NCBI GenBank assembly: GCA_903813345.2
Contig: CAIIXF020000003.1
Coordinates: forward strand, 20,166,931 to 20,230,930
Direction of reading: 5' to 3'
Length of the DNA: 64,000 bases
From: Owenia fusiformis
Taxonomy: Eukaryota; Annelida; Polychaeta; Sabellida; Oweniidae
The stretch's first letter is position 1. Every line of letters begins with the position of its first letter. Below are positions 1 to 64,000 of the stretch, piece after piece. The notes under the pieces are model-generated. The model was given only the letters and a program-made list of their open reading frames with translations. It was not told the DNA's origin and searched no databases. A program made the position numbers and the translations under genes.

Positions 1-299
1 TCTGAGGAAATAGGCCTAGGGTAAGAGGGGGAGGACTAACGTATGAAGCATATCAAGAAAAGAATTTGAGCCTAGTTCACATTTGCATTTATATTATTTA
101 TTTGGGTGGCATAAGAGTCTTGTCACATTTTATCTTGAATGTACACGGTCCATTCAACCAGAACGTATCAAACAAACGCTATCTCCAACTGTAAAACACA
201 GATAGATGGATTTCATATAAACATTTCCATAAACGATCAACTAGAAAGTGAAGTAAGTACATGTTTTAAACATCAGGTCCATTAGTACAGAAATTTCAA
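1..299. other. No gene recognised
   Basis: Unique AT-rich sequence up to the outer arm of the fold-back element. No open frame with coding character and no recognisable RNA gene. Confidence 0.5.
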
Positions 300-2582
300 A
301 GAAACACGCCTTACCATCGCGTAAGCAGGCGTCACCGTACAGCGTCAAAAAATAGCGGAGTACAGTTTTCTGTACGGTAACGCAAATTAACTGCTTTGAA
401 GCAAAAACTATGACAAGGGTTTAAAAAAATTAATTTGATGAAAACTAATACGATTTCATGTGAAATAAAAACAGCATTCTCTTAGAAATGGTTTTAACTT
501 TCTGATTATGATAAACGTTTTACGAGCACTGTTCGGATTTTTTCTGAGTGAATCGGCCCACATAATCGACCAGAGTGAAAAAAGGTTGTTTTTTCACATT
601 TTGTTTGGTTATTATTTTCCCTACCGTCTGAGAGTATGGATTATTTTTATGAGAATATGTATTTGTTACTTACACATTTTAGAACGGGCGAAGATTCAGC
701 AAACAACCATTCATTATGTATATTTAAAAAGATCAAATATGTACGGTGACGCACCAGCTGTACGGTGACGCTATGCTTTGATGAACTAAATGAGACTAAG
801 ATTGTATGAAATGGAAACTCTGGAGTATGATCATTTGTTCATATATAGTGCATGGGCGCTACAGTTCAAGGATATCTTCCACAGCTTAATGGAAGGTTAC
901 TGGAAATGTATGATACGGTAAAGATCATGAAACCAAAAACTCTCTTGTTGCTATGTTATTGATGTTTTAAAACAAGGGATGTCACAAGTAAATCTCATCT
1001 TGCACGTGTGACTTTTTAGGATGAAAGATGCAATATCTTGCATGTGGTAAAGATGGCTGTGTAGGCTATCTTTGTTAGTCATAGGAGAAAAGCCTGGTTT
1101 AGTTCACGATACCAAAGCATTACGTCAACTTTCAAATAGTTAATTCCATGAAAACTAAAAATATCGAAATTAATACTTCCTGTCTGCCATCTTAAATGCG
1201 AAGGTGACAGCTGTAACCTTCGCCTGATACTTACCAGTGATAATGTACATGTAGATCTGACGCTTCTTTACCTCTTGTTCGAACAGTAAGCTTAGAGCAC
1301 TTCATAAAATCTAAGGAAGCGTCACCGTACAGCTGATGCGTCACCGTACAGTTCTGATCTTTTTTAAATAAATACACTGAATGATTATTTGCCGAATATT
1401 CATCTGTTCTAAAATGTGTAGATAACAAATACATATTCTCATAAAAATAATCCATACTCTCAGACGACAGGGAAAATAACTAGATTGGAGAAATTGAACA
1501 AGTTCAATTCAAGACTCCAGATCTAGATTGTTTATCTCAAAACCATTTTGAGATCTGATATTAATGAAAGGGTTGAGATTGTTACAATTTGGTGGCAGCG
1601 GTGGGATTTTTTTGAGATTTCAAAAGCCCATAACTTGTAAACCGGAAGTCGGATCTCAATTTTGTTTTCAGATTCGGAATCCTGAGAAAATTTACTATTA
1701 AAAGCTTAATTTGAACTTTGATATTAATGAGAAATAAAAAAAATATTGGTCTGATTGACATGACATGGGGATATCATCAAATCATTTTTTCAAAATTTCA
1801 AAATGTCTTAACTCCTGAACCGGGAGTCGGATCACAATTTTGTTTTCAGATTCAGAATCTTGAGACAATTTTCTATTAAATTAATACCAATATTAATGGA
1901 TTTGGAACATTTAAAAAATTCAACTTTTTTTTAAAGTCAAATTTCTCAAAATTCTTAAAAGTTACAATAAAAAGAATTAGTTCACTTAAAAGCGCTCCTT
2001 TTTAACTACACGATGAAAAAAGAATTGAGAAAAAATGATTAACCATAACAAAGATAATTGACAATTTGTAGATTTGACCTAGATTTTGACCTTTGACCTA
2101 GAAAAAAATTTGACCTCATTTCCCAGAAACTAGGTCACATACCCTAACTGACCATGTGAACAGATTTACCCTAAGTCTTCTAGTTATTGAGATATCTTGC
2201 TAAGAAAAATAATAATAATAATAATAAGAATACAGGCAAAAACAATAGACTCCAGATTTTCAATCTGGAGTCTAATAACCAAACGAAAAGTGAAAAAACA
2301 CAATTTTTCTCTCGAGTCGATTATGTGGGCCGATCCAGTCAGAAAAAATCCGAGCAGTGCTCGAAAAACTTTTATCATAATTAGAAAGTTAAAACCATTC
2401 CTAAAAGAATGCAGTTTTTATTACACCCGAAATCGTATTTATTTTCATCTAATTAATCTTTTTAAAACCCTCATTATAGTTTTTGCTTCAACTCAGTTAA
2501 TTTTTGTCAACGTACAGAAAACTGTACTACTGTATTTTTTGACGCTGTACGGTGACGCCTGCTTACGCGATGGTTAGGCGTG
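300..2582. mobile_element. Fold-back (long inverted repeat) element, about 2.3 kb
   Basis: The sequence at 300-620 returns as its reverse complement at about 2,270-2,582, including a CGCGTAAGCAGGCGTCACC-type terminal block. A second inverted pair lies inside (about 622-785 against 1,319-1,480), so the whole unit can fold into a long stem. The word GCGTCACCGTAC and its complement occur several times in the arms. The short open frames inside (508-768, 1,231-1,455, 2,184-2,577) are arm sequence read in different frames and are not genes. No transposase was seen, so this is probably a non-autonomous DNA transposon. The family was not identified. Confidence 0.7.
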
Positions 2583-3186
2583 AGAAAGAGAAATTGAGAA
2601 ACTACTAAAATAATGGAAGGTATAGCTACACCTTTTTATCGGAGAACGTGAACGTGCTATGCTATGTCCTCAGAGATTATTTATCCCTAAGAAGTTTTTT
2701 CCCTTTCTCGATTGCGTATAAATGTATAGGAAAATGGTATCATATCATCAGTATTGTAATTTCACATTATATCTGTCCTGTGTTACATCGGTGATCCCAT
2801 CCCAACAAATACAAATCACAGAAAATGTACTCTACAGAATTTGAACTGCCCATGGCCATACCACGCAAACACCACGGTTGTTTCTGGAACCCATCGCCAT
2901 TCTGATACTCATCGTATCTCTGAACTTAACAACAGTTATAGTTAGCCCAGTCATGTAATTAGACTGTGAAACTCTTGTATAGAGCAACTGTTCATGAATT
3001 GTGCAAACATTTCGAATGTCTTTAACCTGAATCATACCCCTTCGTTCCAGAAAAACGGGAAAAACAAGCAAGATGCTACCCAATTAAGAGTATAATTATG
3101 ACATATGCTGTAAATCATGACAGTAGCCTAGCAGGCTCAGCGGCTGGCCAGTGTGGGTTTCTTTCAGCTATAGGCAAATATGAGTT

Positions 3187-3730
3187 CAACTTAAGGTTGT
3201 ATTGTTGTGTAACTTAAGGTGGCTCTGGTGTTCATCTTAAGGTGGCTCTGCTGTTAAACTTAAGCTGGCTCTGGTGTTCATCTTAAGTTGGCTCTGGTGT
3301 TAAACTTAAGGTGGCTCTGGTGTTAAACTCAAGGTGGCTCTGGTGCTCATCTTAAGTTGACTCTGGTGTTCATCTTAAGGTGGCTCTGCTGTTAAACTTA
3401 AGCTGGCTCTGGTGTTCATCTTAAGTTGGCTCTGGTGTTCATCTTAAGGTGGCTCTGCTGTTAAACTTAAGCTGGCTCTGGTGTTCATCTTAAGGTGGCT
3501 CTGCTGTTAAACTTAAGCTGGCTCTGGTGTTCATCTTAAGTTGGCTCTGGTGTTAAACTTAAAGTGGCTCTGGTGTTAAACTTAAGGTGGCTCTGGACGG
3601 TTAAGCTTAAGGTGGCTCTGGTGTTAAACTTAAGGTGGCTCTGGTGATAAACTTAAGGTGGCTCTGGTGCTACTCGAAAGGTGGCTCTATTGTGCAACTT
3701 AGGTGTTCAACTTAAGGTGGCTCCGGTGTG
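3187..3730. repeat. Minisatellite, about 23-bp unit
   Basis: Roughly two dozen degenerate copies of a unit close to AACTTAAGGTGGCTCTGGTG plus TTA. Two unit types (ending TTAAAC or TTCATC, with CTGCTGTT or CTGGTGTT) partly alternate, which points to expansion by larger multi-unit blocks. It is not an open reading frame. Confidence 0.85.
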
Positions 3731-3739
3731 ACAACTTAT

Positions 3740-5100
3740 ATTTGAAGCTGTTTGCGCATGATATCTATCTTGAATTCAGAGGGCTCTAGGGCCTAAACTA
3801 GGGCTTCTTACACACCTTTGGTGAGAAGAACGAGTAGAAGCTATAGATTCAGGGTGGTGGTGCCAGTACGCATTGAGGTTACATATTCATGCAAGGTTTA
3901 AATTGCTTTTTCAAGTTAATCATTCTGCCGGCTATCAAAGCAAACCAATACAAGCAAACCCTACTAATTTTCTTCAAGAGCCTTGAGATTATCTTGAATG
4001 TTTTTACCACCTCTTCATAAGAAACTACGGTCGTGCATGAATTCTCTGGAACCTCTCAAGTCCTCCTTCCGAAGATGGATGGGTGTATTGGAGGGTGTCA
4101 CAATGAGACTATTATTGAGAACACTTTTAAGTTGATATTTTATCCCCACGCGTACATAATCAAACATATTTGTCACTCCAACTTTGAAGTGAAAATACAT
4201 TGTGACATATCATTATGTCAACAGTACGCCAACAAAAATGTAACCCCAGTAAAACTTGAAACGTAATATATTGAGGGTTGAGCAAAATGTTTTATAACCT
4301 AGATGACAGTTAATCTTGAATGACAGGTCTGAGGTTATCACAATCTGTCGAGATAGCTTTTGTCGTTCCATCATTCTCTTTTTATACAAAAGGTAGGTGT
4401 TCGGTTTAGAAACAAATATTTGAAAAATAGAAAAGAATCTGGGTATGTGTATGCCCGCATTTTGATTCATCAGAGGATATTCAGAGCTCCTCTTTTACCC
4501 AATGCTTGGGAGTGTATTCCAAAAGAGACAATAAAGGTTGTGGATCCCCGGATGGTATCCCCGGGATATATGTCACGATTTAAGGGTAGTGAAAAATGTG
4601 ATTTTCAATGCAACGAAATCGTGACACTATGTTGTTCAGCCTAAAGATTGAAATAATTGAGATTTTGGTTGTTTGTTGTATGGCATTTCGGTATTAACCC
4701 TTTGAAAGAGTTGGACTACCTCTGCTCTGTTTGCGTGGCTACCTCTGATTCAGGGTACTTTTATCAGTTGTTTTCCGAATGAACTTATTTCTATTTGTTT
4801 GATATGTTTGCACCCAAAACTGACACCAGAGAGATTTGAACGGTTGATATCTAGAAATAAACGAACTTATCAAGGTTGAGGTGAACCCTCTATTTTCATA
4901 TCGCAGTCTTTACTTCTACAACTCCTCCTAGCAACATGAACCAAAAAGCAAATCAATATTTTGATGAACAGTTTTTACATTTTTTTGCAACATTCCCTGT
5001 GTGTAAGTGCCTGGGATATCAGATGCCCCAAATTCATATGATATCTGTATAAACCTTTTTGAAATGAAAAAATGCTGATGTTTTAGAATGTATATTTTGA
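3740..5100. other. No gene recognised
   Basis: Only short open frames that overlap on both strands (4,015-4,644) and have no recognisable motif. I see no convincing exon with paired splice sites here. Confidence 0.4.
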
Positions 5101-5104
5101 TATA

Positions 5105-6150
5105 CAGGGTGTTCCATATGTTTCAGGAATGATGCTGTACTTTATTGGTTTTCTTTTCAATCTAGCTGATTTTTTGACAAAATGTGTCCAAATATGTTGT
5201 GAATAAGTTAGAAAAGTTTCATATCATGAAACTCAGTAGACTGAATAATATGGTAGCTATAGTAACCTAGGGGTAGGGTAGGTGGAGCAGGTGTAACAAC
5301 GCGCAAAACATGACATTTTTGTGAAAATAGTAGTTTTTGTATGAAGTGTTCAAAGTATTAATTTGTCATAGTTGCATCAAACTTGTTGAAAATTAAAAAG
5401 AATAAATGTGGATTCCTGGAAACAAAAAATGTTATCACACCCTTTATTAGCCATCATCATTATTTCAGCATCTATCCCTTCTGCATTAGTTAGCGCTCTT
5501 ACTGTTCCCGGATGTCCACATTTTGCCGGGATAATCGGTCTCAGTTTCCCTTCCAGATTTGAACCGCTTGTACCAGTCATACACTAGAGGTTACCATCAT
5601 TGAGTCCCCATGTGCATTCGTCAGGAGTTTAATTGTGTCTGCTGCAGGAAACTGTTATCCACACATGTCATGTCTTGTCACTTGTTGTGTAATGCCTAAG
5701 TCGAAGGTTTTCTTTTGCTAATGACTTTTTCACTTTTCAAGATGGCCGCTCGTCCAAAATGACCTGTGTCTATTCTCCTTTGTGACTCATGACATGACAG
5801 GTGTCTAAATTATGATGTGATCAAGGGTGATGACATTTTTTTACTTTCTTGGAATCCACCTTCATTTTTGTTTGATCCAACTCTGACAACCTAATACTTA
5901 GTAACACTTCGTACAAAAAAAACTATTTTTACAAATATTTCATATATTTTGCGCATTGTTACACCTGCTCCACCTACCGTACCCCTAAGTTACTATAGCA
6001 ACCATATAATTAAGACTACTGAATTTCACAATATGAAACTTTCCCAACTTATTCAAAACATGTTTAGACACATTGTGTCAAAAATTCAGTTAGATTGAAA
6101 AGAAAACCAATAAAACACAGCATCATTCCTGAAACATATGGAACACCCTG
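5105..6150. mobile_element. Tc1/mariner-type element with decayed transposase
   Basis: Terminal inverted repeats of more than 90 bp begin CAGGGTGTTCCATATG (5,105) and end with its complement (6,150). Both are flanked by TA, the target duplication of the Tc1/mariner superfamily. The 1,046-bp unit includes a fragment resembling the mariner-transposase DNA-binding domain on the minus strand (separate entry). The ends and TA duplication are visible. The superfamily assignment is established practice for such ends. Confidence 0.8.
5430..5583 (-). pseudogene. Decayed mariner-type transposase fragment
   Basis: On the minus strand a reading frame gives VYDWYKRFKSGRE, the helix-turn-helix signature block of mariner/SETMAR-type transposases, followed by a degraded segment and several stops. 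It lies within an element with mariner-like ends. It is inactive: the frame is broken within about 35 codons and no DDE/D catalytic region is evident. Confidence 0.55.
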
Positions 6151-6154
6151 TACT

Positions 6155-7290
6155 AGTAAAATCGCCATAAAGTCTCTAATTCTTGAAGGAGCTATATTGG
6201 CTACTCCCATACAGTAGGTAGGGTTCTCACATATTCTGCTGTTTATTTTATATGAATATAGAGTATATAAGTGCCATCAATGTATTATATATCTGTGTGT
6301 CCTTTCCCATCGAGGACACACATTTTGGGAGGTGTTTTGGAAATCTGGGCAGAGCAGCAGAGAATTTCAAGTGCAATAGTATGGAAGTAGTTAGAGAGTA
6401 GAAGTTTTGGAATATTCTGCACTTAATGACGTAACAATTGATGAAACATTACAGATGCAATACCAGAGTAATACTAAAACCTTGATATAAGTGGTTTTGC
6501 CCTCTAAAGTAAGTTCAAGTTCTCTAAGTCCTATATCCAGTCTTTTCCCGAGAAAAACCATAAAGACCCCGTAAATATACCATATCATTTTCATTAATTG
6601 GAGGTCAGGTCTTATATAACCGCTATTATATAAACTCAAGCAGGATTTATGTAGACTGAATACCTCACTAACATTTTGTGAAGTACCGGTATTAATCCAT
6701 GAGAACATGTTCCTAATGTAAGTCAGAACTGCATTAGAAAGATGTCTGGGAATTGCTAAAATTACATGAACCCCAGTACATTGCCAAAATTAAGTACCGT
6801 AAGTTATTAATTTCAGGTAACGGTTAATCATTTCACTCTTTCGAATTCTCATAAGGTTGCCGTACATTTTTATTTATGTATTAAGGTTTATCAGCTGTGG
6901 AAAACGGCATGGGAAAATGGGGGAAATTGTTATGAAAAATATACTTTTCATTCACAAGTTTTTACCATGGGAATCGTAGATGCGTTCACAAGCCCTCCAC
7001 ATAGACGCTCTTCATATTTTTCAAAAAGGGATCATTTACATTTATCAAACTTATATCGGGGGATGTATACATTTATGTATGTAAACTTCCTCTATTTTCT
7101 GGCACCTCCTGAATGAGGTTGAGATTTGAGACTATTATTTCAACATCTTTTTGTTCACCCTGACTTCGCCACAAAATAAATAAACTAACAAAATATCCGG
7201 ACGCAAAATTGGTAAATGCAGTATTGCTAGTAATACGGATTTCTTACTCAATACGAGTTTTTTCATAAAAGTAGAACTATGGTGTCCACT
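6155..7290. other. No gene recognised
   Basis: Low-complexity AT-rich sequence. One 105-codon frame on the minus strand (6,391-6,708) shows no motif, no splice context and no similarity I recognise. Confidence 0.4.
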
Positions 7291-7294
7291 CCAT

Positions 7295-7425
7295 TTTCTT
7301 TCAATTGTAACTAAATTCCATTTTTTCAATTGTAACTCAATGCCATTTTTTCAATTGTAACTCAATTCCATTTTTCTCAGTTGTAACTCAATTCCATTTT
7401 CTTTCAACTGTAACTCAACCACAAC
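7295..7425. repeat. Short tandem repeat, about 26-27 bp, five copies
   Basis: Five diverged copies of a unit near TTCAATTGTAACTCAATTCC plus a T-run. A further single copy of the motif occurs near 8,128. Confidence 0.75.
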
Positions 7426-8310
7426 CCTGGTCTGCCAATGTTGAATAAGGGATGCCGATGTCTATTGGAAAATGCCAATGTTAATCAATTTGTGAGTCGT
7501 TGACCAGCTGTTTTGGTTAAAGTTATGATAACTCTGAATTACCACTTAAATGAAACAGCTGACCATAGCCAATATCAGTTCAGACTTCACCCAATCACCC
7601 TTGGAAAGAGCTTAACCGTATCTTTTTCTAATTAGAGATGATTCCCTGATGTAGCCAATAGATCAGAATATGTAGTAAGAAAATATCAACACTTACTTTT
7701 ATACACCACGATACACATTCATTTCATATTTAAACGTCCATAAAATACAATGCATATACCATTTGAGACTATTGAGATTTTATATGCTATGGTCAGAGTG
7801 TAGGGTGGCTATCTGATCGGGTATCAGGGTTACCTGGCGAACCCTCGATGTTGTTTATCAAAGTTACAGTTTGAACAGATCAGATGAGACTCGGCCAGTT
7901 TCCCATTATCATGAAATATTTCTGGGTTAATTCGTAACCAAACGGTACTGTTCCTTCACTCATAAATGAAATACCTTTATGGACCAAAATGGCGAGAAGA
8001 AATGAGATGTCATGGTTTATCATGATGCCAAATGGTGGTATTTGGTCATTTATGGATTCTCAATTACCAGTTTCTAACGTTTTTTTAAATTACTTGATTG
8101 TTTGTTAATATAAAACAAACCAAAAATTGTAACTCAATTTAGAATTTTAGACAAATCCTATTTTCATGTTATCAATTCTAAGGTTTGATCGGAACTGTCT
8201 CTGGCCTTACCCGATGAAAGTGAAGCATGAACTCAGGTGACTTATTAATCATCTATATCTACACAGTCTTCCTTTTAGTTTAACTACAAGCCCATGTGAG
8301 CCCTCCCCAA

Positions 8311-8496
8311 CTACTGTGTTGGTGAAGCAGATAAGGGTCCATAAGCAAGACTCTTCTTTTTCATTTGGGTGATGATTCTATCCTTTGGGATTTTCACATT
8401 GAATTTCATCTTCAGCTTGTAATTACTGCTGGACTTGGCCTCAGGGGGAAATGATTCGGGGGAAATATACATATCTGACGAATAAAAAGGTTGCAT
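8311..8496 (-). CDS. Possible terminal exon, unknown protein
   Basis: A 61-codon minus-strand frame ends in TAG at 8,311. It is rich in Ser, Pro, Lys and Met, with mixed codon use more like coding sequence than the AT-rich surroundings. A possible acceptor (TTATTCGTCAG) falls inside the frame near 8,473, so it could be a last exon. I do not recognise the protein, and nothing here proves transcription. A chance open frame is a fair alternative. Confidence 0.2.
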   Translation of the reverse strand: MQPFYSSDMYISPESFPPEAKSSSNYKLKMKFNVKIPKDRIITQMKKKSLAYGPLSASPTQ

Positions 8497-9147
8497 CCGT
8501 AATGATAATCAAATGAGGTGTTTGTTAAAAACACACGTAGGCATGACAAGGAACTTCTGGTACTCATCACGTCTTTCTGTCTTACCTTTGATAGAGAAGG
8601 GAGGAGATTTAATGGTTTATCACGATGGGGAATGGATGATATGAACCAAAATGATTTTGAAAAATCCTGTCCTCTCCTTGAACCGACGCATGATTTTCAT
8701 AATTGATGTGCTTGAGCATTGCAGAGAGGGAAAATTTGCAAAAACTGCAATGTCGAGATTTTACCTGAGTACATACATTGTATTCTGATGATGAAGGCTA
8801 GATGAAAAATTAACTCAGTTGTAAGAGTAAACACTGATTCGAGCTCTTCCATAGAGTCATATCAGTATTGAAATCCCTGTGAAAGGTGAGAGTGGAGAAA
8901 ACGAGGTGAGAACTGAAGATACATTTACGTGTCCCGAATAGTGTATTGAAATACGAGAAGGTAAAGCTCTCGTGGAAGCTCAGCTGCTTCCTAAATATAG
9001 ATCAGGAACTAAAAGGATGAGGTACTGTACCTTCAAAGAGAACATCTGAACCTCCATATGACCAACATTATTCCGTGTTCCTTGTCAAAACATATAAAAC
9101 ATATGCAAAAACATGTAAAAATAAGGCGGACTGCTCGACAATAGTGT

Positions 9148-9371
9148 TCATGCATTCTCCGAACAAGCCATGTTTAAGCTGAATGATGTGAAAATAGCAG
9201 CAAATTCACCGGGGATTGAACGTTTTCTGCCTAGGCTACTCTCATCAGGAAAAATAACAAGAGATCTGTGGTCTGACGTGATATGACTGTTTGTTTTGAA
9301 ATACTTCACCGAATTAGTGTCCATTGCAGAGGTCGAGTCTTGCGATTGCACTGTCAAAACATCATGCGGAG
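9148..9371 (-). CDS. Possible terminal exon, unknown protein
   Basis: A minus-strand frame of 73 codons plus stop (TGA at 9,148) opens directly behind a plausible 3' splice site (CTATCTTCAG, exon from 9,371). The residues are polar (SQDSTSAMDTNS, then SLGRKRSIPGEF), with codon use unlike the flanks. No family is recognised. It lies about 650 bp upstream (in transcription) of the 8,311-8,496 candidate, but both end in stops, so they cannot be simple consecutive exons of one message. Confidence 0.22.
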
Positions 9372-9673
9372 CTGAAGATAGCCAGACAACCAGACAAACG
9401 GATCCAGATCTTCGGGAGGGAAACGTGTAAATGTCTTTTTATACGTCTTTGAGGATATACTCCACGCCCTAAATTTTGATAAAACTAACTCCCTTATTCG
9501 ATCACGTGGTACCTCTAATAATTTGTAAGATATTTCCTACCTAATGTAATATGTCGAGGCGGGATATGAGGATCCATTCTATAGTCAACCAACCCCTAAA
9601 ACAATCCAAATTGACAATATCCAAATAACCCAGCAATGGTAAACATAAAATATATGACTTGGTTATTTGGTGA

Positions 9674-9883
9674 TTGTATGAGATGAAGGCATACACTCAG
9701 ACCCATCTTCTACCGAAGCCAAAGGAGAAGCCACCCTTCCAGACCCATCTTCTCCCGAAGCCAAAGGAGAAGCCACCCTTCCAGACCCATCTTCTCCTGA
9801 AGCCAAAGGAGAAGGCACCCAACCAGACAAACCACTTTAAACACTTCTCAGAATCCCCAGAAGAGAGTTCATCTATGAATTAA
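9674..9883 (+). CDS. Possible short ORF with three 14-residue repeats
   Basis: A 69-codon frame contains three near-identical 42-bp repeats starting at 9,698, 9,740 and 9,782. Each encodes QTHLLPKPKEKPPF or a close variant, followed by a short Ser/Glu-rich tail. The repeat length is a multiple of three, so the frame survives duplication. It could be part of a low-complexity coding exon or simply a minisatellite that stays open. No family is recognised. Confidence 0.25.
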   Translation: MYEMKAYTQTHLLPKPKEKPPFQTHLLPKPKEKPPFQTHLLLKPKEKAPNQTNHFKHFSESPEESSSMN

Positions 9884-9911
9884 GAAATGTAAAAAACACT
9901 GACAATGAACG

Positions 9912-10139
9912 ATGACATATAGTGACCTTGTAGATCAACGATTCAAACAAGGTGTATTAATTTTGATAAACGTCATTGATGAGATTAGGCGTGTTGAACA
10001 CAAAATAGATGATGACGATCTTAACACAATTGACAAGATGACATCATTTCCAATTTTATCACAAGTAGAAGCAAACCTCAGTTATGATTTATTTTTCCTT
10101 GAAGTTCTACTGTCACTCCCCTGTGAAGGAAAAGGATAG
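9912..10139 (+). CDS. Possible short ORF, unknown
   Basis: A 75-codon frame with an acidic, helix-like composition (for example EIRRVEHKIDDDDLN). It follows the repeat ORF ending at 9,883 but is in another frame, so any link would need an intron. No motif is recognised, and a chance open frame is possible. Confidence 0.18.
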   Translation: MTYSDLVDQRFKQGVLILINVIDEIRRVEHKIDDDDLNTIDKMTSFPILSQVEANLSYDLFFLEVLLSLPCEGKG

Positions 10140-13100
10140 TACCTTGAAGCAAGCGGGGTTAGAGAAATGATTAGTTAGATGCGAGACTTGGTAAGATTTT
10201 TCATTGAATTAGCAGTCTTGTACCAAACCCGCGTGCATAGTAAGGGAGGGTATGGTTTCTGTTGGGGAGGAGGTATAGCTGTGAAGGGAGTACGACGGGT
10301 TCCGCCACCTATGTTAACTTTTCATCACCTTGGTGATGCAACATTGTTGACATATCAACTTTCAAACAATCCTCCTACTCCTCACTTCTACTCGTGTGTC
10401 TTGTTGCCTTTTAAAGATAAACTGTTTTTCTAATAAGACCCTAGTAGAGAGTCAGGTTACGAGGCAAGCTGCTGGATGATTAACATTGAGTCATCTGGTA
10501 GTCAATGTGGTCGCGTGTCGGGTGAATTGACATTTCACAGGTGGTGTTAATAATACCAGGGATACCAAGTTTTTCAACCATTTTGCTGGCTGATTAAGAT
10601 AAGAGTCTGGTGATCTATCATGATGTGGATTATAAAGCTGAATTCTAAATTCCATCCAGGAGTTTTGCCCTACTTTTTTTCAAAATCGTGCTTTATTATG
10701 ATAATGTGGGAAAATTGGCAATTCGTTGGGTCAAAGTTGGCAACAAACTCGTTGTTCTGGCAAAATCTCGATCTCTGCTGAAAAGAAGAACCCCTAAGAA
10801 ATGTAAGTTAGTGAGGAGAGCCAGGGACTCGATGCAATGCAAGACAACTTGATATAAAACATACCTGACTGCTAACTAGGTGGTTACCTTCATATGTACA
10901 AAAAGCAATTGGCTCAACATGTTGTTATACACATTGAGACTTGAGACCACCAGTGGTAGTGTCAGTTGCTTGTACATTGCACATTGCAGGATCTTTGAGG
11001 TGAACCATGAAACTGTCACTAGTCACAACAACCCATACTGAAATTCACCTTTTCCATGAATCAATTATTTTGTTCACAATTGACGGGCAGAAAAAATTCA
11101 TCAAGAGCTTTAACATATTTGGGAGAAGATAATATTATGCCCCCGGGCTTTATTTTGCTCTTTTAAATTAGTGTAATGGACCTATTTACAACCATCTATC
11201 ACCTTCGTACCATTGTGGGATCCACAGTCTCTACTGTCCACCCCTACACGCTTTAGATAAAAGAGAGACTCCTGGGAGAGACTGTTCATCATGCCTTTAT
11301 ACTTATTTTTCTCAATCGGGTGAGTCGAGGCCAGAAAATGAGAAGATCACTGTTCAAAGGGAATCCAAATTTTATACGTTTACGTCATTTAAAATAGTGC
11401 TGACTTTGACCTTCTTTAGTTCTTAATGTCATTGTTCACATGTTCATAGATTAACTGAGGTACAACTGATGGGAACGCATGAAGGATAGCAAATAGGAAG
11501 AACAGCCACATATTGAACAGAAAAGATGAAGATCCTTTCTTCCCACTCATATACGTACACTGTCTTAGTTTACTCAACACTGGAAAGATAATATCTTGGT
11601 AGGTCTACTGACATAGGATAGAAAAGTCAGAGATCGCGCCCCCACGAAATAAAGCCAATTTTCAAAAGGGCGAATGCTAATTGATTGGCCTCATGGTATA
11701 TAACAAAACAAGTGAATCAGGCAACAAAAATGGTTCCAGCCAGGCCCCTTGTGTACAGCCTCATCTGCAATCGTACCTTTCTAACAATCATCAATTCTTA
11801 TTTTTAACCACACGAAAGCGATTTATCAAGAACAAAAACATCTAGGCTGTACAGTTGGATGCGGTATCCATGGCAACCAATATATTGTTATCTATCAGAG
11901 GCAAATGTCAGCTCGCCTCATGTTGTTTCTAGATGCTTTTTGGATATGAATCAACGGATTTGGTTAACCGTAATAACTGCAGATATCAACTTGAAATATT
12001 TCCGACTCTGGATCAGTTTCACTTTTTATTCCTAAAAAATCAGATAGTTCAAATAATTCGCGCCAAAAAGCCTCAAAGCGAGTTATGAAGTTCTTAAGAA
12101 GCGAAATCAAATTATTAAAAGGGAAGTACTACAGAACAAGCCTTTCCAGTTCTACAAATATGTCATATGGTCAGTTGATGTGAGATACGGTTTTGGGGAT
12201 TTACGGATATACATGTACCTTATCACTATCTAGTATCTTCTGTTTGTTTATATAATGTACGCACTACATCTGAAGATGTTCTGTTCTGGGTATATTCCAA
12301 ATCCATTCAGGTCAACCTATATATAAACCACTAGTGTTTGATGCAGAATGGCGGAACACTACTTAGAACAGAATAATCGAATTATCAGTACGGTACACGT
12401 GTCCAAAGTCCCACAAGATCCCGTTGAGCTCAATCAAAAGAGACCACACACCACTGTATTCGCCTTTCGTGCAAATAACCATTTTCGCACGCTCTGGTCT
12501 TCACTGCGTTCGACGGCAGCCGAGTGAACGAAGATGGTAAATAACCGTATATGACAATAACCGTATATGACATGACACTGCTGTTGACAAGATTAGTTCT
12601 AACAAATGTCACAATTTTGGGAATCACAATAGAACGATATATTTGATAAACGTTGATTTTGATCTTAGTGATTCTTTGATTAGCACCCCCTAATATTACT
12701 GACTTTCACAATAAACAAAGTCCAAAAAACTAAGAACTCCACTTCTTTCAACAATGCTATGAAGATATTCAAACATTTTATATGTTATCAAAAATGAAAA
12801 TCCAGGTTGAATCTATTTCGTGTCACTCCATTCTCATATCCAAAGCCATTAATCAAAATATTTTGCACCATTATACATCCCATTAGGTATAGTGATGACA
12901 CCTCCATTAAGGACACGGTAAGGTTAAAACTTATCAGTATATCCCCGTATTCCTTGATCTCACTAAATTAACTAAGGTTCTACAAGTTAAATGTTTGTTT
13001 AGCGTAGCCTACCGGTGGTTATTCAAAAATCTCCTTAACCAAACCCTTTCGTAATTCTTGCCTTTTCAAGGTTCACAGTTTTCCTTGTTTTAAAAGATTG

Positions 13101-16100
13101 AGAAATTGAGCAGAGTCTCATTCACTACCATGTGCAAAACGCACAATTGTAACAAGTATGGGCCTCAGAAGACAAGACAAGACAAGAAAGGCATTTCAGC
13201 TCACGCAACTCGATACCCTTTGCATTCGTTTGACTTCACTTCTTAAAAGAGAGCTTCGTCTGTAGTTTAACTAGACTCTGCACGCAGGGTAGCAACTCGA
13301 TGCATCCTCTGTATCTCTAAAAGGGGAGGGGGTGAGCAGTTCTCCGCCATCGATGGCAAAACAGTGATTAATATTTTAAAATGAAGGTAAATCACACGTT
13401 AAGGAATTAACATACAACTTAGTATATAAAAATATTGAAAAATAAAAAATAAAGCATGAACTTATTGAACGACCTGGTAGATCTCGATACTCTCATTACC
13501 TTTCCAAAAGTTTGGTTGCGCTTCTTTATAACTTAGCTATTATAAGGTTTTAGTCCTCGGGGTCTTTCGAATCATGCTAAGAAACAACAGCCTTACTGTG
13601 AACATGAGATTTTCACAGTACTCTTTTTTCTTTTCAGATACTTACACAATATTGACGAGGGTAAAATTTTAACCATCTCTAATGTATATTGTATATGTTT
13701 TTATAGGAGTGTTAATGTGTGAATGGCAAATACTCATACTCCATAATTGTGTGCTTTCTGACTTCATCTCGATGTACACAGACATTTTCAAAGAATTACC
13801 TCTTATTCAAAGATTACTTGCAGAGATAAACAACCTGGCCTACCTCTGGTAAAAATAGAACATATTCCTATCCACTACCTTACAACAGATCTGAACACAA
13901 GGTCTTGGATCGCAGTAATATTTAAGATCAATTTAAGGAATCTTGACGAGGGAGAACAACTAACTTACCAATGAGCTAAAGTAATATTTTTGACACTTAT
14001 TATAAATAATTGAAAGAAAATGCTATCATGTAAGTTTATAAAGTTATAAAGGAACGAAGTTAAATCTTGTGCACTTAAGGAAGTAGTTGATGAACAGAGA
14101 GTTTCAGGTCAGAAAATCTCTGGAAGGAATCTATCATATCTATGTTTACCTGTCAACGATACCGATAAAAATCGGGAGAAATCCCAATTTGTTAGCGCAA
14201 AAAAGAAACCCCTCGTTATTTAAATGTTATTATACCCCAACTTTTAAGAAATATCTCTTCTGAGAAACTCCTCAACACAGCTATATTTTGAGCTTGTGAT
14301 ACTATATGATTTTATCATTGATCTATCGTTCATTTAGTGTCTAATGTTATAACCTGTTCCAAGTGACATATAAAATAAGGATTACATAAGTATACATGTA
14401 TGAGTTCTTATTTCACTGTTGAGGGGGGGGGGGGGTTAGTCGTTCTTCACTCAGTACGGAATATGCTTGCAACGATGGTAAAGATAGATCTATCTGTTAC
14501 CAGTTACTCATCCACTGGGATAATAAAACAGCGTTTCTCATAAACAAACATCTAATATCACTTATTACTGCAAAAATGTTAAACTCTGAACTCATTTTGT
14601 ATGCATGGTCTTTTCCATATCGAACATGGTTAAGTTGATATAAAAAATAAAGCTGAAATAACTACAGAGTGTGATTTAAAACTGGGCGAGGTGGTAGGAA
14701 GGAGGGGGGGGGGGGGGTGATAAAATCATAGATTACCAAGCTGACGATGATAAACATATATCCTTGGGATATACAATAATCAGAACATGAATGTAATATG
14801 ACGTGTAAAGTGGAGAGGGGAGGGGGATGAATCCAAATAAAGAAAAGATACGCATATAATATGTAGCCATAACGAACATTAATAAAATCAACTTACATAA
14901 TATGGAGTTACAAACGGCATAGCGAATTCTCTAATTAGAAGTACATCCGAAAATCTCCTTAGTTATCTTTTTCTTTTCATGTTGTTGCTTAAATTAGAGT
15001 TACTCCATAGGTACACGGTGTCTATCCCTGACTTCTTTAACCCATTGCTATGGTTTGTTGTTTGTGTTGAGTTTGTTTCCGATATTTTTCCTTTCGTACC
15101 ACAGATATTTAAAGATTCGTTAGGTTAACTCTCGTACATAAGAAGATAACTCACTTTCCTCTCAGGTGATGACGTCACCAATCTGTTAATTACTCCTAGA
15201 TAAAAGTTAGATCACAAAGCTAATTAGAAAATACATAAGGAACCGTCTCTTGTAAAGCTAGCGTCCATTGATTTGGAAAATCATCTGCAGAGTTTAGGTG
15301 AACTGATGGTGAACAGCTATTGGAATTAATTATGGCAATAGTGGAAAGGAAAATATCTGTGCTTTTTCTGGTGTTCTACCAGTACGGTAGAGAGACCCTC
15401 ACAAAAATATTCTGTTTTCTATCTTAATTACGAAATGTGTACAAATATGCTGAGATGAATCTTTGACAGTTTGAATGTTATTGTTGCAGATGAGGACGTT
15501 ATAAAAATATATTTCTAACTTCAACTATGTGCGTGAATTCCATATGGTTAGTTGCGTTGTAAAAATTTGCAACGGACATTTGGTATATTCCATTTCCTAC
15601 CAGTAATTTACGTCTTCGGACGGACTGAAAATCATTTTTGACAGAAACACATGTATACCGATATAATTATACAGTAGATACCCCATATAATTATATCTAG
15701 AAATCCTATGAACACATTGGTTTCATACCGGCAAAAATCTATGATGTATGGGGTGTAATGATAACACTACCTAACTTGGATGAGGGGGAGATTGAATTTC
15801 ATCTGAAGATAACAACTACATCGTAGTGTACTTACCACAATCCTCTCTAAGTGTACAGCATGCCATCTTTACAACGTAGGAAAACTTATTCAACACATGG
15901 ACATACGTAGAATCTCTTGAAAGCCCATGGTTAGAGGAATTAGAAGGTAAATAGCAAAAAAACATTGGATGCGATTTTTTCAAAAATGATGCCATCGGCG
16001 TTTCGCTTACAATCTCAACCTTATTTTCTGAAAAAGGAATTTCGATTTCTGATTTAATATAGGAAATCCAGATAATATTAAAATTAAAGGATTAATGCAG

Positions 16101-16270
16101 TTAGATCTGTTGGAGTTTTTAGAAAACACATTCACGAGTCATTCTAACCTCAGTTTTTTTCCAGTTTGTTTCGATATCCAATGCATAATTAACGTATCAT
16201 CATTACCTAGTTTAGTTTTGGCATAAACCTTTGATTTTCAGGTTTTTGGAACAATTCATACAAGACTCCT
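10140..16270. other. Six kilobases without a recognised gene
   Basis: AT-rich sequence with only scattered short frames. Visible structure is limited to G-tracts at about 14,424 and 14,702 and a TCTTG-type microsatellite near 13,170. It lies downstream of the GCSH paralog on the minus strand. Confidence 0.5.
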
Positions 16271-16557
16271 ATTAAACGTTAGTTTCAATAATAAAAGTCA
16301 TAATGTTGTCACAATTTATTCTTAACATGCCATAAAGGAGATAGTCAAGGCCACAAGTAACATTAAATCCTATCTGTTTTTGGAATACAGTCAAATAAAA
16401 TAAGTGACAAGCCCATACTATGAAAAAGGAAATGCACTTATAAAGTACAATACAGTCTGTCATCAATGCTTCACTTCTACAGGATGAGCCGCTATATTTG
16501 CATGTTGAGCACCATTCATTATAGGGTGGGCTCCTTTTAGTTACCATTCGCCTGCTT

Positions 16558-19500
16558 TTAAAAGTCTTCTAAAGTTGCAAGATACTGCTCTTCTGCAATT
16601 AGTTTACCGAGTTCTGTAACATCTTTCACTTTCATCTTAAAAAGCCAGCCTGAAAATTAGTGCATTTTTATTTGAAGAAAGTGAATTTTTCCCAAAAAAT
16701 CCAAGAGGGGGCCCGAATTCGACGACTTTGGCCCAAAATCACCTTAAAATTGCTTATAGTAAAGAACTGCATGATATTGAAGGAATTCTCGACCCCTTAC
16801 GACTGGCACGATTTTCAATCGTGGAGGGGGTTATAAGAGAGAAACTTTCATACAGGAGGTACTCTAAATCATAACTGGTAAAAACCTCTGAGGCAACAAA
16901 TACCAAGTTGTGATGTGCTTATTTTCTCAGAGTATTTGTAATAGATAGATATGATTTTCTAAATCCATTTATTCGGAAAATTCGAAAAATTGCGTATTCT
17001 TGTCATGTTCAAATGAACAAGTTTGCCAAAGTAAAGTGGGTGCCAAATGAATCGAAGTGTCAGTATACTGTACGTACCATGGTTTAATGGGCTCTTGTTG
17101 ATGAGGTTAGGTGAAGATTTAAGTATTGTGTTCACTTCGACAATTTCTCCTGATAAAGGAGCGAAGACGTCAGTGGCAGCATGTAAACTTTCTACAGATC
17201 CACAGGAATCTGAAAAAGAAATAAAAACATATATCTGTGTCCAAGCCTTATAAATATCCATTGGGTTTATCAACCACCAAAGATCTTTTGACCTTAGCTT
17301 ATAAACCGTATAAATGCTTACTTGTACAGGGTGATCCAAAAATGCTACCCTCCATTTCTTGAATAACGTTCTTAATATAACAGATGTCTTAATTATTTTT
17401 CATTTACAGAGAGTTCATTCAATGTGGGATAATGTAGTGCTTTTATTTTCAGAATAAGGTGTGGACAAAAGGAGAAAAGTCCTTTATCGTAGATTGAAAT
17501 CTTGGTGTGGCAAATTTGAGAGCAATCAACCTCCATTTAAGAAAACTGTTGAAGAAATGGAGGGTTGCAATTTTTGAGTCACCCTATATTATTAAGAGCT
17601 TTTGTGTTTTTGTTTTTATGTGTTTAAACGCAAATTAAATATTTTGACAAAAAAGAATACCGTTAATTTCTACTGAATCTCCTACCACAGGTAGTTCGAC
17701 GTGAAACATTTCTCCTAATTGAGTCTGAAACAAAAAAAATTTAGAATTCAAGTACCCGTAAGTTACAAAGACTGTTGCGCGTTAGGAAATTTCCTATTGT
17801 TTGAAAAAGTATCATTTATATCCACGAGTGGATATATCCTGCAATGATATCCACTCGTGGACATAAATGATATTTTTTTCAAAATCATAGGATATGGTTT
17901 GAATCCATGAGTGGATATATTCTGCAATTATATCGACTCATGGACATAAATGATATTTTTCAAAACTATTGGTATATATAGGATATTTTAGAAATATTTA
18001 AAATACTCTTACTCTAGGGGCGAGGAGGGAAATTCTCAATAAATGGAGTATAGTTGGTTTGGCAGCATTTTCAGTTAGGGGAGAGTCTTGAATGAAATTT
18101 CCACCTAGGTGATGGCTTCACAGAGTGGTAGGAAGTTCTTTTTTTTGAAGAGTTAGCCCCCTACCCCACAAAAACACCCCACCCCGGGGAAAAAAAGTGT
18201 TCACACTAAACAACCTTAGATATTTTGATGTTTGTAAGTGACATACATAGATATTATATATATAAATCATTTGCAGTATAATTGATGCTGATTACTCCTA
18301 AAGAAATTGAATATTAGTACAAATTGTGTACCCCAGGGGGCAAATTCGTGACCCATTTCCTTACTATTTTGATCCTTACTTTTCAAATAGACACTGTAAG
18401 AGGTTGAAAAAATTCATGTGAAGTGCCCAATAGCAGGGTTAGTAACGCTGAAAGATGCAAAGCCATGGAAGAGGTAGGAGCTGAGAAAAAAATTGTTGAT
18501 TTTTTGAAAAATTTGACATTTTTGACAGTTGGATTTTGTGTATGACTATAGCTGACCCCTATAGTTCCTGGATCCATCCCTCTATGATGATATATATGGT
18601 TTTATAGTGTGGAACTAAGATGTAAAACATAATTTAGATGGGTTTTAAGGAAGTTTAAGGTTTTAAACAAGTCCAAAATTTGAAAAATTGTAAATATAAG
18701 GTTTCAAATTTACGAATTCCAGGTAGAGCCATGGCAGACCCCTATAGTTTCTAGATCCATTCCTCTATGGTGATACTTATGGTATTGCTGTATGGAACTA
18801 ATATGTAAAACACAATTTAGATGGGTTTTAAGGAAGTTTAAGGTTTTAAACAAGTTCAAAATTTGAAAAATTGTAAATATAAGGTTTCAAATTTACGAAT
18901 TTCAGGTATAGCCAAGGCTGACTCTTATGGTTCTTACATCCAAATGTTTTGATATCATAACAATTCAGTGTTAAACTGACAATATTTGAGCAATTTTGTA
19001 AGAAATATGTGATATTTGGTAAAAAAAAAGTTCAAGGTTGATTTTTCAAATATGAGTGTTCACTGTTCGAATTAAGAGGTGTTCAGATTTCAATTTTTAA
19101 ACATAGGAGTCAATGGGAGGAAGGAAAAAATGAACTGGGGAAAAGTGTTCAGATTGGTTGGTTTTCAGATAAGTCAGGTGTTGGGATGATTGGTAGGTGT
19201 TCACAATAGTCAGATGTTGGGATATACAGGTTTCACTGCTGATATATCATTTATACAAGATGATGAACTAGAACTACTGTACTAGGTGCCTTTGATAATT
19301 TTTACCACAATGTTATACTATGTCAGGAAAAGAAAGCACCAATGACACTGTGCTTGTACAACTTGAAAATCAACAACACTTTAACATTTGATAAAGGTGT
19401 CTACCAAATGAGTAATCCACATAAATTCAAATACAAGCACTTGGCATGCTATTCCCTATGATCATTAGTTTCATTAGTTTCTCTAGAATCTAAAATTGAC

Positions 19501-22500
19501 CTTGGGTTTATGAGAGTAGTAAATTGGAATGCAGTTTTATGGAATATTGAATTGGCTGGAATTGGACACACCTTGCCTAGAAATGTGTGAGTGAACTGTA
19601 TGAGCTTGTATTACATACCTAGCGAAGCATTTGTATGGAAGTCAATGGGAAAGTTAGCGAGCTATATCCACCGATATTGCCCAATTACCCCGATATAGCC
19701 CGCTTACCTCGTTTTGATATTAGATTTCTTTAATAACCATGATAATATCATGACATCACGTCATTGATACAAAGTAACCATGGGAACAAAGGCATGTAAT
19801 ACATCAGTTATGTCACTATGACGTGAAATATGCCTTCGTTCTTGCCCAAATATAGAGCCTCCCAAGGTCGGCCTATATTGGGAGAACTCAGGCATATTTC
19901 ACGTCATAGTGACATAACCTCTAAATATGGATACAAACAGTTCGTTTGACAATGATCATCTATCTTATCCTGTAAAATCAGAACTTAAAAAGGGGTTTGA
20001 AATGGAGATCGATGAAACCATATCACAAATTGATAAAACTTTCGTGATTGATGCAATTGCTATGACAAAGGGAAAATGAAGATTAACTTATATGTTGAAA
20101 TTTGGCAAGTTTTGGAAAGCTATATTTGACTACTCCATCAAATCTAGTAAAGGAGCCCAGAGAATAGATTTTATATTAGACTCCTAGCTAGTTGTCTCCA
20201 TCAGTAAAGGATTCTGAAAGAATGCCAAGAATGGATGCTTCCCCTATTGAACTTTAATCCATAGAAGAAATTACGCCATTACCTAAAAATATGAATACCT
20301 TTGTCCAAGTAATATAAGACAAATTTTCAAAGATTACAAAGAAATTCAATAAAGCAGCATTCTACAAGTGTTCCAAATGTCAAGATTGTTTTAAGTGGAA
20401 CTATTGGAGAGAACTCAAATATCTGTGAAAATGATAACTGAAATATCCTATTAAATTCCACTCCTGAAGAGGCTGATTTTAAAATTATTCACTCTGTTTT
20501 ACATTCAGCAGAACATGTGGGACTGCAGTAATTTGCATCAAATGACACTGATATTATAATTTTATGACTATCATTTCAATAAATGAAAAAAAATTCTTCA
20601 ACTATGCTAGAAAATGTCATCTGCAAAGTCAGTATGTAAACATTTTCTACAATGTCTGTTTGTTTGAAACATATTGATCATATCACCATATATACTTTTT
20701 TGATCTACATGAAGATTTTAATGTGACAAGACCCTTTTACCCTAGAGTTCCTTATATCATTGCACTAACGGAAGTTTCTAGGCCCGGGGGGGGGGGTATG
20801 ATCCTTATAATCCTTATTTTCCCAAATAATTACTGTTGCCTGATGACAAATTGTTTTATTGGGAGTCGTGATTATAATTTGATAATTCATAACAACATTT
20901 TGTATTAGGAGATGATCATTGCTTAATTACAGAAGGGGCATAACAAAATATAGAGAAAACATGTTTCTTTTAATTAACCATGCCTTTATGTGTTTTGATA
21001 ATGCAGAACATTACATCGAACATGTTGATGTGAAAAAGTAAAAAATGCTATAATATAAATATCATCAAATAATAATTAATTAGTTATAATCCATTTAATC
21101 CATCGATTACTACACTGTATACGATATCCCTAGGAGCAGTTACACTTACTGGGGGATTTATTAACCTCTCACCCCCTTAGGAACTCAAGGATTAAGTCCT
21201 CAACTCTAATGATTTTTCTTTTAACAATACATGTAACATGGATCAAACCTGACCACAATATTTTCAACATCTAATTTCTAAGCTAAGTCATACATTCAAA
21301 AAGAGGGACATCCAGGGCTATACCTGAAATCGTAAAGGAGGACTGAAAGTATCGCAACAGATTTCAGCAATCATATGTTGGATTTTGGCTATTTTCTGAG
21401 GATTTGAGGAGGTGCATATGTTAGGCCAATGCATTTCCTCCAGGAAAAGCACCCATAGAGATGATAAAATAATTTCTATCTCGAGACAGGGAAGGTGCAA
21501 ACAACCCACCCACATGCATAAATAAAATATATATGTGTATATGTATAAATGTATGTGTTTTTACATACAGTTAACCCCTTTAAATGAAAAATACATTCCA
21601 TCGGGGATTTTAAAGATATCAAATATGGGTGACCAAAATTAAGCTGAAAGCAATGGATCACATGAATTTTCCCTATGGGAAAATAACAGGAAAATATTGT
21701 TTTCCGCTTTATCTGAAAGAAATTTATCCTTTTAATGGTTAACTATGTCTCAAAACGCAACATATTGATGCAACAAAATTTGAAAATCCAGGGGTGAACT
21801 GGGTTGAAAATCAGGACGACATTTCTCAAAAAACATGTGGGTGGATTGTTTTCACCTTCACTGTCTCAAATTCCAAACTATTTTATCATCTCTAAGAGTT
21901 CTTTTCCCGTAGGTAATGCAATGGCCTATCATATGCACCTGCTTAAATCCTCAGAAAACAGACAAAATCCAACATATGACTGTCTGAAATCTGTTGCGAT
22001 ACTTTCCGTGCTCCTTTGAGACCTGATATTTCTCAATTTTTCAAATATTGCACTTGTTAAAATTCTTAAACTTCCTTAAAATTCATCTTCGGTATGTTTT
22101 ACATCTTAGTTACACACTCTAAAAGTATATGTTTCATCATAGAAGTATTGATGAAAAAGCCATAAGGGTCATCCATGGCTATACCTAAAATTCGTAAATT
22201 TGAAACCTTATATTTACAATTTTTCAAATTTTGGACTTGTTTTAAATCATTAACTTCCTTAAAACCCATCTAAATTATGTTTTACATCTTTAGTTCCATA
22301 CTACAAAACCATAAATATCATCAAAGAGGGATGGATCTAGAAACTATAGGGGTCAGCCATGGCTATAGCTGAAATTCGTAAATTTGAAACCTTACATTTA
22401 CAATTTTTCGAATTTTGGACTTGTTTAAAACCTTTAACTTCCTTAAAACCCGTCTAATTTATGTTTTACATCTTAGTTTCACACTATGAAAGCATAAATA

Positions 22501-25500
22501 TCATCAAAGATGGATGGATCTAGAAACTATAGGGGTCAGCCATGGCTATACCTGGAATTCGTAAATTTGAAACCTTATATTTACAATTTTTCAAATTTTG
22601 GACTTGTTTAAAACCTTTAACTTCCTTAAAACCCATCTAAATTATGTTTTACATCTTAGTTCCACACTATAAAACCATAAATATCATCATAGAGGGATGG
22701 ATCTAGAAACTATAGGGGTCAGCTATAGTCATACACAAAATCCAGTTGTCAAAAATGTCAATTTTTTCGAAAAATCAACAATTTTTTTCTCAGCTCCTAC
22801 TTCTTCCATGGCTTTGCATCTTTCAGCGTTACTAACCCTGCTATTGGGCACTTCACATGAATTTTTTCAACCTCTTACAGTGTCTAATTGAAAAGTTAGA
22901 ATCGAAACAGTAAGAAAATGAGTCACGAATTTACCCCCTGGGGTACACACTTTGTACTGATATTCAAATTCTTTAGGAGTAATCAGCATCAATAATACTG
23001 CAAATTATTCATATATATAATATCTATGTATGCCACTTACAAACATCAAAATATCTAATGTTATTTAGTGTGAACAATTTTTCCCCAGGGTGGGGTGTTT
23101 TTGGGGGGTGGGGGGCTAACTCCTCAAAAAAAAGAACTTCCTACCACTCTGCGAAGCTATCACCTAAGTGGAAATTTCATCCAAGACTCTCCCCTAACTG
23201 AAAATACTGCCAAACCAACTATACACCATTTATTGAGAATTTTCCTCCTCGCCCCTTGAGTATCTTTGAAACATTGAAAAATGAGACTAACTCTTATGAC
23301 CATGGTACTAGGAATTGGTAATCAAACCGCCACAATAATCATGCAGATTAAAAAGCTATTGTAAAATTTTAAATGTTTGTGATTACTTTGAATTTAAAAA
23401 ATAAGCAATCAAATAACTATATTGAAACAGTTTATGTAAAAATAGAAACATTTATATTTATCCTAACTTTTGTATATTTCAGATAGTAATGTATAATGTG
23501 CAGCAAAGCTGTGGCCTTTTGTAATTTAGGGAGTTTCAGCCATGTTAAATTTTTCGAAAATAACATGGCAGATAAGTATCAAAATATAAGAGGACACAGA
23601 TATGATAGCTAAACTACAAAACAAACTAAAATATACAAAAGTTAGGATAAATATGAATGTTTCTATTTTTACATATACTGTTTCAATTTGGTCATTTCAT
23701 TGCTTATTTTTTAAATTCAAAGTACAGTAGAACCTGTATATCTGAACACCTGGCTAATCCGAACACCTTCCAATTTGAACACTTTTTTCCGGTCCCATTT
23801 TTTCATCCCATTGACTCCCATGTTAAAAAACCTTGAAATCTGAACACCTCCTAGTTTGAACAGTGAGCAACCAGATTTGAAAAAGTGACCTGTCTAATCT
23901 GAACATTTTTATCATTAATCAACTGTCTGGACATTTCAATTAAATATTGAGTCAATGCTATAGTTGTTATTTATCTTTACATATACAATGTAATCAAAGA
24001 ACCAATATTGTCTTAATTAACTTATTTAGTCTCAGTGACATCCCTAATTTGTGGAAAACAAAAGGATTTTTTGGAAAGGTGTGAATACAGGAGTTAATTG
24101 GTTTATCTTATTAGAAAAGAACTGAATATTTTATGTTTGGATTAAGAATATTGGAAATTACCTGGATGTTTTTGATTTGGATTAAGAGAAAGGTGAGAAT
24201 CTGGGAGATAATTGGTTTATCCTTATTCTAAATTAACTGGATGTTTTTGATTTGGATTATGAACAGGTCTTAACTGTTTTATATCCCATGGGTTTGTTAT
24301 GATAGCTAATCAATTCAATCAGTAAATGTTTTATAATCACAAAGACAACACAGACGACATTTACAGACAAGATTATATCACAAGAAAGAGAAAAAATTCA
24401 ACTTCGACATCTTGAATGCCCTTGATATTTTAAAGGATTAAATGAACACTCATGAAAATTCTTTTTACTTGAAGAGGATATCTACTTAAATATTGCTAAT
24501 GCTAAAAGTGCCAAGAAACAAACAACAACGAAGGATTTTTTCAAGCAAAAGTAACCATAATATGGGATAAGCCATTTGATAAGCATAAGATTTCGTATGA
24601 GACTATCATATACTTTTACAGTGTACTACAAAGTTTTTGCCAAATTATAAGAGTTATTTTTACTTAAATGATGAAATTGTTCAAAATGTAAATGAAACAT
24701 AGCATATAGGCTATAGGCCTATTGTAGAATTAACTCATCAACGACATGTATTATTATCTTACTTAAATATAGTGGACTGAACACTGAACCCCTCCCCCCG
24801 ACCAACAAAATCCTTGAAATTTGAACACCTGCCAATTTGAACGCTTTTGGCTGGTCCCATGGGTGTTCGGATTAGACAGGTTTTACTGTAGTCACAAACA
24901 TTTCTGTTTTGACTATAACAAGGGTCGGGGGGGGGGGGGGATTTCGAAACAGGCAAAAATGTTGGGCCCCTAAAACCCCAAAATAAGGCCCAATTCTGAA
25001 AATTTAAGGCCCATTTTCTTATAATTTGGTCTAAAAAAGAATGTTTAAAGCAAAATACATTAATGTGTGCACAGCTAAATTAAATATTGAACAGAGCCGA
25101 GTATGAATAACATATACTGTATACGTAGTTGTCCAGAAAATCACTGAGTTGAAAAGTTGTAAACATTTTTTATATATAACTTAGGGACACTCAACCATTA
25201 GCCATGGCTGAACTTTAAAGAAATCATAAAACGCCGACTTACAAGAGTGTCGAGTGCAAATGTTTATGATCCAATATGTTAAATTATGAAATAAATTAAA
25301 TGGAAATCTAAAAAAGGTAAAGACTGTATTAATTCAAAACTTACCTGACCATGGTTACTGATCCCAACAGTTGCAGTATTTCCTTCATCCATTAACACCC
25401 ATTCATACTTATTATATACCCTCCCTGGAAGAAATAACATTTAGAGTATTTTCCCGGTTTTAGCACTGATAATACTGTTGCAGTATCTTCTATTTTGACC

Positions 25501-25673
25501 CACGTTCGGCTATAAAATGTTGAATAAACTTTAATCAAAGAAAGTTTCTCGTATTTATTTCAAACAAGCATTATAAATCGTTTTAATCTTAACTAGCTAC
25601 ATGTAGCTTACCCTACTACAAAGTAACAGGATTGTTATTTACCTTCAAGAAGTTTTTTGGTCGTAGAAGCCAT
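16558..25673 (-). CDS. GCSH paralog lacking lipoyl lysine and mitochondrial presequence
   Basis: Five minus-strand exons: 25,673-25,643, 25,424-25,345, 17,724-17,661, 17,209-17,078 and 16,649-16,558 (stop TAA), giving 132 residues. The fold is clearly glycine cleavage H protein: YEWV and TVGISNHGQ, then GEMFHVELPVVGDSVEI, then [11 protein letters not shown], ending GWLFKMKV. In normal H protein a lysine in ESVKAA carries lipoate, which shuttles the aminomethyl group between P, T and L proteins in mitochondria. Here it is ESLHAA, so lipoylation at that position is impossible. The start codon has an in-frame TAA directly before it, and exon 1 encodes only MASTTKKLLE plus one base, so no presequence is visible. 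Exons 2-5 match the neighbouring GCSH in length (80, 64, 132, 92) and phase, and all junctions are GT/AG. There is no frameshift or stop, so decay is not evident. A neofunctionalised or regulatory H-like protein is inferred. Confidence 0.85.
17078..17209 (-). CDS. Exon 4 of GCSH paralog (lysine-to-histidine site)
   Basis: This exon holds the lipoyl-domain hairpin. The codon at the usual lipoyl-lysine position is CAT (His), inside GTAGAAAGTTTACATGCTGC on the minus strand. Changing AAA or AAG to CAT needs two substitutions, so a single sequencing error is unlikely. Surrounding residues (SVES before, AATDVFAPLSGE after) are conserved. Confidence 0.88.
17327..17585. mobile_element. Small TA-flanked MITE in GCSH-paralog intron 3
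   Basis: The ends CAGGGTGATCCAAAAATGCT and the matching complement near 17,540-17,585 form inverted repeats of about 45 bp flanked by TA. About 260 bp, no coding capacity. It is probably mariner-derived. Confidence 0.65.
17812..17960. repeat. Two adjacent hairpins (diverged copies)
   Basis: ATCATTTATATCCACGAGTG and its complement flank a short loop (17,812-17,873). A second, diverged copy with CCATGAGTGG arms follows at about 17,900-17,960. They lie in intron 2 of the GCSH paralog. Confidence 0.7.
18005..23275. mobile_element. Large inverted-repeat element (about 5.3 kb) inside an intron
   Basis: The left arm (about 18,005-18,960) returns as its complement at about 22,040-23,275. Each arm has a unique outer part of about 540 bp and an inner tandem array of a ~183-bp unit: about two copies on the left (18,571 and 18,754 mark the same word) and three to four on the right (22,329, 22,512, 22,695). 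A further inverted pair sits near the centre (about 21,325-21,545 and 21,880-22,030). Frames in the arms (18,383-18,577 and 22,697-22,891) are the same arm sequence read on opposite strands. No transposase is recognised. It fills most of intron 2 of the GCSH paralog. Confidence 0.7.
19807..19918. repeat. Hairpin with about 28-bp arms
   Basis: GTTATGTCACTATGACGTGA followed by AATATGCCT is repeated as its complement at 19,890-19,918, with a short central loop. It lies inside the larger inverted-repeat element. Confidence 0.75.
23383..23722. mobile_element. MITE with about 80-bp inverted arms
   Basis: Sequence from about 23,383 (TTTGAATTTAAAAAATAAGC) through the TATCCTAACTTTTGTATATT block is inverted at about 23,630-23,722. 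No coding capacity. Confidence 0.65.
23725..24888. mobile_element. pogo/Tigger-like element ends, TA-flanked
   Basis: The left end CAGTAGAACCTG (23,725) and right end complement CAGGTTTTACTG (24,888) are flanked by TA. The adjoining arms share GAACACC-rich repeats (CTAATCCGAACACC on both sides). CAGTARAACC ends are typical of the pogo/Tigger branch of Tc1/mariner. No transposase was seen. A related end lies near 19,060-19,245. Confidence 0.65.
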
Positions 25674-26155
25674 TTAGCGTTTTAGTTCTTTCTCCACTGA
25701 GATGATTAAGCGTAATGATTATTTTTCTGGAAATATATTTTGATAAACACGAGATTAAAATCTCTAGATTTATTGATTTTGCCTCGTTTTCGTCTTCCTT
25801 CTCCTTTCGCTCTAATGTGGTTAAACTCCCGAAGCCCTTATATGTTATAATTCCAATGAAGTGCACATCATATGTAAACTTTATCCAGGAAAGTTTAGGG
25901 CCTTCGCTTGTGGTCGCTTCTTTAATACAATTATTTCATAAATACAGGAAATACATTTGACAATGTGGATAATATGAAATAATACAGTCAGCAGGTGTTC
26001 ATAGTTTTTTTGTATGACGAAAATAATTACATCCAGTATCAACAGTGACTGATCATGGTAATTCATTAGATAAAACTTAGCATTCAACTACATGTAATAG
26101 TGCTGTACACTTTTATCCAATCCAATGCCAAAAGTGGCTTGATTGCTGGTAACTA

Positions 26156-27925
26156 CAGGTTGTCCCGAAAATTTATACCAAAATGAAACATGAATTACTT
26201 CATTTCCTTCATTAAATATAGCTAGCCTTTTCGCAGGATAAAAAATCATTTTTTTATCAATAGTTAAAAATTCATAGAAATTTGTGAATTATTTACTGAG
26301 AAATTTGACGTTTTAGATGGCACGCTCTAAATAATGATAGGTCCTGAAACACGGGGGATAAGCAAAACGAGGGCGAAGCCACGGACTGCGACTCGCGTAA
26401 TTCAAAACGAGGTTACAACGCATTATAGCTGAACAATGGCGGTAAATCCAAACTTAATTTGGAAGGCATGTTAGGATTTGGGGTAGATTATTGGTTTGGA
26501 TATTCTACAGAATAGCTAGTATGTTCCAGTCGGTGATCAACATATTCATACTCCACCTGCAATGTCATTCTTGGTGCTCGGCTGTCCAATAGTTTAGCAT
26601 GAACACAAATGAATTCGAAATCTGCCACAAAAAATGTAATTTTGTCAATATTTGTCCCTGATATACCGATTTAAACAAAGGAATCAGAAATGACACCGAA
26701 TTAATATAATTATTCATGTTCTGTTGTTACAATTACATCTTCGTGTGATATTTGGTAAGCGGAAAACGTACAATTACATAGAAAATTGGAATTTATAATA
26801 GTCGCAGTCCATCCATCTGCCCAACGCAGTCCGCGACTCAGTGTTGCTTTATATCTGAAGCTGAACGCAATCACAGCCAAAGGTAGATAGCACAATGTGT
26901 GTACAGGAGTGGCCGAAATGGAGCAACTTTGGACAAAATTGAATATAAAGGGCTATTTTAATAGACCTACATCGTGTCGCAATCCATTCTGCAAATATAT
27001 ACAAGCTGTCAAATACAGCTGAAATCATGAATTTATGGTAGCTAGCAATATTGATGGACCGTTGGAAAGATCATCCAAAATTACATTAACTCACCAACTC
27101 TCCAATTATTTGATATTTTCCTGATATCTTAAATACTAGTTAATGTACCCTTCCCCAACAGCTTTTATTGCATCATCAAAAAGTTAATTGTTTCGCATTT
27201 CTACTTCTTATAAAAAGTCTCACCACTATTTATCACCAATTATCTATATATTTAACCCTATCTACAAATTGGTTTGTAATAAACATATTACGTTGTCATC
27301 AGGAATATAGTTTACACTATCTTATTTATTTCGTGTTCGCGGCTGGAGTGCGTTGCTTAGAATATCAATGGAGGCTGTGTTGCGTTGTTGAAATAGCTTT
27401 GTTTACTGGACTGCGTCCACTATGAATGCGCAGTTTGAATCTAATTTTCTCCTCATGAACACATTCTATTATCAAATCATTTTCACGAATTATACTCGGA
27501 GCTTCAACTAACCTTTAGGTATCAGAAACGTGTTAAAACTCCTTTCAAATGTATAGTAAATTAAATAATATGCACATATTTTACAGGTAAAATCAGAACT
27601 TTGCTACTGTTTTAGCTTGATCTGGACAACTGCTTATTTTCTTATCTACAGACCAACAGTAGATACAGAGTAATATTTTGGTCACCGATTAGACACTACG
27701 ATAGCATTTAAAATACCTGGATTTCTCTATTTTGTCGGAAGAAGCAGAAGGCACTGCCGAATGTCCCTCCATTTTGGCGCTGGGCTGCGGTGTAAAGTTA
27801 CGCGAGTCGCAGTCCGTGGCTTCGCCCTCGTTTTGCTTATCCCCCGTGTGAAATGAAGTATATTCCTTCATCACTTACAGAGTTATTCCATGTTCGTCTC
27901 GGTATAATTTTTCTGGGACACCCTG
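26156..27925. mobile_element. TA-flanked composite MITE, about 1.77 kb
   Basis: The ends CAGGTTGTCCCGAAAATTTA and the complement at 27,893-27,925 (GGGACACCCTG) are flanked by TA. Farther in, a GC-richer block (GGGGGATAAGCAAAACGAGG, continuing into CGAAGCCACGGACTGCGACT) at 26,352 is inverted at about 27,800-27,846. The arms therefore look like one element inserted in, or fused with, another. Confidence 0.7.
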
Positions 27926-27989
27926 TATATCGCCACTATTGGGATACAACCATATTTACAATTTGAGTTTGTTCGGCGCTGGCTAACAA

Positions 27990-29900
27990 TGGGGAGGGTA
28001 AGCTCCACGTTTTTAAAGATAACTTGTACCTAAAGTGTAATGTTATGGCCCCTAGGGATTACAGTCCCCCTCTCAATTGCTTTTTTCCGACCGGGACCTG
28101 ATTTTTATTTTCTTAAAGATTTTCATTCAATCGAGCGAGTATTACGAAGGGAGAACTAATCCCTGGAGTGTGACATTGGTATGCTCTCTTACTTTTTCGG
28201 TGGTGTCACCACACATAATTTTATACCTTTGGCAATTTTTTTATTTGAAAAAAAATTTGGCCAATTTGAAGCAAGTTGAAAAAATACATTTTTGACCTTT
28301 GATAACCTTTTTAACCTTGAAAAGGTAATTGAAGGTCAAATCTTGAATATAGTCAGATTTGAACTTCTGAAAAGCTGTAGATGATGTTGATATGTTGAAA
28401 AAATAAAGTCTGTCTAAACAGTATTTGTTAAGTTGGAAGTTTTAAGAATTTGTTACAGACGCCAACCGCCGATCGCAAACCATCAACCGCCGATCCCCAA
28501 CCAACGATCGCCAACTGCAACCACAAAAAACGGGGACCATAACGATATGTCACCACTTTTTGGTGGTGACATAACAATCATCAAAACACACTATTTTTGT
28601 AATATTATAGCCTTTATTTATAAGTGGGTTAATTATTTTACATTTAAAAGTAACATGGTGTTGTACAAATATCCATCATTTTTCATCATGTAAGCCTTTA
28701 TCGGAGTCAATTTTGATATATCAAACCCCCTGTTAATTGTGTTACACATCTTGAAATGCCACATTTTTGTTGGTTCAAAAGTGGTCAGTATTTCTTCCCC
28801 AAAGTATTTTATCCATTTGAATATCAACCTTGTGATATTACACTATACATTTGTGTACATTTTGTAAACAATATATCACATTATCATTGATCATATCACT
28901 GATCATAGAGGATCCAGAACACATTCAAAATGAAAATAATATTTCAGAGAAAAAATTAAATCTGCAAAATTGGAGTTATCTACTTTTCTTGTACATGTAC
29001 TTCTCATGATCATATACATGTACTAGTAGATGATAATCAAATAACTACATGTAAATGTATAAGTTTATGAAACTTATAGACTAAATTATAATTAAGTGTG
29101 TGAAAAGTGTGGAAATAGCCAAGGATGGTTGATATCTGATATCTGAAGCACACTCTCCTGATAGAAATGATTCATGATTGGTTACTTGTAGTTAACATGG
29201 TTAAAATTCTATTCTATCATTTGGGTTATTTTCTATATAACATTCTCTATATTTTCTCTAGCCCTACCAAATCCACTAGGGACATCTTTTTCCCCATCTA
29301 TATTCCAAGTCCCCTTTCAGTTGACAGTGAACAAAAGAATTTTACTGATTACTGAGTAAACTAACTATTATATATTAAGATTAAAAGAAAACAGATATGA
29401 TATTTGATAAGATAATGATTTATAATATAATGTTGAACATTACTAACAATTTCTACCATGTTAACAGTCTAATGATATTGCATGTGTATATTCTGAATCC
29501 CTGCATATTTTTATAGCATAATATCGCAGTTACACTGCTGAGTTAAACACTATGGAAGCCTCTTAAAAATATGTATATTATATACAATTAAAGGTGCATC
29601 ATCACTATTTTGAAGGCTGTTGGTCATATCTCACACCTACCAATCTACAATTTTACTATAATCTATATACTTTAATCTATAATTAAATTATTAATTGATT
29701 GTAATAGACTAAAAACTATTGCTAGAAAATATATTATATATATTTCTTCCAAATTAATATCATCTCATTTAATCTAAACTGTTTTGAGAATACTGTTACA
29801 AAGTTTTATCTACTGAAAAAACTACTTTAAAAATTACTACCAAAACACCAGTGAATTGAACAAATTGTTTTAGGTTGGCAAGAATGTATTTGATACAAAA
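27990..29900. other. Intergenic, no gene recognised
   Basis: Spacer between the two GCSH copies. It contains a short tandem of CAACCGCCGATC-like words at about 28,456-28,520 and a TGTCACCACTTTTTGGTGGTGACA palindrome centred near 28,560. No coding exon was found. Confidence 0.5.
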
Positions 29901-29904
29901 AAGT

Positions 29905-30134
29905 GACATGCCCCACCCTATGAAAATGGACAACTTTTAAGTAATAACCAAATTTAGAGGTTCAAATAAAGTACATGTACAGTCTGTCATTTGCGCATTC
30001 CTTCAGACAGCCTTTTTATATCATTCTCTTTTAAAATCACCATAATTCTGTTCCTTTCATGGGTTTAGCCCCTTTATGTACATATTGAGCACTACTTGCT
30101 ATCATAGGATGAGTCCCTTTAAGTTAATATTCTC
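29905..30134 (-). other. 3' untranslated region of GCSH, conserved with the paralog
   Basis: Blocks such as ACAGTCTGTCAT and the AGGATGAGTCCCTTTAAGTT stretch before the stop also occur downstream of the paralog (about 16,380-16,557), in the same order. Duplication therefore included the 3' flank and happened at the DNA level. Confidence 0.55.
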
Positions 30135-33100
30135 CTACTCATCCTCTATAGTAGCAAGATACTGGTCTTCTGACTTGAGTTCACTGAGTTGTTCACCATC
30201 TTGTACTTTTACCTTAAACAACCAGCCTGAAAAAATGTATTCAAACTTATTACATGTACCAGTATATGAATTATATACAGCGTCATGCTGAGTGGCAATG
30301 AGAGTTAGTACACAGCTGTCTCTCAAAGCAGTGTGGTGATTTCAAAGGTGCATTGAAGCATGGCCTTACATGAAAGCAGCTCGTGGGCTGTACATACATA
30401 TCTGTTATGTATGGAATATAAGTGTTTAAATATATTTCAGTCTATAGTCTATGTATATAAACACTGTTAATTAATAATGCGTCCAGTAAAAAGAGTGAGA
30501 GAAAATATTATGGGCTATTGAAAGAAAACCAGGGTTAGGGGACCAATTACTATAAAGGTCAAGATTCAGATACCCTAATACACAATATACTGTACCATTA
30601 TCTAATGGGCTAGTATTAATAAGAGAAGGTTCATTTTCAAGCGCTGTGTTCACTTCAACAATTTCTCCTGATACAGGGGCATATATGTCTGAGGCAGCTT
30701 TCACACTTTCTACAGTTGCACAGGCATCTGAAAAAGAAATTATGATTTTTGAAAATGAGACAATTAAAATGTCAAAGTCCTCCCATTAAACATTTGTAGA
30801 TTACGGACCCTCCTAATATAAAAACCTAAACCTCCAAATTACAGCATTATTCTATATTCATTTGGCAATACAAAAATTGATGTGTAAAACTTGAATCTCA
30901 ATTGAAATTTTTCAACTAGCTAGTATGAAGATATAACTTCAAATCTGTAATGACAAGTATTTCTGTAGTGTCTTGGTGTAATTAATAGTTTAGTACATTA
31001 AATTAGTTAATGCATATCAAATACTAGGTATATGTGTTTCTTATGTGTTTATCCACAAAATAGACATAAAAGATAAGTTGCATACTTCCAGCTTCTGCTG
31101 TATCTCCCACCTCAGGTAGGTCAACAAACACCACATCTCCTAACATGCCCTAAACAGAGAAAACAATGAGTTGACAAGGTACAGTAAAACCAATCAAGTA
31201 GAACACCTCTGTAAGTAGAACACCTCTTTAAGTGGAACACCTTCGCAAAAGGAACACTACAGTAAAACCAATTAAGCAGAACACCTCTGCAAGTGGAAAC
31301 CTTCGCAAAAGGAACACTATTTTTTGTTACCATAGGTGTTTCAGTAACTACAGTAAAACCAATCAAGTAGAACAACTCTGTAAGTAGAACACCTCTATAA
31401 GTGGAACACCTTCGCAGAAGGAACACTATTTTTTGTTACCATGGGTGTTTCAGTAACTACAGTAAAACCAATCAAGTAGAACACCTCTTTAAGTGGAACA
31501 CCTTCGCAAAAGGAACACTATTGTTACCATGGGTGTTTCACTAACAGTTTTTTTCTTGAATTGATTGTGTTTTGGTTATTAAATGTGTGGTCTCTTGTAT
31601 TCTAATGCTACTCTGAGATTTTTGATATTATCTGATAGCTGGCTCTTTAATTACAAGAGGCGACAGGTATACTTCACATAAAACTGATCATCCCAAAAAT
31701 GCAATTTTTTTTGGAATATGATGTTTTTTTCTTTCCATTAAATACTACACTATGCAGTGGTCCTTCAATGGTTCAATACTTACAGATTTACTCGTAGATT
31801 TAATAGAGAAACATTTTTGATGCCTGACACTATATAGATTCGTATTATATAGAATCAAAACCTACCTGAGCATGGTCACTGATCCCAACAGTTGCAGTAT
31901 TTTCATTCATTAGCACCCATTCATGAGACTCAGCATATACCCTGGCTGAAAGAAGCAACATGAATTAGTAAGTATTTTCTTAGTCAATGCGAGTCCATGG
32001 TAACACCAAGTTCCAGTCTGTCCTCTACTTTAGAATGCATTGCTGGCTAGGGCTGTCACTATCTAAAACTGTAGGTCTCGAGATCTGTTTGCAAGTATAA
32101 ACAAAACCTAATGCAGCTAACCAACCCTGTGTGTAATATACAACTCATAGATCAAATGAGATAGTAAACTTTGATGCTTTGTTATCCACGGACAATTAAA
32201 TTACAGTTTGAACAGTCAAAGTCAAGATGTACATAGAACCAAACCAAAGCATGGAGTCAGTTGCAGATTACCTCGATCTGCGGTAGTCACTACAAGCACG
32301 CTAAAGTAGGCTACTTTATAATATATTTCAATGTTTCACTAGATGTCAATCAAATCTAAAAATTAGAATTTGCTAATGAATGAGACTGTCCATTATCTTC
32401 CAGGAAACACTTTCGTAAACACTCACACAGTTAACCGTATCAGCTCTTACTAATCAACCATAATCAGAAGTATAAGCATATTATCTAATAGACAGAAGAG
32501 TTAAATACTTTTTTTGACTTTCCATTTCTTCCTGAATATCAGATATAAATCATAACAAGATTATCCAGTGAATTTCACGAGAAAGATACGAAGGCCATAT
32601 GCGGGGCTATATGCTTATGGAGAAAACAGATCCACTTCTTAGGAAAAGATCATGGAGAACAGCAATGAACAAATTAAATGCTTGTTTTGTTGTTGGTTAG
32701 TAGAATCAACAGAGATGTGTGACGTTACGATAATTTGTTTGTTTAATGTTTATAGTTGCTCGATGGAGTAAATACAGTATGTGACTGACGTCATAGTTCA
32801 TGTGATACGTCATATCTCAAATCACAATCACATCATTTGACTACAGTGCTGATATAACATAATTAAAGGCCCCATGTAAAGTTTAAACCACTTTGGCTTA
32901 TATTGTAGTCTTACCCAATGTTATCAAAGTGTGATATGTGAAACTTTTTTTTTTTATTTCAAAAAGTGGTTTTTGATAGACTTTTTGTTCCAAAATTTGT
33001 GAATTTATTTAAAACCAACTTTTAGAGGTCACTCATATCTTCTAATTAGCCAAAATTAATACCAATGCATAGCATACATCCTCCCATGTTTTTTGCCGAA

Positions 33101-35601
33101 AAAATTAAGAAAATCGGTTGATAAACAAGCGAGAAATGAACTTATCAGTGCATGAAAATGGTTCTGAGGAAAATGCATTTCAAAATTTTAGTTCTCATAG
33201 AAACAAATGGTACAATGATATCTAAAACATAATTTATTCTTCCTTTTAACCTGGTTAGACAATCAACATTGGTTTTTTATGAAAGTCTAGCATATTTAGA
33301 AAAGATTGACATCGAAAAAAAAAATTCAATTTTTTTCAAAAAGTTTTTGTTACCTTAGTGACATCACTAATGTTTCAAAATATTTTTGATAAGCTAAAAC
33401 ATTGGAGTGGCCCATTAAATATGACATTTTATTATTGAAATAGTGTGTCTTTTGTTCAATCTTTGCATTGGTGTTAAAAATATAATCTTTTTTGAAATGC
33501 ATTAAGAAATATTTGATGATTAAGAAATTTCAACTTTTTTTGAAAAATGGCGGGAAATTTGAATATTTGAGAAATGAAATGCTCACAACTTTTTTTTCAA
33601 AAAAAATTTTTCGTTAAAAAATCTCTAAAATCACTTTTTAAGTCCTGACAAATAGTAAATGAATGATAAAAAAATATTTTCAAACTTTAGACGGGGACTT
33701 TAAGGGTGCGTTTTCAAACTAAACAGAATGCTCCTACCAAAATAAATTTGCCCACATACCCCTGAGACTCTTATCTGATAGATAGAATGCACATATTAAA
33801 CAAAAGTTTTGCTATTATAGGTAAAAAGTTCTCTTGAAAATTCGAAGTGATTTTACCTGTTAATTCTGTCCATGTTTCGCCATTTTTGCGGAAGTTACAC
33901 TGAAACGCAAACTCCATGAAACGAAACGAAATCACTAGAAAAAAACATGGCACACATTGTGCGCATGTGCAGCAAATTTTAAACCAATCAGATTATTTGA
34001 TTATTTGCACACATGAATTATTTGCTTCTGAGCACTTACAAGCTTACCACAATAAACAAACCTGGCAGAGACTACCCTTAGCCTACTTCATTTTGGCGAA
34101 ATTTCAGCTCAAACTCGTGACAAATGAACTATGCATACGCTGGTGTGAAGCCTTGGAGACACTCATTTTGGTAAATATGATTTATGGTGTATACTTTTCT
34201 GCAGTTTGTGGGAGTTTGGGACATTAAATGTTAAAATTCAAGAAAATATGCCAATTAAACGACTAATCAATTAATATATACCAGCACTGTACTTGGCAGT
34301 TGCCATATAAACTAATAAATGCGGGACTTAGGTCACGTGAATGGTCCTAGCCCGGTCCATAGAACGAACGGTACCGCCAACTTCGTGGGGGGCCTTCGTA
34401 GAAATGTAGTTTGTTGATGTGTCATTGACAATGTCCCAACATGAATCAGTTGTACGGTCAGTTGTATTAGTCTATCGATACAGTAAGACCTGTTGCTAAT
34501 GCACTTATATTCGTAATGTATCGATTAATAGTGACAACACTAATTTAGACTCCTGTCAGTGACCTTCAATCAAATGCTTACATTTCTTCAATAATCAAGT
34601 GTTATACACATTTATTATTGACACTCAAAGTTGAGTCTATAAGTGTAGGTCTTACGATGGACAGACAGGTCAGAAAATGTTCTAGAGTCTTCTAGTCGCA
34701 ATGTAAAAATATGTAAAACAACAAATTTCCAAACGGAATGTGAAATAACAACACTGTGACGAATCTACTTGTCTGTAACTGCCATATGCCAAGACTTTGA
34801 GCTAATACCACTTTTCGTTAGCCTACATGTAGTCCACACATTATCATATTACTCTACCGAGCTGACAGAAGTCAGCTTTTAGAGCCAGTTGTGTTCGCTG
34901 CAGTAATTGTCATATGTTACTCGAGTCTCTAGCTTACAGCTAGACGAAACTTCATTGATTTCGTATGTACTGTGCTACACGCACCTACACGCACCTAGAA
35001 CTCATTTTTAATAAATTTTATAAATATTTTTAAGAATATTAATCATATTTAGGATGGAGCGTTGCTTGTCTGGATTTAGATATTTCAAAATTTCATTTCG
35101 GAGTTTTGACACATGGTGAAATTTTCTCGCTGTAGCTAAATATGGCTTCCGGTTCTGGACGTGAATAACATTTGAAATTATTCTCGCTTAAAGAAATCAA
35201 ATATAACAATAGATTCAGACGGGGATGTGAGCTGATGTTCTTCAAATCTATACATAAAGGTATATTTCATATTACTATGCCATATTTACTGTGCGTGTGA
35301 CACAATGATTTACAATATTTATAATACTAAGGCAGCTCAATCTTCCTCCTCAAAGCCGGAATATAGAGAAGGCTTTGGACCGAAGTAAGTCATATGACAT
35401 TGACACTGACAGCTGCTGTAAAAAAATCCACAGGATTATCCAGTCTAAACAGCGTTGTCATTTACCTCCAAGAAGTCTGTTGGTGGAAGAAATACTTCTA
35501 TTTATCATCCATGATGGCTGTTGTTTCCACAAATGAGTCGATAAGTGTCTAGGTGCATAAGAAGACACGGCTTTGGAAATTTGTAAAAATTTGGAAGCCA
35601 T
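30135..35601 (-). CDS. GCSH: Glycine cleavage system H protein, mitochondrial
   Basis: Five minus-strand exons: 35,601-35,466, 31,945-31,866, 31,149-31,086, 30,727-30,596 and 30,226-30,135 (stop TAG), giving 167 residues, close to the usual ~170. H protein carries the aminomethyl group of glycine on a lipoyl lysine between the P, T and L proteins of the mitochondrial glycine cleavage system. Residues 1-45 form a presequence rich in Arg, Ser and Lys with no acidic residue (starts [12 protein letters not shown]). SHEWV and TVGISDHAQ follow, then [13 protein letters not shown], then the lipoylation motif ESVKAA and [11 protein letters not shown], ending in GWLFKVKV. All introns are GT/AG and phases agree. 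Its tandem neighbour has lost the lysine and presequence, so this copy probably supplies the enzyme function. Confidence 0.95.
31180..31545. repeat. Tandem array of CAGTAAAACCAATYAAG units in GCSH intron 2
   Basis: Several copies of a 60-110-bp unit containing ACAGTAAAACCAATCAAG, AGTAGAACACCTCT and CCTTCGCAAAAGGAACACTA. The CAGTAAAACC start resembles pogo-type transposon ends, suggesting an array grown from a MITE terminus. It begins about 30 bp upstream of exon 3. Confidence 0.7.
32863..33704. mobile_element. Probable MITE with TTAAAG ends
   Basis: TTAAAGGCCCCATGTAAAGT at the left and a complement of TTAAAGTCCCCGTCTAAAGT at the right form about 26-bp imperfect inverted ends around AT-rich filler. 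It lies in GCSH intron 1. Confidence 0.55.
33857..33917 (-). CDS. Possible alternative first exon of GCSH
   Basis: A minus-strand ATG at 33,917 opens 20 codons (beginning [14 protein letters not shown]) plus one base and meets a GTAAAA donor. That is the same phase as the real exon 1, so it would splice in frame to exon 2 at 31,945. It would give an H protein without a targeting presequence. This is phase compatibility only; no promoter or transcript evidence is visible, and chance is quite possible. Confidence 0.18.
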
Positions 35602-36784
35602 TTTGATTTTAGATTTATTCTTACTGAAACGAAACTTTGAAATCGTAATTATTTATCAGAAATATTTGATTTCTTTTGCAGTTTAAATAGTTATTAAACT
35701 CTTTAAAAATAAATATGTATCCAATTATGCAAAAGTTAGCTAATTTTGAACAATCATATATTAGACTACTGCAAGTTTCTATTTGTACTAACCTGACAAA
35801 GTTTGTAATCTAGATTGGCTTGGGTGGTAAACACAAATTGAAACTATTTCAAGACATTTCGGTGCATATCCCTCTTCCTAGCTGCTTTTCCAGGTAAGCT
35901 TCCCCTTCGAAATCTCAAATTGATGGTTCTCTATAAATAGATTATAATATCGTGTCATAATATTGATGAAGCGTATGTTTATTAACGTTGAAAATTGGTG
36001 ACCTATTTTTTAAAAAAATCTTCGAAGTTGCCGTTCTTCTCAAAAATTGTTCAAGGAAGTAGGCCTAGAGATCTAAGCTTACAAAGGGTAAGGTATACGT
36101 GCAGTTTAGAGTTAGGTTGTCACCTATTATTTCATCTGTAAGTCTTGATTTTTATATCTGAAATTTTTGGTACCTAACAGTCATGATGGTTCTATTTTTA
36201 AAATCTCGCGCACATGAAGATCTCAGGTACCCTAAACTAAACAACAGAACGAAGAAATTTTTGTTTTTGATCGCATTATTTGCGTGTAATGTCTAACTTG
36301 TTTCAACCGTCAAATTCCTCCATTTATTGGTACTTCCGGGCTAGTCAAATGGGGAATCCCCTTTTAAAGGTTCTCTTGGCGTCATAAATGACAAAATATT
36401 GCTTCCCGGACGAGATCAAACGACTTTGACATATTCTTTACCCTACCTATTTTGTATTTTAACAATCAACACAAGTATACATACCATATTTAAGCAGATA
36501 TCGGACAGATTGATAAAAAATATTTTTTGATTGATAAAATCATCGATTACGATACCGGAAGTGTGTTCTGTGACGTCTGCGTGTGAATATTTCAATAATT
36601 CAAACTTTGCCGTGGATTCGATTTTAAATGCTTCTAAATGTTCTTCTAATGCTTATTATGATTTCTATTAGTAATGCTTTGACTGCCCCGCTTCATAAAA
36701 AGAACATTATCAGATCATTTACTCTACTCGAAAATTCACTTCCGGTCTATCTTAAGAACAAATTTAAAAGTTCCTTGTAACTTT

Positions 36785-36890
36785 TATTATCCCAACGAAC
36801 GAAGTTCGGTAGGGATATAGTGAAGCCCTCCGTCCGTCTGTCCGTCAGTCCGTCAGTCAGTCAGTCAGTCCGTCCGTCTGTCCGGAAGAT
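36785..36890. repeat. Dispersed repeat with GTCCGTC/GTCAGTC run
   Basis: TCCCAACGAACGAAGTTCGG is followed by about 55 bp of GTCCGTCTGTC and CAGTCAGTC repeats. The 60-codon frame reading SVRPSV-like repeats across it is this repeat and not a gene. Confidence 0.65.
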
Positions 36891-39138
36891 GACTCAAATA
36901 CTTGTGGACGGATTTTCTTCATATTTAGTTGAAAGATGTATATTGGTGAATAGTTTTGCGCAAAAAAAGATTTTTTCAAGATGGCCGCCGTTTAAAAAAT
37001 GACCGGACTTTTTCGCAAAAATCATAAATTTTTCATTCTAAACCAAAGTAATTGATATTATTGTTTGAAATTTTGGTAGTATATTCACAACATTTATCTA
37101 TTTCACATATATTCCGTGTTTTTCATCCTGACCCCCAGGGGCCGTGTATGGGGGGGGGACAGGAAAACAGAAATTTTTGCTAATTTTTAGATCTTTCTGA
37201 AGTATAGCCTTATTATACTCAAATGAAAGGCAATTAAAAGTAGATTGCAAATATTGTATCTTTTTTCTGATTCGAGCCTCGTAAAATTCAAAATGGCCGT
37301 CTAATGTACGATTTCGCAATAATTTTTCGATCCCTTCAAAGTATGGCTATATTATACTCAAATTGAAGGAATTTTGGAGTAGATCACAATTATGGTATTA
37401 TTTTTAAGATTTGTATCTCAGAAAATTCAAAATGGCTGCTTTGCAGGAATTCGCAATTCTAAAATCTAATTTTTTCAATTTTAACCAAAGTAATGAGTAT
37501 AATTGATTGGAATTCGGTAATTGATATTTTGTTCGTTGGGATTTGCTACTCCGCGGAGTTGCCGTTATCTAGTTTTTCTAAAAGTAATAAGATGTTTGTG
37601 AATTTTACGATCATCGTTCATGCCATATCCATGTATCAATGCAAAATAGGTTTGTTGGGGAAGGTAATAGGCCCAAAATGATCCAGGAAATGGCAAAAAG
37701 GTATTTTTTAACCATTTTATGTCCTAGAGCCCCTTTAAATCCAACCGCCATCTTGGAAAAGTGATGGAATCTCTCTCGAAAAGAAAAATGTTCCCGTTCT
37801 GCCGATATACCCAGATAATTGTGGATTCACTACACAAAATGAATGCTAAAATACCCAGGATTCTTTTGAAGTAGGTATCTTAAGTGAAAGAGGCGTAGAA
37901 AATTCTCCCATGTTGTAATCGTACAGGCAAAAGATTATACAAACCTCACGGGGGCGCCATTTTGTAACCATGGAATAAGCCACTTTTTAGAATAAAATAG
38001 AGATAACCTTATACATTTCAAAACATCTGGAATATTTAATTGAATCATTCAAACTAGACCATATATTGTATTCTAATGAATTAGTTTGGAATGTATTGAT
38101 TTAGTAGTTTGACAGGAAATCTTCTGCGTGACAGTCTAAGGAAAATTGAAATTTTGAGCACTGAGTGAAAACCCTGCAGGGATATCCCTACTCAGTTTTA
38201 TGTACCTGTCATCTCAATCATCCAATCAAATACTATGGGCTGTTAGCCTCCACCAACACTAGAAATGTTGAGGTGATGGCCCTAGATTGAGTTGACTGTC
38301 GAGTATCTGACCCATCTTGTTCTAGTCCTTGCTTGGATCCCGCGGATTCTTTCTGAAAATAACTCGTATGCTTTTGATCACAGATTAGATTTGATCACAT
38401 ACAGTCTAGTATGCATGCAGTGTTCTCCCGTCCCAAGATGTTTTCTCAAGTGGGTGCAATATTTTCATTTTCACAATTCAGACCAAAATTAGTCAAAAAT
38501 ATGCCAATTTTTCATGATTTTTCTAATTTTCAAGTGGGTGCAAATAGATTCTCAGGTGGGTGTAAGCCTGTTTTTAAAATCTCAGGTTGGTGCTGTGCCT
38601 TCTTGTTGCTTTAATGTTAGGGAGATCACTGGCATGTATGAAGCCTTGATCTCATAACAAAGCCAAGGAACTAAAAAAGGGGAGGAGTTGACAATTCTGT
38701 TATGCTTTTGAGTTTTGGTCTCTCAGTCCTTGAATTTTTGTGCGTGCTCTCTATTGGAACATATGTATTTAAACTGTTCCAAATGTTTATGTAAAGTTAA
38801 ACAAAGAATTGAATCGTGAAAGATATTTGTTTAGTACTTCTTCAAACAAATATCAATCTACTAGTTTACAAAACTGCATAATTCTTTACTTGCCTCTACA
38901 CTCGTTTTACTGAGAATAGGTTCTCTTTCAAGTTCTATTAAGGGAAGCCCTGGTAATATACATGTAAGTCAGGATCAGTATATCAGTAAATATAAGTAGA
39001 TCAATTATCAATAAATCAGTCCATCAGTATATCAAAAAATTAAAATGACAGTAGGTCAGTATGGCTGCAAATCATTATATCAGTATCATATATCATGAAT
39101 GAGTAAATCGATATATCAGTAGATAAGTACATATGTAA

Positions 39139-39170
39139 ATGAGTGTATGAATCAGAATTCATACACTCAT
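39139..39170. repeat. Near-perfect 32-bp palindrome
   Basis: ATGAGTGTATGAAT, a 4-base spacer, then ATTCATACACTCAT: a 14-bp perfect stem able to form a cruciform or RNA hairpin. Confidence 0.85.
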
Positions 39171-39294
39171 CAGAATTTAATACTTTCTTGTACTGTGTAA
39201 ATAATCATGTTGTTACATTATGCATGTGTATTTTTCTGCAATATTATATACTTAGTTCCTAAGGGATAAGTCTTATATGACAGAACAGAACTGG

Positions 39295-39528
39295 TTAAGG
39301 TCAGGGTGCACTTTGATGAAATTTCATGACCATGTGCTATTTTCTGATAAACATAACTCATTCAACGCATCATTTCTACATCTTTCATTCTTCCACAATA
39401 GATGCATTAGTGTACATAGACTATTAATTGAGGGTTGATCATTCTTCAGAATGTTTGAATAACTAGAATATTCAGTGGTTTACTTTTCAAAATTGCAAAA
39501 AAATTCCAAAGTGCACCCTGACCTTTAA
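39295..39528. mobile_element. MITE with TTAAGGTCAGGGTGCACTTT ends
   Basis: About 20-bp inverted ends (TTAAGGTCAGGGTGCACTTT and complement CAAAGTGCACCCTGACCTTT plus AA) enclose 190 bp with no coding capacity. The TTAA at the edges would fit a piggyBac-type target, but one extra T on the right leaves this open. Confidence 0.65.
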
Positions 39529-41069
39529 TGAGTCATATTAATTGTGTTTTTGCGAGAAGCTTTAGGAATTTGGAACTAAATATGAATTCATTTCATTCAG
39601 TTCAAACTTCTTTGTGTAATTTCAGGTTTAATTTTACTGGGATAGTCCACAGTTAGTTAAAACAGGCATCTATGTATATCTGAGGATTTATAAAACAGAC
39701 CTTCTCATACCAGTGATACTAGGGGCCCTCAGGGAACAAGCCTAAAGGAGTAAGATGGATCAGAGAAAGTCATACATCAGTGATGGTGAGTATGAATTCT
39801 ACATCCTACAGGCTTATAGCCAGTGGGGGGGGAGGTTCCGGGGTGCGACCATGGTAATTGGTAAAAAATTCTTTGAAAATCATGCAGGTTTTCACCATTC
39901 TGAGCACTTTTTAAGTGGTTTTGGTCAAAATGGACAAATATGAACCCTTTTGAATTTTTAAAGATGTGAACCCCATCTTGGCAAAAGCAGGCTACTGTGT
40001 CACTCCAGGTTATTTCCAAAGAAGAGCATGAGGGCTTGGAGATGCAACAGGATAGATGAGACATACATGTATAAATATGTTTTATTTTTGAAAGTTAATG
40101 AAAGGCATGTGAAAGAATACATTGGCCCAACAAGGGTGTTCAATGTTCATGTCTGAGAGAGCACTTATCTCGATTATAGACAAGCCATTGATATTGATCA
40201 TTAATAGATGGTCTTCGTGTGTCTGTATACATTCCTTCTAACAACACATTTACTATACCACAAGGGTGTCACCTATCAGCACATGTATTATGATATCCCA
40301 TTGTCTTTAAAGTTTTATAGCTTTCTCTTTAGAAATTTATTTCACATAAGCACAGGTGGATGACTAAATTAAGGAATTAATTACAGGCGCATGGCATCTC
40401 AGGCTAAGGACAGAGGAAACTAAAGAAATACATCACAGACTAGGTTTAACTTGTTGAACTAGATAGAGGATAGAGGAAATTTAAGACCCACTTTGTCTAG
40501 AACTTATTAACTAAGTATCATACCTCTTCAGAAGTTCAGATACTGTATTTGAAGTGGTTATAAATCCCTTGATAGTAAATACTGAGATCATGTGTTCATG
40601 TATAAATACTTGTTACATGTACATGAAATTTGATCGTGAACAGTGAATGAACCTACACACATATTTGGATATTGTGTTAAATTCTGGATAAAACAAATGC
40701 AAATATAGTAGCTTTGCCAAAAGGAATACTCTAGGAATATTTCGGGAATAAAATATACATTTATGATCACTGGTAGAGCACAGTAACAAACAAGTAGGTG
40801 AAAGAGATTATCTAAATTACATGTACACGCAAGTACATTTTGTATATTATTTTTTGTTTTGTAATGTTCGTTAAGCAATGGATGAAGATTGTACCTGCAT
40901 TCATAATGGTAATAGCTCCCAAAACTTTGACACGAAATAGTTTGTGAATAATCATATGATACTTCAAATCAATTCATGATCATTCATATTGTATTCAATA
41001 GGTTATTATGCCATCTCTTTTATCAAGGTCACCGATGAGTACGATATAGTATTTCTTTATAAAGTTTTA

Positions 41070-41200
41070 TATGTCTCCAACTTTTTTGTGGATGGTGTTT
41101 GGCAGTTGCTGTCTGGTGTTTGGCAGTCGGTGTTTGGAACAAATGGCAGGTGGTGACATTTTGCATGTTAAAAACTATGTTACTTGTCATTTGCATATTA
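41070..41200. repeat. Dispersed repeat (GGTGTTTGGCAG ... GGTGGTGACATTTTGCATGT)
   Basis: The same ordered words occur again at about 59,236-59,400 and 61,250-61,400 inside the SLC7 gene, and a GGTGGTGACAT hairpin occurs near 28,560. A transposon-derived family is likely; ends were not defined. Confidence 0.6.
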
Positions 41201-42739
41201 TCTATATTTGTCTTTTTCAGTTGTCAGAAATTTGAATGAAACCTCTCAGGCATTGTGTTTTTTGATAATCTTAATATGTCAAATGCTGGAGCTACAAAAT
41301 CAAAACCCAAATATATATTTTTTGATTTAAATCAAATTTATGTCCGGTGTACCATAAGCACAAGTCCATGTTTCAGTAGCATCCTCATATTTATACTCAT
41401 CGCATCTCAGTGCTCTTTCCAGGTTTTTTTGTGTGGAGGATTTTGTAATTTTTTGTGTAACATTTTAGAATTTCCTTATTTTTTATTGTAACATTTTAGG
41501 AGGTGCATCTAATTGCATTGAGGAGCATTTTGGTATTGTAAAATACATGGAGGTGCTGTGCCTCACAGATTTCAATGTGGGGAGAAAATTCAAAAAATTC
41601 ATAAAAGGCTGTGATCACAATGGACATGTATGAAAATATTTTTGTCAAGTTAAAAAACTATTAGATCTTTAAACTCAATGTGACATTATGTTAAGTGACA
41701 TTAAGTCTCATAAATTACAATCAATTGTTTCTAAATTGCTATATGACATTGTATAAAGTACGTACTCATTGGTTAAAGTGTCTTTTAAGTCATGCCTGGC
41801 TATGTGTACATGTTAGACCACTGTGAGATTATGTTTTACGGAAACAACAAATAATTCTCATTCTTATATACAACCTTAGGTGGTTCGCTGCAATGCAATT
41901 TTCTGCCATTGTATAAATACTAATTAAAGCTTAACCTGTCCTAACATTTTGGTTTTGAATTAATACCAAATTATTGTTAAGTGAATACTGAATAAAATAA
42001 TTAAAAATTAGTGACTGTTTAAGTAACAGCTATTAGTTTTACATAAAAAATCTCAAAAAGATTACGTTTTAGGTCATTGAGATCATTACATATTGGTATC
42101 AAAACTATACTATTTGTAATGAATAGATTGCAATATGAGTATCTATTCTAATGAGGATTCATGACATTATGTGAATTGTCTTTGAACTTTGAATCTTAAT
42201 AAGGTACTTGAAACTGTATTGTGTGTAAATCAAAGATGACCAGTAGTTATAATGAAATTCACTTATCTCTACATGTTCAATTGCATATTCATATTGCACA
42301 GCCATTGAAAGTATGTAGATAGCCTTTAACCTGATCCTTTTAAATCTAAAGTCTGTAGAAGAATACCTATAGTACTGGGGGAGGGGGATGTGTAGGTCAA
42401 GGTAAGGACTGATCAATCAAGGATTTTAAATTATTTAACTAACATTAAAGCGAATGGTAATAGCTACAATGTAGAATTAATATACGAGGGTTGATCCAAA
42501 AGTTCTGTATCATTTACTCTAAAAATCGTACTACTTTATGAATATTGTTCATATTTGGCCTCAGCCACCCCATATAAGTAGTATCATTTTGTGTAAAAAT
42601 AAGCAATAAAGTTGACTAGTAACATAGTTGTCTGGTTACCATAGCAACATGACATCAGGGTATGTTGAGCAATAGTGCGTCATATTGCAGAGCTGTATGT
42701 TATGTGATGTCATGCATGCTATAGTTGGCAACTGTGATG

Positions 42740-43340
42740 TTATATAGCATTGAACTATCAAAAGTTCACAATCAACCATCATGGTACTATGACATTGATA
42801 GAATAATGGCATATGTTCAACCACAAAATACAAATTACATGAATAGCAAACCGCTTCATTTTAAGAAAATTCTTGAAAAGAGATATATAAAATATTGGGA
42901 GAAATCTGTCAATGATAATACGTAAAGGGAAATTAGAATTTTTGAATAATATCAAACAACGATGGGGAAAAGAACTATATTTGGATTTAATAAAGAACGC
43001 TGAACATAGGAAATCTATGACGCGATTAAGAATAAGTGCACACATTTTAGAAATAGAGCGAGGAAGATATACAAGACCAATAATTCAGAGAGATCAAAGA
43101 AAATGCAAATGATGTAATATCAACACTGGTACGGAAACTCATTTTATTTTTGAATGCCAAAAATTGGAAAAAATGAGATATGAATGCTTTGATACGTTTA
43201 ACTCAATTTGCCAAAATCTAACTGTATTGACTCCCGAAGAAAAGGCTTATTACATGTTTAATGCTGAGGGTAACATGTGTATCACCTTTGCAAAATATCT
43301 TTATGAAATTATTGAAAAGAGGTCAACTATAGGCTATTAA
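42740..43340 (+). pseudogene. LINE (non-LTR retrotransposon) ORF2 3' remnant
   Basis: Two overlapping frames (42,725-42,925 and 42,912-43,112), then a continuation after an in-frame TGA to about 43,340, give the carboxy-terminal tail of a LINE reverse-transcriptase polyprotein. RLRISAHILEIERGRYTRP is followed by a CxxC-type cysteine block and an HFIFEC segment. One frameshift (about 42,920) and one stop, lying between two Cys codons of that block, show that it is dead. The 3' flank to about 43,570 ends in an AATAACAATAAC tail. RT catalytic motifs are absent (5'-truncated). Confidence 0.75.
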
Positions 43341-43823
43341 CAATATAGATACATACATGTAGGCTAATAGTAGTGATTGGTATATATCTAATGATCAGTC
43401 AATCGCATTATATTGTCATTGTATGCCATGTAAAATTTGCATTGTATGTTATTGTAATTGTATGTATAATTTTGGTTTTTAGGTTATCATGTTTATTTGC
43501 TGTACACTTACCTGAAAGGGATTTTTAATACAATAAAGCATTGAATAATAACAATAACAAAAATAATATGAGGTCACAGATCATGTTATACCATTTTCTT
43601 GATCATGTGATCAGCCATTTTATGAGTCAAAAGTATCAAAAATGGATGTCAACTTTTTCCCAGCTCTACAATGTGTCACACTCCAGATTGTATTGCTCTT
43701 ATATATTCAAATAAAGATTGCCTTCATGATATACTTGCATGACTTGCGTTTTGTCAATAGAATCATTTTATAAACTAACCAAGTCTTGTGTTTATCAGTA
43801 TATTGTTGATGTGAGGCATTATT

Positions 43824-44586
43824 TTCATCATTACATTGTTTGCATCATTAACATTGGTTGCATCATTAACCTTGGTTGCATCATTAGCATTGGTTGCATC
43901 ATTAGCATTGGTTGCATCATTAACATTGGTTGCATCATTAACATTGGTTGCATCATTAACATTGGTTGCATCATTAACATTGGTTGCATCATTAACATTG
44001 GTTGCATCATTAGCATTGGTTGCATCATTAGCATTGGTTGCATCATTAACATTGGTTGCATCATTAGCATTGGTTGCATCATTAGCATTGGTTGCATCAT
44101 TAACATTGGTTGCATCATTAACATTGGTTGCATCATTAATATTGGTTGCATCATTAATATCGGTTGCATCATTAACATTGGTTGCATCATTAGCATTGGT
44201 TGCATCATTTACATTGGTTGCATCATTAACATTGGTTGCATCATTAACGTTGGTTGCATCATTAACATTGGTTGCATCATTAACATTGTTTGCATCATTA
44301 ACATTGGTTGCATCATTTACATTGGTTGCATCATTAGCATTGGTTGCATCATTAGCATTGGTTGCATCATTAACATTGGTTGCATCATTAACATTGGTTG
44401 CATCATTAATATTGGTTGCATCATTAATATCGGTTGCATCATTAACATTGGTTGCATCATTAGCATTGGTTGCATCATTTACATTGGTTGCATCATTAAC
44501 ATTGGTTGCATCATTAACGTTGGTTGCATCATTAACATTGGTTGCATCCTTAACGTTGGTTGCATCATTAACATTGGTTGCATCAG
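43824..44586. repeat. 18-bp minisatellite (about 42 copies) beside SLC7 exon 1
   Basis: Unit GGTTGCATCATTAACATT with variants (AGC, TTTAC, AATAT, AACGT). A block around 44,131 recurs at 44,401, exactly 270 bp or 15 units later, with the same order of variants, so a higher-order unit has been duplicated. Because 18 is a multiple of three and the unit lacks stops in several frames, long frames (up to 306 codons, on both strands) run through it. They are repeat artefacts. The array ends about 45 bp before the acceptor of exon 1. Confidence 0.95.
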
Positions 44587-44631
44587 CAAGCACAGAACAC
44601 ATTTTGAATTTTGGCTTCTTTTTACTCAGGT

Positions 44632-44809
44632 ATGACATCAGAAGATGGTTCAAGTGCAAGACAAAGGCCACCCTCGCAAGCACTGTCAGACACACCTACA
44701 TATGAGGGATATTCAAATGGCTCATTGAAACCTGGCGAATCTGAAGTGACACTTAAGAGACATGTTGGACTTATGGGAGGAGTCTCACTTATTGTGGGTA
44801 CTATGATAG
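44632..44809 (+). CDS. SLC7A9-like: SLC7 exon 1: N-terminal tail and start of TM1
   Basis: 59 codons plus one base, starting [11 protein letters not shown]. The cytosolic tail is hydrophilic (Ser, Pro, Glu). The conserved [20 protein letters not shown] block leads into TM1. Donor G/GTAAGG. A pyrimidine-rich CAG at 44,629 suggests that the 5'UTR is spliced on from farther upstream, across the minisatellite. Confidence 0.9.
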
Positions 44810-47800
44810 GTAAGGATTTTTATAGTAGGATATTCTTTTCATTATCAGTGTACCTGTATACAGCTTGGGTTTTAAGGAATGATATTGTGTTTTCAAAATA
44901 TTTTTGAAAATAACACAGATAACAGGTTACATGTAAAAATGACATATTTATTCAAGTTTCATAGAAAAAAGACCATCAGCATTACACCCACAATAGACTA
45001 CAATACTATATTGATTATATTTGCCTATCAACAATTTTTTCAGGATCGGGTATATTCATCTCCCCTAAGGGAGTGCTAGAAGGCACAGGAAGTGTGGGTC
45101 TTAGCCTGATAGTGTGGAGTTTAGCAGGAGTACTCTCCATGTTAGGTATGCAGATCTGAGTTTCAACTTTTTTATTAATGGTAATGATATAGAATTAGAA
45201 AGTTAAATCAGTAAATTGATTGACATAAAAAGAAAATTCTAAATATGAAGATGCTTTTTTGTATGATGAACTAATACCTGCATAAAATATTTTTTAACTA
45301 TTTATTAAAATTATGGTAATATTTTAATTATACTCCAGATTTTTTTATGAGAACATATTATATTTTACATTAAATATATGTATTATAGGGGCACTTTGTT
45401 ATGCAGAGTTAGGAACATTAATTGCTAAATCAGGGGGTGAATGGGCGTACCTGAAAGCAGCATTCAATGATATTCCCCCTTTCCTGATGGCCTGGGTTTC
45501 AATTTTACTTCTGAAGCCCTCCTCTATGGCAATCATATCCCTATCGTGTGGGGAATATGTAACGTTTGCCATGTTTTCTGACAGTGATATATGCCCATTA
45601 CCCCCTGTCTTGATCAAAAAACTGATTGCTGTAATGGTCATTGGTAAGCTGATTGCCGTCTGATACCGCAGATGCATTATGGGAAACCTCTATTGGAATA
45701 TTATTTTCATCCTTTTTTTCTGAAGGGGAAATAGAGCAACCAGTTTCTTGCAGTAGTTGCATCATATTAGTACAATCTACTCCTAAATTCTTTCACCAAT
45801 GTGTAATCAACAATTAGTCCTTTTCACCATGCTAAATAATTCCTCTATCTTAGATATCAACATATCTTTATCTGTAATATTAAATGCCCTTTTTAAGAAC
45901 TATGAAGAAATATTACATTTCATGAATTTCATCATGGGCTTCAGAGAAGCTCTAGAATACCCAGAACTGCATTAATATCACTAGGGCAGAGCATTTGTAC
46001 TGAAAGGAGCGTTTTCAGTACAAATATGTACTGAAAAATATACTAGTTTTGTTTCAGTACAAATTTAAGTATATTTTTGTACTGAAAAATGCACTGAATT
46101 TTTTTCAGTATATTTTTCAGTACAAATTCATGTACTGAAAAAATACTGAATTTTAAGTACAAATTTAAGTATAAATATGTACTGAAAAATGTACTGAATT
46201 TTAAGGACAAATTTAAGTGCAAAAATATACTGAAAAATGCACTGAAAATTTAAGGATAAATTTAAGTACAAATATATACTGAAAAATGTACTGAAATTTA
46301 AGTGCAAAAGTCAGTATAAAAATGTACTAAAAAATATACTGAAATTTAAGGATAATTTTAAGTATAAATATATGCAATGAGAAATATTTGTGCCCAATAA
46401 TGGAAAGAGAAAACGTAAATGTAAGGCATACTTTATAAACTCTAAATCACTCAAAAAGTTCTTAGAATGGTGAAAATGTGCATGATTTTAAAAGATTTTT
46501 TGACCGGGGGGGGGGGGGGGTGGGGGGGGGTTAGCTTGGACCCCTGAACCCCCCCCAGGAATGCTATTACATTATGAAATTATTTTGGATGCTTCCTTTA
46601 TAGCAGACTTTAACCAAACTTAAAAGAGTCTCTGTAATCAGGTTTGTTTTGCCTTGTCAAAATATTTTGTTTTGTTAATGGATTAATAAAGTTTCTTTAG
46701 ACACATCCTTTAAAGCAGACTCTAATCAAACTGGAGAGGCTAGGTTTACTTTAATCAAGTGTTTTCCTTTTAATAAGTTATGTTTTTGGATTTAATTATT
46801 TAAGACGCATCCTGTAATAATATCTGATTGCATTTTCTCCATCAATAAATTTCTTTTTAGCCCAATCAAACCCACGGGGTACCATCAAATAATTTTGGCA
46901 ACGTACCGGAGAACGACATTTTACTAAGAAATGGCAATAATTGAGCACAATATATTTTTTAACTCGAGTTCTACTTTGATTTTGACAAAAGTAAGTATTC
47001 CATGCAATGGCTATTTCATTCATGAGTTTGAAGGAATTCTGTTGGAACCCAGTTCTGATCAAGTACGAAGTTATTGAAATCGGCGCAGTCGGACTTTACT
47101 CCGAAAGATGGTTTTTCGATTATAACTTTTTACAACATTTAAGTATAGACTTTTGAAAAAAGTACAGAATAGTCCTTATACTATTGAATAATTCTGTTAT
47201 TTCTGATTCACACGACTCTGATTTGTTTAATTAAAAAAAAAGTTTTAAAAATATTACTTAGGAACGTAACCGGAGCTGGGAACGTAACCGGAGCAGATCA
47301 GTTGAATTATATAATTTAAAAAAATACAATATATGATTTAAAGCATACATATTATTTACAAACACATATGAATGTTAAAATGAGCATTTATTACCCTTCA
47401 CTTACAGGAAAATCAATGCATGGCAATTAGTATAAATTAGAAATTAATTAGAAATTAGTATAACAGAGTGGGTTCTAATAGTTCGCTGAACAAATACAAT
47501 GGGTGAAATCAAATGGAATTATTTGCTTACTACATTTAATCACTCCATTCTCCATACAATGATTGTTCTATGTTTGATAGCCTTTCTAAGGTAAGTGCAC
47601 TTATGCATGGTAAATACCAAATTTAATTTTTCACAATGGATAATTTTTTTTCTTTAAATAAAATGTAATAATTACGCATTCGAACAATCCCGTATGTTTT
47701 TAAATTAGATGTGCTTTAAATCTGTAACGGGGCGAGTGTAAGGCCCGTGGGTGGCAAATAAAAGTAACAGATAACTAAAGTTAAAATATATAAAATAGTC

Positions 47801-50800
47801 TATTTCAAATAAACTTCAAACGTTCTCTGTACAATCTACATTATCATCTAACTCTAAGCAACTACTGAGGCTGGGCCAACACCCAAACTCAGCTACATGT
47901 GAGTGAATGCTATTATATGGAATACAAAAACAGTACGAAACAATCACACCATGAAAAGCTAAAAATTGCTTTAAATAAAGGAAGATAAAGTAGAAAGTAT
48001 ACAAAATAATTGAAAACATTGGAATTAAATATTTGAAACACTGGTGTAAAGTAATGAAGGGACCTGTTAAAATGACATGGGTGGGGATTGGTCAATATGA
48101 AAAGTAGAAATATAAACAATGTGAAAATGACCATGTTACAAATCATATATATTAATTTTTTGATTAAATAATTCAACTGATCTGCTCCGGTTACGTTCCC
48201 AGCTCCGGTTACGTTCCTAAGTAATATTTTTAAAACTTTTTTTTTAATTAAACAAATCAGAGTCGTGTGAATCAGAAATAACAGAATTATTCAAAAGTAT
48301 AAGGACTATTCTGTACTTTTTTCAAAAGTCTATACTTAAATGTTGTGAAAAGTTATAATCGAAAAACCATCTTTCGGAGTAAAGTCCGTCTGCGCCGATT
48401 TCAATAACTTCGTACTTGATCAGAACTGGGTTCCAACAGAATTCCTACAAACTCATGAATGAAATAGTTATTGCATGGAATACTTACTTTTGTCAAAATC
48501 AAAATAGAACTCTAGTTAAAAATATATTGTGCTAAATTATTGCCATTTCTTAGTAAAATGTTGTTCTCCGGTATGTGCCAAAATTATTCGATGGCACCCC
48601 GTGAAACCTATCAAATATAATGCATATATAAGGGTTATGTACTGGGAGGTTTTGGATACCCATATTTCCTGAGGGATAAACCCTTTATTTAAAACTGATC
48701 GTACATAACATGTGTATTCCATACCTTTTGAGGTTTCTAGATACATTCTACCTTATTAAGTTCTAAAATTCAAAAACATTAAAGGTACACATTTTCTCAG
48801 TCTTAAAAATAAGTTTTTCATGAGATTTCCACTCATATTGCTTGAGCAAATTAATTAATTGATATCAAAATTAAAATATATAACATGAACATAGAACCTC
48901 ATTTGTTCTAGTATAGCAAAATCCATGGTATAGATGTCAAAGTCAGGAAGATGTCGTAATTCAAAATCTAAGTATATTTTCAGTATAAATTTACACTTAA
49001 ATATGCCCTTAAATTTCAGTATATTTTTCAGTACATATTTGCACTTAAAATCACACTGAAATTTCAGTATATTTTTAAGTACATATTTGCACTTAAAATC
49101 ACACTTAAAATTCAGTATATTTTTCAGTATAAATATATACTGAAAAATGTACTTAAAATTTCAGTACATTTTTCAGTACATATTTATACTGAAATTTGCA
49201 CTGAAATTTTAAGTATATTTTTCAGTACATGTTTATACTGAAAAATATACTTAAAAATTCAGTACATTTTTCAGTACATATTTGTACTGAAAACGCTCCT
49301 TTCAGTACAAATGCTCTGCCCTGGTGAATACTTCACTTTTAGTTTCTTTCAGCCTTAAGGCTGTTTCTTCAGACTACCTTCCATACAAATTTCTTTCAGA
49401 TTCTGAATCAGTAACTCTTATTGTTGCTTGTTCCTTGTTCTCATTGACTGTCTTCTGTATGTGTGCTATGTATCATCACTTATCCCCAAATTAGGGGCAG
49501 AATGAGCAATATGAAAGCTGCATTCTGATTTGTTACTCTGTTCTTAGGTGCACTCTCATTGGCTGAACTAGGCACTCTAATCCCCAAATCAGGGGGAGAA
49601 TGGGTAAACATGAAAGCTATATTCTGATTGGTTACTCTATTCCTAGGTGCACTCTCATTGGCTGAACTAGGCACTCTAATCCCCAAATCAGGGGGAGAAT
49701 GGGCATACATGAAAGCTGCATTCCCTTCAGATATTCCAGCTTTCTTATTTTCCTGGTGCTCAGCCATTGTCATAAAGACTTCATCCGTGTCGATAATCTC
49801 CCTCACATGTGCAAGGTACATCGTTGCGATTGCATTTCCAAACTGTGGTACACCAGAGACTATACAGAAATGTATCGCAGCTGCTGTCATTTGTGAGTAG
49901 GGTAGTCTTTTTCAGGGTAGTCTTTTTAGAATAGTCATCAAGTACACTGCAGTAAAAGTGTGAAGAGGAACCCCATTCAAGTGGAACAGTTTTTATTGGC
50001 TCCATATTAAAGGTTCTCTCCACATGTTTCCACTTACACAGAATTTACTGTAGTACTTGATTTGGATAGACATTGTATCTCCACCCATCCAGTAATTGAT
50101 GTCACAGTATTTGTTAAGGTTGCTTATAAAATATTGAACAGTTATCTTAATGGTTTGGTGATGCTTTGGTTTAGATCCTTAATTACATTGGAATCGTAGT
50201 TATTTTTGTTGATTCTGGATACATAAAAAGATCACCACTAAGGTGTAGGTTTCAGAACCTTTTCAGTGTGTGGCTTATGATGACCTTACTACCCTTATTG
50301 GTTTTTGCTGATTGTGGATTCATATAAAGATCTCCATATGTCCATGATCCACTTTGTAAGGTGTAGGTTTCATTAAGAACCTTTTCAGTATGTTGTTTAC
50401 GACAACCTATTTTCATATAGAGGATTAATGCCATATATGAGTTGATAGATAATGACTCCCAGCATCCAAAATGTAGCATAGGAGGTATATAAGCTAGTAT
50501 GGAGACCTGGTATTGCTTTTGACAATTCCCTATCCAAAAATTTACCAACTGCAAAGATGTTCAATTCTATATAATATGTACATTGCCAAATATTTCTTTT
50601 GTAGGTCATTTGAAAAATCACCATTTCATATTTTAGCTTATCATAAGGCTTTAAGTATGATATATATTCATGATGATGATGTCTGTTATATCATGGTGGT
50701 GTATTTCTTGTCACGATGATAAACATTATTCAATAAAATATACAGTCATATACAGTACACAAAATATGGTCAACATTTTTTTATAGCATATTGGGGGTTA

Positions 50801-53800
50801 TATTTTTTATTTACATGGAAATGTTTCATATTTCTGAGATCACTGTTCCACAACTAGTTACTTTGACGGAACGTCAATGTAATAAAATGGATGAACTTCC
50901 TGGTTACGAGTTTTTTGTTTTTTTGATTTAAACCTACTTATAAGTCAAGTTGCAGATTATAATTTGGCACAAAGCTAGAAAATATAGTCTTGTTTTACTA
51001 AGTTTCTTCGATTTTGAATCTGTTTTGTAAATTAAGTTGCAATTCATATATTTAGCCCCTCGCTTTTGTTACATTGATGAAAATCCGTTATATTACCAAT
51101 GAATGTTACTTTGACGACTTATGTCAATGTAACAAAAGTGATGGTCTAAATGCGTGAATTACACCTTTATTTAAAAATCAAATTCCAAAAAGAAGAAACT
51201 TATTAAAGCTGGACTATAGTGTCTAATTTTGTGCCAGATAATAATCCGCAACATAACTGATAAGTAGGTTTAAATCGAGAAAACAAAAAACTCATATCCA
51301 GGAAGTTCATCCATTTTGTTACATTGACGTTCCGTCAAAGTAACTAGTTGTGGAACAGTGTGAGATTGTCATATTCTATGGAATATTCTGCCATGTTCTA
51401 TGGAAAATATACTATGCAAGGTTGTCATTACCAGTGTTTAATTAAGGAATAAATAATGATAGGCCATTCAATATGGTGAAATTCAGCACAAGTTGGACAG
51501 AATGTTGTTCAAAGCACGAACCGAAGGTGAGTGCATTTGTACTAACATTCTGTCCAACGAGTGCTGAATTTCACCATATTGAATGGCCTATCATTATTTA
51601 TTCCGATTCAAACATAAAAATTAGTAAAAGCCGTGTCTGTGGAACGGGCATGAAGGAAGAATACGCATGCTGTCAAGATTCTGAAGTCGGCCGGAAAAAT
51701 TTTAGAATTTGTTTGGGCTGTTCTATTTTACTCCCCGTTTTAGATTTTATACGGTGTATAAACTTGAAGTCAGCCATAGTTAAATAGTTACAGTAGTTAC
51801 GGAGGGAGTAAAAAAGAACAGCTATCCCCGGACAGAGCCCCAGATGTGCAGCTGAGATGTGACGTCACTCAAAACAATGCAAATTGCAGATTGAATAGAG
51901 CATGGTCGTGCATCTATGGAGAATTAGAGAACGTTCTATATTGGCTATGCTGCATTCTGATTGGTTGAGAAATTCGAATAGAGCACGGTCATGTTTGAAT
52001 ATAGATTAGATAGAAAGGTCAGCAAAAGTACTAATACAAGATATCCTACCCTAGGGGCTTTATGTTATGCTGAGCTAGGAACCCTACTGGCACAATCAGG
52101 GGGAGAATACATCTACTGGAAGGTGGCATTCTACCCTTTTGATTCGTTAGCTTTTATGATGTCATGGTGCAGTATCGTGGTGCTTAAACCATCAAGTGTT
52201 GCTATTATTTCTCTTACGTGTGCTGAGTACATTGTTGTCATGAGCTTTGGAGATGATTGTCCCGAACCACAGCTCATCAAGAAGTGTCTCGCTGCTGCTA
52301 TTGTTTGTAAGTGGTTGAGCTTGTTACCTATTTGCTTACAGCATATTAGACCACACTTATATATGACAGTTGCTTATAAATCGGTACTTTGTTTTTATGA
52401 TTTATCATTCATTAGTGAAATATTGTTCTAGACTGTAGTCTTGTGTCATTCAAACATCAGTACTCCCTATTCTTAGTGTTGATAACTGTAAGGGGGTAAA
52501 AGGACTAGATCTGTCGCTAAAGACGATTCTCGGTTTGGAGAACAGTCTCCTGGGCTAATATTTTTTTTCATGAAAAATATAAAAATATTACCCAAGTTAA
52601 TCTATGAATATTCAAAAGAGGACATTTAGATCTACAAGATGTAAAAATAACAAATTGGTCTGAAGCAGGGATAACGCTCAATTAGACCGATTCAATAAAA
52701 TACAAGTCTCGATTTGGGGAAAGAAGTTCATCAGTGCACTGCGCTAATATTTTTTTGCGAAAAATCTAGAAATATTGACCAAATTAAATTATGACTATTC
52801 AAAAGAAGACGTTCAAATCTATATTATGTAAAAAAATCAAGTTTGCCCGAAGCAGGGATAATGCTCATTTAGGTTGATGAACTGCGTTCTCCAAACCGAG
52901 AATCGTCCTTTGCGGTATTTAGGGTTCACTGATTTTACTAATCATGCCATCTTTAATTTACTGTGATCTTATTTTACCGTATGCCTAATAGTAATTCTTA
53001 CTCATAATTCTGTTTCTGCTTGCATACATTTATGTTAACAACTTTTCCATCTGACTTCAAGCGCCACCACCAGTTAGCAATTTGCCAGATAATTAAGGAT
53101 AAAATACTGTTTAAGGGTAGAATGATGGATTTATTTTCATTTCATGCTACAGAGCTGACATTTTGGATCTGACATACTTTAACCTATTTCCTTCATGCCA
53201 ATCTGTGTTTATTTCAATCATGTACAGAAGTGTTATCTTTACAATATAATATGTATGATTTAAAGGAAGCACTCAACATAAAGAATCAATGTTTATTTGG
53301 TCTTTTGCTTCAATCATATATACATGTAGTTATAATGTATTGTGAAAAACAGACCTTTTTAGTACCCTGTGTCTGTTTTTGGAACTTACAATATGGTCAC
53401 AAGTCATTGTTCGTCAAATACTAGACAATGGTTTTCTTGAGGATGTTACACAATGTATCTAAAAGAGAGAAATGCTCTTCATTTTAGAAGAGTCTGTGGT
53501 TCAAGAAGTTCAAAAAACACCAACTTTATCGAATATGAGAAACATCTCTGACTTTGTATTTAATAGGAGCTCTGAGCTATGCTGAACTAGGAACATTAGT
53601 ACCTCAATCTGGTGGTGAATATACATACTTGAAACATGCCTTCCATCCTTTTGAGGTCTTTGGCTTTTTGTTTGCTTGGATGAGAATGATTGCGATTGTG
53701 CCATCAGGCATGGCTGTCATTCCTCTTACATGTGCGGAATATATTGTCGCCATCATGTTCCCGGATTGTGAATCACCTGTTGTAATTAAGAAAATGTTAG

Positions 53801-56800
53801 CGGCTGCTGTGATATGTAAGTGTGTTTCTATTGGCCTCCATCTGTTTATTCAGCTTGACGTTTGATCTTTTTCTTGTAGCCTATTGATACGTGCACTCAC
53901 TCTTTGCACTATTAATACCGTATGCTGAAAAAACGCAAGCTAGACTAGACCATGTCATACCTTAGATACACTCTCTGATTCTCTGACGTTGTATTTCACA
54001 GGAGCCTTGTGCTATGCTGAGCTAGGGACATTAGTACCTCAATCTGGAGGCGAATATGCATACTTGAAACATGCCTTCCATCCTTTTGAGATCTTTGATA
54101 CGTGCACTCACTCTTTTCACTCTTAGTATCGTATGCTGAAAAAACGCAAGCTAGACTAGACCATGTCATACCTTAGATATCTGATTCTCTGACGTTGTAT
54201 TTCATAGGAGCCTTGTGCTATGCTGAGCTAGGGACATTATTACCTCAATCTGGAGGGGATTATGCATACTGGAAAACTGCATTTCATCCTATCGATGCCC
54301 TTAGCTTTTTATTTGCATGGACGAGTATGATTGTGATCAGGCCGTCAAGCATAGCTATCATTTCTCTGACATGTGCGGAATATATTGTCGCCATCATGTT
54401 CCCAGATTGCGGATCGCCTATTTTAATTAAAAAAATGTTAGCAGCAGCTGTGATCTGTAAGTGTTTTTTTTATATTGGCCTTGATCGGTTAATTCATCTG
54501 GTTGTTTGACCTTTTTTGACCTTTTTCCTATGACCTATATGCACACACACTGCGTCTCTCTCTGCACACACCTTTTGCTGTATGTTGGTTTTTTTCTTCT
54601 TCTTTTTATTACCATAGACAAGAGGAGGACGAGGACATTGATCGGGGAGGTAGGGGGGGGGGGCAAAATGTCATTTTGAAGCATAAACAGGAATATTCCA
54701 TAAATAAGGCCATTTCATGAAATAAGACCTAATATATGGATGAAATAAAAACACTTTTATAATTCAAGTTTCCAATTTCTCATCTTCGAGAGGAAGATTT
54801 GTTTTGTTTGTTACGATCTTTTTACCAAGATGTCAGTCTGTAGTTACCAGTTTCACCACCAGGTGACTAATTCGGGTCTCATGTTAGACTATGGCATATG
54901 ACAGAAAAGACTCTAACTTAGAATTTTCAGTAGATTCAGAATCTTTTTGAGTTTTTCTTGTATAAAATCCTCTCTCGATTGTAAACACTTATCTACAGTG
55001 AACATTTTTTGTGGCTCCATAGGTGTTCACAATTTACAGGTTTTCCTGTATTTTTTATGTAGATTTCTTATATGGCATCACTTTTACTGAATTTTGAATC
55101 TTTAATGATGTAAATCAGGATCATCTCTATTCTCTTCTTGCATCTTAGTAACTCTAATCATTTATAAATATCTACTTTCCTTTTATTCCCGAGAATTGAT
55201 AACAAGAGTGACCAGTTTTATACCAAGTCCCTGTTGGTTCAATGTTTTATGAAATGAGACAATAGGGAGTGTAGGTACAGGCCTGGAGTTGGACACAAAT
55301 TCCAGCAATACATGTCATTGGCTTTTACTCTCCTTTGCCCTTGTTAAGAGCAGATTAAATCCCAGTTTGTTCCCAACACATAAACATCTTAGTTTTTAAG
55401 AACACAACCTGTATATTTAAGACCATAGTATACATTTATAATAGGCTTATACCCCATTTTATTTTGAATCTGAATTGAACACATTCATATTCTCTGTATT
55501 TCACCACCCTCCCCACCTGTTTTTTTTTGATAAATTTTGTTTATTCTTGAAATATGCTTGACATCCCCTTAGTTTATTATATTCATATCATAGTAACTAA
55601 TAGAAATAAATGAGTTACATTAATTCTTGAAACAGTTCTGTCTAAAACAAATATTCCACTGTAATAATCTAAAATTATCAAAATATTTCTTAATTTAGAA
55701 TCTTGAGATCAAATATTTAAAAATATGATAATCTTTCAGAGGAAAATGTAGAAAAATAAATTGTTTAGGTTCTATATGTACAAACATATTAACAGTGATG
55801 AAAAAATTATATAAGACAGCTCAAGCAATTAATGGTATTGATATTAGGAAAGCTAGTTTACAAAGAAGCTTGAGAAGAAACTACAGTTCTCCATCAGAGC
55901 CTCAACATTTTTTTATTTTAATATTGTTTATCTATATTTTGTAGGTGTGCTAGATCATTGAAGAATGAAGATATATGGTCATACTAACTAAATCAATACT
56001 TCAATTCAGTGTTGTTATAATAAAAAGAGCATTTGTATTTTGTTGCTTTTAGGAGCTTTATTTTATGCTGAACTTGGTACATTTATTCCGAAATCTGTTT
56101 TCGCATTAATAAGTGCATTTGTATTTTGTTGATTTTAGGAGCTTTAGCATATGCTGAACTTGGTACATTTATTCCGAAATCTGTTTTCGCATTAATAAGT
56201 GCATTTGTATTTTGTTGATTTTAGGAGCTTTAGCATATGCTGAACTTGGTACATTTATTCTGAAATCTGTTTTCGCATTAATAAGTGCATTTGTATTTTG
56301 TTGATTTTAGGAGCTTTAGCATATGCTGAACTTGGTACATTTATTCCGAAATCTGTTTTCGCATTAATAAGTGCATTTGTATTTTGTTGATTTTAGGAGC
56401 TTTAGCATATGCTGAACTTGGTACATTTATTCTGAAATCTGTTTTCGCATTAATAAGTGCTTTTGTATTTTGTTGATTTTAGGAGCTTTAGCATATGCTG
56501 AACTTGGTGCATTTATTCCGAAATCTGTTTTCGCATTAATAAGTGCATTTGTATTTTGTTGATTCTAGGAGCTTTAGCATATGCTGAAATTGGTACATTT
56601 ATTCTGAAATCTGTTTTCATAATAATAAGTGCATTTGTATTTTGTTGCTTTTAGAAGCTTTAGCATATGCTGAACTTAGTACATTTATTATAAAATCTGT
56701 TTTCGCATTAATAAGTGCATTTGTATTTTGTTGATTTTAGGAGCTTTAGCATATGCTGAACTTGGTACATTTATTCCGAAATCTGTTTTCGTATTAATAA

Positions 56801-59800
56801 GTGCATTTGTATTTTGTTGATTTTAGGAGCTTTAGCATATGCTGAACTTGGTACATTTATTCTGAAATCTGTTTTCGCATTAATAAGTGCATTTGTATTT
56901 TTTGATTTTAGGAGCTTTAGCATATGCTGAACTTGGTGCATTTATTCCGAAATCTGTTTTCGCATTAATAAGTGCATTTGTATTTTGTTGATTTTAGGAG
57001 CTTTAGCATATGCTGAACTTGGTGCATTTATTCTGAAATCTGTTTTCATAATAACAAGTGCATTTGTATTTTGTTGATTTTAGGAGCTTTAGCGTATGCC
57101 GAACTTGGTACATTTATTCCGAAATCTGGAGCTGAATATGTTTATCTCCTAGAGGGATTTGGATCAAGGAATGAGAGAATTGGAGGCATTCCAGCTTTCC
57201 TATTCCAGTGGGTCTCTACCCTGTTACTTAAGCCATCCTCATTTGCTATCATTACCCTAGCTTTTGCATCCTATACCCTGGAGCCTTTTTTCCCAGCATG
57301 TGGACCCCCAGAGGTCATGTTAAAGTGCCTAGCAGCAGTCGCCATATGTAAGTCACCTCCTAGTTTATCATATAAGAACAACGAAGGAATATGAAACAAA
57401 GATTGAATAAGGGATCAAATCAAACATTTGGTATTGATTTTAACCTATTTACATGCTATTATTGTGTATTCAGTCAAGTTAGACTGGGAACAATCATGAT
57501 TTGCCAATAGATTGTGGTGGGAGCTAAATAGAGTGTGGTACTGCGCCACAGTCTAAAGCCTAGCGAGAGCCCTGATGTTGTAAGATAATTTCAGTAGATT
57601 TGTTTCATATTAAGGGGAAATGGGGAGGAGGGAGGGAAGATGGTTGAGTGAAAACATAGATCAGCAAGCTATAATCCCCTTTTTTTTTGTTTACAAGACT
57701 ATGTGAAAAGTTATAGACAAAGTGGGTGTTGGTATCGCCGTGATAATTCTAGTATTTATTGAAATTGAATTGATTCATGACCTCGATTTTGTTTTATTTT
57801 ATGCATTCATCGAGAAGTTGCGACATATTGTTACAGCTACTATTTGTTCGGTAATCAGCTTTGTCAGCATTCAGTGTCTTTAACAAATGGTTACACTGTA
57901 ACAAATGGTTACACTCGGTAACAAATGGTTACACTTTAGTTACAATCAGGTTAAGACATTTTGTCATATTTATGCCTTGCTATCAATAGAAAAGAAAATA
58001 GGTGAGTATGAAATCACATTTCCCAAATTTAATATTTAAGTCACCATTAACCGTAACATACATGTAACCTATCCTAGACCCACTGCTAAATAAAATTGAT
58101 TCATGTATAGTAAATGTATATTGTATACTACTATCATATAAAAAATGCCATTTCTCACTTTTAATAAGACAAATAAACCAAAATATATTTACTATACTCT
58201 TTAATATGATGAATGACATCACAATAAAAAAGACAATTTGGTTTATTTATCAAATGAGAAATATATGAGCTTAGACATTATAAAGAAATAATTTATTATA
58301 TAATGCACCATTAAGGTCTTTTCCCCTGAAATAATATATGTAAGAATATAAAATATTTCTGATTAATTTTATTATTTTTATTTATTTTAGTGGTCATTAC
58401 AGCAATAAATTGTTGGAGTGTGAGACTAGCAACAGGAGTTCAAGTATTTTTCACAGGGGCAAAACTTGTTGCCATGGCTGTCATCATAATAGGTGGCATC
58501 GCTATGTTGGCGAAAGGTTGGTTGGCATAGCAACGCTTATTTTAACCAACTGCATGAGGTTTTTCATTATTTTCTTGTTTTCATACTAACATTTTCATTA
58601 TTTTGTTTATTTGCATGGCTGTTTATGATTTCTGCTTTATTTTATGTTATGATTAGCATGTTTTATGTAAAGGGGTTGTTTCAAAAAATCAACATCTATC
58701 AAAAAAGTACATGGGTGGGGGCAGGGATAAAACACAGTTTATCCGACGCAATTACATCTATCAGGTTGATGAAGGTTCATTTACAGGGGAAGTTTGGGAA
58801 TTTATTCAAAATGAAACATTTTTTAAAAGATGTTGCTTTATTCACCCCCTAAAATGTCTCACTCTCATTCTTTCAATTGCTTGAGCTGTTTTTGTAACCT
58901 ATTTTCTTGTGGTTTATGAATCTAACATACATGTATGCAGACTGTTGTATGTTCTTACTGCATGCTTAATAAATCTATATGCCCCATTATTATGGGAACT
59001 CTTCTCTCATCTTAGTTGCTAAAATAACATTGTTTTATATTTTGGTTGCTATAGTAACTATTACTGCTGTTAACTGCTACAGTACTAAAGCTGCTAATAG
59101 AGTTCAGATAATCTTCACATGGATTAAGCTAGCTGCTATTGGTATTATCATAGTTGGAGGCATTGTGCGCCTTTTTCAAGGTACTAACACCATAAAGGTC
59201 TTGCGTCAAGTTTCTTAAACTTCACCCCATTTTTATGTCACAACCACAAGTGGTGACATCTTAGTCTCAATAGTCTCAATTGTAGACAACGTTTGGCTGG
59301 TTTGGTTGGTGTTTCATGTTTTGTTTCTGTAACAGGCATCTGTAACAAATAGCAGGTGGTGACATTTTGCATGTTAATGCCTTTTATATATTGCACTGCA
59401 CATCCTGTGAGGATGAGGTGTGTAGACTGAGGGCTTGACTCAAGACTAACATAAAAAAGTTTCTTAGGGATGTACTGTGAATGTTGACAGTTGTGGAAAA
59501 ATCAAGATAATATCATTCTGATTGAACCAACCCCTACCATTATAAAAAATTGAAAATGTGGATTAACAGTAAGTTGAATTTTCTAACAAAATACATTGTA
59601 TATACATAGTACTATAGAGTATTCTGGAACTAAAAATACAAATGCTCTAGTTTTAAGAGATTAACTTGTTTTGAAATGAAATTACTACAGATTGTAGAGT
59701 AACGTTATTACAACATATCTTTCAACTTTCATCACACATAGTCTCATATATAATCTTTCCAGGGAAATTGACTTCTTTCTTCCACAACTGTTATCAATTG

Positions 59801-62800
59801 GACACCAGCCCTTATAAAAATACTTTTAAAATTTTTTTTTTATTTATTTATCATTTCCTAATGAAAGATACAAGTATACAAATAACATAATACAATACTA
59901 GCAACAGCAACAGGTTGTGTAAAACTTACATTTTTTCTAATCAATATTTCAAAGTTAAATAAAAACTCTTAGTTTGGATGGTCTCCCTTTTTATATTTGC
60001 TAATAACATTTTGTGCCACTGAAATAACTAAATTAATTTTTTGACCTTATAATAATACTAACATCAATGATATATTCATTCTAGTATTTTTCACAAACTG
60101 ATATTTGGTATTTACAACAGATAATATAAAGGTTTCAAATGTAGTCTACTTGTCAATAAATCCATACATTTATTCTTTTGTAACCAATTAATAAACAAAC
60201 TAGGAGTAACGTGATAAAAAGAACTTTTTGATAACCTCCTCTTGACTCGTTCTCCTTATAATTTGCTTTGATGTTGTGATTTAAATATGAGATACTTGTT
60301 AGCTTCAGGAGATACTTGAAGTTTTTAATTATGGTATATGATAAAACATTTTGCTTCAAGGCCAAATAAAGTTCATTAAATGGTCTGTATTGTAGTTTTT
60401 ACGTACAGTTGCACTGCAAATTGTAAAACATTTATATTCTGGACTCTCTGGTTTTAATACTTTGTTCACTCAGCAAGATTTTTTTCATCAAATGCATTTT
60501 TGAAATCTAGATAAAAGGATGATGTTGTTAGACACAATAAAAGTAGCAAAAAACTGCTTTTGAGAGATATCTATTATCACTTAAATCGTGAAAGAAAGGA
60601 AAATTAAATTACATTAAAATACCAAAACATTTCACTGTATTTGTTTTGTGCTACCTTGTAAATCTTGCTCAATCTTTTTCCTTGCGAATATCCTATGATA
60701 TTTAACAATTTGTAAACTAAAAGTAATCAGTTCCTAAATCTTTTTTTAGGAAATACACAATACCTAACCAACTCGTTCGAAGGTACTACCAATAATTTTG
60801 GAACAATAGCCATTGGGTTTTATAATGGTCTATGGGCGTATGATGGCTGGTAAGATTTACTCATTTGAAACACTAAATTGTATTCACAATATAAATAAAG
60901 CCAAACACTGCCATAATGAACTTTGAATGCATTTAAGTTTTAGGCTGATATAAAGATGGCAGTGTGGTTTGTCTATATCTTTTGTAGTCTTACATCAGAC
61001 CTAAAAAATAAAGCACCCTCAAAATATGTTGAGAACTTTTGCTGTGATGGCACTAATGCTACAGTTTTGATTAATTAGTATGTCCACTGGTGATCCAAAG
61101 GATAATTACTTAAAAATATCCTTAAATGATGATATCACCTTACACTGGAAAAATTTACACATTGATAATTTGTGTTTACTGTATTTCAGGAACAATCTCA
61201 ACTATGTGACAGAAGAGTTAAAGAATCCATATGTGTAAGTATAGTTTTTTTTATGTCACCACCAGAAGTGATGACATATTGTTATAAGTCTCCAACTCTT
61301 TTGCAGATGGTGTTTGGCATTAGGCAGTCAGTGTTTGATGTCTGTAACAAATGACATGTGGTGTCATTTTGGATGTTAACATATTAATGCCTTGTATAGA
61401 CTATACTTTTTATATTGCATATTAAATTTCATATAAGATATAATTTGCATGATCAAGGAAAGGTGAGGGGGAAGCATAAGCTCTAAGAAAAAACTTTCAA
61501 TTTATTTTCGTTTCCTTATATTTCAAAAAAGACCTTAAATCTTATATATAACTTTAAATTTTGTAAAAATACAATTGTCTTATGAAAATAAAAAAAGTTT
61601 TTACTTAATTCATTTCAGCAATCTTCCAAGGTCTATTATGATAGCTATCCCATTGGTTACCATATGCTACCTATTAGTGAATATCTCTTATTGTTAACTG
61701 TTTTTATTTAATTCATTTCAGCAATCTTCCAAGGTCTATTATGATAGCTATCCCATTGGTTACCATATGCTACCTATTGGTGAATATCTCCTATTGTTAA
61801 CTGTTTTTACTTAATTCATTTCAGCAACCTTCCAAGGTCTATTATGATAGCTATCCCATTGGTAACCATATGCTATCTATTGGAGAATATCTCCTATTGT
61901 TAACTGTTTTTACTTAATTCATTTCAGCAACCTTCCAAGGTCTATTATGATAGCTATCCCATTGGTTACCATATGCTACCTATTAGTGAATATCTCCTAT
62001 TGTTAACTGTTTTTACTTAATTCATTTCAGCAACCTTCCAAGGTCTATTATGATAGCTATCCCATTGGTTACCATATGCTACCTATTAGTGAATATCTCC
62101 TATTGTTAACTGTTTTTACTTAATTCATTTCAGCAACCTTCCAAGGTCTATCATGATAGCTATCCCATTGGTTACCATATGCTACCTATTAGTGAATATC
62201 TCCTATTGTTAACTGTTTTTACTTAATTCATTTCAGCAACCTTCCAAGGTCTATTATGATAGCTATCCCATTGGTTACCATATGCTATCTATTGGTGAAT
62301 ATCTCCTATTGTTAACTGTTTTTACTTAATTCATTTCAGCAACCTTCCAAGGTCTATTATGATAGCTATCCCATTGGTTACCATATGCTATCTATTAGTG
62401 AATATCTCCTATTGTTAACTGTTTTTACTTAATTCATTTCAGCAACCTTCCAAGGTCTATTATGATAGCTATCCCATTGGTTACCATATGCTATCTATTA
62501 GTGAATATCTCATATTGTTAACTGTTTTTACTTAATTCATTTCAGCAACCTTCCAAGGTCTATTATGATAGCTATCCCATTGGTTACCATATGCTATCTA
62601 TTAGTGAATATCTCCTATTTCACTGTGATGGGATCAAGTGAATTATTGGCATCAGGAGCTGTTGCTGTGGTAAGACAGTTTATGGTTACCCTGTAGTTTG
62701 CTCACAAAAGCTCCATTAATGTTAGATATATTAATAATATTTTGATAAATGTCATCATTTGTTCAAATAAATTATAGATAAGAAGGAAATAATAGATCTA

Positions 62801-64000
62801 TGTTATGTAGAAATATACAAGTAATTATAACAGGGTAAAGATGAGGGAGATTAAAAGGGAATTCGATGAGTTTAGAGTAAATGAAAACAATTTTTTTCTT
62901 TCATCATTTCATGTCATGCCTAGAATTGGATGTCCCTTTTATATTTCATTTAAAACTACACAGTCCTATGTATGTGTTTTCTGATTGCAAATTGTTTATG
63001 GGGGTTTTATTCTAGACATGGGCAAACACTGTACTTGGACCAGCAGCAGTCATTATTCCAATCTCTGTTGCATTTTCAACTTTTGGGGCTGCAAATGGAA
63101 CTATGTTTTCAGGCGGAAGGTGAAAATATAAAATATCCCATATAGGATGTAAACCCATTATATAAATACCCTATTTACTCTTATAAATGCCCTATTTAAA
63201 TGCCCTGTTTACTCTCATTGTGTACCAAGCAAGTAGAATAAGTCAAATCACATATTACAACCCAGCTTTATTTATTCATTCCATCTTGATTGCCTTAAAA
63301 GTGCCCAGAATTTCAACTCCAGTAATTTCCCTGATCTCACTTCCTTCCCATAGATATCACCTCTGCATGAGACAGAATATAATGCACTTTTTATACAGAA
63401 TATGTTAGCTTATTCCTTGACCTTTATTGCTTTATAAGTAATATGATGATATTATGGCAGAATGATTTGGTTTGCTGTATTAAACTGATCAAAAATAGTG
63501 GAATTGGTCGTAAAAGAGTCAACATCACAGGACATCTGGATTGTATAGTTGAGACATACAACAATGCACTTTCTTATTTTAAGAGTCCCATTTCAGGATC
63601 CTTTATTACTGAGTTATAGAGGCAGACTATAGTTTTATTCCATGATTAGCAAGAAGCCCCATTTAATGCCCTTCCCTCTTGTATTCTTTGATTTGTATTA
63701 CATTTTAGGGATCTAATTGAACATATAGTCTTCATAGTATTTTTCTTCCAAAATTTTTATCACAAACCTATGCATGTTTTATTTTGAGAATATTCCAGAT
63801 TTTCAGATGCCTGCAGCTGTTTTACAACAAAAACAAAATTATTTACCTTTGGGAGGTCTTTTAATGTATAATATGCATTCTCAATCATGTTATTTATTCA
63901 GACCTGGGGAGACCAAGTGTTAGGTGTAATGGCCTGGCTGATACCCCTTTCTGTGGCATTCTCCACATTTGGAGCTGCAAATGGATCATTGTTTTCAAGT
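44632..64000 (+). CDS. SLC7A9-like: SLC7 (b(0,+)AT/LAT-type) amino-acid transporter with alternative exon cassettes, 3' end off window
   Basis: A heteromeric amino-acid transporter light chain: a 12-TM APC-family exchanger in the plasma membrane that pairs with an SLC3 heavy chain. Constant exons are 1 (44,632-44,809), 2 (45,044-45,145), 5 (60,750-60,849), 6 (61,190-61,234) and 7 (62,546-62,669). Exon 3 has six complete versions and exons 4 and 8 two each. Motifs in order are IVGTMIG/SGIF (unwound TM1 substrate site), AELGT, the heavy-chain cysteine, NCx[12 protein letters not shown] (TM6 gate), [19 protein letters not shown] and [21 protein letters not shown] and FSTFGAANG favour b(0,+)AT (SLC7A9) over y+LAT or asc. 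All junctions are GT/AG and phases agree throughout. TM9-12 and the C-terminus lie beyond 64,000. ATG at 44,632 is the first Met after an acceptor-like CAG (44,629), so an upstream noncoding exon is expected. Confidence 0.92.
45044..45145 (+). CDS. SLC7A9-like: SLC7 exon 2: rest of TM1 and start of TM2
   Basis: 102 bp, phase 1 to 1. Reads [19 protein letters not shown] and then the TM2 residues [19 protein letters not shown] is the unwound helix that contacts the substrate backbone in APC transporters. Acceptor TTTTTTCAG, donor GTATGC. Confidence 0.92.
45389..45643 (+). CDS. SLC7A9-like: SLC7 exon 3, version a
   Basis: 255 bp, phase 1 to 1, acceptor TATTATAG, donor G/GTAAGC. Begins [21 protein letters not shown]3 reads [14 protein letters not shown]. 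The heavy-chain cysteine is in SDICPLPP, preceded by an unusual FAMFSDSD instead of the FPxC seen in most versions. It is the only version ending in G (ATT G), giving Val rather than Leu at the junction with exon 4a. Confidence 0.9.
45982..49324. mobile_element. Long inverted-repeat element between exon 3a and 3b
   Basis: AGGGCAGAGCATTTGTACTG at 45,985 is matched by its complement at 49,320. Outer arms (about 45,985-46,370 and 48,970-49,320) are built from tandem TACTGAAAAATGTACTGAA and TTTAAGTACAAA words. An inner inverted pair of about 440 bp (46,862-47,310 and 48,172-48,608) carries two GGAACGTAACCGGAGC motifs per arm. A long G-tract lies at 46,506-46,530. No transposase was recognised. 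When transcribed as intron it could form a very long stem. Confidence 0.75.
49482..49646 (+). repeat. Two extra copies of acceptor plus exon-3b head (98-99 bp)
   Basis: The segment from ATCCCCAAAT of the exon through the intron end TTACTCTATTCCTAG and the exon start is present three times in a row (anchors 49,482, 49,580, 49,679). Only the third continues into a full exon. The earlier copies have an acceptor but no donor, and read into TGA in frame. This is local unequal duplication across a 3' splice site. Confidence 0.88.
49647..49892 (+). CDS. SLC7A9-like: SLC7 exon 3, version b
   Basis: 246 bp, phase 1 to 1, acceptor TATTCCTAG, donor T/GTGAGT. Begins [21 protein letters not shown]3 reads [14 protein letters not shown], with Thr in place of the near-invariant Pro of KPSS. 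The heavy-chain cysteine is in FPNCGTPE. Also differs in having ARYIVAI where most others have AEYIV. Confidence 0.88.
49949..50052. mobile_element. Tiny pogo-type MITE
   Basis: ACTGCAGTAAAAGTGTGAAG at the left and a TTTCCACTTACACAGAATTTACTG complement-like right end, with matching AAGTGGAAC/GTTTCCACTT arms. About 100 bp, directly downstream of exon 3b. Confidence 0.4.
50841..51360. mobile_element. 520-bp MITE with 6-bp target duplication
   Basis: CACTGTTCCACAACTAGTTA (50,841) and its complement (ending 51,360) are the ends of inverted arms of at least 75 bp, and weaker inverse similarity continues toward the centre. TGAGAT occurs directly on both sides (50,835-50,840 and 51,361-51,366), a clean target-site duplication. 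Non-coding. Confidence 0.88.
51446..51604. repeat. 159-bp hairpin
   Basis: GGAATAAATAATGATAGGCC and the following 45 bp are repeated as complement at 51,540-51,604, leaving a loop of about 35-40 bp. It is in the intron between exon 3b and 3c. The 104-codon frame at 51,473-51,787 is arm sequence. Confidence 0.88.
52055..52306 (+). CDS. SLC7A9-like: SLC7 exon 3, version c
   Basis: 252 bp, phase 1 to 1, acceptor CCTACCCTAG, donor T/GTAAGT. Begins [21 protein letters not shown]3 reads [14 protein letters not shown]. The heavy-chain cysteine is in GDDCPEPQ. It has the Trp-containing YWKVAF where others have YLK or YMK. Confidence 0.9.
52517..52912. mobile_element. Small element with inverted ends and internal duplication
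   Basis: GACGATTCTCGGTTTGGAGA at the left and its complement at the right (about 52,885-52,912). Between them a ~175-bp block containing GAAGCAGGGATAA and GCTAATATTTTTTT is present twice in tandem. Non-coding. Confidence 0.7.
53567..53815 (+). CDS. SLC7A9-like: SLC7 exon 3, version d
   Basis: 249 bp, phase 1 to 1, acceptor TTTAATAG, donor T/GTAAGT. Begins [21 protein letters not shown]3 reads [14 protein letters not shown]. The conserved K/R before PSS is Val, and the second Ser (LAT1 Ser144 position) is Gly, so the pocket is unlike the other versions. The heavy-chain cysteine is in FPDCESPV. The tail [10 protein letters not shown] is shared with version f, its neighbour. Confidence 0.88.
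53887..54207 (+). repeat. Duplicated acceptor and truncated exon-3 head (version e)
   Basis: The segment ATACGTGCACTCACTCTTT through the acceptor occurs twice (about 53,887-54,001 and 54,097-54,207). Between them 54,002-54,096 is the first third of an exon 3 ([19 protein letters not shown], then [13 protein letters not shown]). It then runs into intron sequence and an in-frame TAG, with no donor. The head is closest to version d, so it is a truncated duplicate. Confidence 0.85.
54208..54456 (+). CDS. SLC7A9-like: SLC7 exon 3, version f
   Basis: 249 bp, phase 1 to 1, acceptor TATTTCATAG, donor T/GTAAGT. Begins [21 protein letters not shown]3 reads [14 protein letters not shown], with Arg before PSS as in human LAT1. 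The heavy-chain cysteine is in FPDCGSPI. It lies only about 390 bp after version d and shares most of its 3' half, so this is a recent duplication that has diverged in the TM3 pocket. Confidence 0.9.
54460..56040. other. Intron, no exon recognised
   Basis: AT-rich sequence with a G-tract at about 54,650-54,662. No exon-3-like frame (AELGT or KPSS motif) is present in this stretch. Confidence 0.5.
56053..57083 (+). repeat. 86-bp array: twelve copies of acceptor plus exon-3g head
   Basis: Twelve tandem units starting at 56,053, 56,139, 56,225, 56,311, 56,397, 56,483, 56,569, 56,655, 56,741, 56,827, 56,912 and 56,998. Each has about 43 bp of exon head ([15 protein letters not shown]), about 16 bp of filler and the intron end TTTGTATTTTGTTGATTTTAG. 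The thirteenth head, at 57,084, continues into the full exon 3g. Each unit keeps an AG acceptor and reads to TGA in frame; no donor is obvious. Confidence 0.93.
57084..57347 (+). CDS. SLC7A9-like: SLC7 exon 3, version g
   Basis: 264 bp, phase 1 to 1, acceptor TTGATTTTAG, donor T/GTAAGT. Begins [19 protein letters not shown]. It is the longest and most divergent version, with extra residues (GSRNERIGG) in the TM2-TM3 linker. TM3 reads [14 protein letters not shown], closest in style to human b(0,+)AT. The heavy-chain cysteine is in FPACGPPE. Confidence 0.92.
57855..57950. repeat. Short tandem repeat AACAAATGGTTACACT
   Basis: Three copies of a 16-19-bp unit in the intron between exons 3g and 4a. 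Confidence 0.7.
58391..58516 (+). CDS. SLC7A9-like: SLC7 exon 4, version a
   Basis: 126 bp, phase 1 to 1, acceptor TTATTTTAG, donor G/GTTGGT. Reads [19 protein letters not shown], then TM5 residues ending MLAKG. This is the end of TM4, the cytosolic link and TM5. By hand alignment about half of its residues equal those of version b, with no gaps. Confidence 0.9.
59055..59180 (+). CDS. SLC7A9-like: SLC7 exon 4, version b
   Basis: 126 bp, the same length and phase as version a. Acceptor GGTTGCTATAG, donor G/GTACTA. Reads [19 protein letters not shown], then TM5 residues ending [17 protein letters not shown] is close to LAT1 (NCYSVKAATRVQ), whereas version a has [12 protein letters not shown]. 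This makes a clean alternative pair. Confidence 0.9.
59236..59400. repeat. Dispersed GGTGGTGACATTTTGCATGT repeat
   Basis: Intronic copy of the family also seen at 41,070 and 61,250, containing ACAAGTGGTGACAT, GTAACAAATAGCAGGTGGTG and ACATTTTGCATGTTAATGCC. Confidence 0.6.
60750..60849 (+). CDS. SLC7A9-like: SLC7 exon 5: TM6
   Basis: 100 bp, phase 1 to 2, acceptor TTTTTTTAG, donor TG/GTAAGA. Reads [18 protein letters not shown] followed by [27 protein letters not shown] matches b(0,+)AT almost exactly and includes the TM6 aromatic gate. Single copy. Confidence 0.92.
61190..61234 (+). CDS. SLC7A9-like: SLC7 exon 6: TM6-TM7 link
   Basis: 45 bp microexon-sized, phase 2 to 2. Reads [14 protein letters not shown] plus two bases, the conserved NLNYxTEEL motif. 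Acceptor TGTATTTCAG, donor GT/GTAAGT. Confidence 0.9.
61250..61400. repeat. Dispersed GGTGGTGACATTTTGCATGT-family repeat
   Basis: Begins 16 bp after exon 6 (ATGTCACCACCAGAAGTGAT) and carries the same ordered words as the copies at 41,070 and 59,236. Confidence 0.6.
61619..62545 (+). repeat. 103-bp array: nine copies of acceptor plus exon-7 head
   Basis: Units start at 61,619, 61,722, 61,825, 61,928, 62,031, 62,134, 62,237, 62,340 and 62,443, exactly 103 bp apart. Each has about 74 bp of exon head ([18 protein letters not shown], then LVNISY), 8 bp of filler and the intron end TTTTTACTTAATTCATTTCAG. The tenth head (62,546) is the real exon 7. Every extra copy reads into TAA (TAT TGT TAA) and lacks a donor. 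Near-identity between units indicates recent expansion or homogenisation. Confidence 0.95.
62546..62669 (+). CDS. SLC7A9-like: SLC7 exon 7: TM7 and following loop
   Basis: 124 bp, phase 2 to 0, acceptor ATTCATTTCAG, donor GTG/GTAAGA. Reads [18 protein letters not shown], then [20 protein letters not shown]. It is the only unit of the array that continues past ISY into a full exon. Confidence 0.92.
63016..63119 (+). CDS. SLC7A9-like: SLC7 exon 8, version a
   Basis: 104 bp, phase 0 to 2, acceptor TTTATTCTAG, donor AG/GTGAAA. Reads [18 protein letters not shown] followed by [16 protein letters not shown]. This is TM8. Same start phase and motif frame as version b 0.8 kb downstream. Confidence 0.9.
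63902..64000 (+). CDS. SLC7A9-like: SLC7 exon 8, version b (cut by window end)
   Basis: Phase 0 start, acceptor TTTATTCAG. Reads [18 protein letters not shown] followed by [15 protein letters not shown] and is open to the end. GVMAWLIP resembles LAT1 (GVMSWIIP), while version a has GPAAVIIP. The donor lies outside the window. Confidence 0.88.

What the first reader, a model, noticed from the sequence alone, without database searches (positions are those of the whole stretch)
45389..57347. Six tandem, complete, phase-matched versions of one transporter exon: probable mutually exclusive splicing of an SLC7 transporter
Between a single exon 2 and exon 4 lie six open versions of exon 3 (255, 246, 252, 249, 249 and 264 bp), all phase 1 to 1 with good splice sites. 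All keep AELGT and the SLC3-linking cysteine but diverge strongly elsewhere. Preserved frames, splice sites and a single functional cysteine in every copy argue against dead duplicates. This is the Dscam-type layout, here in an amino-acid exchanger. I know of no described SLC7 gene with such an array, but could not search.
Basis: partly seen in the sequence, partly recalled or inferred. Interest (0 to 1): 0.95.

Follow-up and report, generated by a model that had tools for sequence, protein, structure and literature searches.

The report
Amino-acid transporter gene with interchangeable exons
One animal gene for an amino-acid exchanger carries six, two and three or four alternative versions of three different exons, so a single gene could build dozens of slightly different transporters by choosing one version of each; this looks real and old, but no RNA was available to prove it.

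Summary
The six exon-3 versions (255, 246, 252, 249, 249, 264 bp) are there, all phase 1 to 1, GT-AG, open, with AELGT and a cysteine in the heavy-chain loop. The gene is a complete SLC7 light subunit closest to b(0,+)AT/SLC7A9 (PDB 6li9, E=2e-167). Synonymous sites are near saturation while proteins are kept, so the copies are old and selected. The other SLC7 loci found in this genome show single copies. Exon-8 lengths make any count but one a frameshift; 9 of 15 exon-3 double inclusions stop at the junction. Variable exons cover TM3, TM4/5 and TM8; exons for the unwound TM1 and TM6 are single. Mutually exclusive splicing is the best reading, unproven: no transcripts, no relatives, no clear docking site. 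SLC7 exon pairs (CAT-2A/2B type) and transporter arrays (fly mrp) are known, so this is a new variant of a known kind.

The parts
39755..39785 (+). exon 0: probable start exon, MDQRKSYISDG, phase 0 to 1
   Evidence: ATG and GTGAGT donor, joins in frame to exon 1; start choice inferred
44630..44809 (+). exon 1: N-terminus and start of TM1, single
45044..45145 (+). exon 2: GSGIF of unwound TM1, into TM2, single
45389..45643 (+). exon 3a (255 bp); ends in G, EL2 loop four residues longer
49647..49892 (+). exon 3b (246 bp)
52055..52306 (+). exon 3c (252 bp)
53567..53815 (+). exon 3d (249 bp)
54004..54096 (+). truncated exon-3 copy (31 codons, 90% identical to 3d protein); part of a 206-bp x 2 repeat
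54208..54456 (+). exon 3e (249 bp)
56021..57128 (+). 86-bp x 12.9 tandem array repeating the acceptor and start of exon 3f; the last unit is 3f itself
   Evidence: 11 upstream acceptors found by text search, all lead to stops at 130-138 aa
57084..57347 (+). exon 3f (264 bp), the version with highest identity to b(0,+)AT
58391..58516 (+). exon 4a (126 bp)
59055..59180 (+). exon 4b (126 bp), 49% identical to 4a
60750..60849 (+). exon 5, single; keeps the D233 equivalent
61190..61234 (+). exon 6, single; keeps the N236 equivalent
61597..62619 (+). 103-bp x 9.9 tandem array repeating the acceptor and start of exon 7; the last unit is exon 7 itself
   Evidence: 9 upstream acceptors, all lead to a stop at 303 aa
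62546..62669 (+). exon 7, single full copy
63016..63119 (+). exon 8a (104 bp, TM8)
63902..64000 (+). exon 8b (104 bp; runs 5 bases past the window). Beyond the window: exon 8c = L001:797-900 (104 bp), divergent exon 8d = L001:1235-1347 (113 bp), exons 9-12 from L001:3819, stop codon L001:5715-5717

Best explanation
One SLC7A9/b(0,+)AT-like gene makes a family of light-subunit isoforms by choosing exactly one exon 3 of six, one exon 4 of two and one exon 8 of three (perhaps four). Shown: the gene structure, open frames in all 48 combinations, phase compatibility, protein conservation of the copies, and that wrong counts of exon 8 and 9 of 15 exon-3 pairs give a premature stop. Inferred: that splicing is mutually exclusive and regulated, and that wrong products are removed by nonsense-mediated decay. 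Inferred function: the exons that carry the unwound TM1 and the TM6 charge site (D233/N236) are fixed, while those for TM3 with the heavy-chain cysteine loop, TM4/TM5 and TM8 are swapped. So the isoforms should share the exchange mechanism but differ in substrate preference or affinity and in how they pair with the SLC3 heavy chain. Origin (inferred): 3f is the ancestral-type exon and 3a to 3e a later expansion by tandem duplication.
For: Complete SLC7 protein: PDB b(0,+)AT 6li9 E=2e-167, Pfam PF13520 2.3e-62. All 48 combinations uninterrupted. Second and third clusters in the same gene. pS 0.67-0.89 in 14 of 15 exon-3 pairs against pN 0.24-0.39; third codon positions differ most in 19 of 19 pairs. 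Neutral copies rarely stay open in a simple simulation. Single exon-3, exon-4 or exon-8 match at each other SLC7 locus found, counting the split exon 3 of C3:29.3 Mb as one. Exon 8: 12 of 12 zero, double, triple or quadruple inclusions break the frame; exon 3: 9 of 15 ordered double inclusions read TGA at the junction; skipping exon 4 after 3e stops. 3a-3e form a clade (99/97); 3f has the highest identity to b(0,+)AT, 57% against 45-51%. Structure paper: EL2 is disulfide-bonded to rBAT, TM4 packs on the rBAT helix, TM3 and TM8 take part in substrate recognition (PMC9110406, section 14 and passages). Precedent for function: alternative exons in the TM8-TM9 region distinguish low- and high-affinity CAT-2 (PMC7584565 passages).
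Against: No RNA evidence. No relative of this genome could be searched. Exons 3 and 4 are multiples of three: 6 of 15 exon-3 pairs, the 4a+4b pair and skipping exon 3 stay open, so frame alone does not force one choice there. No shared docking element was found. Introns between exon-3 copies (392 to 4003 bp) look too long for steric exclusion. In 3a the loop cysteine is displaced in the alignment. Exon 8d has lost the conserved TM8 motif and may be dying. 8a/8c has a dN/dS of 0.59, and synonymous saturation makes exact dN/dS unusable for most exon-3 pairs. That 3f is ancestral is not resolved by the tree.
Confidence: 0.82

Rival explanations
1. Dead duplicates: one exon 3 (probably 3f) is used and the others are decaying remnants.
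For: Truncated remnants and acceptor-only repeats do exist in the same introns; 8d looks degraded.
Against: Six open in-phase copies with splice sites after near-saturated synonymous change; same pattern in exon 4 and 8a-8c.
Confidence: 0.05
2. Optional cassettes rather than exclusive exons: cells include zero, one or several exon-3 (or exon-4) versions.
For: Exon 3 and 4 lengths are multiples of three; 6 of 15 exon-3 pairs, 4a+4b and exon-3 skipping stay in frame.
Against: Each exon 3 encodes TM3 plus parts of TM2 and TM4, so two or none should break the fold (inference from homology); 9 of 15 pairs stop at the junction; exon 8 keeps the frame only as a single copy.
Confidence: 0.09
3. Assembly or gene-duplication artefact: the versions belong to several tandem genes or haplotypes collapsed into one locus.
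For: Tandem whole-gene duplicates seem to occur nearby (two GCSH-like genes).
Against: Versions are too divergent for haplotypes (45-73% protein identity). The order is 3,3,3,3,3,3,4,4,5,6,7,8,8,8(8) with no extra full copy of exons 1, 2, 5, 6, 7 or 9-12 found by tblastn at E up to 1 (exon 0 not queried).
Confidence: 0.02
4. A weak form: the versions are real alternative exons but choice is noisy and the isoforms are functionally equal.
For: Nothing here measures function.
Against: Differences lie in helices that bind substrate and heavy chain (PMC9110406), and old copies are each kept.
Confidence: 0.02

Closest known systems
SLC7A2 (CAT-2A/CAT-2B) and zebrafish slc7a1a exons 6a/6b
   Same: SLC7-family transporter with alternative exons for a helix region near the substrate path; low against high affinity in CAT-2 (PMC7584565 passages).
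   Different: One pair at one site (second half of TM8 to first half of TM9), in the cationic branch, which has no heavy chain (last point recalled). Here three sites, up to six versions, in a light subunit with the heavy-chain cysteine.
Drosophila mrp (ABC transporter) exon cluster
   Same: Eight interchangeable homologous exons in a membrane transporter (PMC9741552 passage).
   Different: Unrelated ABC transporter.
Arthropod Dscam
   Same: Several clusters of tandem homologous exons in one gene, one chosen from each (PMC5740500 and PMC6071210 passages).
   Different: Far larger arrays with described docking-selector pairing (PMC6071210 passages); no such pairing shown here.
b(0,+)AT (SLC7A9)
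   Same: Nearest solved protein by sequence, with C144, D233 and N236 equivalents.
   Different: I know of no exon array in the vertebrate gene (recalled; not tested here).

Membership tests
SLC7 heteromeric light subunit, b(0,+)AT type | Full-length homology to solved b(0,+)AT | tested here: met
   6li9 E=2e-167 over query 49-513; PF13520 2.3e-62
SLC7 heteromeric light subunit, b(0,+)AT type | NCBIfam L-type amino acid transporter model TIGR00911 over its cut-off | tested here: not met
   513.8 bits against cut-off 701.8; still the best-scoring NCBIfam model. The library is made for bacteria and archaea, so this is weak evidence, and the model is a broad subfamily, not a defining test of b(0,+)AT
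SLC7 heteromeric light subunit, b(0,+)AT type | EL2 cysteine for the heavy chain | tested here: met
   In the loop in 6 of 6 versions, same column in 3b-3f, displaced in 3a; 3e cysteine maps to C144
SLC7 heteromeric light subunit, b(0,+)AT type | TM6 cation signature D233/N236 | tested here: met
   Both conserved in single exons 5 and 6
SLC7 heteromeric light subunit, b(0,+)AT type | An SLC3 heavy chain in the genome | tested here: met
   Two SLC3A2_N matches over cut-off elsewhere in the genome; not typed further
SLC7 heteromeric light subunit, b(0,+)AT type | Exchange of cationic and neutral amino acids and cystine | not testable with these tools
   needs transport assays
Tandem mutually exclusive exons | Adjacent homologous exons of similar length and equal phase with splice sites | tested here: met
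   3a-f, 4a-b, 8a-c
Tandem mutually exclusive exons | Each copy under purifying selection | tested here: met
   pN below pS in 19 of 19 pairs; pS 0.67-0.89 in 14 of 15 exon-3 pairs; 3d/3e dN/dS 0.26; weakest 8a/8c 0.59. 8d not included
Tandem mutually exclusive exons | Multiple inclusion or skipping is non-productive | tested here: inconclusive
   Met for exon 8 (12 of 12) and 9 of 15 exon-3 pairs; not for 4a+4b, 6 of 15 exon-3 pairs, or exon-3 skipping
Tandem mutually exclusive exons | Transcripts carry exactly one version | not testable with these tools
   no RNA data
Dscam-type docking-selector clusters | One intronic docking site pairing with a selector at every version | tested here: inconclusive
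   Shuffles reaching the score in the four scans: 8, 15, 0 and 54 of 60; the one outlier held on retest (0 of 400, 1 of 400, other intron sets 2 of 792), but different versions pair with different short stretches

The most novel reading that the evidence does not exclude
A combinatorial transporter: the gene holds the substrate-backbone core (TM1, TM6) fixed and swaps TM3 with the heavy-chain loop, TM4/TM5 and TM8 independently, giving 36-48 exchangers with different substrate range, affinity or heavy-chain partner from one locus. Wrong splice products are purged by frame at exon 8 and by split-codon junctions that read TGA when two exon-3 versions are joined, and output is perhaps tuned by arrays of decoy acceptors before exons 3f and 7.
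Probability: 0.35. Interest if true: 0.88.

Novelty: new variant of a known kind. Interest (0 to 1): 0.74.

Why it matters
If expressed as predicted, this is a natural mix-and-match library of one amino-acid exchanger, with fixed and variable helices already sorted by evolution. One could ask directly which helices set substrate choice and heavy-chain pairing in a family whose defects cause cystinuria (PMC9110406). It would also carry multi-cluster exclusive splicing, best known from the adhesion receptor Dscam, into nutrient transport. The junction-stop pattern (Leu split T|TN at one end, Gly split G|GA at the other) is a simple way for split codons to punish double inclusion, and could be tested across known exclusive-exon clusters.

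Tried and rejected
Docking-selector pairing: scanned intron 2-3a and intron 3f-4a against the other introns of the exon-3 cluster. In three of four scans shuffles reached the score often (8, 15 and 54 of 60); one did not (0 of 60; retest 0 of 400 dock shuffles, 1 of 400 target shuffles, 2 of 792 sets of unrelated introns). But the pairings are 9-12 nt, use different parts of the supposed dock, and the one for 3c overlaps it by a single base, so I claim no docking site.

Organism: no COX1 match; molluscan hemocyanin domain not found, but no control genome had it either.

Exon 8d: low identity to 8a-c (9-29%) and not found by tblastn or by the genome search with 8b. Kept as a probable homologue because its alignment score is reached by few shuffles of 2000: 8a 103, 8b 1, 8c 3, L018 0, L015 22, L013 9, L017 13, the 6li9 chain 0. 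DNA comparison is weaker: fractions 0.34, 0.008 and 0.24 of 500 shuffles for 8a, 8b, 8c. It is not counted in the firm set.

Known RNA families: none at gathering score in the window.

Tree rows: (and by name) the b(0,+)AT row is the 6li9 chain printed; I labelled it 'sheep', but one search shows no species (recalled as human). The tree used 9 outgroup rows: six own-genome loci (L002-L007) and three PDB chains. L008, L009, L010, L019 and L020 (partial or split exon 3) were left out. Searches used subsets of paralogue exons.

Structure prediction was not run: the spliced protein is not one reading frame of the window.
Full report
WHAT IS THERE. The six exon-3 versions are exactly as described. 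Extending past the window (L001) gave the rest of the gene: a probable start exon at 39755-39785, exons 1 and 2, six exons 3, two exons 4, exons 5, 6, 7, three clear exons 8 and a divergent fourth, and exons 9-12 with a stop at L001:5715-5717. Every intron boundary in this model is GT-AG. All 48 combinations (6 x 2 x 4) read without an early stop, 513-522 aa; the 36 without 8d are 513-519 aa. A tblastn of each exon peptide except exon 0 against the 74 kb found no further full copy of exons 1, 2, 5, 6, 7, 9, 10, 11 or 12 at E up to 1; exon 7 has nine start-only copies.

WHAT PROTEIN. The spliced protein matches b(0,+)AT nearly end to end (6li9 E=2e-167; 29 PDB sequences matched, the three b(0,+)AT sequences first) and Pfam AA_permease_2. 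NCBIfam TIGR00911 is the best model there but falls below its cut-off (513.8 against 701.8). Numbered by the 6yup chain, exon 3 covers residues 79-160 and holds C144, exon 4 covers 160-202, exon 8 covers 292-326, and the fixed exons 5 and 6 keep D233 and N236. The structure paper (PMC9110406; abstract, section 14 and passages read) bonds EL2 to rBAT, packs TM4 on the rBAT helix, puts the substrate site between hash and bundle domains, ties D233/N236 to selectivity, and names TM3 and TM8 as also involved in substrate recognition. So the fixed exons hold the unwound TM1 and TM6, and the variable ones hold TM3, TM4/TM5 and TM8. That TM3, TM4 and TM8 belong to the hash domain is recalled; TM limits here are by homology and recall.

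ARE THE COPIES ALIVE. Exon-3 proteins are 45-73% identical. Synonymous differences are near saturation (pS 0.67-0.89) in 14 of 15 pairs while pN is 0.24-0.39; the youngest pair, 3d/3e, has pS 0.38, pN 0.13, dN/dS 0.26. 4a/4b: pS 0.76, pN 0.33. Exon 8a-c: pS 0.40-0.68, pN 0.16-0.31; 8a/8c is weakest with dN/dS 0.59. In a simple neutral simulation (three starting exons, assumed indel rate) a copy stays open and in phase in about 0.6-1.7% of runs with indels, 2-16% without. The locus also shows what dead copies look like: the truncated copy at 54004-54096 and start-only repeats.

IS IT SPECIAL TO THIS GENE. Querying the genome with 3e gave 18 matches at E up to 1: six versions and the truncated copy here, and 11 elsewhere. 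Of those, two at C3:29.3 Mb are parts of one split exon, and two at C4 lie 14 kb apart and seem to belong to neighbouring genes, as one search finds an exon-1 match for each. Exon 4b gave 9 matches: two here, seven elsewhere at one each. Exon 8b plus the start of exon 9 gave 11: three here (8d not among them), eight elsewhere, one of them weak (C1, E 0.36); the two on C10 lie 49 kb apart. Counts in this search are lower bounds, so distant copies could be missed.

ORIGIN. In a tree of 15 rows 3a-3e form a clade (99/97). 3f, the 6li9 b(0,+)AT chain and that clade meet in an unresolved fork (74/91), so the tree neither shows the six as one clade nor places 3f with b(0,+)AT. 3f has the highest identity to the 6li9 chain, 57% against 45-51%. 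From this I infer that 3f is the ancestral type and 3a-3e a later expansion. 4a is closer to the 6li9 chain than 4b (51% and 43%), but 4b is closer to the three own-genome paralogues compared; 8a and 8b tie at 58%.

HOW ONE VERSION IS ENFORCED. Exon 2 ends in G; exons 3b-3f end in T; 3d, 3e and 3f begin with GA; exon 4 begins TG or TA; exon 5 begins GA. Correct joins give Gly and Leu or Val. A wrong join of 3b-3f to 3d-3f gives T|GA, a stop: 9 of 15 ordered pairs. The other six (five that start with 3a, and 3b-3c) stay open. Skipping exon 4 after 3e stops at once. Exon-8 copies are 104, 104, 104 and 113 bp, all 2 mod 3: 6 of 6 doubles, 4 of 4 triples, the quadruple and the skip break the frame. 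But 4a+4b (556 aa) and skipping exon 3 (431 aa) stay open. So frame holds exon 8 to one; exons 3 and 4 rest partly on protein architecture, since two TM3 segments or none should not fold (inference). The Leu split codon is probably ancestral, as the aligned b(0,+)AT residue is Leu, so the stop trap may be a by-product. The scan for RNA pairing gave one suggestive result in four but no common docking site.

ACCEPTOR ARRAYS. Tandem repeats that contain an acceptor and exon start lie before 3b (99 bp x 2.4), 3e (206 bp x 2.0), 3f (86 bp x 12.9) and 7 (103 bp x 9.9); a 40-bp x 2.7 repeat with acceptor-like text lies before exon 10. Using any of the 11 upstream acceptors located before 3f, or the 9 before 7, gives an early stop. 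They may be decoys, or only the residue of the slippage that could also have made exon copies. The 26 kb fetched around the C3:29.3 Mb paralogue has tandem repeats too, but tblastn at E up to 0.01 showed no repeated exon start there; short starts could be missed.

KNOWN OR NEW. Multi-cluster exclusive exons are known from arthropod Dscam (PMC5740500 passages), a transporter array from fly mrp with eight exons (PMC9741552 passage), and SLC7 exon pairs from CAT-2A/2B and zebrafish slc7a1a (PMC7584565 passages). I found no report of such an array in a heteromeric SLC7 light subunit in searches; for most papers only listings were seen, and subscription journals are largely absent. I therefore rate it a new variant of a known kind.

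WHAT IS NOT SHOWN. Expression, exclusivity, regulation, function, and conservation in relatives.

Noticed in passing
58391-58516 and 59055-59180; 63016-63119, 63902-64000 (to L001:5), L001:797-900, L001:1235-1347: Second and third clusters of alternative exons (exon 4 x2, exon 8 x3 plus a divergent fourth) in the same gene, not in the finding.
   Followed up: yes
49482-49723; 53884-54290; 56021-57128; 61597-62619; L001:4320-4425: Five tandem arrays in one gene lie at or just before exon starts; the two largest repeat acceptor plus exon start about 13 and 10 times, and all 20 extra acceptors tested give a premature stop.
   Followed up: partly
16582-17859, 30141-31949, fragment 25345-25410 (- strand): Two tandem genes resembling glycine-cleavage H protein, plus a fragment; the only two GCV_H Pfam matches found in the genome are here. 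Several of their exon matches are weak.
   Followed up: partly
45978-49327: About 3.3 kb fold-back element in intron 3a-3b (end arms 67 nt at 97%, inner arms 367 nt at 97% complementary), probably a mobile element; further inverted repeats at 50841-51360 and 51446-51604 in intron 3b-3c.
   Followed up: no
43826-44585: 18-bp x 42 minisatellite ends about 45 bp before exon 1.
   Followed up: no
L001:1235-1347: Exon 8d keeps length class, splice sites and frame but has lost the conserved TM8 motif; either a dying copy or an unusual variant.
   Followed up: partly
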